From: Deltaproteobacteria bacterium
Lineage (GTDB): Bacteria > UBA10199 > SPLOWO2-01-44-7
Direction: 5' to 3'
NCBI GenBank assembly: GCA_023265595.1
Contig: JAHFSU010000019.1
Location: forward strand, 1-40,055
Length of the DNA stretch: 40,055 nucleotides
Shown here: positions 1 to 40,055 of the stretch, piece after piece
How the letters are laid out: every line of letters starts with the position of its first letter
Numbering within the stretch: the stretch's first letter is position 1
The notes under the pieces: model-generated
The model's database searches: none
Seen by the model: only the letters and a program-made list of their open reading frames with translations
What the model was told of the DNA's origin: nothing
Program-made: the position numbers and the translations under genes

Positions 1-774
1 TTCCTGAATGGTTTGACGGTCCAAACCCTGATTGACATTGAAATAGTTGAATTCGGCGTTCAAGGCCAAGCGGCTGTGGGGGTAAATATCGAGACCGGTT
101 GTAGCCTGACTGATCATCCGACCGGTGGCATCGGCCTCAATCAGGCCGTAGACAAAAGGGGTCATAGAGATTGCAAATTGATGAGACAAAACGGCCCCGA
201 CCTGAATTTCATCATTTTTATTGAAGTCGGTATTCTCCACATTATTTTTGCGCCACGCCACATGTAAAGCCGCATCTGTTTTTTTGATATCTCTCAAACC
301 CAAAGAGAGTCCGGTCAGCAAAACCGTGTTGGGGCTGAAATTTTGGACCTCGGTATTTCTGGGGATCCCCGAAAAGGCGGTGATGGCTAAATATTCCGTC
401 GGTTTGGCGGTGGCCTGAAGGCCATCTAAAATTTCGACCGAAAAACCTTGATTGATAAATTGCCGTCCCCCGTCGATTTGCAATTTTTCAAAAGGGACAG
501 CATGCATCACTGTCTGATAGAGATCGTATTGGTCGAGCTTGGCATCAAAGTCTCTGAAAAAACGCATGTTCGTTTCGACCGCAGTCTTTGAACCGTAAGC
601 GGAGCCACTGATATAGCCGTTAACCGGAAAAAGCTGGCGGTTTTGCGTATTCTTTTTGACCTCGCCCATAATTTTCGTGCCGATGTTGTATTCAGAGGCA
701 AAAGCGGGACCCTGGATCATGGCCCCGGGACCGAGGACAAAAAGCAAAATGGGAATGAATATTCGTTTTATCAT
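1..774 (-). CDS. Outer-membrane beta-barrel protein, 3' end outside window
   Basis: The reading frame is open from ATG at 774 to the window edge, giving 258 codons without a stop. It begins with a signal peptide (MIKRIF, a hydrophobic run, then a likely cleavage site after PAFA near residue 26). The mature part alternates polar and hydrophobic residues in short stretches with frequent Gly, Asn and aromatic residues, as in beta-barrel strands (for example RQFINQGFSVEILDGLQATA). Its start overlaps the stop of the upstream 18-haem lipoprotein (TGATG), so the two are probably co-translated. The neighbourhood suggests a porin that sheathes or docks a surface cytochrome, as in porin-cytochrome conduits, but no family was recognised. 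An ordinary porin is the main alternative. The barrel nature is inferred from composition; the C-terminal strand cannot be seen. Confidence 0.7.
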   Translation of the reverse strand, partial: MIKRIFIPILLFVLGPGAMIQGPAFASEYNIGTKIMGEVKKNTQNRQLFPVNGYISGSAYGSKTAVETNMRFFRDFDAKLDQYDLYQTVMHAVPFEKLQIDGGRQFINQGFSVEILDGLQATAKPTEYLAITAFSGIPRNTEVQNFSPNTVLLTGLSLGLRDIKKTDAALHVAWRKNNVENTDFNKNDEIQVGAVLSHQFAISMTPFVYGLIEADATGRMISQATTGLDIYPHSRLALNAEFNYFNVNQGLDRQTIQE

Positions 775-3251
775 CAACGTCTTGTTGTGAACGTCCAGCT
801 ATATCTGGTTGTCAAATGATTGCCGGCTTTGTCAGCGACGATAGTATTGACCCTCGCTGTGTAACTCAAGTTTCCATAGAGCTGTGTATTGGGGGCCAAC
901 TGGAATGTGACCTGCCCGCAGTCTGTGTTGGCCACGCAAACTCCATATTGCAAGGCCCAATCCCTTCCGCCTCCCACGAGGCTGAAGGCCCCGTCTCCTG
1001 TGACGCTGCCCGCATCCATCGGTTCGCTGAAGGTCACCTGAAGAGTCGGTGTTCGACTGATACTTCCGCCCCTGTTTATGGGAATGGTGGCAGTAACGGT
1101 TGGAGGTGTTGTGTCGACATAGGTGTTGGCAACGTTGAATCCCCAAGAATAATCGCTGACCATGGGTGTTCCATCAAAGTCTTTCACTGCGGCCGAAATG
1201 TTTACCTGATATGGAGAACCATCTTCTCTTAAAGGGAGAGTCGGTCGCAATGTTACTGTTTTGCACCAATCATTATTTTCGCAAGAAACCCGTATGGCAA
1301 CGAGCCCTCCTCCTATTGTCAAGGTAATTGGGTTGGGGTCGGGGGCGATACCGGTTAAACTGTTTTCCCGCATCGCTTCGCTGAATTGGATGATGATGAT
1401 AACATTACCGGCGACATTTGTTCCTCTGCTGGGGGGCTGTGTTGCAATGACTAAAGGAGGTGCCGGATTGATCAGTTCCGGTGGTGGTCTGCAAGGAACA
1501 ATCGCCGGAAGAGGGAGCACCCTTGTTCCGGTACCGTGACAAGAATCGCCGCAGGGAGATATATTGGCAAACGTGGTAAGTTGGAATGAGCGGTATCCTT
1601 GAGAATGACAGGAGCCGGCACTGCCACAGGTTGCGGCGGTGCCGGCAAAAAGGGGATTGTTTGTTCCCACATAGTTGGCATGTCCCCAATTGCTGACGGT
1701 TCTGGGACCACAGGTGGTTGCGATAACCGGTTCCCATAAAGAACGGACATTGTGATTGATAAAAGCGATGTGGGGATAGGCTGTGTGGCAACTATAACAA
1801 AAGGATTGATTGGTTACAATGGCGGGTGTTTGAGTTGTGTTGAATTCAAACGGTGAACCGTGGCAGTTAAAACATTTGGCACCATTATCGGTGGAACGAA
1901 AGCGGTCGGAGAAAAATTTGCCATGCCCATTTCCTGTGTTCCACGCCACACTATTCACCTGTCGGTGAGTGATGCCATCGGTGTGACAACCGATGCAGCT
2001 TGTGTTGTTCATCACTCGGTCAAAATCGGTCCCATGGCATCCGGTACAGGTGGTTGTATTGCCCCGTTTTGTTTCACGAATGAATCGGTCGCCATGAAAA
2101 CTTTCATCCCGCAAGTTTTCCTTTTTGACTTCTAGTGTCATCCATTTTGGATTGGTGTGGGGAAAATCGGCGTGACAGGTGCGACAAGAGGGGGCCTGTG
2201 GAGAACCTTCAAAGGATGTCCCATGACAATTGGCGGTGGCACAGCTATTTTTACCGGCCCCATAAGCATTGACGCCGTGTTGTGCCGCCTCCCGCCAGTT
2301 AGCGGGGTGAGGATAGTTGATGTGACAACTAAAACAGGAGACCGCAAAATTTCCTCCTTGCAGATTGTCACCGTGACAATTTTTGCAGGAGGTAAAATCT
2401 TTGTTGAGCGTTATTGCGGCATATTGCCCATGGCCTTCAAAAGTGTTCCAACCTTGAGGATGGGGAAATGTGGCGTGGCACTGTGTGCAGGCGACATTGG
2501 AAAGACCTCCCTGAAAGTTAAGGCCGTGGCAAGCGGTGGCGCAACTTTGCGTTCCGTTGGCAATGACCTCGGCCCCATGTTTTGTTGGGTTTCTCCAATC
2601 GCTCTCGTGCGGGTATTTGGCATGACAAGAATAACAGGAGATACCGCTACTCCCGCCTTTGTAGTCCGCTCCATGGCAACCTTTACAGGAGAGTTTTCCA
2701 TCCCCTTTTGCCGTTATCCCATGTTGATCTGCCGCATTCCAATTTTGAGAGTGGGGATAGATGGAGTGACAAAGTTGGCAGGATATCTTGCTCAGACCTC
2801 CTTTGAGATCGGTGCCGTGACATTGCGTTGCACAAGAGACATTTCCATTTCTTAAAACAGAGGTTCCATGCCCTCCCCCACTCACCCAACCCTCCGAATG
2901 TGGAAACAAAATGTGGCAGCTGCTACAAGCCGGAGGGCCTTCCACAGAAACCTGTGTTGTGGTGTGACATTTGAAACATTCGGTTGTTCCATTTTTTGAA
3001 ACCCAACCGCCGTGGATGGCCGGCTCAGCCCAGTTATCGGAGTGGGGAAATAAAGAGGGGGGCAAAAGGGAATCGCCCGGAGAGGGGGAGGTATCCCTAT
3101 CTGTTTGTTGGTCGGTCGGTGGTGCCAAGGGGATTTGTTTCGGTTTGCCGCAGGCAAGAAGGGCGATCAGAAGAAAGAGGCATATGTTAACAGGTACCAT
3201 ACGCACTATTATATTATCCGACGACTGTCTTTTCGATATGATTGGGATCAT
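774..3251 (-). CDS. 18-haem c-type cytochrome lipoprotein with C-terminal Big_5-like domains
   Basis: A signal with a lipobox (LIALLAC, Cys at residue 34 of the longest form) predicts an outer-membrane lipoprotein. I count 18 haem-attachment motifs: 13 CX2CH plus five expanded ones (CATQCH, CATACH, CGDSCH, CATANCH and CGSAGSCH). The first twelve lie in six tandem modules of about 45-50 residues, each with two haems and a PHxxxW ending, roughly residues 75-380. Six more follow to about residue 590. The rest looks like two bacterial Ig-like (Big_5) domains (QFSEAM, TFSEPM), typical of surface proteins. It is the fourth gene of a minus-strand unit after the NrfD-like subunit and overlaps the next barrel gene by one base. 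It probably moves electrons at the outer surface. The start is uncertain: 3251 overlaps the NrfD gene by 38 bases, while GTG at 3206 or ATG at 3200 would give a shorter signal. Confidence 0.88.
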   Translation of the reverse strand: MIPIISKRQSSDNIIVRMVPVNICLFLLIALLACGKPKQIPLAPPTDQQTDRDTSPSPGDSLLPPSLFPHSDNWAEPAIHGGWVSKNGTTECFKCHTTTQVSVEGPPACSSCHILFPHSEGWVSGGGHGTSVLRNGNVSCATQCHGTDLKGGLSKISCQLCHSIYPHSQNWNAADQHGITAKGDGKLSCKGCHGADYKGGSSGISCYSCHAKYPHESDWRNPTKHGAEVIANGTQSCATACHGLNFQGGLSNVACTQCHATFPHPQGWNTFEGHGQYAAITLNKDFTSCKNCHGDNLQGGNFAVSCFSCHINYPHPANWREAAQHGVNAYGAGKNSCATANCHGTSFEGSPQAPSCRTCHADFPHTNPKWMTLEVKKENLRDESFHGDRFIRETKRGNTTTCTGCHGTDFDRVMNNTSCIGCHTDGITHRQVNSVAWNTGNGHGKFFSDRFRSTDNGAKCFNCHGSPFEFNTTQTPAIVTNQSFCYSCHTAYPHIAFINHNVRSLWEPVIATTCGPRTVSNWGHANYVGTNNPLFAGTAATCGSAGSCHSQGYRSFQLTTFANISPCGDSCHGTGTRVLPLPAIVPCRPPPELINPAPPLVIATQPPSRGTNVAGNVIIIIQFSEAMRENSLTGIAPDPNPITLTIGGGLVAIRVSCENNDWCKTVTLRPTLPLREDGSPYQVNISAAVKDFDGTPMVSDYSWGFNVANTYVDTTPPTVTATIPINRGGSISRTPTLQVTFSEPMDAGSVTGDGAFSLVGGGRDWALQYGVCVANTDCGQVTFQLAPNTQLYGNLSYTARVNTIVADKAGNHLTTRYSWTFTTRR

Positions 3252-4410
3252 CTCTGTTCGTATTCGAAAAAGCCGGCAAAACGCGATTTAAAACAAAGAG
3301 GATGATAAAAGGAAGGATAAAGATAAGGATTGCCGCGCCGATCCCCTCTTTTTCCAAAAATTGCGGATGGTAATCCCTGAATCCTCGCAGACTCTTTGAA
3401 AAAATCTGGCCGCCGATGACGACATTCCAGCGCATCGCAAAAACTTGAATCAACAAAAGAAATGAGGCGACAAAAGCCAAAGTGTTCCGGACTTTTTCGT
3501 GAAGATATCGGTCGAGCAGAACGGTCACCATCAATAAAATAAAAGGGATGAGGGAGCCCAATATCATTTGGACAGAGATAAAAGAAAAGGCGAGTTGATG
3601 TGTCAGAAGGGGATGGATTACTTCCCACGATTCCGATTGTTCATAGGCGAGCGTGATGATTTCCAAGAGTTCCAAGGAAACGGTGACGGTCATGAAGAGC
3701 CACAAAAGTTGCGACATTTTGGTGATGCAGGGCTGATCAATCTCTTTTCCTCCCATCTTCATCGCGATCTGGTAAAGAACGATCAAGAGGGCGATGCCGG
3801 AGACCATGGCGGAAAAAAGAAAAATAATCGGCATCAGGGGGGTCGACCACCATGGGTTGGCCTTGATGGCCCCGAAGAGAAAGCCGACGTAGCCGTGCAG
3901 AAAGCAAGCCGAGGGAATTCCGACGGCCGCCAAAAAGACGATGATTTTGTGATCTCTTTGCAGGGCCTCGGGGCTGTTGTCATCGACGCCGAGGGTTAAG
4001 ATTTTGTAGAAAAATTTTTTTATCCCCGTTGATCCGTTTGCCATCTCGATGATGTCGTTGCGATAGAGAAGCCAGACTTCGAAAAGGACGAGGAGAAAAT
4101 AAAAATTGAAGATGATGCCGAAGCCGGCCATGGCGGAAGAAAAATGGGGGGTGATCATGATGTTCATTGCCCGTTCGGGATGCCCCAAGTGGTTGAGGAG
4201 CGGCAGTGTTGCCACGCACAAAAAGGCGAAAGAGGTGAGGAGGGAAAAACGCCCTAATGGTTTTAATTGTTGCATGTTAAAGACATGGTAGAGTGAAGAG
4301 ACGACAAAGGCGCCGGCGACAAAACCGGTGATGTAGGGATACATCACGATCATCAGACTCCAATGAATGTGGAGGTCATTCGGAAAAAGATATTGTGCCA
4401 CGGCGATCAT
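3214..4410 (-). CDS. NrfD/PsrC-type integral membrane quinone-interacting subunit
   Basis: This 398-residue protein has about ten hydrophobic segments in the NrfD/PsrC/ActC arrangement, beginning with YPYITGFVAGAFVVSSLYHV and a conserved LLNHLGHPERA stretch after helix 2. The family anchors an iron-sulphur partner and exchanges electrons with (mena)quinone in the cytoplasmic membrane. It lies 12 bases downstream of the ferredoxin subunit, with a strong ribosome site (GGAGG eight bases before ATG 4410). Tetrahaem cytochrome, ferredoxin and NrfD-like protein in this order resemble the Cbc-type menaquinol oxidoreductases of Geobacter and the Nrf, Qrc and Hmc complexes. No molybdopterin catalytic subunit is present, so the partner is most likely the multihaem chain. 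The direction of electron flow cannot be told from sequence. Confidence 0.9.
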   Translation of the reverse strand: MIAVAQYLFPNDLHIHWSLMIVMYPYITGFVAGAFVVSSLYHVFNMQQLKPLGRFSLLTSFAFLCVATLPLLNHLGHPERAMNIMITPHFSSAMAGFGIIFNFYFLLVLFEVWLLYRNDIIEMANGSTGIKKFFYKILTLGVDDNSPEALQRDHKIIVFLAAVGIPSACFLHGYVGFLFGAIKANPWWSTPLMPIIFLFSAMVSGIALLIVLYQIAMKMGGKEIDQPCITKMSQLLWLFMTVTVSLELLEIITLAYEQSESWEVIHPLLTHQLAFSFISVQMILGSLIPFILLMVTVLLDRYLHEKVRNTLAFVASFLLLIQVFAMRWNVVIGGQIFSKSLRGFRDYHPQFLEKEGIGAAILIFILPFIILFVLNRVLPAFSNTNRDDPNHIEKTVVG

Positions 4411-4422
4411 CGGTAGCCTCCT

Positions 4423-5208
4423 TCATCGGACTTCTTTGTCGAGTCCGAGATAAAAGCAACTCGGCTTTGTCAGTTTTTCCGGTTGCAAGACGGCCAGGCG
4501 TTCTGTCGCAATAATTTTTCTGACCGGGTCTTCCTCTTTTTTCACATCCCCAAACATGCGGGCTCCTACAGGACAGGCTTGAACACAGGCCGGCGGCAAA
4601 CCTTTGGTAATGCGGTGGTAGCACCAAGTGCATTTTTCAGCCGTTTTGGTGATGGGGTTGATGAAACGACTCCCGTAGGGGCAAGCCTGCACACAGTAGC
4701 CACAGCCGATGCAACGTTTGTCATCGACCAACACCACCCCCTCCTCCGTTTTGTAGGAGGCGCCGACCGGACAAACCTGAATGCAGGGGGTGTTAGAACA
4801 ATGATTGCACATTTTGGGGACGAAATAACCTTTGGAGACATTAAAGCCGGGCAAGATCGGGCCAAAACTTTCTTGTCCCCCTTTGGGAGAATCGACTTCG
4901 ACCTCGCCTCTTTCGGAGACCTCGTAGCGCTCGACCCAAGTCCTGAAAAAACCTTCGGGGACATTATTTTCTTTTCGACACGCCTCCACACACATCCCGC
5001 AGCCGATGCACTTTGTCGTGTCGATCACGTAAGCGTAGAGGTGCTCTTCCCAGTTGTAATTTTCATTGCCTTTGGGTCGGGGAAGTTTTGTCGTTTCTTC
5101 CGCAGGGATGGCTTTTTTGAACGGGAGCAGGCCGACAAAAAGAGTGGCCGCGGCGAGTTCGCAGCCTTTTTTAATAAAATCCCTTCTTTCCATTTTTTTA
5201 CATTCCAT
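4423..5208 (-). CDS. Periplasmic ferredoxin-type [4Fe-4S] subunit with Tat signal (NrfC/PsrB-like)
   Basis: The N-terminus carries a twin-arginine motif (RRDFIKKG) and a hydrophobic stretch, so it is probably exported folded. Four cysteine clusters follow, as expected for four [4Fe-4S] centres: CIGCGMCVEAC near residue 67, CNHCSNTPCIQVC, CIGCGYCVQAC, and CTWC with a distant CVQAC. This is the NrfC/PsrB/DmsB arrangement. It should link the quinone site of the NrfD-like subunit encoded next to the tetrahaem cytochrome encoded just upstream, which overlaps it by 11 bases. ATG 5208 is preceded by GAGG at a suitable distance; ATG 5193 would still keep the Tat motif. Confidence 0.92.
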   Translation of the reverse strand: MECKKMERRDFIKKGCELAAATLFVGLLPFKKAIPAEETTKLPRPKGNENYNWEEHLYAYVIDTTKCIGCGMCVEACRKENNVPEGFFRTWVERYEVSERGEVEVDSPKGGQESFGPILPGFNVSKGYFVPKMCNHCSNTPCIQVCPVGASYKTEEGVVLVDDKRCIGCGYCVQACPYGSRFINPITKTAEKCTWCYHRITKGLPPACVQACPVGARMFGDVKKEEDPVRKIIATERLAVLQPEKLTKPSCFYLGLDKEVR

Positions 5209-5707
5209 GTTGCCTCTTTATTTTGGGATCGTGCGGGGTGTGGCACGTTAAACAAACCTCGTCACTGCGCGGCGGCGCAGTCGGCGCAGTTCTTGAAATG
5301 TGTGTTTCCACGTCAATTTGGGGCTGTGTCTTAGGTCTTGAAGGAAGTTGCAGGTGACAGCGCAGACAAAGTTTCGACGATTTGTTGATCGGCATTTTGT
5401 CGACAAAATCCCCCGTTTCGAGATTGACATGCACTGACAACGGGGCGTGGCAATTTTGGCACTGGACTTTTGCGTGGCTCCCCTTTTGGTGTTTTTTCCA
5501 GATATCCTCGTGGCAGGCTGCGCAGGCCTCTTTTGCCGCAAACCGGGTCGGCTTATTCATCTGCTCTTCAACATTGTCACCGCGGTAAAAACCGTATTCA
5601 TTAAACGATTTGGGAATCAAAAAACCCCGAATCAAAAGAAGTAAAGCGCCGCCACCCAAAAGCAGGAGCAGGGCGCGAAGATAATGTCGATTGTGCCGCA
5701 TTGGCAT
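5198..5707 (-). CDS. Membrane-anchored tetrahaem c-type cytochrome
   Basis: One N-terminal membrane helix (YLRALLLLLGGGALLLLIRG) holds a periplasmic domain with four CX2CH motifs (CAACH, CQNCH, CLRCH, CLTCH). The small size and the position in front of ferredoxin and NrfD genes suit the cytochrome subunit of a Cbc/Nrf-type quinone-cytochrome oxidoreductase. I start it at ATG 5707. An in-frame TTG at 5716 and ATG at 5701 are alternatives, and none has a clear ribosome site. The CRP/FNR-type palindrome at 5743-5756 is centred 42.5 bases upstream of 5707, so transcription may begin at the start codon itself. This gene probably opens the second minus-strand unit. Confidence 0.88.
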   Translation of the reverse strand: MPMRHNRHYLRALLLLLGGGALLLLIRGFLIPKSFNEYGFYRGDNVEEQMNKPTRFAAKEACAACHEDIWKKHQKGSHAKVQCQNCHAPLSVHVNLETGDFVDKMPINKSSKLCLRCHLQLPSRPKTQPQIDVETHISRTAPTAPPRSDEVCLTCHTPHDPKIKRQHGM

Positions 5708-5742
5708 ATTGTTCAATTTGCATGGACCTTAATAAGGGGACA

Positions 5743-5756
5743 ATGATTTGAATCAG
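5743..5756. promoter_or_regulatory. CRP/FNR-family-type palindrome upstream of tetrahaem cytochrome operon
   Basis: ATGATTTGAATCAG, or CTGATTCAAATCAT on the minus strand, is one base from the ATGAY-N4-RTCAT pattern found elsewhere in the window. It lies between the cytochrome b-c fusion and the tetrahaem gene. If it sits at -41.5, transcription would start near 5708. The expected -10 (CAAATT) is poor. Confidence 0.5.
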
Positions 5757-5780
5757 TTGCGGGGCTGATTTAAAACAATG

Positions 5781-7379
5781 CTACTTTTTCGAAGTCAGCC
5801 ATCGGGCGAGGATTTCTAAATCTTCCGGAGTGAGAGAACTTTTGAACTCAGGCATGTTGGCCTCTCGGTTTAACCCCTGTGGATTTTCGAGGTAAGAGTG
5901 AATCCAAGAAGTCTCCCGAAAGGCGCCGATGTGGCTCAAATCGGGGCCGACCTCTCCCCCCTTCCCATCCATTTTGTGGCAGGTCTGGCAATTTTCCTGA
6001 AAAAGTTTGACCGCCTTGACCGTCGAAATCCCGCCGCCGCCGATGTCTCGCAAATAAGCGATCAGGGCGTAAATCTCCTCATCCAAAAGATTCAGCTCCG
6101 GCATTTTGGAACCGGGAATCACTGATTGCGGTTTGCGAAAATGTTCTTCGAGCCATTTGTCGGAGCGGGTCGGGATCGTGAAGGCCAAATCGGGCCCGAC
6201 ATTCCCCCCCTCCCCCTTCATCGAGTGGCAGTAGGCACACTTCAAATTGGTGTAGAGTTTTTTCCCTTCGAGGACCATTGGGTTTCTCTCAATGCGCGGA
6301 TTCAAAAGGGGAGACCTCCACCCTTGGTAGGTGAACCAGCCGAAAAGACTGACTGCCGTCAACGCAATCCCCATGCTGACAGGTCTGGCGATCGGATGCC
6401 TTTTTTCAGGAGAGCCCAAGAAAGGGAGAATCAATAAAGCAATAACACCGATCGTCGGCAAAATAATGGCGGCGACTGTTTCGAGGGAACCCGGAAAAAG
6501 TTTCAACATTTGAAATAAAAAGAGAAAGTACCATTCGGGCCGCGGGTTGTAGGAGCTGTCGTTCGGGTTGGCGGGGTCTTCCAGACCGGCGCCAAAATAA
6601 ATCGCCAAAAAAGAGAGGATGCCGATGACGAGTGTCACCGCGACGACATCTTTAAAGACCGAATAGGGATAAAACGATTTTCCTTCGCTTTTCAGTTTTT
6701 GATAGTCGGGGGGCTGTTCCCCTTTAGGATGGGGCGGTGCCGAAATGCCGTGGTAGATGACGAGGTAGAGATGCAATCCCATCAAAAGGGCCAGAAGCGT
6801 TGGCAAAAGCAAAACGTGAAAAGAGTAAAATCGCGAAAGGGTTAAGGCGCCGAGCTCTTCTCCGCCGGTCAACACTTTTGCAATGATGGGGCCAAAAATG
6901 GGGGCCTGTTTGGCGATGTTGATGCCGACGGCTGTTGCCCAGTAGGCCTTCTGATCCCACGGGAGGAGGTAGCCGGTAAAGCCCAATCCAAAAGTGATCA
7001 GGAGTAAAAAAATGCCGAGGATCCACGTCAGCTCCCGCGGCTTTTTGTAAGAGCCCATCACAAAAATGCGGAGCATGTGGAGGAGCATCAAGATAATCAT
7101 CGCTGAGGCCCCCCAATGATGAAGGGAGCGGATAAAAGTTCCCATCGGAATCTGTTGCATGATGTAGAGGATCGATTCGTGCGCATGATCTGGCGATGGG
7201 GAATAATTCATCGCCAAAAGAATTCCCGTTGCCACCTGAACCAAAAAAACCGCCATTGTGGCGGAGCCAAGCGTGTAAAACCATCCCCACTGTTTTGGAT
7301 TCGGGATTTTCCGATCAAAAAGGGTCTCTTGAATATTTTTCCAGCCGAAACGGTCCTGAAGCCATTTGAAGGGATGCAT
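5781..7379 (-). CDS. Cytochrome b fused to a C-terminal dihaem cytochrome c domain (bc-complex subunit)
   Basis: The first roughly 370 residues are a full cytochrome b. They carry paired haem-ligand histidines (LHHWGA and LLHMLRI; YSFHVLL and LHLYLVIYHG) and a PEWYF quinol-oxidation motif near residue 265. The last 150 residues form two class I cytochrome c units, CAYCH and CQTCH, each followed by a GGxVGPDL stretch and a candidate Met ligand in KMPEL or NMPEF. The protein therefore joins cytochrome b with a dihaem subunit that replaces cytochrome c1. It directly follows the Rieske gene, so the two make a membrane bc-type complex passing electrons between quinol and periplasmic cytochromes. 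ATG 7379 is four bases after the Rieske stop, with AAGG upstream. Confidence 0.95.
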   Translation of the reverse strand: MHPFKWLQDRFGWKNIQETLFDRKIPNPKQWGWFYTLGSATMAVFLVQVATGILLAMNYSPSPDHAHESILYIMQQIPMGTFIRSLHHWGASAMIILMLLHMLRIFVMGSYKKPRELTWILGIFLLLITFGLGFTGYLLPWDQKAYWATAVGINIAKQAPIFGPIIAKVLTGGEELGALTLSRFYSFHVLLLPTLLALLMGLHLYLVIYHGISAPPHPKGEQPPDYQKLKSEGKSFYPYSVFKDVVAVTLVIGILSFLAIYFGAGLEDPANPNDSSYNPRPEWYFLFLFQMLKLFPGSLETVAAIILPTIGVIALLILPFLGSPEKRHPIARPVSMGIALTAVSLFGWFTYQGWRSPLLNPRIERNPMVLEGKKLYTNLKCAYCHSMKGEGGNVGPDLAFTIPTRSDKWLEEHFRKPQSVIPGSKMPELNLLDEEIYALIAYLRDIGGGGISTVKAVKLFQENCQTCHKMDGKGGEVGPDLSHIGAFRETSWIHSYLENPQGLNREANMPEFKSSLTPEDLEILARWLTSKK

Positions 7380-7382
7380 CTT

Positions 7383-7865
7383 TTAAGCCTTCTCTTTTTT
7401 TGTAGTAGGAAAAACCCAGAGCTTTCCGTTTTCAATCCGGTTGGGGTAACGGTCGAGAGGCCGCGGCGGCGGGCCAGACAAAACCTCTCCCTCCATGCTG
7501 AAAACGCCGTTGTGACAGGGGCAAAAAAACTCCCGCTTGTTTTCATTCCAATTGTAGGGACAGCCGAGGTGGGTACAAGAGGGGTTGAAAATGTCAAAGG
7601 CCTTTCCATCTTTTGTCACAACCCATGCGGAGCGCTTTTCCTCAACCGTCATCCACCCATCTTTGCGCCGTTGCACAAATTCGATCTTTGTCGGTTTATC
7701 GACCGGAATTTTGTCGGCCTCGCCTAGAAAAATCCAATCCTCTTCTTTTTTCTTCCATGCAGGAGACAAAAAATAGGTGGCGGCGGGAGCAAGAATGGAG
7801 AGGGTGATCAAGGCCCCCAGTCCCAAAATGCCGTAATTTAAGAATTCTCTCCGGTTTATGTTCAT
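7383..7865 (-). CDS. Rieske [2Fe-2S] protein of the bc-type complex
   Basis: Residues 1-33 contain a Tat-like motif (NRREFLN) and one hydrophobic anchor. The C-terminal Rieske fold shows both cluster motifs, CTHLGC and CPCHNG, and a downstream GPPPRPL proline loop. It would accept the first electron from quinol at the cytochrome b subunit encoded next. The start overlaps the stop of the pentahaem gene (ATGA), showing translational coupling. At 160 residues it has normal length. No separate cytochrome c1 gene is nearby; the c domains sit on cytochrome b. Confidence 0.95.
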   Translation of the reverse strand: MNINRREFLNYGILGLGALITLSILAPAATYFLSPAWKKKEEDWIFLGEADKIPVDKPTKIEFVQRRKDGWMTVEEKRSAWVVTKDGKAFDIFNPSCTHLGCPYNWNENKREFFCPCHNGVFSMEGEVLSGPPPRPLDRYPNRIENGKLWVFPTTKKEKA

Positions 7866-8554
7866 GGTTTGTGTGTCAGGTCTTTGATGAGGGCCTCCGA
7901 CATTTCGGTCACCTCGGTGACGTTAAAAGAGTGCCACATCTGCTGTATTGTTTTGTAACGATCCAGAAATTGTTTTTCTTTCTCTAGTTCCTCTTTTGGA
8001 ATTTTTGTCCCATATTTTTGCGCCAGCTTTTTTTGATAAAGATCGAGGGAGCGTTTGGAGGCGTCAATCAAACTCAATGCCTTGGCCGCTTGTGTCGGTT
8101 TGCCGTGGCACAAGGAACAGGTCCGATCCATCTCCGAATATTTCATGACGGTTGTGGCCATTGCCCCGTGGCAAGTGAGACAGTTCGGCCCTTTGCCGGT
8201 TCTCTGCAAGGTTTTGTAATGGGCGCTTTTTTGAAATTCGGCAAATTCTGCTTTGTGACAGCGACCGCAGGTCTCGGCCACATTTTTAAAATAGACAGAG
8301 GATTTTTCGTCGCGAGAGGGCAACACTCCCTGATGCGCCTTGACCGGATCGGAGGTGAGGGGATTGCCGCCATGGCAGGCATTACAGCCTATCCCTTTCG
8401 CCGCGTGGATCGATTGCTGCCAGTCGGCAAAATTATGCTGGAGATATTTTATCGTTGCCTGTTTTTCGTGGCATTGGACGCAGGAATTAACGGCGGCAAA
8501 AGAACAATGGGAAACTAAAAAGAAACTAAAAATAAAGCCACCCACTTTCCGCAT
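7862..8554 (-). CDS. Periplasmic pentahaem c-type cytochrome
   Basis: A signal peptide (MRKVGGFIFSFFLVSHCSFA) precedes five CX2CH motifs: CVQCH, CNACH, CGRCH, CLTCH and CSLCH. A charged helical tail, probably coiled, covers the last 75 residues. It is the first gene of the Rieske/cytochrome b unit and overlaps Rieske by four bases, so it is probably the soluble partner of that complex. ATG 8554 is chosen; GTG 8560 in frame is possible. A palindrome of the shared regulatory type is centred 42.5 bases upstream of 8554, with a fair -10 (CATAAA, 8567-8562), suggesting a very short or absent leader. Confidence 0.88.
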   Translation of the reverse strand: MRKVGGFIFSFFLVSHCSFAAVNSCVQCHEKQATIKYLQHNFADWQQSIHAAKGIGCNACHGGNPLTSDPVKAHQGVLPSRDEKSSVYFKNVAETCGRCHKAEFAEFQKSAHYKTLQRTGKGPNCLTCHGAMATTVMKYSEMDRTCSLCHGKPTQAAKALSLIDASKRSLDLYQKKLAQKYGTKIPKEELEKEKQFLDRYKTIQQMWHSFNVTEVTEMSEALIKDLTHKP

Positions 8555-8589
8555 GAACACTTTTATGAACTATTTTTTTTCCGATGTCC

Positions 8590-8603
8590 ATGATATGAAT
8601 CAT
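8590..8603. promoter_or_regulatory. CRP/FNR-family-type palindrome between divergent cytochrome genes
   Basis: ATGATATGAATCAT is a perfect ATGAT-N4-ATCAT palindrome between the pentahaem gene (minus strand) and the octahaem gene (plus strand). For the minus-strand gene it is centred at about -41.5 of a start predicted near 8555, with CATAAA at the -10 position. It is only about 30 bases from the octahaem ATG, which makes activation in that direction less likely. Confidence 0.6.
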
Positions 8604-8626
8604 ATGCAAGTGCCTTGAAAAAAAAT

Positions 8627-9298
8627 ATGCGGCAGGAAGTGAAACAACTCCCTCGAAAACTAAAGTGGGGCTTTCTGGCCCTTCTTATTTTGGTCTCTTT
8701 GGGATCCATCGGCCTTTACAAAGGCTATGACACCATCGAAAACAATCCGAAATTTTGCCAGAGCTGTCACATCATGGAGGGGCCTTTTCAGAAATGGCAG
8801 ATGGGCCCTCACCATCTGGTGAATTGTCACACCTGCCATAAACAGAGCAAACTCGACAGTCTCCATCAGGTCTGGATGACTGTGACACAGCGGCCAAAAG
8901 AGGTCGTGCATCACCCGAATTTGGACCATAAGGTTTGCGCCCAGTGTCATTTAAGCAATGATCCTCAATGGAAATTGGTTTCAGATACGGCGGGACACAA
9001 GGTCCATTTTGAAAAATTGGGGATTGAATGTCTCGATTGCCACAGAAAAGGGATTCACGAAATTGTCCGGCCGGTCGATGTTTGTGAAACCTGCCATGCC
9101 GATAAGTTTGAACGGAAAGACAAGATGGCCTTTGTCCATTGTCTGCAATGCCACAACTTTTTGGCGAAAGATCAAGATTTGATACCGACTTCCGCGGTCT
9201 GCAAGAATTGCCACGACAAGATTCAAACAACAAAACCCCATCCCCCGTATAAACAGGGGATGGAGTGCGTCACCTGCCATAAACCGCATGAGATGTGA
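8627..9298 (+). CDS. Membrane-anchored octahaem c-type cytochrome, NapC/NirT/NrfH-like
   Basis: One N-terminal anchor (WGFLALLILVSLGSIGLYKG) is followed by eight CX2CH motifs: CQSCH, CHTCH, CAQCH, CLDCH, CETCH, CLQCH, CKNCH and CVTCH. The opening segment (NNPKFCQSCHIMEGPFQKW) is typical of NapC/NirT quinol dehydrogenases, which usually have four or five haems. This one appears extended by further haem-binding domains. It could pass electrons from quinol to periplasmic cytochromes. It is transcribed away from the pentahaem/bc unit and stands alone. ATG 8627 is chosen; TTG 8615 is in frame. Neither has a clear ribosome site. Confidence 0.9.
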   Translation: MRQEVKQLPRKLKWGFLALLILVSLGSIGLYKGYDTIENNPKFCQSCHIMEGPFQKWQMGPHHLVNCHTCHKQSKLDSLHQVWMTVTQRPKEVVHHPNLDHKVCAQCHLSNDPQWKLVSDTAGHKVHFEKLGIECLDCHRKGIHEIVRPVDVCETCHADKFERKDKMAFVHCLQCHNFLAKDQDLIPTSAVCKNCHDKIQTTKPHPPYKQGMECVTCHKPHEM

Positions 9299-9394
9299 TC
9301 TCAAGCCGCGACCGATCACATTACGTAACGACTCGCCACCCAAAAGTAAATTGTCTCGCGATGAATCTGGTTTGTTGCCCTCTGGTCAAAAATC

Positions 9395-11329
9395 TTAAGG
9401 TGGAACAATTTTAACAGAGTCAGATCCAATGATAGGTATTTTGTCGGTGGTTTGTCCCTTCAAAAAGCCTTCCACATCCCCCTTCTGGAAAACGGTTGTC
9501 GGGGTATTAAAATGACAGACTAAATCCATGTAACCATCTTTATTCACATCTTCCGGATTACAGAAATTGAAACTTTGCTCGTCCCCCGTCCGACCGAAAG
9601 TGAGTGAGCTTTGATTCACCCGAGTCGTCACATCCAATTTTGCAGTGGAAAAAAGAGCCACAGGTATTTTTCCTTTACTACGGGGGTTGATGGAATTCGG
9701 AACGCCATCCGGTTTGATGTCAATGGCCATCTTAATGAGTTTTGGCTTTTCATTGCAAAAACCTTTTATTTCGGATTCCGAAAGGGCTCTGTTAAAAATA
9801 TAGACCTCATCCATAAAACCAGAAAACCATTGCCGATCCTTCAGGTGGTTGAGCACTCCTAAGGTGACCGTGCTGGGCGTTGCTGCGGGGAGCACTCCCG
9901 CATAGTTGCTGGTTCCCCCCAAGGCGCAATTTCTATAAATCATCATTTTTTGTCCGTCCCAAGTCGCTGCGACGTGGATCCACTGATCAAGAGGCGGGTT
10001 CAGGGAAAAGTTATAGGTGAGACCCATATGCTCATGGACAAAATGTTGTTTGCTATAGAGCCCGTTAAGAATGGAATCAATGTAAGGCGGACCATCATAC
10101 AATTCCAAGCCATACCCATTGGGGTTACCCGACCAAGCGGATAAACGGTATTTTGCTTTAGGGCCATTAATGATCTGTCCCCCTTGGGGCGCTTTATCAT
10201 GCTTCACCCAAGCCGCTAAAGTAATGGCATTGCGAATATCCAAAGAGGGCGATGCTCGTGTCTCGATATAGTCTCCATTTCGAGAACCGAAAGCCGCACC
10301 GCGAAAACGATAGGCACTATTTTCCTTATCAAACCGGTCTGTGGCTAAAGTTGCATTGTAAACGGTTCCATGATTTTCATTTCCACTTTCATCCATGGCA
10401 TTTCCGTTAAAGGGAAAATAAAGAACGAGTCCCGTACGATCGATTCCCGAGGGAATAATAGTGGGTGCCTTCTCAACAATGGCCTCCGACATGAAACTCT
10501 GGATTTGAGTGATGGATGTGTTCGGCTCCCACGCACTCAAAGACGAATCCAGTTTTTTATATTGATCCAAAAGATGCATGGCGCTTCCCTCCAAGATCTT
10601 GTTGATGTCACTCGGTTTGGGAGGATTCTTGCTCGCCATCCCCGCTTTCAAAGCCGTGACAAGATTGTTCTCTTCCCGACTTGGATTTTCAGCTTTCCTT
10701 TTATACTTTTCAAATAGCAACCACGGTTTAATGGTTTTTTCACTGACTTTTGGGGCGCACTCCGATAAATCATTAAAGGTCGTTGAAGCATGGCATTGAA
10801 ATAACACCTGCTGGGCGGCTAACGTGGTGGTCATATCACAATCAGAGACGACACTCTCGCCGGAAAATCGATTGGTTAAATCATAATGGTTTAAAAGTTT
10901 TCGTCCATCCGAGAGGGTCACTTCGCAAAGAACCTGTTTGCCTTCATCTAAAGAGGTGAGGGGGACGATAACATCTGTAATTTCCCCTGAGGAACTCACA
11001 ATACCTTTGGCTACCTCTGTTCCATCATAGCGCTTGCAAGTGATGTTTCCTTTCTTGGCCAGAATTTCCGTGACAGTGGCCTTGGAGACGCTCGAACCGA
11101 CCGTGATGGTGGTATCGGTTGTGGTTGGCGCTTGAATGTTTCCCCCGATCGTCACACCGTCAACGCTTTTGCCCGCGCTCACCGTCTCCGTCCCGTCTGT
11201 TGTTGTTCCTGAAGTCGGAGTTGAAGAGGAGGCATTTGTTACGCTAGTTCCACTGCCACATCCTGTCTGCAAGAATACAAACAAGGAAAGCACTAGTACC
11301 CGCACGACTATTTTATACGTCCCAAACAT
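9395..11329 (-). CDS. Lipoprotein with LamG/concanavalin-like domain
   Basis: The signal ends in a lipobox (FLQTGC, Cys at residue 24), followed by a Ser/Thr-rich linker to about residue 60. Roughly residues 310-540 look like a LamG-type jelly-roll domain: GLVLYFPFNGNAMDESGN, then ITLAAWVKHD, WIHVAATWDGQKMMIY and FSGFMDEVYIFNRALSESEI, the standard order for this fold. The last 100 residues contain a calcium-loop-like NKDGYMDLVCHF. No haem motif is present. A strong ribosome site (GAAGGAGG) precedes ATG 11329. It is probably a surface or periplasmic binding protein. Its link to the surrounding cytochromes is only positional, and the ligand is unknown. Confidence 0.8.
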   Translation of the reverse strand: MFGTYKIVVRVLVLSLFVFLQTGCGSGTSVTNASSSTPTSGTTTDGTETVSAGKSVDGVTIGGNIQAPTTTDTTITVGSSVSKATVTEILAKKGNITCKRYDGTEVAKGIVSSSGEITDVIVPLTSLDEGKQVLCEVTLSDGRKLLNHYDLTNRFSGESVVSDCDMTTTLAAQQVLFQCHASTTFNDLSECAPKVSEKTIKPWLLFEKYKRKAENPSREENNLVTALKAGMASKNPPKPSDINKILEGSAMHLLDQYKKLDSSLSAWEPNTSITQIQSFMSEAIVEKAPTIIPSGIDRTGLVLYFPFNGNAMDESGNENHGTVYNATLATDRFDKENSAYRFRGAAFGSRNGDYIETRASPSLDIRNAITLAAWVKHDKAPQGGQIINGPKAKYRLSAWSGNPNGYGLELYDGPPYIDSILNGLYSKQHFVHEHMGLTYNFSLNPPLDQWIHVAATWDGQKMMIYRNCALGGTSNYAGVLPAATPSTVTLGVLNHLKDRQWFSGFMDEVYIFNRALSESEIKGFCNEKPKLIKMAIDIKPDGVPNSINPRSKGKIPVALFSTAKLDVTTRVNQSSLTFGRTGDEQSFNFCNPEDVNKDGYMDLVCHFNTPTTVFQKGDVEGFLKGQTTDKIPIIGSDSVKIVPP

Positions 11330-11587
11330 ATCCCTCCTTCAAGATCCATTTTATACCCAAAAAAATCTTTGTGATTTGAATTAAACCTTATAAATAAAAA
11401 CAGCAACGTCTTCAGCTGAAAGCAAGATGTTTTCCAAGGGATTTGCAAAAAGAGGAGACCGTCAAAAAATTGACAGAGATTGATTTTTTTTGCTTGACAG
11501 GATTAAATTGCTTCCTAGTCCGACATCGCAAGGACGTCTATCGGAATTTATAAAATTTTTGTGATTCCGGCAGTCTAAAAAAATGGC
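11330..11587. other. Intergenic region without recognised gene
   Basis: This AT-rich stretch of 258 bases separates the LamG lipoprotein start from the end of the small membrane protein gene. It contains two TTGACA hexamers (11469 and 11494) without a matching -10, and a weak six-base stem (CGGAAT/ATTCCG on the minus strand) near its right end with no T-run. I see no coding potential. Confidence 0.5.
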
Positions 11588-11878
11588 CTATTTCCCTTCT
11601 TCAGCAGCCGGAGGCGTCATCATCTCCATATGCTTTTCCATCCATCCGGGATCTTTTTTCACCATGCAGCACTGTCGTATGGAAAGATAGGCGATGCAGA
11701 TAAGCCCCAAAAGAGAAACCGCCGAGATCAAAACGCCGACAAACTTTCCCCATTTGCCGCAACAGCCATCCGATTTGGCTTGGTGCATCGTCTGATACCC
11801 AAAGGCCAGTGCAATGAGCCCCAAAAAGATCGCAATATGCGGCGCGAACGAGAAAAAACCGTGATGCATTCCGAACAT
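11588..11878 (-). CDS. Small two-helix membrane protein rich in Cys, His and Met
   Basis: This 96-residue protein has two predicted membrane segments, about residues 8-30 and 44-66. The segments are flanked by possible metal-binding groups: MHH at the start, DGCCGKW between helices, RQCC after the second helix, and KHMEMM near the end. It belongs to no family I recognise. A G-run (GGGGGG) lies just before ATG 11878 and could act as ribosome site. It follows the monohaem cytochrome c gene on the same strand, so the two may be co-transcribed, and a role in metal or haem handling is a guess. Composition and the clean start argue that it is real. Confidence 0.6.
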   Translation of the reverse strand: MFGMHHGFFSFAPHIAIFLGLIALAFGYQTMHQAKSDGCCGKWGKFVGVLISAVSLLGLICIAYLSIRQCCMVKKDPGWMEKHMEMMTPPAAEEGK

Positions 11879-11895
11879 AACCCCCCCTTTTTTTA

Positions 11896-11919
11896 TTCAC
11901 GAGGTATCCGACTCCTCGT
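11896..11919. repeat. Short palindromic repeat, copy 1
   Basis: TTCACGAGG, nine bases, then CTCCTCGT form a small hairpin between two minus-strand genes. The left arm and its flank (TTTTTATT before it, TATCC after it) match the element at 19379-19429 over about 20 bases. This copy lacks the central part of the other. It has no T-run on the coding strand, so it does not look like a standard terminator. Confidence 0.6.
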
Positions 11920-11928
11920 ATTTTGAAA

Positions 11929-12210
11929 TTATTTTCTTAATGTCAAAACGTAATCGGCAATGGCATTCAGCTCTTCATCGCTCCCCTTGATGGCCATCAT
12001 GGTCGCTTTAGGATTCACCGATTTTGGGTCTTTCAAAACCTTGAGGATGGCGGCCTTGTCTAATTTGCAAGTCTTAAAGTCGCCCCCCTTTTTGCCGGGT
12101 CCATGACAAGCCCCGCACATCTTGCTCTTAAAAAGAGCCGCGCCATCTGCCGCTAACGCTGAAGAAGCGGCGAACAGAACCACTGCTGTCACAGCAAACA
12201 TTTTTTTCAT
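11929..12210 (-). CDS. Monohaem class I cytochrome c
   Basis: A signal peptide ends at about residue 20 (SALA/ADG). The mature part is about 73 residues with one CGACH motif (residues 32-36) and a Met ligand candidate in KATMMAIKG, the usual class I arrangement with a C-terminal helix (LNAIADYVLTL). It is a small periplasmic electron carrier. AGGAG lies six bases upstream of ATG 12210. It is divergent from the dihaem/EB_dh gene, and the palindrome between them at 12279-12292 could serve both. Confidence 0.93.
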   Translation of the reverse strand: MKKMFAVTAVVLFAASSALAADGAALFKSKMCGACHGPGKKGGDFKTCKLDKAAILKVLKDPKSVNPKATMMAIKGSDEELNAIADYVLTLRK

Positions 12211-12278
12211 AAATTCTCCTTTCGCCAGTTGGCAATTTATATCACATTTTCTAAACCGATCAAACGGCGAATCACAAC

Positions 12279-12292
12279 ATGATATACGTCAT
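12279..12292. promoter_or_regulatory. CRP/FNR-family-type palindrome between divergent cytochrome genes
   Basis: ATGATATACGTCAT fits ATGAY-N4-RTCAT exactly. Placed at -41.5 it predicts transcription near 12327 for the plus-strand gene (GATGAT at the -10 position, 17-base leader with ribosome site) and near 12244 for the monohaem cytochrome on the minus strand. Confidence 0.6.
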
Positions 12293-12343
12293 ATGTTTGA
12301 CGGACGATTTCATTGATGATAGCCCGATTAAGAAGGGGGATTC

Positions 12344-13675
12344 ATGTTTAAAAAAATATTATTTATTTTTTTCCTTTCCTTCGTTGCTGCAACAACAGCA
12401 TGCAAAGGGAAACAAACCGAACTTTCCGAAGGCAAAAAAATATATGAAGTCCATTGCGCCGGCTGTCACGGTGTTAAAGGAGATGGCAACGGCCCCATGG
12501 CCAAATATCTTTTTCCAAAACCGCGCGATCTCACTGCAGGCATTTTTAAATTTCGCACAACGCAAGGGCCTGTTCCTGCCGATATCGATATTTTGCAGAC
12601 GCTGAAAGTGGGTGTTCCGGGGACTTCCATGCCCGGTTGGGATGTCTTGAAACAGCAAGACTGGAAAAATATTTTGGCCTATGTCAAAACTTTAAGTCCA
12701 AGATTGGCAAAGGGAGATGCCGGCAAGCCGATCGATCTCCCCGAAGAGCCAAAAAATACGGGTGAGTCGGTAGCCGGCGGCAAAGCCATTTTCGGTCAAG
12801 CCGGTTGCGTTGCCTGCCATGGATTGAGTGGAAAAGGGGATGGCCCTGCGGCCGGTTCCTTAAAAGATGTTTGGGGAAATCCAATCATCCCACGTGATTT
12901 GACAAAAGGTCCTTTGAAGTGGGGCAACGCCGGCCGGGATATTTATCGGAGTCTTTGGAATGGTGTCCCCGGAACGCCGATGCCGGCTTATGGAAACACC
13001 TACACCGGAAATCAGCTCTGGAATCTGGTTCACTATCTCCAATCGATCCAACAAAAATTGCCGGAAGGTTATGACCCCTCGAGTCCCAGACGCAATCTCA
13101 TCACCGTTTCCGAAATGTCGGGCCTCTTGCCCACCGATTGTGAAAATAGCGCTTGGCAAAAAGCCAAAGTCAGCCCCGTTTTTTTAAAACCACTCTGGTT
13201 TGAAAGGGGCGAGACGGAATGGATTGAGGTCAAGGCACTCCACAATAAAAAAGGAATCGCTTTTTGTTTGAGCTGGGAAGATGATCAGGTCAATATTTCC
13301 CCCGTTGCGAGCGATGCGGTGGCGTTGCAATTTCCGATCAAAAAGATTTCAGAGCCGGTGCAACTCCCCTTTTTGGGACTGGGCAATGCCGGAAACCCTG
13401 TAGAGTTATGGGTCTGGAAGCCGCAATCGACGCAAAGTTTTATTGCCGAGGGCTTGGGTACGCAACAGTCTCTTTCCAACGAACAGCCCCTTCAAGGCAA
13501 TGGGGTTTACAAAGAGGGAAGATGGTCTGTAAGGATCACCCGAAACACTGCCCAATTGGAACCGACGGGTTATCTCTCCTTTGCCCTCTGGGACGCCGAC
13601 ATTCCAAAACCGATGGGGCTCCATTCTTTTTCCGAATGGATGATCTACGAGATGGAAGGTGTGCCGGAAAAATGA
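12344..13675 (+). CDS. Dihaem cytochrome c with C-terminal ethylbenzene-dehydrogenase-type haem domain
   Basis: The signal could end in a lipobox-like ATTAC (Cys about residue 20). Two class I cytochrome c domains follow, CAGCH near residue 40 with GTSMPGW as Met loop, and CVACH near residue 155 with GTPMPAY. Residues from about 235 to the end resemble the EB_dh haem b-binding domain (LFERGETEWIEVKALHNKKGIAFCLSW-type strand pattern, ending FALWDADIPKP). In known systems that domain is the gamma subunit of DMSO-reductase-family enzymes, but no molybdopterin subunit is in this window. AAGGGGG precedes ATG 12344. The stop overlaps the next gene (ATGA). It probably acts as a periplasmic electron carrier or membrane-tethered haem relay. 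Confidence 0.85.
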   Translation: MFKKILFIFFLSFVAATTACKGKQTELSEGKKIYEVHCAGCHGVKGDGNGPMAKYLFPKPRDLTAGIFKFRTTQGPVPADIDILQTLKVGVPGTSMPGWDVLKQQDWKNILAYVKTLSPRLAKGDAGKPIDLPEEPKNTGESVAGGKAIFGQAGCVACHGLSGKGDGPAAGSLKDVWGNPIIPRDLTKGPLKWGNAGRDIYRSLWNGVPGTPMPAYGNTYTGNQLWNLVHYLQSIQQKLPEGYDPSSPRRNLITVSEMSGLLPTDCENSAWQKAKVSPVFLKPLWFERGETEWIEVKALHNKKGIAFCLSWEDDQVNISPVASDAVALQFPIKKISEPVQLPFLGLGNAGNPVELWVWKPQSTQSFIAEGLGTQQSLSNEQPLQGNGVYKEGRWSVRITRNTAQLEPTGYLSFALWDADIPKPMGLHSFSEWMIYEMEGVPEK

Positions 13676-14908
13676 GCCTCAAAAAAGTTCCTGTTGTTAT
13701 TGTGGGGGGCGGCATCGCCGGCATGAGTGCCGCCCATTGTTTGGCCAAAGAGGGGCGCGATTTTCTTCTTTTGGAACAATCGGAAAAATTGGGAGGGGTG
13801 ATTGCGACAAAAAAAGGGGGGCCTTATTTTTTGGAGACGGGGCCCTTTAGTTTTTTGCCCAAAGCCAAACTGATTTTTGAAATGGCTCAAGAGCTGGGGT
13901 TGCAAGAAGAAATCGTCGAAGCTAAAGAATCGGCCGCCAAAAACCGCTTTATTTTAAAAAAACAAAAACTCTATCGACTCCCTTTAACTGCAAAAGATTT
14001 TTTATTTTCCTCTCTTTTATCTCCATGGGCCAAACTTCGGTTTTTGCTGGAACCGTTTGCCAAAAAACCGCCGCTTGAAGAAGAGACCATCGCCGCATTT
14101 GTAAAGCGCCGCGCGGGGCAAGCGGTTTTGGATAATATGATTGGACCCTTCGTTTCGGGCGTGGTGGCAGGCGATCCTTATCGTTTAAGTCTTTCTGCCC
14201 AGTTTCCGATTTTTGCCACGTTGGAAAAAGAATACGGTTCCTTGTTGCGGGCATTCCAAAGAAGAAAAAAAGAAAACCGGCCGAAACAGACCCTTTTTAG
14301 TTTCAAAGAGGGGATGGAGAGTCTGCCAAAAGCCTTTTTGAAAAAATACGGATCGCAGGTGCGATGCAACACCACTGTTTTAGAAATAAAATCGATTCTC
14401 CAAAACCATCCTGTCATTTTGACGACGCCGGCTTATGTTTCGGCAAAATTGTTGCGGCCTTTCAGTGAAGTTTTGTTTCAGGAGCTCGCTTCTATCTATT
14501 ATGCCCCCATCGTCTTGGTGCATGCCGCTTATTCCCGCAATCAAATCGGCCATCCCTTAAACGGTTTTGGATTTTTATCGGCCGCCGGCGAGACACATCC
14601 CCTTTTGGGCTCTATTTGGGCCTCCTCCGTTTTTGAGGGACGTTCCCCCAAAGAAGATGTTTTGCTCACTTTCTATTTTGGGGGCGCCAAATATCCGGAG
14701 GCGATAAATTGGCCCGATGAAAAATATCTGGAGGTGATCCAAAAAATAGCAAACCCTGTTTTAAAAATTTCCGGAGATTGTAAAAAATATTGGATCCAAA
14801 AACATGAAAAGGCCATCCCCCAATATTTTCTGGGACATCAAAAAAAGATCGAGACGATTGAAAAAGAGACGTCAAAGATCAAAGGTCTGCATCTGGTTGG
14901 CAATTATT

Positions 14909-16830
<1,922 letters not shown>

Positions 16831-16834
<4 letters not shown>

Positions 16835-17262
16835 TGCACCAACTCTTTATAAATCAGATGCGGTTTTTCGCCCTCTTTGGGAGGATGGTATTCGTTGGAG
16901 TGTTTGACCATCAGACGGTCGGCTTGGAAAATGCCGCTGGAGGCCAGCTTTCCTTCGACCACCACTCCCATCTCCTCTTGAAACATCTGCGGCGGTGTTT
17001 CGTGACTGATGATGGGTATTTCTTTCATGCCGTCTTTCATTTGAAATTTAAGAACTGTCTTTTGCGCATTCCATTCGATCGAGCCTTTTTTAACCATGCC
17101 GCCCAATCGGACCGGTTTGTTAAACGCCGCATCTCCTTTGGCCAAAAGTTCTGCCGGCGTCACAAAATAGACGATATTTTTTTCCAATTTGCCAAAGGCA
17201 AGATAGCCGAGCGCCGCGCCGATAATAACGATGCCGATAATAAGACCTAACTTTTTTTGCAT
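16831..17262 (-). CDS. ccmE: Haem chaperone CcmE
   Basis: One N-terminal helix (KLGLIIGIVIIGAALGYLAF) anchors an OB-fold domain of about 115 residues. The haem-binding His lies in MVKHSNEYHPP near the C-terminus, matching the HxxxY pattern of CcmE. It carries haem from CcmABCD to CcmF. ATG 17262 has GGAG six bases before it; upstream in-frame starts lack this. It overlaps ccmD by 16 bases and ccmF by 4. Confidence 0.96.
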
Positions 17263-17372
17263 AACTTTCTCCATCGGGCAAAAAGACAAAAACCGTAACC
17301 TAAAACAACCGTCCATGTGAGCAGATAAGCGGCAATCAAATAACCCTCTGCCCCTTTGATGACACCGGTCAT
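17247..17372 (-). CDS. ccmD: CcmD-like small haem exporter subunit
   Basis: This 41-residue protein has one membrane helix (YLIAAYLLTWTVVLGYGF) followed by a basic tail (RWRKLCKKS), the typical CcmD layout. It sits exactly where ccmD is expected, between ccmC and ccmE. GAGGAGG lies seven bases before ATG 17372, and the start overlaps the ccmC stop (ATGA). CcmD helps release CcmE from the exporter. The call rests on position and topology rather than strong sequence conservation. Confidence 0.85.
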   Translation of the reverse strand: MTGVIKGAEGYLIAAYLLTWTVVLGYGFCLFARWRKLCKKS

Positions 17373-18013
17373 AAACCCTCCTCTAATTCGCCTTTTCGTT
17401 TGGCTATTTTGTAGCGCCAGTAAATAAATAAAATCAGGAGACCCAAAAAAGCGAAGGCATTGAGACGCAAAGCCAAAACCATTGCGGGATCCATTGTACT
17501 CGGAGACGATTGCACTTGATGGAGCGTGCGCCACCAACGGACCGACATATAGACAATCGGCACGTTTAAAAAAATCAGCACACCCAAAGGGGCTGCCAGT
17601 TTGGCCCGCTTTTCCGGGTCTTCAATAAATTTTCGAAAGGAGAGATAGCCGACATAGAGAAAAAATAAAATGGCGGTGGTGGTGAGGCGCGCATCCCATG
17701 TCCACCAGACCCCCCACGTGGGGCGGCCCCAGATGGAGCCCAAACACAATGTCAAGCCGGTCAGTGCGACACCGACTTCTGCGGCGCTGGCGGCCAAACG
17801 ATCCCAAAATATTTTTTTGCGGATCAGAAAAAGAAGGCTTGAAACAAAGACGACGAAAAAGGCGATAAAGGAATTCCAAGCGGCCGGCACATGGGCATAC
17901 ATGATCTTTTGCACCGCACCCATCATCGCATCGGACGGGGTTTGCGTTAAGCCCCACCACTGCGCAAAGGCGAAAAATCCGAGAGCAAGAATTGCGGCAA
18001 TATATTTTTTCAT
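17369..18013 (-). CDS. ccmC: Haem exporter membrane subunit CcmC
   Basis: Six membrane segments are visible, with the WWD signature WGRPTWGVWWTWDARLTT around residue 105-122 and flanking histidines (MYAHVPAAW, RTLHQVQ) that bind haem. CcmC loads haem onto CcmE. ATG 18013 is preceded by TTGGAGG at good spacing; the longer form from 18037 has no ribosome site. At 214 residues it is slightly short for the family. It lies next to ccmB with one base between. Confidence 0.96.
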   Translation of the reverse strand: MKKYIAAILALGFFAFAQWWGLTQTPSDAMMGAVQKIMYAHVPAAWNSFIAFFVVFVSSLLFLIRKKIFWDRLAASAAEVGVALTGLTLCLGSIWGRPTWGVWWTWDARLTTTAILFFLYVGYLSFRKFIEDPEKRAKLAAPLGVLIFLNVPIVYMSVRWWRTLHQVQSSPSTMDPAMVLALRLNAFAFLGLLILFIYWRYKIAKRKGELEEGL

Positions 18014-18014
18014 A

Positions 18015-18695
18015 TCAAGCCTCCAATAATGGCTCAATGGCCAGAGTGCAAGCGGTCAAAAAAACAAGATTGTAAATCCCCAGAAGGGTGAGCCATGCCG
18101 AAGAACCCTCTGTCAAAGTCCCCTCCAACGCCATCTGCGTTGCATAAACGGAGGCCAAAAGCAATGGGATGAGCATCGGAAACAAAAGGAGAGGGAGCAT
18201 CGCTTGCCTCGCTTTTGTTTTGATGGTTAAGGCCGCGTAAAAAGTTCCCAAAGTGGCCAAACCCAAATTTCCCAGCAAAAAAGTGACGGCGAGAAGCCAA
18301 AAATTATCGGGGAAGGGGAGATCAAAAAGAATCATCATGGCAAAGGCGCTCGTGATTTGAATAATCAAAATGGTGAAAAAATTGGTGACGACTTTTCCCA
18401 AAAAGAGGGCCCTTGGGCTTGCGGCGTAAAGGACGAGGTGGTCGAGACATCCCTCCTCCAGTTCGGACTGAAAAGAGCGGTCGAGCGCCAAAATAGAACT
18501 AAAAAGGACGACGAGCCACAAAAGGCCGGGGGCCATTTTTTTTAAAAGATTCGGGTCGGTCCCTAGTGCGAAACTATAAATAAAAATGATGAGGAGCCCA
18601 AAAAAAAGGACGGTGTTTAAAATCTCCTTTTGTCGCAATTCCGAAAGGAGGTCTTTGTAAAAAATGGCCGAAAAACAGCGCAAAAAATGGGTCAT
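18015..18695 (-). CDS. ccmB: Haem exporter ABC permease CcmB
   Basis: This 226-residue protein has six hydrophobic segments. An early cytoplasmic stretch (KDLLSELRQKEI) resembles CcmB, as do LDRSFQSELEEGCLDHLVL and LGNLGLATLGTFYAAL. It pairs with CcmA to form the exporter that releases haem-loaded CcmE. The start overlaps the ccmA stop (ATGA). Confidence 0.95.
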   Translation of the reverse strand: MTHFLRCFSAIFYKDLLSELRQKEILNTVLFFGLLIIFIYSFALGTDPNLLKKMAPGLLWLVVLFSSILALDRSFQSELEEGCLDHLVLYAASPRALFLGKVVTNFFTILIIQITSAFAMMILFDLPFPDNFWLLAVTFLLGNLGLATLGTFYAALTIKTKARQAMLPLLLFPMLIPLLLASVYATQMALEGTLTEGSSAWLTLLGIYNLVFLTACTLAIEPLLEA

Positions 18696-19366
18696 AATAT
18701 AACGTCTCTCCGGATTTGGTTTGGCGGCCCAAAAAAACGAAGCGTCCCTTCGTTTAACGCCAAAATTTTATCGCATAAGGGGATTGTCTCCGGATGATCA
18801 TGCGAAGAAAATAAAATGGTACAGCCGGCCTTTTTTTTCTCCAATATCAATTCACTCATCCGTTTTTTTCCTTCCTGATCGAGATTGGTGTGGGGTTCAT
18901 CGAAAAGGAGGATTTTGGGATTTTTAATCAAAATACGGGCGACGGAGAGCCGTTTTTTCATGCCGGTTGAAAATTGGCCCACCCGTTGATGGCGATTATT
19001 TCTAAGACCCACTTTTTCCAATGCCTCTTCAATTTGTCCCTCTCCTATTTTTTCACCGGTCATGTTGGCGAAAAATTTTAAATTTTCTTCGGCCGTCAGC
19101 GCTTTGTAGAGCCCCAACTCATGCCCCAGCCATTGCACCTCTTCGCGAATTTTTGAAACCTCTTTGATGAGAGACTTTCCCAAAACAACACCCTCTCCGC
19201 GGCTGGGGGAAAGGCGCGTTGCCAAAATTTTAAGGAGGGTTGTTTTGCCACAGCCGTTGGGGCCCAAGATGGCGACAACTTCCCCTGCATTGACTTGAAA
19301 CGAAAGGTTGGAGAGGGCCCATCTCTTGCCAAAGCGGTGTCCGACATTTTTCAGTTCGATAATCAT
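18692..19366 (-). CDS. ccmA: Haem exporter ATP-binding subunit CcmA
   Basis: All ABC ATPase motifs are present: Walker A GPNGCGKTT near residue 35, signature FSTGMKKR, Walker B ILLFDEP, and the switch His in SSHDH. It drives release of haem-CcmE from CcmCD. It is the first gene of ccmABCDEF. No clear ribosome site precedes ATG 19366. The 175-base upstream region holds a palindromic repeat and two regulatory palindromes shared with the divergent cytochrome-porin gene. Confidence 0.95.
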   Translation of the reverse strand: MIIELKNVGHRFGKRWALSNLSFQVNAGEVVAILGPNGCGKTTLLKILATRLSPSRGEGVVLGKSLIKEVSKIREEVQWLGHELGLYKALTAEENLKFFANMTGEKIGEGQIEEALEKVGLRNNRHQRVGQFSTGMKKRLSVARILIKNPKILLFDEPHTNLDQEGKKRMSELILEKKKAGCTILFSSHDHPETIPLCDKILALNEGTLRFFGPPNQIRRDVIL

Positions 19367-19378
19367 AATGCGTTTTTA

Positions 19379-19429
19379 TTCACGAGGTATCCCCTCCATA
19401 CAGCCGGCGGGCAGGCGGCTCCTCGTGAA
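19379..19429. repeat. Palindromic repeat, copy 2 (longer form)
   Basis: Outer arms TTCACGAGG and CCTCGTGAA are perfect nine-base inverted repeats. Inside, AGCCG and CGGCT form a second stem around a nine-base loop. The left end and flank match the copy at 11896. It lies in the leader region of ccmA. It could be a small non-autonomous palindromic element; no coding sequence or target duplication was recognised. Confidence 0.65.
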
Positions 19430-19456
19430 AGAGGCAACAAATTTTTTCAAAGGGAC

Positions 19457-19470
19457 ATGACAAAAATCAT
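19457..19470. promoter_or_regulatory. CRP/FNR-family-type palindrome, distal site of a pair
   Basis: ATGACAAAAATCAT fits ATGAY-N4-RTCAT exactly. Its centre is 22 bases, two helical turns, from the next site at 19479-19492, so two regulator dimers could bind the same face of the DNA. Confidence 0.6.
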
Positions 19471-19478
19471 ATTTCGGC

Positions 19479-19492
19479 TTGATTTGCATCAT
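19479..19492. promoter_or_regulatory. CRP/FNR-family-type palindrome, proximal site of a pair
   Basis: TTGATTTGCATCAT has one perfect FNR half-site (TTGAT) and one variant half. At -41.5 it predicts a start near 19527 for the cytochrome-porin gene, with TTCTAT at the -10 position and a 15-base leader containing the ribosome site. Confidence 0.65.
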
Positions 19493-19541
19493 TTATTTCC
19501 ATACATATTCCTTGTTCTATAGAGCCCAAATGGGAGGGGTT

Positions 19542-20789
19542 ATGAAAAAATTTTTTGTAGTGTTTTTGATTGGCGTTATGGCGGTGTGGTTCATGCCGAC
19601 CAAAGAGGCGCAGGCCATTGCGGCATGGTCGAGGCGGTACAATGCAGATTGTTCAATGTGCCACACGATGTATCCGAGACTCAATCCGACCGGACAACGA
19701 TTTAGAAGGCTCGGTTATAAAATGCCGGAGGAGTTTGATAGCGCCAAGGAGGCCCAATTAGCGCCGGAAGAAATGGCGAAATTTACGAATTATATGTCGG
19801 CCAGAACCCGGCCCCGTTTTTTAGTCACCAAACAACATGGAACACCGGCCAATTTCAGCTTTGAATTGGAAGATGTCACTCTTTTTTACGCCGGGCCTGC
19901 CACTAAAAATGTCGGCTTTTTTGCTGAGCTGGCTTTCGAACCGGCAGAAGAGAAGGGGTTTGTGGAGGTCGGCCAGCTCAATCTAAACTTCGGCAAATCC
20001 GACAGCTTTTTCTTTTTGCGCACCGGATTAATGCACCAGTTTTCAAAAGTCGGTTACGGGGGGTTGGATCGCCAGATTGCACTCTCTTTTCCGAGCCTTG
20101 TGCAAAATAGAATCAACGGTTTTGCCTTTCGGCAAGATGGCCTCGGTATAGAAAGCGGTTATTCCAACGGCAATTTGACCGCTTTGGTGCAATTTACAAA
20201 CGGGCTTAATGCAACCAATCACAGCATTACCGATAATACCGATCTCAACAAACACAAAGACGTCGGCATCCTTTTGGAATATCTGATACCCGACCACGAT
20301 GCCAGCGTCTCCGCGCTTTATGTATATGGGAAGGAACCGACGCCGCAGAATAATGCGGGGGCTTTAGTAGCCGGCGCCAGAGATGTGAAATATAATCGGA
20401 TGGCGATTTTTGCAGATTATACTTTTGACAAAATTCATCTCAAACCTCTTTTTGGTTTTGCCTATGGGATCGATAATGAATTTGTGAGCGGGATTGGGTC
20501 TGCAACCGCCACTTTAGTAAGAGGCACCACCAGTAGATCATGGTCGACTTTTTTGGAGTTGGATGAGGAGATTATAGATAATCTTTATCTGGTGGGGCGT
20601 TTTGAAATGATTCATCCGACACAAAATTCAACAGGCAACGCAGCGACAAAAAGGACCTATAACGGAACGGGGGCCCTTGTTTGGGGTTTTCAAAAATGGC
20701 TGCGTACAACGCTGGAATATAGGGCCACAGACAATGCGGCGCAAGCGCTTGCGAGTAGCGTTACAGGGGAATTGCAGTTGGTATTTTAG
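19542..20789 (+). CDS. Cytochrome-porin fusion, Cyc2-like outer-membrane protein
   Basis: A signal peptide ends near residue 26 (KEAQA/IAA). A single haem motif, CSMCH, follows at about residues 37-41 inside WSRRYNADCSMCHTMYPRLN, then GQRFRRLGYKMP. The rest is about 350 residues of alternating strands, ending in LQLVF with the terminal Phe typical of outer-membrane barrels. One N-terminal CxxCH followed by PRLN and a porin barrel is the layout of Cyc2, the outer-membrane Fe(II) oxidase, and of its wider fused cytochrome-porin family. Family membership is my reading of the layout; the substrate is not proven. GGGAGGGG lies just before ATG 19542. Its stop abuts the VIT1/CCC1 transporter gene on the other strand. 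Confidence 0.82.
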   Translation: MKKFFVVFLIGVMAVWFMPTKEAQAIAAWSRRYNADCSMCHTMYPRLNPTGQRFRRLGYKMPEEFDSAKEAQLAPEEMAKFTNYMSARTRPRFLVTKQHGTPANFSFELEDVTLFYAGPATKNVGFFAELAFEPAEEKGFVEVGQLNLNFGKSDSFFFLRTGLMHQFSKVGYGGLDRQIALSFPSLVQNRINGFAFRQDGLGIESGYSNGNLTALVQFTNGLNATNHSITDNTDLNKHKDVGILLEYLIPDHDASVSALYVYGKEPTPQNNAGALVAGARDVKYNRMAIFADYTFDKIHLKPLFGFAYGIDNEFVSGIGSATATLVRGTTSRSWSTFLELDEEIIDNLYLVGRFEMIHPTQNSTGNAATKRTYNGTGALVWGFQKWLRTTLEYRATDNAAQALASSVTGELQLVF

Positions 20790-21539
20790 TTAGGGTGTGA
20801 CAATATTTTTGAAAAAGTGGCCCGCCGCATAAGCCAATGTGGCGGCCACTCCTCCCACGAGGAGGGTCTCCACTCCGGCCCAGAACCATTTTTCATCGAC
20901 AAACCGACTTTTCAAAGTACCCACACCGAAAAAAGCGATGGCGGTCATGACGGCGCTGAGGAAAAAGGGATTAGGGATGCTCTCCGGATGAAAATGAACA
21001 AAAATAAAGACCGAGAGAGGTAAAGACCCGAACAAGACAAAGGCCGCAAAAGTCGAAAATCCCGCGCGAACAGGGGAGGGACCGCCCAATGTCATCCCCA
21101 GTTCTTCTTTGAGCATTGTCTCGACCCATAGTCTTTCATCCGAGGTGATGACTTCAACGGCACGGTCCAAGTCTTTTCCCGTGAAACCTTTTTTTAAAAA
21201 AATCTGGCGGATTTCCTCTTTTTCTCCCTCCGGAATTTCAGCGATATGTTCCTCTTCTATCCGGCGGGCCTTCTGTTTTTGCTGGCGTTCTGTGCGGGTT
21301 GCTAAAAAATTGCCGACCGCCATGCTGAAACCATCCCCCAAAAGATTGGCTATCCCTAAAATAATGACGATGCCGGCGGAAAGATTGGCGCCGGCAACGG
21401 CCGCCACCACGGCAAAAGTGGTTACAATTCCGTCGATCGCCCCGTAGACAAAATCGCGCAGATAACTGTGGGCCGGTTTTGTCTCAAGACGCCGACGAAT
21501 CGCCTCGGGGGTGTGGGTATCGATCAATTTTGAATGCAT
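20790..21539 (-). CDS. VIT1/CCC1-family iron/manganese transporter
   Basis: About five membrane segments and the family's first helix (DFVYGAIDGIVTTFAVVAAVAGA) are clear, with a GIANLLGDGFSMAVGNFLATR second segment. A charged cytoplasmic insert (QQKQKARRIEEEHIAEIPEGEKEEIR) carries the Glu residues that bind metal in this family. The family exports Fe(II)/Mn(II) from the cytoplasm. The gene is convergent with the cytochrome-porin, so iron handling sits beside a putative iron oxidase. A short stem (CCTGA/TCAGG) at 21545-21559 includes the AGGA that would act as ribosome site. Confidence 0.93.
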   Translation of the reverse strand: MHSKLIDTHTPEAIRRRLETKPAHSYLRDFVYGAIDGIVTTFAVVAAVAGANLSAGIVIILGIANLLGDGFSMAVGNFLATRTERQQKQKARRIEEEHIAEIPEGEKEEIRQIFLKKGFTGKDLDRAVEVITSDERLWVETMLKEELGMTLGGPSPVRAGFSTFAAFVLFGSLPLSVFIFVHFHPESIPNPFFLSAVMTAIAFFGVGTLKSRFVDEKWFWAGVETLLVGGVAATLAYAAGHFFKNIVTP

Positions 21540-21544
21540 CGGTT

Positions 21545-21559
21545 CCTGAATAGATCAGG
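21545..21559 (-). promoter_or_regulatory. Small stem overlapping the ribosome site of the VIT1/CCC1 gene
   Basis: CCTGA, five bases, TCAGG form a five-pair stem. On the minus strand, the second arm contains the AGG just upstream of ATG 21539, so folding could mask it. The stem is short, and this may be chance. Confidence 0.25.
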
Positions 21560-21573
21560 AGAAGGGTCTTTGT

Positions 21574-23697
21574 CTATGGCAGTGTGATGTCCAATTCCTG
21601 CTGTATCTCCAAAAGCATTTTCTGTAACACGACTTCGTCCGTTCGGAGCAGGTCACTCAATATCCTTTTTTTCTCCGGTTGTTCTGCAACCGAGATTTCA
21701 TCGATCACGGTTTTTTTCAGCATCGGTAAAAAATAGGTCTCTCCGTCCAAAATCCGGGCAATCTCAAGACTCCTCTCCATGTACGCTCGATCCTTGTATC
21801 GGTTCGGCTCTTGCAACCCCCCCGTCAAATTCACCCACGGGTAGTCGGCTGGTTTTGCATCTTCCGCCAGCCAGTTAAAATGGCCGCCCTGATTCAAAAC
21901 GTTTGCGATAAGAGCGCTTCTTTGCAAATCGTCCTGATTTTCAAAAAGTGTCATTTTGAGATGACGACAAATCTGAAACCAAAATATTTTCTTCGCCACC
22001 ATTTCCGGAATAAAAAGGGTCAGGTGCAAAATCAGTGCCCGGAGCTTCTCTCCAATCGTGCGAGAAAGGTCATTCTTAAAAAGGACATCGACCTTGTCTT
22101 GCGCCATCGTCAAAGCTAGTTGTTTTGCGTCTGTTTCTGGAGAGAGGTCCGTGGCGTCCCGATAATTTTCCTTGTAATTTTGCCACATCTCCCTCCTTTG
22201 TCCAAAGGTCAGGGTGGAATCTTCCAGAAGGGTTTTGAGGGTTGGCCCCAGTGTTTTTCTAACAAGGAGGTATGCGGCGTCGAAATAGCCATCGGATCTT
22301 TGTCCGCTTTCTTGCCAAACATGGTCCGCCCGCTCCAATCCTCTGCGGATTTCAAGGAGTAGTCTGTTTTTCCGCGTCATCGCGGGGGGTATTGTTCTTT
22401 GCAGATTTTCTTTCAATTTTTCAAAGATGGCGCGGCGATAGGTATCAAAGTGGGTGACCAGAGAGGGTGCTCGGGACAGATTTCCATTGGTACTCTCCTT
22501 CCAGAGGGCCAGAAGGAATTGGGAATAGGCAGAAATGTTTGTCCAGTCTACATCGGCGCAATGCAAAAAACGGATGTGGAAAACCTTCTCAAAACGGTTT
22601 AGGGGACCAGAGCTCAACATGAGGACCATTTTGAAAAAAGGATGGATGTCAAACGGCTCTCCTTCAAGCATTCTGATAGCCTTGTCAAAAGCGGCGATTT
22701 GAAAAGTGGTACAACTTTCTGTATGGTCGAGTTTATTACTCCACCTCTTGTGGTCGGCAACCTCTTCCAGCCGCAAAATGGCTTTTTCATCGGCTGCAAT
22801 CCATGCATCGTAATACGCGGCGAGCCATGCATCCTTGATCGAGAGAGGATTCCGTATTTGCTCCCCCGTTTCATGCAGAAAGGACTCCATGGCTTCCCAT
22901 CTTTCGGCATAATCGAACCGGTTGTCGGAAAGGGCTGTTTTCACAGCCCCCAGAGCCACTTCTCTTGTAAAAAAGGGATCGGCAAAAAAATTGGGAACGA
23001 TTTTTTTTAGGCCGAGGAGGCAGTTAAAAGTGCCGCGGTAATTTTTGTGGCCCAGCGGCTCTTGCAGAGCGGCCCCAAAAATGACGGCCATTTTTTGTGA
23101 ATCGGGACAAAATCTCTTCAGCCATACAATGACATCCTCCAGAACGGCTTGGGCCATGTCCCGGTTGGAGGGTTTTTCCAAAATATCGCCCCAAATCAGT
23201 TCGGCAAAAAGGAGGGACCAAAAAACATCGGTCTCCATTTTAGCTTTTGCCGTCTGGTCGAGAACAAACCAGAGATCACCGATCATTTTTTGACGGAGGG
23301 ACATGGAAAAGCCGTATTTTTTTTCTGCGGCCACCCCTTCAAAAAGGATTGGAAAAACCCGCCGAATATAGCTTTCGGCGCTTTCATCGGGTCCGATGAG
23401 GGAGATTTGTCCGGAGGGTTTGGGCGGTCTGACAATATCGATCGAAACCGGAAGAGACCATTCATCGGAATAGCCGCCGGACCCTGTGGGTGCGAAAAAA
23501 GAAGCGGCCCCGGAAAGCTGATGCTGGCTGGCGAGCCGCTGCAGGGTCGGTGGTGGCATTTGCAAAAAAATATCTGCATCCGGTGGGATCGGCATCTCTT
23601 TTGCTAAATTCAAAACGGCATCGGACATATTTTGACCGGCCGCAGCTGTTCCTGCTACAGGGATTCCCCAAACCGTTGTGATCAAAGAAAAAGACAT
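21574..23697 (-). CDS. Uncharacterised 707-residue protein
   Basis: I do not recognise a family. The N-terminus has a weak hydrophobic start without positive charges (SLITTVWGIPVAGTAAAGQ), so export is possible but unsure. The body is mainly helical, rich in Trp, Phe and charged residues, with no CxxCH, nucleotide-binding or obvious catalytic motif. There is a cluster of basic residues around MTRKNRLLLEIRRGLERA. Codon use looks like its neighbours. It is divergent from aconitase and follows no recognisable operon. No strong ribosome site precedes ATG 23697. The long intact frame argues for a real gene. Confidence 0.75.
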   Translation of the reverse strand: MSFSLITTVWGIPVAGTAAAGQNMSDAVLNLAKEMPIPPDADIFLQMPPPTLQRLASQHQLSGAASFFAPTGSGGYSDEWSLPVSIDIVRPPKPSGQISLIGPDESAESYIRRVFPILFEGVAAEKKYGFSMSLRQKMIGDLWFVLDQTAKAKMETDVFWSLLFAELIWGDILEKPSNRDMAQAVLEDVIVWLKRFCPDSQKMAVIFGAALQEPLGHKNYRGTFNCLLGLKKIVPNFFADPFFTREVALGAVKTALSDNRFDYAERWEAMESFLHETGEQIRNPLSIKDAWLAAYYDAWIAADEKAILRLEEVADHKRWSNKLDHTESCTTFQIAAFDKAIRMLEGEPFDIHPFFKMVLMLSSGPLNRFEKVFHIRFLHCADVDWTNISAYSQFLLALWKESTNGNLSRAPSLVTHFDTYRRAIFEKLKENLQRTIPPAMTRKNRLLLEIRRGLERADHVWQESGQRSDGYFDAAYLLVRKTLGPTLKTLLEDSTLTFGQRREMWQNYKENYRDATDLSPETDAKQLALTMAQDKVDVLFKNDLSRTIGEKLRALILHLTLFIPEMVAKKIFWFQICRHLKMTLFENQDDLQRSALIANVLNQGGHFNWLAEDAKPADYPWVNLTGGLQEPNRYKDRAYMERSLEIARILDGETYFLPMLKKTVIDEISVAEQPEKKRILSDLLRTDEVVLQKMLLEIQQELDITLP

Positions 23698-23781
23698 AAA
23701 TTCGATCTATCTTCTAAACATATCTTCGTCATGATTTCAATAAAGTTGCTTTTATATGGGTGTCCGATATAAGGAGGCGTT

Positions 23782-23829
23782 ATGCGAAAGGGGATTTTAT
23801 GCAAACTGTTGAAACCACTAAAGAATTAG
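23782..23829 (+). other. Possible 15-codon upstream frame overlapping the aconitase start
   Basis: ATG 23782 follows a near-perfect ribosome site (AAGGAGG, 23771-23777) and opens 15 codons in a different frame from aconitase, ending at TAG 23827-23829. It spans the aconitase ATG at 23799, so translation of one could affect the other. It may also be accidental. Confidence 0.25.
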
Positions 23830-26066
23830 TCCAAAAAATCTATAAAAATTTGGATGAAAAATTAAAAATTATTCGTGGTCGCTTGAAGCATCCTTTAACC
23901 TTGGCCGAAAAGATTGTTTATGGACATCTGGTGGACCCTGAAGCGCAGGCCATAACACGTGGAAAAAGTTTTCTTTTTTTAAATCCCGATCGTGTGGTGA
24001 TGCAAGACGTAACGGCGCAGATGGCGCTTTTGCAATTCATGCTTGGGCGTCAAAAGCAGACAAAAGTCCCTGCCACCATTCATTGCGATCATTTGATCCG
24101 CGCGCAGATGGGGGCGCTGGCCGATACGACATTGGCGCTTCAGGAAAATAAAGAGGTCTATGATTTTCTGGAAAGCTCCGCCAGAAAATATGGAATCGGT
24201 TTTTGGAAACCGGGTTCCGGAATTATTCATCAGGTTTTTTTGGAAAATTATGCCTTTCCGGGGGGCCTCGTGATCGGGACCGACTCGCACACACCCAACG
24301 CCGGCGGTTTGTGCATGATTGCTTGCGGGGTCGGCGGCGCCGATGCGGCCGAGGTGATGGCCGGCATGCCGTGGGAAGTGTTGGCCCCGAAATTTGTCGG
24401 CGTAAAATTGACCGGAAAATTGAACGGCTGGACCGCCCCCAAAGATATTATTTTAAAAGTGTGTGAATTGCTGACGGTGAAGGGTGGCACCAATAAAATT
24501 ATCGAATACTTCGGGCCTGGCTGCGAATCAATCTCCGCCACGGGCAAGGCGACCATCACCAACATGGGGGCGGAGCTCGGCGCCACCACCTCCGTTTTTC
24601 CTTTTGATACCCGTATGGCCGATTATCTCAAAGCAACCGAGCGTGGCGCCATCGCAGAACTTGCGGATCAGTTCAAAAATCTTTTAACCGACGATCCCGA
24701 AATTGCAAAAGACCCGAAAAAATATTTTGATGAACTGATCGAAATTGATCTCGACACGCTCGACCCTTATGTCGTGGGGCCTCACTCACCCGATGTCGCG
24801 CGCCCCATTTCCAAAATGAAAGAGGATGCGACAAAAAATAATTATCCCAAAAATATCCGCTATGCCCTGATCGGCAGTTGCACCAACTCTTCTTATGAAG
24901 ACATCGAGCGGGCGGCCGATGTGGCAAGACAGGCGAGTGCGCACGGTGCCAAAACAAAAATTCCGCTGATGGTTACCCCCGGCTCCGAGCAGGTTTTTGA
25001 AACGGTTCGGCGCGATGGGCAACTGGAAGCGCTCGAAAAAATCGGGGCAAAAGTTTTGGCAAATGCCTGCGGCCCTTGCATCGGCCAATGGAAAAGGGAA
25101 GATATCAAACAAGGGGAGATGAATACGATTATCTCTTCATACAATAGAAATTTTCCCCGCCGCAACGACGGCAATCCGCAAACCTTATCTTTTATTGGGA
25201 GCCCGGAGCTAGTGGTGGCGATGTCTCTGGGTGGCAGCCTCGACTTCAATCCGCTCAAAGATGATTTGGAAGTGGCTGGCAAAAAATGGAAACTAAAGCC
25301 GCCGGCAAAAGCACCCGACATTCCTTCAAAAGGTTTTGTCCACTCCGCACGCGGGTATGTGAAGCCCGCGGAGAATCCTGATTCCATTGAAGTGAAGGTT
25401 GATCCCAAAAGTGAGCGTTTGCAAATTTTGCAGCCGTTTACAGCATGGGACGGGAAAGATTTTGTAAATCTGCCATTGCTTTTCAAGGCCAAGGGAAAAT
25501 GCACAACAGACCATATTTCTCCCGCGGGGCCGTGGCTCAAATTCAGGGGGCACCTTGATAATATCAGCAACAACATGTTGCTCGGGGCGACCAATGCCTT
25601 CACCGGTGATGCCGGCAGGACAAAAAATCTTTTGACGGGAGAATACGGAAAGCCGCCGGCCGAAGTGGCGAGGGTTTATAAAAAGGAAAATTTGCAATGG
25701 GTGATTGTGGGGGACGAAAATTATGGGGAGGGAAGTTCGAGAGAACATGCCGCGATGTCGCCACGCTACTTGGGTTGTGCCGCCGTTATCACCCGCAGCT
25801 TCGCGCGCATCCACGAAACAAATTTGAAGAAGCAGGGTGTATTGCCCTTAACTTTTGTCGATCCAAAAGATTACGACAAGGTTTTGGAAGAAGACCGGAT
25901 CAGCATTATCGGTCTTGCCCATTTAACGGCGGGCAAACCGGCCACAGTTCTTTTGCATCACAAAGAGGGCAAAGAAGACAAAATTCAGACACACCATTCC
26001 TTGTCAGCAGAGCAAATTGAATGGTTTAAAGCCGGAAGCGCATTAAATTATGTGGGAAAACAATAA
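23799..26066 (+). CDS. Aconitate hydratase, mitochondrial-type
   Basis: This 755-residue enzyme interconverts citrate and isocitrate in the TCA cycle. The three [4Fe-4S] ligands appear in IGSCTNSSYED and NACGPCIGQW, and the substrate-binding GTDSHTPNAGG and GDENYGEGSSREHAA motifs are intact. Length and order (large catalytic part, then the swivel domain after about residue 540) match the mitochondrial aconitase group. ATG 23799 has AAGGGG upstream; GTG 23760 in frame is less likely. It stands alone between two unrelated genes; fumarase is about 12 kb away. Confidence 0.96.
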   Translation: MQTVETTKELVQKIYKNLDEKLKIIRGRLKHPLTLAEKIVYGHLVDPEAQAITRGKSFLFLNPDRVVMQDVTAQMALLQFMLGRQKQTKVPATIHCDHLIRAQMGALADTTLALQENKEVYDFLESSARKYGIGFWKPGSGIIHQVFLENYAFPGGLVIGTDSHTPNAGGLCMIACGVGGADAAEVMAGMPWEVLAPKFVGVKLTGKLNGWTAPKDIILKVCELLTVKGGTNKIIEYFGPGCESISATGKATITNMGAELGATTSVFPFDTRMADYLKATERGAIAELADQFKNLLTDDPEIAKDPKKYFDELIEIDLDTLDPYVVGPHSPDVARPISKMKEDATKNNYPKNIRYALIGSCTNSSYEDIERAADVARQASAHGAKTKIPLMVTPGSEQVFETVRRDGQLEALEKIGAKVLANACGPCIGQWKREDIKQGEMNTIISSYNRNFPRRNDGNPQTLSFIGSPELVVAMSLGGSLDFNPLKDDLEVAGKKWKLKPPAKAPDIPSKGFVHSARGYVKPAENPDSIEVKVDPKSERLQILQPFTAWDGKDFVNLPLLFKAKGKCTTDHISPAGPWLKFRGHLDNISNNMLLGATNAFTGDAGRTKNLLTGEYGKPPAEVARVYKKENLQWVIVGDENYGEGSSREHAAMSPRYLGCAAVITRSFARIHETNLKKQGVLPLTFVDPKDYDKVLEEDRISIIGLAHLTAGKPATVLLHHKEGKEDKIQTHHSLSAEQIEWFKAGSALNYVGKQ

Positions 26067-26078
26067 TAATTACAATAT

Positions 26079-26129
26079 AGTATAATATAGTACAATAGTT
26101 ATCTTTAAGTTGTTGTACTATGTTATACT
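26079..26129. promoter_or_regulatory. Long inverted repeat before the Fic gene
   Basis: Two 17-base arms (26079-26095 and 26113-26129) match as inverted repeats with one mismatch, around a 17-base loop. The left arm contains TATAAT at 26081. It ends 18 bases before the Fic ATG. It could be an operator or an mRNA hairpin; being almost all A and T, it is a poor terminator for aconitase. Confidence 0.55.
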
Positions 26130-26147
26130 TTGTGCTTCAATAGGGTT

Positions 26148-27278
26148 ATGCTCTCTTTTGAAATTTCGAACCGGATGGTGGAACACCTGAAGGAAATCAG
26201 CTCGCTTGCCACAGAGAAGGCCTCTTTACTCAAAACACTCTCCGAAAAAGAAAAAAAGGCTATCAGCCGTTATGCAAAAATCTCGACAATCGGCAGCACA
26301 ACCCGTATCGAAAATGCCCTGCTGACCGACGTGGAGATCGACTGGATGGATGAAACGTTGGATCGGGATGGACATCCGACCGCATTTTTGAGGGAAAAAC
26401 AATTTATTGAAAACAAACTTTCAAAAGACAAAGAGAGAAGCATTGAAGAAGTGGCCGGCGCCAGAGAGATGTTCCATATTATTTATGAGCAGTCTCCTGA
26501 TTTTTTTCCTCTGGCAGAAACCGTCATCAAGGGACTTCACAGTCAGCTGCTTCAGTTTTATCCGCCCGCGTCGCCCTATGCGGGAAGATACAAAATGGTT
26601 CCAAATAGTGTTGTGCAGATTATTGTCGGGACCGACATCCGGAAAACGGTTTTAAAAACGGCGGATCCGGGACCTATTACTGACAGCGCCATGAGTGAGC
26701 TGGTCGGCTGGTATAACAAGGCCTTGCCGGAACATCCATGGTCTATTGCCGTTGCCGCGGAATTTGTTTTTCGTTTTCTTGCCATCCATCCTTTTCAGGA
26801 TGGCAACGGACGCATCGGGAGAGGACTTTTTCTTTTATCTCTTTTGCAATCAAAAGAGGACTGCTTAAGAGAAGTGTCCCCATATATTTCTCTGGATCGT
26901 CATATTGAATCGAACAAGGAGCAATACTATCTTGTTTTGCGCCAATGTTCCGGGGGGCATTTTTCTCAAGATCCAAAAAATTATCAAATCCACTTTTTTT
27001 TAAATTTTCTTTTAAAAATGCTTAAAATATCCATCCGTCATGATATCGACTTTTATTTTCAGAAGCACAAAAGATACCAAAAGCTCCCCAACGGGCCCCG
27101 TTCCATTTACCACTGTTTTAGGGAAAACCCGGAGAAAAAATTGGGGCTTAAGGATTTAACAGGTCTTATCGATATGCCCCGACAGACAATTCTCTATGGT
27201 CTTAAAAAGCTCGTTGCGGAAGGGTTTCTTCAAAAAATGGGACATCAACCGCAGACCAAGTATCAAGCGGCCTTTTAA
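26148..27278 (+). CDS. Fic-family protein (AMP-transferase fold) with inhibitory motif and C-terminal winged helix
   Basis: The catalytic motif HPFQDGNGRIGR is intact at about residues 214-225, so it should transfer a nucleotide group, usually AMP, to a hydroxyl side chain of a target protein. A TxxxEN motif in TTRIEN, near residue 51-56, matches the N-terminal inhibitory helix of self-inhibited Fic proteins. The last 70 residues look like a winged helix (LKDLTGLIDMPRQTILYGLKKL), so it may also bind DNA. ATG 26148 is preceded by AGGG; TTG 26130 lies in frame inside the inverted repeat edge. It is directly followed by the winged-helix/nucleotidyltransferase pair. The target is unknown. Confidence 0.9.
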   Translation: MLSFEISNRMVEHLKEISSLATEKASLLKTLSEKEKKAISRYAKISTIGSTTRIENALLTDVEIDWMDETLDRDGHPTAFLREKQFIENKLSKDKERSIEEVAGAREMFHIIYEQSPDFFPLAETVIKGLHSQLLQFYPPASPYAGRYKMVPNSVVQIIVGTDIRKTVLKTADPGPITDSAMSELVGWYNKALPEHPWSIAVAAEFVFRFLAIHPFQDGNGRIGRGLFLLSLLQSKEDCLREVSPYISLDRHIESNKEQYYLVLRQCSGGHFSQDPKNYQIHFFLNFLLKMLKISIRHDIDFYFQKHKRYQKLPNGPRSIYHCFRENPEKKLGLKDLTGLIDMPRQTILYGLKKLVAEGFLQKMGHQPQTKYQAAF

Positions 27279-27279
27279 C

Positions 27280-27308
27280 TTGACTATTTATAGTCATCTA
27301 TTTATAAT
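27280..27308 (+). promoter_or_regulatory. Near-consensus sigma-70 promoter of the winged-helix/nucleotidyltransferase pair
   Basis: TTGACT (27280-27285), a 17-base spacer and TATAAT (27303-27308) match the housekeeping consensus at 11 of 12 positions. Transcription would begin about 27315, 14 bases before ATG 27329. Both hexamers lie inside inverted repeats. Confidence 0.8.
27281..27296. promoter_or_regulatory. Palindrome over the -35 box
   Basis: TGACTA, four bases, TAGTCA form a perfect six-base inverted repeat covering the -35 hexamer. This is a likely operator. Confidence 0.55.
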
Positions 27309-27331
27309 AACCATGTTATATTAAATAGATG
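27295..27331. promoter_or_regulatory. Palindrome over the -10 box and start codon
   Basis: Ten-base perfect arms (CATCTATTTA and TAAATAGATG) flank inner arms ATAAC/GTTAT. The element covers the -10 box, the predicted start of transcription and the ATG of the winged-helix gene, as expected for autorepression. Confidence 0.6.
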
Positions 27332-27742
27332 GCTATGAATCAAAAATTAAGAATTTTTTCAAAATTGGCTTCTTTTGGAGTCGTTTCGAGACAGGAAGTG
27401 AAAAATGACCTGCCCATGGTACGCAGTCTCATGAAAGAAGGGTATCTCAAAAAAATCCATAAGAAGAGACAGGTATTTTACGAATTGACTGAAAAAGCAC
27501 TTCCTTTGCTGGAAGACTATCGCCATAAATTGCTGGCAGAGGCCCGTTTAAATTTTCATCTTTTTCCCCGCCGTCGGCAATTTTATGGTTCGTTGTTGGA
27601 AGACGTCCGGTTTTTAGATGACAGCCGCCTCGAAGCCGAAACTTTTCTTTTTTTGGGGGACTGGCGGCTTCAGGAACCTCCATTACCGGCCCAATTAAAA
27701 TTATCACAATGGCGTTTTTATCACAAAAAAGAATTGGAGTGA
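27329..27742 (+). CDS. Winged-helix DNA-binding protein, probable antitoxin/autoregulator
   Basis: Residues 5-65 look like a winged helix: KLRIFSKLASFG, VSRQEVKNDLPMVRSLMKEGYL as recognition region, and KKRQVFYELTEKA as wing. The remaining 70 residues are basic and aromatic with no known domain. It overlaps the start of a nucleotidyltransferase gene, the order found in AbiE-type toxin-antitoxin pairs where the antitoxin represses its own promoter. No ribosome site is visible before ATG 27329; ATG 27335 is in frame. The antitoxin role is inferred from context and the palindromes at its promoter. Confidence 0.72.
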   Translation: MAMNQKLRIFSKLASFGVVSRQEVKNDLPMVRSLMKEGYLKKIHKKRQVFYELTEKALPLLEDYRHKLLAEARLNFHLFPRRRQFYGSLLEDVRFLDDSRLEAETFLFLGDWRLQEPPLPAQLKLSQWRFYHKKELE

Positions 27743-28305
27743 AAAAAAAGGAGAAATTCACTTCTATTGATTCTGCTTCACTTGCCCCTTTATTCCAAAA
27801 ATTGGACACGGCTTTGGCAAAAAAGGGCCGGAAAATAAAAATTGTGGTACTTGGTGGTTTGGCCATCATTGCGCAAGGCTTTAGGGAACGGGCTACTCTG
27901 GATATTGATATTGCACCAAATCGTGATGCGGATATTTTTGTCAGGGTTTGTCGTCAGCTTTCAATTCCCATTGATATTGTCACTGTATCTTCCACTGTTG
28001 ATTTGCATCATGCGCCGACAAAAACTATTTTTTCGGGGCAATACCTGATACTGGAGGCGATTACGGCCCCGGATTTGATCAAACTCAAATTGGAACGATT
28101 TTATAAACAAGATCCTGATGATATTTACGCTATTATTAAAAAAATAGGAATGGCTTATGAGGCTTTCAAAACACTTGTTTTGGATATATTGCCTGATTTT
28201 ATCGGCAATCCCCGCGGACTTGCTTTGAGCGCCGAGATTGTTGTGGAGCGGATGTTTCCGGAGAGTATTTCCGATTTTAAGAAAACTATCTCAAACCGTT
28301 TTTGA
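27709..28305 (+). CDS. Nucleotidyltransferase-fold protein (DUF6036/AbiEii-like), probable toxin
   Basis: The nucleotidyltransferase core is visible: VVLGGLAIIAQGF supplies the GG motif, and ATLDIDIA gives the two metal-binding Asp residues. Later, LIKLKLERFYKQDPDDIYAI matches the conserved K-D-DI helix of this group. AbiEii/MenT-type members add nucleotides to tRNA or other targets and stop growth; others may be inactive. ATG 27709 overlaps the winged-helix gene by 34 bases; GTG 27739 overlapping its stop is an alternative start. The 3' end overlaps hemN by 15 bases. Confidence 0.8.
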   Translation: MAFLSQKRIGVKKKEKFTSIDSASLAPLFQKLDTALAKKGRKIKIVVLGGLAIIAQGFRERATLDIDIAPNRDADIFVRVCRQLSIPIDIVTVSSTVDLHHAPTKTIFSGQYLILEAITAPDLIKLKLERFYKQDPDDIYAIIKKIGMAYEAFKTLVLDILPDFIGNPRGLALSAEIVVERMFPESISDFKKTISNRF

Positions 28306-29661
28306 AAATTTTCCATCTCCTGTTTTGAGATAGGCGTCGAAAATCATGCCGACGTTGCGGAGAAAAAATCGGCCAAGGGGGGTCACAAGAATTTCGTCCG
28401 GTTTGATTGCAACGATGCCGTCTTCCGCCAGCGGTTTTAATGCCGCAATCTCTTTTTCAAAATAACGATTAAAATCTCCGGAGCGTTTGAGGCGCTGATG
28501 GCAAAAAATTTCGTGAATTATTTTTTGTCGCAATAAATCATCTTCACTTAAAGCCATACCATGTTCTGTTGCCCATCCTGCTTTGGTCACGGAGTCTTCA
28601 TAATTTTTAAGTTTTTTGGCATTTTGCGCAAAGGCCCCGGCCACATAGCTGATGGAGGTAACCCCCATGCCGATCAGATCGCAGTCGGCCTTGGTGGTGT
28701 AGCCTTGAAAATTGCGATACATCGTCCCGTTGCGGCGGGCGTGGCTCAATTCATCCTCTTTTTTTGCAAAATGATCGAGGCCGATAAAATCAAAACCGGC
28801 ATTCTGGAATGTTTCGATCGCTTCGCAAAACATCTTGAGTTTCGTCCAGCCGTCGGGCAAATCCTTCTCGGCGATTTTCCGCTGATGGGCATGCATCCAC
28901 GGGACATAGGCAAAATTAAAAAGGGCGATCCGGTCGGGTTGCAACGCTAGGACTTTTTTCAAAGTCGCACGAAATTTTTCGGGTGCCTGTTTGGGGAGGC
29001 CGTACACCAGATCGACGTTGACACTTTTAAATCCAAATTCTCTGGCCGTCTCCATGATATGGCGCGTCTCTTCTTCAGACTGGATGCGCCCTGCCTCCTT
29101 TTGTACTTCGGGATCAAAATCCTGCAGCCCAAGGCTGGTCCGGTTGAAGCCGAGCCGGCTTAAAGTCTGAATCTGTTCATCGGCAGTTACTCGCGGATCG
29201 ATTTCAATCGAAATTTCGGCGGTTTTTGAAAAAGAAAAATATTTTTGGACATGGCCGATCAATGTTTCCAATTGCTGTGAAGAAAAATAGGTCGGTGTGC
29301 CGCCTCCCAGATGGAGCTGTTCCACCATCCGTTTGTGGTCGACCACCTCGGCCACTTTGTCGATCTCTCTTAACAATGTTTTCAAATAGGGTTTGGCCAC
29401 TTCGTGGCGTTTCGTTGCTACCACCGAGCAGGCGCAAAAAGTGCAACGCTCTTCGCAAAAAGGGATGTGAAAATATAAAGAGAGAGGCGTTTGGCTTAGA
29501 TTTCCTTTTTCAAGGTGTCTTGTAAAATCGGCTGTCGCAAACCCCTTTTTCCAGTTGGGGGCCGTCGGGTAGCTCGTATAGCGGGGCCCCGGTCGGTTGT
29601 ATTTTTCAACGAGCCCTTTTATGACCGTGATTTTTTTTCCATCGATATTGGTTTGAATCAT
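28291..29661 (-). CDS. hemN: Oxygen-independent coproporphyrinogen III oxidase HemN
   Basis: The radical-SAM cluster motif CEERCTFCAC lies near residue 69, matching the CxxxCxxCxC of true HemN. The N-terminal GPRYTSYPTAP and the SAM-binding LHLGGGTPT are also intact. At 456 residues it equals the E. coli enzyme. It makes protoporphyrinogen under low oxygen, feeding the cytochromes in this window. A CRP/FNR-type palindrome at 29714-29727 is placed at about -41.5, and a second palindrome covers the likely -10 region. FNR-type control of hemN is well known in other bacteria. Confidence 0.96.
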   Translation of the reverse strand: MIQTNIDGKKITVIKGLVEKYNRPGPRYTSYPTAPNWKKGFATADFTRHLEKGNLSQTPLSLYFHIPFCEERCTFCACSVVATKRHEVAKPYLKTLLREIDKVAEVVDHKRMVEQLHLGGGTPTYFSSQQLETLIGHVQKYFSFSKTAEISIEIDPRVTADEQIQTLSRLGFNRTSLGLQDFDPEVQKEAGRIQSEEETRHIMETAREFGFKSVNVDLVYGLPKQAPEKFRATLKKVLALQPDRIALFNFAYVPWMHAHQRKIAEKDLPDGWTKLKMFCEAIETFQNAGFDFIGLDHFAKKEDELSHARRNGTMYRNFQGYTTKADCDLIGMGVTSISYVAGAFAQNAKKLKNYEDSVTKAGWATEHGMALSEDDLLRQKIIHEIFCHQRLKRSGDFNRYFEKEIAALKPLAEDGIVAIKPDEILVTPLGRFFLRNVGMIFDAYLKTGDGKFSKTV

Positions 29662-29670
29662 ATCTTTCGC

Positions 29671-29697
29671 GACATATGTTACCTGTTAACATATGTC
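29671..29697. promoter_or_regulatory. Perfect palindrome over the hemN promoter
   Basis: GACATATGTTA, five bases, TAACATATGTC are perfect eleven-base arms. The element begins ten bases before the hemN ATG and covers the predicted -10 (TATGTT, minus strand) and transcription start near 29679. It could be a repressor site or a leader hairpin. Confidence 0.6.
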
Positions 29698-29713
29698 ATC
29701 TCTTAAGTTGGAA

Positions 29714-29727
29714 ATGACTAAAATCAT
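29714..29727. promoter_or_regulatory. CRP/FNR-family-type palindrome upstream of hemN
   Basis: ATGACTAAAATCAT fits ATGAY-N4-RTCAT exactly and differs by one base from the site at 19457. Placed at -41.5 for hemN, it predicts a start near 29679 and an 18-base leader. Confidence 0.65.
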
Positions 29728-29829
29728 TAGGGAACTTGGGATTAAAGTCCCAAAAGTCGAATCCGTTGACAAGAAAAAATAGGAGGCATAGGTTACGGGC
29801 GAATTCGTCGTAAAGGGAGAGTAAGAAAT

Positions 29830-30462
29830 ATGGGAGACACAACAAAATCAGTTAAGCTGAAAGAAGAGGCGCCGGGCATTTTTATTGGTCCTAAAATAGA
29901 AATGCCCATTAGGATCGGTGGCCATGGCTTCATCTGCGAACGCGAAGATGAAGAGCTCGCCTTTGAACATTATGACGTCGCGCGAAAAGAAAATTATTGT
30001 GAGCGTGGTCAGGGCGTTTCGTATCAGTGCCCTGGTGTTCCAGAAAAGCAAAGGGAAAGCGTTTATATCAATGTATATTCTGCAGAGGCAAAGACAGGCA
30101 GAGATGCATTTGCCTTTACGGCAACCCCCTTGGCTTGGAAGATATTTTCAAAAGGATGCGAGCCCTTGCATAAAGGTTGGTTTTACAGCAAGGTTGAGGA
30201 GTATAAAAAAGCCGCGGCGCAAGGTTTGGAGTGCCGTGAAATAAAATATTCCTGTGAGAAGTCGCAGCAGGGAGCCGATGGAGTCCTCTTCTCGGAGAGA
30301 CAGGAATCGGCCGTTGGTATTTGCTTTGATCCCACGCTCAAAGATGGCTGGAAAGAGAGTGTTGCGATTTTTTCTGAAGGGTTGCCTGCTTCCTGCAAAA
30401 TTGTTTTGCCTGCAATTCTCCCTGACGGAGAAGCCCAGAGTCTTCTTGAAACACAGCGTTAG
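29830..30462 (+). CDS. Uncharacterised cysteine-rich protein, 210 residues
   Basis: I recognise no family. The protein has about eight cysteines spread over its length (ICERE, YCERG, QCPG, GCEP, LECRE, SCEKS, ICFD, SCKI). It has no signal peptide, membrane segment or CxxCH, and the spacing does not match known zinc or iron-sulphur motifs. AAAGGGAGAG before ATG 29830 is a plausible ribosome site. Upstream lies the hemN promoter region; downstream its stop overlaps that of the aldehyde dehydrogenase. Disulphides would suggest export, but none is predicted. It is real mainly on frame length and ribosome site. Confidence 0.6.
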   Translation: MGDTTKSVKLKEEAPGIFIGPKIEMPIRIGGHGFICEREDEELAFEHYDVARKENYCERGQGVSYQCPGVPEKQRESVYINVYSAEAKTGRDAFAFTATPLAWKIFSKGCEPLHKGWFYSKVEEYKKAAAQGLECREIKYSCEKSQQGADGVLFSERQESAVGICFDPTLKDGWKESVAIFSEGLPASCKIVLPAILPDGEAQSLLETQR

Positions 30463-31916
30463 GTTAGGGCTTTCAAAATTTTTTCAATCCATTTTGTGTA
30501 GGGAAACCACCAAAATTCTCTGTTGCGTAAAAAGGGGAGTGAAAACCGATGGATAAAAATGGTTTTTGGTTTGGTGAATTGTAAAAGTCCCTCTGCTGCG
30601 TGTCTGACGCCTAAGCCGGAATTTTTCCAGCCGCCAAAGGGGGCATCGATAATCATGAAGTGATCCATCACATCATTAATAGAGACATTTCCCGCCTCGA
30701 TTTTTCTGGCCATGGCCTCGGCGCCGATTTTATCCTGCGTGAAAATCACGGCGCTCAAACCGCTTTCGGAATCGTTGGCCAGCCGGAGCGCCTCATCCGG
30801 CGTATCAAAAACCATGATCGGCAACAGCGGTCCAAACGATTCTTCTTTCATCACGCGCATGGTGTGATCAACGCCGATCAGAATAGTTGTTCCCGTTCGT
30901 GGTTCGACCAGCTCACCATGAACGGGTGTCGGAAGCTCACCATGAACGGGTGTCGGAAGCTCACCATGAACGGGCGTCGGAAGCTCACCATGAACGGTTT
31001 GCCATTTAATTGCGGCCCCTTTTGCCACCGCATCATCGATTAATTCTTTCAAGTGGGCCGGAGCGGTTGGAAGTGTGAGAGGACTTAACTCTTGCGGCGT
31101 TAATTGTTTTGTCAGATCAATCACCTTGTTGATAAATGATTCGGCAATTTTTTTGGCGACATAGACTCTCTCAATCGCAATGCAATGCTGGCCCGAGTGG
31201 GCAAAGCGCCCCCACACGCAGGCATGCGCGGCGCGGTCTAGATCGGCGTCGGCTAAAACAATCATCGGCGCCTTGCCGCCGAGTTCCAGAATACATGGCT
31301 TTAATAATTCAGCCGCTTTCATCGCCACTTTTCGACCGACGGCGGTGGAGCCGGTGAAAAAAATGCAATCAACATTTTCAATCAGTTGGGAGCCGGCTTC
31401 GGCCCCGCCCTCCACCACTTGCAAAAGATGGGGCGGCAATCCAGACTCGAGGGCCAAGTTGGCTCCGAGGATGGCCGACTTGGGTGTCCACTCGGAAGGC
31501 TTTATGATCACGGCATTTCCGGCCATCAAAGCCGGAATGGCATCGCCGATCGTCAAAGAAAAAGGCAAATTAAACGGTCCCAAAATCCCCACCACGCCGT
31601 GCGGCGATCTCTCCACCAACACTTTTTTATTTTTGAAAATCCAGTGGGTTTTGGCACGCCTCGGTTTTAAAATTTTACCGGTGTTTTTTTGATAGTAATC
31701 GGCGGTCATTGTGACAGCCATGATTTCAATTCCCAATGCCTCGGCGGTCGGTTTGTGGGTGTCGGCCTGAATCGCCTCGACAATGCGATTTTGGTTGAGC
31801 CGCAGATATTTTTGGAATTTTTTGAGCCATTTTGTCCGCACGTCGGCCGGTCTTTCAGCCCATTTCTTTTGGGCGATGCGTGCGGAAGCCATGATCTGTT
31901 TGTAATCAATCCCCAT
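30459..31916 (-). CDS. Aldehyde dehydrogenase family protein with in-frame repeat insertion
   Basis: The active-site motifs are intact: LELGGKAP with the general-base Glu and SGQHC with the catalytic Cys. NLPFSLT and FFTGSTAVG contribute cofactor binding, and the C-terminal EESFGPLLP and NSGLG are also present. It should oxidise an aldehyde with NAD(P), and it resembles the coniferyl-aldehyde group. Between IKWQT and GTTILIG lies an extra segment with HGELPTPV three times and HGELVEPRT once, coded by a 24-base tandem repeat. It sits where the family has a variable loop, so activity may survive. ATG 31916 is chosen because a promoter-like TTGACC/TTTATA lies just upstream; a frame from 32009 is open. 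Confidence 0.92.
   Translation of the reverse strand: MGIDYKQIMASARIAQKKWAERPADVRTKWLKKFQKYLRLNQNRIVEAIQADTHKPTAEALGIEIMAVTMTADYYQKNTGKILKPRRAKTHWIFKNKKVLVERSPHGVVGILGPFNLPFSLTIGDAIPALMAGNAVIIKPSEWTPKSAILGANLALESGLPPHLLQVVEGGAEAGSQLIENVDCIFFTGSTAVGRKVAMKAAELLKPCILELGGKAPMIVLADADLDRAAHACVWGRFAHSGQHCIAIERVYVAKKIAESFINKVIDLTKQLTPQELSPLTLPTAPAHLKELIDDAVAKGAAIKWQTVHGELPTPVHGELPTPVHGELPTPVHGELVEPRTGTTILIGVDHTMRVMKEESFGPLLPIMVFDTPDEALRLANDSESGLSAVIFTQDKIGAEAMARKIEAGNVSINDVMDHFMIIDAPFGGWKNSGLGVRHAAEGLLQFTKPKTIFIHRFSLPFLRNREFWWFPYTKWIEKILKALT
30893..30997. repeat. Palindrome with amplified 24-base tandem repeat inside the aldehyde dehydrogenase gene
   Basis: CCGTTCGTGGT and ACCATGAACGG (30893-30903, 30915-30925) form an imperfect inverted repeat. 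From 30911, a 24-base unit beginning GCTCACCATGAACGGG occurs three times, with a 15-base fourth part up to 30997. Copies 1 and 2 are identical and copy 3 has one change. The length keeps the frame. The translated HGELVEP matches a short repeat I know from many bacterial genomes, usually between genes. Confidence 0.85.
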
Positions 31917-32027
31917 AGACTTAACGAGCCAATGTATAGCAGAGCAAACCGCCCCAAAACAATATAAATAAACTTGCCAAATGCCGGTCAATACGTTATC
32001 TGCCGTCACTAACGAAAGAGGTTATCC

Positions 32028-33323
32028 ATGCTGACAGCCACAACATCCACCGCATTTTTTACATCGTTTTTCAACGGCCCGGCTGGGCTTAAGACTTATT
32101 TAGATCCCCGTCTGAGAATCGATTTGTCGCGACTTGAAGAGTCAGATGGGATTTTCGCCCAGTTTGAAGAAGCGAGTAAGAATCACTCGCCCCGGCTTCA
32201 GGAAATGATCGGTACACTAAGACGCCCTTTGAAGACAAAAAACATAGGGGGTGTTTCTGCCGCATTAAAAGATGTGGCAGATGTTTTGGCGGGGCTTCCA
32301 AAGGACTGTTATGCCGATATTGCAAAGAGGGCCAAAATGGGGATCGTTCTCTCTGCCGCTTTTTTTGCAGGGGACAATCCATTAGCAAACGTTCTTGCGT
32401 CGACTTCACATCACCTTGGTTCGACTCCTTCCGCTAGGACAACATTTCTACTTGGTGCTTCGTTTTTACTCTCCGGGGACGTCGATTTAGATGATTTGAT
32501 GAAAGAGTCACGGAGTGATACTCCGCAAGCACAAAAGGCGGCACGTGCCCTTTGGCAGTTTTTAAATATTTGGCCGACCGCTCCTCGCTCCGGGGATATC
32601 GAACCGTTGATTGAGGCCGGTCTGATGCAAAAACAGGCGGCCTTTGCACTGGATGTCGTCGCCAGAGGGAACCCTTCTGTTTTTAATGCGGCCCATCTGG
32701 AAAGCCTTATCCGTAATGCCCCCCGACAACCTGTCTTTTCTGATATTGTTGCCACTCTCGTTCATTTGCGGCCGGAGCTTTTTTCCAGCGCTCACATATC
32801 CATGATGCTGGAAGTGGAAGCGTCCGCAGGACGAGGGACAAAAATGGGTGATGTTTTAAAAACCCTTGCTTATAACAAGCCGGAACTCTTTTTGAGGGAA
32901 CATGTTCCACAAATGGCTCGTCTCATTAACTCCAGCTCTGAAGTAAGGGGGGGGTTGGAGTGTTTGCTGGAAAGGCGTAAAGATTTGTTCGGTGACGGCG
33001 GTGCCAGCATAGTTTTGAAATGCGCTGCCGATGCTGATTGGTGGCAGCTGGTCGGTGCGGTTGTCTGGCGAGTTCCTGACTCTCTGACATCAGACGATAT
33101 TTCCCAGTTAATTTTTCATTGGGGTAGGGTCAAGCTGATTGTCAATATGCTTGAATTTCTGGCCCAAGAGCATTCCGCAAAATTTGGTCAGGCACAGGCA
33201 GTCCAACTATGGGATAAAAGGGGTCAAAGGGGTGCGAGAAAGGTATTAAAAATCCTCAAAGAAAAACGCCCCGATCTTTTTCCCCGTCGTTTTTGGTGGG
33301 GCGGTCTGCAACCCGCCGTCTAA
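32028..33323 (+). CDS. Uncharacterised helical-repeat protein A
   Basis: This 431-residue protein belongs to no family I can name. Its second half is built of helical units of about 36 residues, each marked by a [RK]PELF-like turn: NPSVF, RPELF, KPELF, RKDLF, then looser copies and a final RPDLFP. HVPQM or HISMM follows several turns, giving a HEAT-like solenoid. The N-terminus has no clear signal. AGAGG lies seven bases before ATG 32028. The next gene encodes a related protein, so the pair arose by duplication. A protein-binding scaffold role is likely from the fold alone. Confidence 0.75.
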   Translation: MLTATTSTAFFTSFFNGPAGLKTYLDPRLRIDLSRLEESDGIFAQFEEASKNHSPRLQEMIGTLRRPLKTKNIGGVSAALKDVADVLAGLPKDCYADIAKRAKMGIVLSAAFFAGDNPLANVLASTSHHLGSTPSARTTFLLGASFLLSGDVDLDDLMKESRSDTPQAQKAARALWQFLNIWPTAPRSGDIEPLIEAGLMQKQAAFALDVVARGNPSVFNAAHLESLIRNAPRQPVFSDIVATLVHLRPELFSSAHISMMLEVEASAGRGTKMGDVLKTLAYNKPELFLREHVPQMARLINSSSEVRGGLECLLERRKDLFGDGGASIVLKCAADADWWQLVGAVVWRVPDSLTSDDISQLIFHWGRVKLIVNMLEFLAQEHSAKFGQAQAVQLWDKRGQRGARKVLKILKEKRPDLFPRRFWWGGLQPAV

Positions 33324-33324
33324 T

Positions 33325-34743
33325 GTGATCCTTGCATTATTCCTCTTGCCAACCGGTGTGCGTTTAGTTATGCCACCGTCAGGTTTATCAATGTATATTT
33401 CCCCCTCCACCAGTCTTGGAATGGCCACTCTGCTTGGGCCCGTGGCCTTGGGCCAGACTCTTCTTCGAGAAGATGGGGCTTATTTCAATTTTGATTCTTT
33501 GCAATCGGATCTCCCCGTCTTTGATGCTTGGGGAGAAATTGTAAAACACAAAGCCCCTCTTACTTCTGATGACGTTCCCTTTTTCAAACTCCATATGGCT
33601 GTCATGAGCCGTGAGATTGGCCAGCTCCGCTTGGCCCATGAGGCTCTCACACAGATTGCCGCCGGTTTTCAAAAGATGTCTGAAGAACAGCATGAGCGCC
33701 AAAGCGACAGAGTGAGAAATCTTTTGGCGCGGCAGGTGCATCGTTTTCCGCGGGGAGATATTCTTCTCTTCGACATGAGCACGAGAGTTAACGGTTTGGA
33801 CGTTCAGGCAAGACAGAGGCTCTTGGCGGGTGTTGCCGCCTTGTTAACTGGGCCTGTTAATATCGATGCACTTTTGGCAGAGCGCGGCGGTGCCAGAGAA
33901 GAAATGGCTGCTTGGCAGCTGCAACAACTGGCCATTTTCAGGCCGGAATTATTTGAGACCCATCATGTTTTGCAGATGATTTGGCCAAACACATTGCGCC
34001 AAGAAATGGCGGTTGCGTTGCACGCTCTTGCCATCTGTCGACCCGAAATTTTTTTGGAGACCCATATTCCCCACCTGATCCGTGCAGCCAAGTATGATAA
34101 AAATCTTTGCGAAGTTTTGATAAAACTAATTTATGAAAGAAAGGAGTTGTTCCTCCCCATTTATGTTCCCATTCTGTTGCAAACGATCGAAGAGACACAG
34201 GATAAAAGGATTGCAGAGGCCTTTGCGAGAGTTTTTAAAACTCTCGCTAGTGAGAATGTAGCCATTCGACAAGAACATCTCATCCCTGCGATCCGTTTGG
34301 CTGATAGATATGGGTCGATCCTCACAGGGTTGGAGTCTCTTATCCAATACGACAACGGGCATGGTCTGTTTGGGAGTGACGAGGTCTCTGAAATGATTGC
34401 CTGCGCCGGAAGGCAGGGAGACTATTTGTTTCTTTTGACATTGAGACACCTGGCTTACAAGGTTCCCAACAATTTTCAGTCCGCCCATGTTCCGGAGATT
34501 TTGGCGCTAACTGAACTTAGAGATGGCCAAGTCGATCGTAAAATTTCCGGAGTTTTGTCTGCACTTGTCGAGAGAAACCCGGCGATTTTTGAAACCGGCG
34601 ATCTGGCGGATATTAAAAAACTCACGGGTGGTGATAGAGTGATTGCCGAATTAAAAGTGAAAAGGCCGGATCTATTTCCCAGTTTTAGAGTTCGTACAGT
34701 CACTCGTGCCAAAAATCTTTTTAAAGGCGCGTGGCTCTCCTGA
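33325..34743 (+). CDS. Uncharacterised helical-repeat protein B, paralogue of the preceding gene
   Basis: This protein shares with its upstream neighbour the roughly 38-residue helical unit ([RK]PE[LI]F then HV or HI and a hydrophobic helix) and the same ending (KRPDLFP plus a short basic tail). Units are seen as RPELF, RPEIF, RKELF, VPNNF, NPAIF and RPDLF. The start is uncertain: GTG 33325 follows the first gene's stop directly but has no ribosome site. ATG 33370 or 33391 are possible, and 33391 would give an N-terminus of similar length to protein A. The 3' end overlaps the convergent TIGR02757-type gene by 72 bases. Confidence 0.72.
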   Translation: MILALFLLPTGVRLVMPPSGLSMYISPSTSLGMATLLGPVALGQTLLREDGAYFNFDSLQSDLPVFDAWGEIVKHKAPLTSDDVPFFKLHMAVMSREIGQLRLAHEALTQIAAGFQKMSEEQHERQSDRVRNLLARQVHRFPRGDILLFDMSTRVNGLDVQARQRLLAGVAALLTGPVNIDALLAERGGAREEMAAWQLQQLAIFRPELFETHHVLQMIWPNTLRQEMAVALHALAICRPEIFLETHIPHLIRAAKYDKNLCEVLIKLIYERKELFLPIYVPILLQTIEETQDKRIAEAFARVFKTLASENVAIRQEHLIPAIRLADRYGSILTGLESLIQYDNGHGLFGSDEVSEMIACAGRQGDYLFLLTLRHLAYKVPNNFQSAHVPEILALTELRDGQVDRKISGVLSALVERNPAIFETGDLADIKKLTGGDRVIAELKVKRPDLFPSFRVRTVTRAKNLFKGAWLS

Positions 34744-35406
34744 ATTTTTTCCCCAACCGTATTCCATCCCGTAGTGACAGATCGCAAAATCATATTTGAC
34801 AGGGTCTTTTGGGTCGATCGTTTTTAAAAATTGGGTGACATCGACAGCCATCTGCCAGCAGGGGTTTTTACGGCGGCTCAATTTAAACCGCCGCGCGAAT
34901 TGATAGATATGGGTGTCGAGCGGCACAATCAGTTTTGAAGTCGGGATCTCCGGCCACAATCCCAAATCGATTCCGTCGGCAGGCCGCACCATCCATCTCA
35001 AAAACATGTTGAGCCGTTTGCAGGGAGAACCGTCTTTTGGTGAGGGAAATAAAAAATCGAAGCTGCGGCCCCGATTTTTCCCGGCCAAAATTTTTATTCT
35101 TTCGGAAAAAGAGTGGAGCGCTTCGGAGACATCCGTTGCTTGTGGATCAAACCCCTTCAGAAAAAAGTTTTTGATCGAACCGTGTTGACGGATGATTTTT
35201 TCTAAAATTCCAAAGAGAAGTTTAAGATCCCTGCTTTTAACCCACCGATGTCCTTTGGTAAAATCACCCGCCAATATTTTTTCAACGGAGGCCAAAATTG
35301 TTTTCACATTTCCAAATGCCAAAAGGGCTGAAATCAGCGCAACCCGCTCTTGCTCTTGAGGGTTTTTGTATTGATGAACAAAATAGACCGGATCGTTTTT
35401 TAACAT
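34672..35406 (-). CDS. TIGR02757/DUF2400-family protein
   Basis: The family's conserved blocks are visible: NPQEQERVALISALLAFGNV, RLNMFLRWMVRPADGIDLGLW and SKLIVPLDTHIYQFARR. The fold is thought to resemble helix-hairpin-helix DNA glycosylases, but the function is unknown. ATG 35406 overlaps the stop of the MoeB/ThiF-like gene (ATGTTAA), so it is translationally coupled; TTG 35418 is also in frame. Its C-terminal end lies over the helical-repeat gene on the other strand and lacks the Cys-rich ending often seen in the family. Confidence 0.85.
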   Translation of the reverse strand: MLKNDPVYFVHQYKNPQEQERVALISALLAFGNVKTILASVEKILAGDFTKGHRWVKSRDLKLLFGILEKIIRQHGSIKNFFLKGFDPQATDVSEALHSFSERIKILAGKNRGRSFDFLFPSPKDGSPCKRLNMFLRWMVRPADGIDLGLWPEIPTSKLIVPLDTHIYQFARRFKLSRRKNPCWQMAVDVTQFLKTIDPKDPVKYDFAICHYGMEYGWGKNSGEPRAFKKIFGTSDCTNSKTGK

Positions 35407-36179
35407 TGGGAACAACAAGGACAGCCGGGGTCCCTTTTTATTTTTATTTCTTTAAATTCGGTGCGCAAGGCATCGTAACAAAGGAGTCGTCCAATGAGCA
35501 AATTACCTTTATCCAAGATGACTTTAATTGCCTCGGTGGCCTGAAGAAGACCGATTGTGCCGGGCAAAATCCCCAATACACCGGCTTGTGAGCAAGATAG
35601 AACCTCTTCCGGCGGTTCAGGGTAGATACAGCGATAACAAGGTCCCTTCCCCGGCCAAAAAACGCTCACCTGTCCCTCAAAGCGGTAGATGCTGCCGTGG
35701 ATCACCGGTTTTTTGAGGCGAACGGCGGTATCATTGATCAGATAGCGCGTGGCAAAATTGTCGCTCCCATCCAAAATCATGTCGTACGATTTCAAAATGG
35801 CCCCGGCGTTTTCCGCATCCAATCGGATGGGGTATGTTTGAATGGCCACTCCGGGATTTAATGCGACTAACGTTTCTTTGGCCGAATCGGTTTTCGATTT
35901 TCCAATACGATCTGTTGTATGCAAAATTTGTCTTTGCAGATTGGAAAGATCGACCCGGTCGGAATCGACAATCCCCAAGGTGCCAACCCCTGCCGCAGTG
36001 AGATAGAGTGCGGCGGGAGAACCCAAGCCCCCGGCGCCGACAATTAAAACCTTTGCTTTGGCAAGTTGCAGTTGGCCCTTTTCCCCCACTTCGGGAAGAT
36101 CGATGTGACGGGCATAGCGCCCATACCATTCTTTTATTTCTTGAAGATTAGAATTCATCATCGGGGGTAAAATCGACAT
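35400..36179 (-). CDS. moeB: MoeB/ThiF/HesA-family adenylyltransferase
   Basis: The ATP-binding loop VGAGGLGSP, the E1-like DSDRVDLSNLQRQ and the DGSDNFATRYLIND motif are intact. A zinc site is formed by CYRC and CPCC. Such enzymes adenylate the C-terminal glycine of a ubiquitin-like sulphur carrier for molybdopterin or thiamine synthesis. No carrier gene is near, so MoeB versus ThiF cannot be decided. Starts at 36179 or 36161 both overlap the ispH 3' end. Confidence 0.9.
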   Translation of the reverse strand: MSILPPMMNSNLQEIKEWYGRYARHIDLPEVGEKGQLQLAKAKVLIVGAGGLGSPAALYLTAAGVGTLGIVDSDRVDLSNLQRQILHTTDRIGKSKTDSAKETLVALNPGVAIQTYPIRLDAENAGAILKSYDMILDGSDNFATRYLINDTAVRLKKPVIHGSIYRFEGQVSVFWPGKGPCYRCIYPEPPEEVLSCSQAGVLGILPGTIGLLQATEAIKVILDKGNLLIGRLLCYDALRTEFKEIKIKRDPGCPCCSQC

Positions 36180-37083
36180 CCAGAATTTCGCCGTCTTTCG
36201 ATTCCTGCCGAAACAAAACCTTGCCGGGAAACAGATCGAGAATTTTTTGTTGTACCTCTTTGATCTGCGATTTTGGCGTCGAAGTGCCGGCGCCTATCCC
36301 CAAGTGGCGGACATTTTCAAACCATTCCGACTGGATCATGGCCGGGGAATCGACATGATAGGTTTTTTCCGGAAGATATTTTTGCGAAAGTTTTGCGAGG
36401 TTGGTGGTGTTAGAGGAATCAAACCCGCCGACGATAATCATCGCATCGACCCATTTGGCCAGCATCTCCACCGCTTCCTGCTGGTTTTTCACCGGCTTGC
36501 ATCGGGTATCGACCGCTTTCAAATGCGGGTATTTTTTAGAACGCATGTAATCGACCAGCGTTTCAAATTTTTCGCGCGTGATGGTGGTCTGGCAGATCGC
36601 CACCACTTTTTCCAAACCCTCGGGGAGTTTGTCGATCTCTTCTTCAGAATAAACGACATGGGTATTCTTGCCATAGGTGCGGCTGGCAATGATCTCGGCA
36701 TGCTTCGGATTGCCGACGATGACAACGTGGTAACCATCGGCTTCAAATGTTTCAATTTTTCCATAAACCCATTTGAGCAAAACAGGGCAGGTGGCGTCGT
36801 GATATTTGATCCCCTGTTCGTTTAACGATTGTTTGATCTCTTTGGGGTAGCCGTGGGCGGTGATGATGACCTCTTTGATCCCCTCTTTTTTTAAGGACTC
36901 GAGATCGGTGTAGCGCTCCAGAATAGGGATCCCCTGTTTGGCCAAATCCCCGACGATTTTAGGGTTATGGACGAGGGGGCCCAGTATTGGGGTCCGCTTG
37001 TTTTCGGCGATGTCGATCGCCCCTTGCACCCCAAAACAGGTGCCGGCGGAGTGGGCGAGAATGACTTCGAGGGTTTGTTCCAT
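36148..37083 (-). CDS. ispH: 4-hydroxy-3-methylbut-2-enyl diphosphate reductase IspH
   Basis: This is the last enzyme of the MEP isoprenoid pathway, making IPP and DMAPP. The three iron-sulphur Cys residues lie in AGTCFGVQGA, DATCP and DTRCKP. The TITREKF and GGFDSSNTTNL substrate motifs are conserved. The first motif reads AGTCFGV where AGFCFGV is usual. At 311 residues it has normal length. It leads a minus-strand run with moeB and the TIGR02757-type gene. No ribosome site is evident at ATG 37083. Confidence 0.95.
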   Translation of the reverse strand: MEQTLEVILAHSAGTCFGVQGAIDIAENKRTPILGPLVHNPKIVGDLAKQGIPILERYTDLESLKKEGIKEVIITAHGYPKEIKQSLNEQGIKYHDATCPVLLKWVYGKIETFEADGYHVVIVGNPKHAEIIASRTYGKNTHVVYSEEEIDKLPEGLEKVVAICQTTITREKFETLVDYMRSKKYPHLKAVDTRCKPVKNQQEAVEMLAKWVDAMIIVGGFDSSNTTNLAKLSQKYLPEKTYHVDSPAMIQSEWFENVRHLGIGAGTSTPKSQIKEVQQKILDLFPGKVLFRQESKDGEILDVDFTPDDEF

Positions 37084-37235
37084 GAGGGGGCTTTTAGCGG
37101 CTCATCCCCCGTTTTGCAATAGGCAACTTTTTTTGATGAAGAACGAAGGGAAATATGGGAGGAAGGCAAGACGTGGCTCCTCGTGCGTTAGAAAAATGAT
37201 TGCCAATCTACTTCAGTCTAAGGTAGCATGAAAAC

Positions 37236-37460
37236 ATGACATTCGATGAAATTAAAAAACAGTACCCTCATGAATGGGTTTTGGTGGAATATTGGCAATT
37301 GGATGACCAAATGCACGTCAAGGAGGGAAATGTTTTGGCTCATTCTGGCAACAGGGAAAAAGTTTATGAGACCTTGGCCAAAGCATATGGAAAAAATGTT
37401 ATTATTGAATACACGGGCCCCTCTTCAGAAGAGTTGACTGTCATGTTTCTTTTTTCATGA
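37236..37460 (+). CDS. Small protein resembling DUF5678
   Basis: This 74-residue protein begins MTFDEIKKQYPHEWVLVEYW and includes KEGNVLAHSGNREKVYETL, the pattern I associate with DUF5678. The function is unknown. Its stop overlaps the start of the retropepsin-like gene (ATGA), so the two are one unit. I have seen the same pairing described for such genes, but cannot confirm it here. No strong ribosome site is visible. Confidence 0.72.
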   Translation: MTFDEIKKQYPHEWVLVEYWQLDDQMHVKEGNVLAHSGNREKVYETLAKAYGKNVIIEYTGPSSEELTVMFLFS

Positions 37461-37843
37461 AATTGCAGAAATTAATACGCATTGGGCATCTACTGGCGAC
37501 CCGTGCTTTTTTGAAAGGAAAAGGGGGTACGAAAGTTCTTACTTTGCTGATCGATACCGGGTCCACTTATACAATTATCCCTGTTGAGATTTTGGAATCT
37601 CTTGGATCTTCGCCGGCTCAAAGTACCGACCATGTTCGTATTGTTACCGGCAATGGGATTCTTATGGTTCCGAGAGTTGTTATTCCTGTTTTTCACTGTT
37701 TGGGACAAGAGAAGATGAATTTTTCCGTCATAGGACACACTTTGCCCCCTGCCGGCCCGATCGATGGTCTTCTAGGAATGGATTTTTTAACACAAACCAA
37801 AGCCCGGATTGATATAGAAAATGCCGGGATAGAGTTGGGATAA
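37457..37843 (+). CDS. Retropepsin-like aspartic protease
   Basis: The catalytic DTGST motif lies near residue 32-36 in LLIDTGSTYTIIP. The family's second block, GLLGMDFL, lies near residue 110. At 128 residues it is a single retropepsin domain that would act as a dimer. It has no signal or membrane segment. It overlaps the preceding small protein gene, which may be its regulator, inhibitor or substrate; that is inference. Confidence 0.85.
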   Translation: MKLQKLIRIGHLLATRAFLKGKGGTKVLTLLIDTGSTYTIIPVEILESLGSSPAQSTDHVRIVTGNGILMVPRVVIPVFHCLGQEKMNFSVIGHTLPPAGPIDGLLGMDFLTQTKARIDIENAGIELG

Positions 37844-37860
37844 ATTGGCCCTGTTTTGAA

Positions 37861-38265
37861 TTAACTCCCGTTTTGCAACAGGCAATTGTAGAAATCCTTA
37901 AGAGAGATGATGCCGACCACTTTGCGGCCGTCGACCACCGGAAGATGGCGGAATTTTTCGCGAAACATCACTTCCAGAAGTTCCCACGCGCTGTCCGAGG
38001 CTTGAGCCACCATCACTTTCGGGGTCATCACTTTTTCGATTTTGGTTTTGGCGGGGTCGAGTTTTTTGGCGACGACACGGCGCACCAGATCACGTTCGGT
38101 GAAAATGCCCAGCACATCATGGATGGGGCTCAATACCACCAAGGCGCCGATATTATTTTTATCCATAATTTCGGCCGCCTCTTGCACCGTAATATCCGGC
38201 TCCACAGACAAAAGCTCTTTGGTCATGATCTCTTTGGCCGGTATATTTTTCATTTTGTTTTGCAT
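37861..38265 (-). CDS. CBS-domain pair protein
   Basis: Two CBS motifs fill the 134 residues: IMTKELLSVEPDITVQEAAEIM with FTERDLVRRV, and VMTPKVMVAQASDSAWELLEVM with GIISLKDFYNCL. Such pairs bind adenosyl ligands and act as sensors or as parts of larger regulators. It follows fumarase after four bases and has GGAGAA upstream, so it is co-transcribed. Its partner and ligand are unknown. Confidence 0.92.
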   Translation of the reverse strand: MQNKMKNIPAKEIMTKELLSVEPDITVQEAAEIMDKNNIGALVVLSPIHDVLGIFTERDLVRRVVAKKLDPAKTKIEKVMTPKVMVAQASDSAWELLEVMFREKFRHLPVVDGRKVVGIISLKDFYNCLLQNGS

Positions 38266-38269
38266 AAAA

Positions 38270-39661
38270 TTATTCTCCGGGGGTCAACATTGTTTTGGGA
38301 TCCAGCAATTTGTCTATTTTTTCTTTGGATAAAATCTTTTTTTCGGTCAAAATTTCGCGGATCGTTTCACCGTTTTTGAAAGCCTCTTTGGCGATCCGGG
38401 TCGATTCGTCATAGCCCAAAACCGGTGCGAGTGAGGTCACCATGGCAAGGCTCTGCTCCACCAAATCTTCGCACCGCTTTTTGTTGGCCTTGATGCCGTC
38501 GACACATTTTTCGGCAAGCATTTGGGAGCCGGTTGAAAGCAATTCGATGGATTCCAAAAGATTCGAGGCGATAAGCGGCATCATTACATTCAACTCAAAA
38601 TTCCCCGACTGACAGCCGATGGTGATCGCGGCGTCATTACCGATCACCTGTGCCGCAATTTGGGCTAAAGCCTCCGGAATCACCGGATTCACTTTTCCGG
38701 GCATGATCGACGAGCCGGCTTGTAAAGTGGGAAGCTCAATTTCGAAAATTGCGCAGCGGGGGCCGCTGGAAAGCCAGCGCAGATCATTCACAATCTTCAT
38801 GATGCTGACCGCCACTGTTTTGACGGCGCCGCTGGCAAACAGGCAGGCGTCTTTGCTGCTTTGCGCTTCGAAATGATTTTCGGCTTCGCGAAATTTAAAT
38901 TTTGTTTTAGCCGAGAGCTTTTCGCAAACCCTTTTAGCGAATTGCGGGTGGGTGTTGATGCCGGTCCCGACCGCGGTGCCGCCGATGGCCAGCTCCTGCA
39001 GCCCTTCGAGCGCCGCCTGTATGCGCGCGATCCCTTTTTTGATCTGTGTCGCATAGCCTGAAAATTCCTGCCCCAGCGTTATCGGTGTGGCGTCTTGAAG
39101 ATGGGTCCGGCCGATTTTGATGATATTTTTGAAGGCGATCGCTTTTTTGGTCAGGGCATTTTCCAAGATTTTCAAGGCCGGCAGAAGCCGGTTTTGCAAC
39201 CCCAAGGCCGACGCAACATGGATGGCGGTGGGAATCACATCATTGGAAGATTGCCCCATGTTGACATGGTCGTTGGGGTGGATCGGTTTTTTGGTCCCCA
39301 ATTTGGATCCCAGTTTGAGATTGGCAAGATTGGCAATAACCTCGTTCGCATTCATATTGGTCGAAGTGCCGGAGCCGGTCTGAAAAACATCGACCACAAA
39401 ATGGTCGTCGTGTTTTCCTTGCGCCACTTCGGCGGCGGCATCGGCAATCGCTTTGGCCAGTTTGGAATCGAGCTTGCCCAAATCTTGGTTGGTCAAAGCC
39501 GCGGCCCATTTGATGACACCCAATGCCTCGATCATGCTGCGACTAAAACGCCGGTCGCTGACCGGAAAGTTATTAACGGCCCGTTGTGTGGAGGCGCCGT
39601 AAAATTTATCGGTGGGAATTTGAATCGGCCCAATCGAATCGGATTCGGTTCGCATTTTCAT
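38270..39661 (-). CDS. fumC: Fumarate hydratase class II
   Basis: The signature GSSIMPGKVNP and catalytic GRTHLQDA are intact, and 463 residues equals the FumC length. It interconverts fumarate and malate and is oxygen-stable, having no iron-sulphur cluster. It leads a two-gene unit with the CBS protein. A regulatory palindrome is centred 41.5 bases upstream of ATG 39661, with TAAAAA at the -10 position, so the transcript may be leaderless. ATG 39655 is an alternative start. Confidence 0.96.
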   Translation of the reverse strand: MKMRTESDSIGPIQIPTDKFYGASTQRAVNNFPVSDRRFSRSMIEALGVIKWAAALTNQDLGKLDSKLAKAIADAAAEVAQGKHDDHFVVDVFQTGSGTSTNMNANEVIANLANLKLGSKLGTKKPIHPNDHVNMGQSSNDVIPTAIHVASALGLQNRLLPALKILENALTKKAIAFKNIIKIGRTHLQDATPITLGQEFSGYATQIKKGIARIQAALEGLQELAIGGTAVGTGINTHPQFAKRVCEKLSAKTKFKFREAENHFEAQSSKDACLFASGAVKTVAVSIMKIVNDLRWLSSGPRCAIFEIELPTLQAGSSIMPGKVNPVIPEALAQIAAQVIGNDAAITIGCQSGNFELNVMMPLIASNLLESIELLSTGSQMLAEKCVDGIKANKKRCEDLVEQSLAMVTSLAPVLGYDESTRIAKEAFKNGETIREILTEKKILSKEKIDKLLDPKTMLTPGE

Positions 39662-39695
39662 GTCGGCTTTTTAGCGCCAGTCCCAAGGGAGTGCA

Positions 39696-39709
39696 ATGAT
39701 AAAGGTCAT
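39696..39709. promoter_or_regulatory. CRP/FNR-family-type palindrome upstream of fumC
   Basis: ATGATAAAGGTCAT fits ATGAY-N4-RTCAT exactly. At -41.5 it predicts transcription at about 39661, the first base of the fumC ATG, with TAAAAA (39673-39668) as -10. Confidence 0.6.
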
Positions 39710-39776
39710 AAGACTGATGGCGGCAACGGGGGAGAGTTCTTTCGCCGGTCATCAGATATAGAGGATATTTTTCTGG

Positions 39777-40046
39777 TCAAATTGGACGTCCTGTCATCTT
39801 CTTGAAGAAAAGACCCACCGCCTCTTTGATGATACGGTCGGCGGCTTTTATCATTTCGATTTGTGTTTCCAAAGATAAATTAAGATCTGCACCCGCACTT
39901 CCATCGGGGTTGATTCTGCCAGCTACGGGCTGTGTTGGCTCTTGATCGATAGTACAAGGCTTGGGATTTTTATAACAGACATTCCCTTTTTCTGCCTGCG
40001 TTCGGGTAATCCCAGCCACAAGGTACATACTGTTTGAACGATCCAT
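39777..40046 (-). CDS. Uncharacterised protein, possibly longer than the window
   Basis: The frame from ATG 40046 gives 89 residues ending at 39777. It stays open to the window edge, so the true start may lie outside; GGGG just before ATG could be a ribosome site. It contains a Cys pair (VCYKNPKPC), a Gly/Pro-rich middle and an amphipathic helix (IEMIKAADRIIKEAVGLFF). I recognise no family. Confidence 0.45.
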   Translation of the reverse strand: MDRSNSMYLVAGITRTQAEKGNVCYKNPKPCTIDQEPTQPVAGRINPDGSAGADLNLSLETQIEMIKAADRIIKEAVGLFFKKMTGRPI

Positions 40047-40055
40047 CCCCGTATA

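Follow-up and report, generated by a model that had tools for sequence, protein, structure and literature searches.

Nine tandem dihaem modules in a predicted surface cytochrome, probably part of a Pcc-type porin–cytochrome conduit

How many haems does a cytochrome carry when its haem motifs range from CX2CH to CX5CH, and does such a protein conduct electrons across the outer membrane, polymerise or catalyse? These questions are raised by a minus-strand ORF of 825 aa (774-3251), encoding a multihaem cytochrome, in the window, by which we mean the whole stretch of 40,055 nucleotides that was analysed (Deltaproteobacteria bacterium, contig JAHFSU010000019.1). The analysis indicates that its product very probably serves as the outer-surface cytochrome in an electron conduit of the porin-cytochrome (Pcc) type. 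The features of the locus are collected in Table 1.

Table 1. Features of the cytochrome locus, in window coordinates
Feature	Coordinates	Strand	Basis or remarks
Predicted conduit porin, barrel-like outer-membrane protein of ~418 aa: first ~258 aa	1..774	-	cut at contig end
Predicted 18-haem outer-membrane lipoprotein cytochrome	774..3200	-	motif count, 7-homologue alignment; ORF 774-3251
Two Big_5 (bacterial Ig-like) domains	783..1460	-	PF13205, 2 stretches; best 783-1115; first-domain limits approximate
Terminal dihaem module 9	1527..1784	-	residues 490-575; CX5CH, CX3CH; His/Trp/motif order, weak similarity
Haem-17 motif CX5CH	1605..1628	-	in relatives CX5-7CH, consensus CGGGTxGSCH
Dihaem module 8	1785..1979	-	residues 425-489; CX2CH, CX2CH; module alignment
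Dihaem module 7	1980..2168	-	residues 362-424; CX2CH, CX2CH; module alignment
Dihaem module 6	2169..2318	-	residues 312-361; CX4CH, CX2CH
Dihaem module 5	2319..2471	-	residues 261-311; CX2CH, CX2CH
Dihaem module 4	2472..2618	-	residues 212-260; CX3CH, CX2CH
Dihaem module 3	2619..2762	-	residues 164-211; CX2CH, CX2CH
Dihaem module 2	2763..2909	-	residues 115-163; CX3CH, CX2CH
Dihaem module 1	2910..3056	-	residues 66-114; CX2CH, CX2CH
Lipoprotein signal, residues 18-34, lipobox LLA/C	3150..3200	-	sequence; Cys34 invariant in 7 homologues
NrfD-type quinone-interacting membrane subunit	3214..4410	-	PF03916, 2e-41
TtrB/DsrO/NrfC-like iron-sulphur subunit	4423..5208	-	family match
4-haem cytochrome	5198..5716	-	motif count, family match
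Cytochrome b carrying two fused c-type haem domains	5781..7379	-	family match
Rieske iron-sulphur protein	7383..7865	-	family match
5-haem cytochrome	7862..8560	-	motif count, family match
8-haem cytochrome, NrfH/NapC-like N-terminus	8615..9298	+	divergently transcribed
ccmA-ccmB-ccmC-ccmE-ccmF, System I maturation	14909..19366	-	sole CcmF/NrfE-type lyase found

Start site, signal and C-terminal domains

Translation probably starts at the ATG at 3200-3198 (M18) rather than at 3251, because the longer reading runs into the upstream NrfD gene, which ends at 3214. From M18 the product starts MVPVNICLFLLIALLAC/GKPK, a lipoprotein signal. The invariance of its lipobox Cys34 in seven homologues supports the surface-anchored lipoprotein that a sequence-only reading of this DNA had proposed. 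The Big_5-like C-terminal domains suspected in that reading were confirmed as a pair of Big_5 domains in Pfam (E 2e-30); this Ig-like tail is missing from most of 27 homologues.

Nine tandem dihaem modules

The ORF contains 18 CXnCH motifs: 13 CX2CH, three CX3CH (residues 140, 237 and 567), one CX4CH (337) and one CX5CH (542). This count is far above chance, composition-matched shuffled sequences giving about 0.1 motif per class. All 18 motifs are taken in by nine tandem copies of a single plan, PHxxxW - HG - CXnCH(G) - SCxxCH. Modules 1-6 are regular, with 48-51 aa each. When modules 7 and 8 were aligned to the other modules the scores were mostly 55-75 (range 29-75), versus 9±8 for shuffles. 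Module 9 scored weakly against the others (9-38) and keeps the same order of His, Trp, His, motif and motif. The tandem dihaem architecture read earlier is therefore retained with nine modules in place of six, the later haems being modular too.

The first-motif series proposed at the outset (CX2, CX3, CX2, CX3, CX2, CX4) proved exact and was followed, as stated, by a CX5CH and a CX3CH; PHxxxW recurs as described, one copy reading PHxxxxW. In modules 2, 4, 6 and 9 the first haem sits at an expanded motif, and in module 9 the second haem does too. A four-haem super-repeat, pairing a CX2 module with an expanded one, found no clear support in the module similarities and was rejected. AlphaFold2 models were of low confidence, with a pLDDT of 34 from the single sequence and of 46 for two modules with 4 alignment rows.

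Axial ligands of the haems

Candidate ligands were sought in an alignment of the seven homologues, which share 37-55% identity with the window protein. Exactly 18 His outside the motifs are invariant across them, two per module (residues 70, 80, 118, 128, 167, 177, 215, 225, 264, 274, 315, 325, 365, 386, 429, 443, 494 and 524), while H500, the one spare His of the haem region, is not. Ligands and motifs thus stand one to one in this alignment, expanded motifs included, and every expanded motif keeps both its Cys and its His in all seven proteins. Over the wider set of 27 homologues, the distal His count is never lower than the motif count; the gain in distal His was 0.97 per expanded motif (95% CI 0.49-1.27) and 1.26 per CX2CH. 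In the same set motif 3 is CX3CH in 24/27, and the penultimate motif is CX5CH, CX6CH or CX7CH in 21/27, often reading CGGGTxGSCH. Because the 18 invariant non-motif His fall two to a module, the protein is predicted, as first claimed, to bind 18 bis-His haems, which is far more likely than 13. Haem 17 (CX5CH) is the least certain site.

A porin and a 7-haem cytochrome beside the surface cytochrome

The stop codon of the cytochrome overlaps the start of the barrel-like gene downstream. One end of contig 59, from the same genome, is identical to the start of the window over exactly 120 bases. Read across this overlap, the porin has 418 aa and its C-terminal end is SFRLDYLFDHKS; the gene after it encodes a 7-haem cytochrome of 189 aa, highly conserved across the class (43-72% identity). 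The porin gave amphipathic-strand peaks of 15-19, versus 12-14 in shuffles, and has a barrel-like C-terminus; together with homology, these features suggest a beta-barrel porin. It had no match in Pfam or NCBIfam, MtrB/PioB models included, and no solved relative. A TIGR03509 search of the same genome was also silent, as were its positive controls.

A cassette of surface cytochrome, porin, 7-haem and 2-haem genes recurs across the class, with minor variation, in seven relatives (L022, L023, L024, L026, L027, L029 and L035) and in part in five more (L025, L030, L036, L038 and L041). In L031, L033, L039 and L040 no porin or 7-haem gene lies beside the homologue within the stretch fetched. The window genome has ccmG/ccmH-like genes at the cassette site in place of the 2-haem gene. 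A search of a general collection of genome contigs gave one locus only and viral contigs gave none; plasmid matches were limited to the Big_5 region, in Caballeronia.

Across 385 genomes, the porin profile picked up 20 genomes of the class, the window's own among them, and another 19 elsewhere with weaker matches. Eighteen loci outside the class were fetched, and where the porin could still be recognised, multihaem genes mostly lie right next to it; exceptions include L072, which lacks multihaem genes in its stretch, and L076, where no ORF for the porin could be recovered. The porin of L061 (genome G055) matches the profile at E 2e-35 and adjoins a relative of the 7-haem cytochrome on contig 59, belonging to one family with it. 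L060 and L061 share the gene order porin, 7-haem, 7-haem, 8-haem, the last of these having six CX2CH, one CX3CH and one CX5CH. For the Pcc cluster of Desulfurobacterium and Thermovibrio, six typical motifs and two of the CX3-5CH kind have been described (PMC4245776). By gene content and motif pattern, the L060/L061 cluster fits this published Desulfurobacterium thermolithotrophum/Thermovibrio Pcc type (PMC4245776).

Operon context and cytochrome c maturation

Upstream of the 18-haem gene and on the same strand lie the genes for the 5-haem cytochrome, the Rieske protein, cytochrome b-c, the 4-haem cytochrome, the FeS subunit and NrfD. The genome also carries COX1-type oxidase and type II DMSO-reductase-family genes, so that export and import of electrons are both conceivable.

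It had been suggested that the expanded motifs may need special lyases, and the genome gives no support to this idea. A genome-wide PF01578 search returned CcmF, CcmC and one more protein, which adjoins hemA and is HemX-like; it was rejected as a dedicated lyase for the expanded motifs. The CcmG/CcmH-like genes come after the 7-haem gene on contig 59. Since the genome is 97% complete and a single CcmF/NrfE-type lyase was found, a second lyase elsewhere in it is unlikely.

Discussion

From these data we infer haem occupancy, complex formation and a path of electron flow. The cytochrome would be exported and then lipidated at Cys34, and System I (Ccm) would attach 18 haems, two to each of the nine tandem modules, every haem having the motif His as proximal ligand and, as the distal one, the histidine of a PH or HG pair. 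The ~418-aa beta-barrel would hold the 7-haem cytochrome across the outer membrane. Two inner-membrane complexes are predicted from the operon, a bc-type Rieske/cytochrome b-c complex and an NrfD/FeS complex with small multihaem subunits. Electrons would pass, in one direction or the other, between these complexes, the 7-haem wire enclosed by the barrel and, beyond the membrane, the 18-haem chain, which would end at an extracellular acceptor or donor.

Three other explanations were weighed against this conduit. The cytochrome could be a subunit of a polymeric nanowire, as the sequence-only reading suggested, maybe after proteolytic loss of the C-terminal Ig domains. Its dense tandem haem modules and tandem Ig-like domains would suit such a role, since the Ig domains of OmcZ are removed by OzpA before polymerisation (PMC9473688, PMC12307469). 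We nevertheless consider this unlikely and found no positive evidence for it: PDB sequences gave no match to OmcS, OmcE or OmcZ at E<=1, whether a single sequence or a profile was used, the lipobox is conserved, the gene is coupled to porin and 7-haem genes, and the Ig tail is not a general feature of the family. Each of the 18 haems has a ligand within the chain and so would not need a neighbour's His, as in OmcS or OmcE, and a single chain that lengthens by added modules does not require polymerisation to gain length.

A surface multihaem enzyme, for example one that reduces a particular soluble substrate, would be a different role for the same gene. Some multihaem cytochromes are enzymes, and the CX5-7CH site is similar in type to the lengthened motif of MccA/SirA sulphite reductases (PMC6976685). 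A catalytic haem would, however, miss one axial ligand, whereas here ligands equal motifs, and no enzyme family was matched in Pfam or NCBIfam. Conduction is favoured over catalysis because all haems appear bis-His, which makes an enzyme very improbable. We hold it to be just as doubtful that decay or a structural role has taken the five expanded motifs out of haem binding, leaving only 13 haems. Direct proof of haem at CX>4CH is indeed scarce, and its attachment there has been called an open question (PMC4245776). Against this, the seven homologues share without change the Cys and His of these motifs as well as the full set of 18 distal His, and one site varies between CX5, CX6 and CX7 while its Cys, Cys-His and ligands persist. 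In addition, a haem motif of OmcZ tolerates a 14-residue insert (PMC9473688). Nor are expanded motifs as rare as had been supposed: the CX3CH and CX4CH of MmcA bind haem covalently, as proven by mass spectrometry (PMC11024163), and atypical motifs are frequent among Pcc surface cytochromes (PMC4245776).

The Pcc-type conduit thus remains the preferred reading, and would widen this kind of outer-membrane system to an uncultured class. Homologues in the same class have 15 to 56 haem motifs, each set in a single open frame; chain length in the family seems to have been gained within a single chain, and the haem number of the surface protein appears to be set by the count of repeated modules. A more tentative proposal, which may well not hold, is that of an extensible single-chain surface wire, in which dihaem modules are duplicated or lost to give 15-56 haems, most members end in a CX5-7CH module, one Ccm system serves all and the chain is plugged into a Pcc conduit. 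The family offers a natural series of CX2, CX3, CX4, CX5, CX6 and CX7 motifs with the ligands fixed. Such a series would make testable both covalent haem at motifs longer than CX4CH (PMC4245776) and the service of all motifs by one ordinary lyase.

Comparison with known systems

MtrCAB and PioAB follow the same logic, with a barrel, an inner multihaem wire and a surface multihaem protein. They differ in the wire, with 10 haems versus 7 here, and the window porin matches no MtrB/PioB model. The MtrB/PioB barrel has ~700 aa, compared with about 420 aa for the window porin. The repeats of GSu_C4xC__C2xCH (TIGR01904) also pair an expanded motif with CX2CH, and the window protein had no NCBIfam match at E<=0.1, this family included. 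The OmcZ precursor (PMC9473688) resembles our protein in the tandem Ig-like domains that come after its haem region and in a stretched haem motif; it differs in the length of the insert (14 residues versus 5-7 here), and the window protein has a lipobox and a porin cassette and no sequence similarity to it.

PCC3 of Gallionellaceae and other Proteobacteria (PMC5566968, PMC10734462) likewise joins a porin to a repeat-rich extracellular cytochrome, with 10-63 haems. However, its periplasmic cytochrome is large (median 21 haems), whereas the partner here has 7, and its conserved inner-membrane protein has five helices and two HX13H motifs, where the window operon has NrfD and cytochrome b.

The best reading of the sequences is that the conduit is a Pcc system rather than Mtr or PCC3, an assignment made through profile relatives; it is filed there because the porin-cytochrome order and motif pattern of L060/L061 fit the published Pcc cluster. 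As in Pcc (OmbB-OmaB-OmcB of Geobacter; Group III of Desulfurobacterium, Thermovibrio and Denitrovibrio; PMC4245776), genes for a porin, a periplasmic cytochrome and an outer-membrane cytochrome are adjacent. Pcc porins are small barrels of 18-22 strands; the porin has ~400-430 aa in both, and the 7-haem partner lies within the 5-14 haems of Pcc periplasmic cytochromes (PMC4245776); the profiles of both these families match the L061 cluster. Pcc surface cytochromes are diverse, and ours has 18 motifs and a conserved lipobox. The window system is set apart by a surface cytochrome in which nine similar dihaem modules carry 18 motifs (1-15 typical motifs in the published Pcc surface proteins), by the span of 15-56 motifs within its own family, by the Ig-like tail and by an operon shared with bc-type and NrfD-type complexes.

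Assembly break within the porin gene

Contig 59 of this genome ends in 120 bases identical to the first 120 of the window, and it carries the rest of the porin gene cut at the window start. This overlap is an assembly break within the porin gene.

Relatives of the surface cytochrome and neighbouring genes

The window cytochrome, the 18-haem lipoprotein of tandem dihaem modules, has a homologue with 56 CXnCH motifs in one 1762-aa open frame. Two modules of this kind also make up a minimal form of the repeat in a putative lipoprotein of 140 aa with 4 haems. Elsewhere, three homologues lie in tandem, with 17, 28 and 27 motifs (CX2-5CH counted), and in a genome of the window's genus a smaller relative with 7 motifs is found downstream of the cassette. 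In the window itself, a 644-aa protein with a Laminin_G_3 domain, weakly similar to TafC, adjoins the operon, and a VIT-family (Fe/Mn) transporter is encoded close to the cytochrome maturation genes.

Coordinates of the features, within the window or the fetched loci
Feature	Sequence	Positions
Overlap with contig 59	Window	1-120
Laminin_G_3 protein	Window	9395-11329
Gamma-like fusion	Window	12344-13675
VIT-family transporter	Window	20790-21539
4-haem form	L021 (JAUWFQ010000066.1)	7671-8093
7-motif relative	L022	7076-8158
Tandem homologues	L037	956-8258
56-motif homologue	L039	9862-15150
Alpha subunit	L048	1-3402

Another window gene encodes a type II DMSO-reductase gamma-like domain fused to cytochrome c, and a Tat-type alpha subunit of the type II DMSO-reductase family (1134 aa) is encoded near the conduit at L048. 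Together, these two proteins may represent a second respiratory system.
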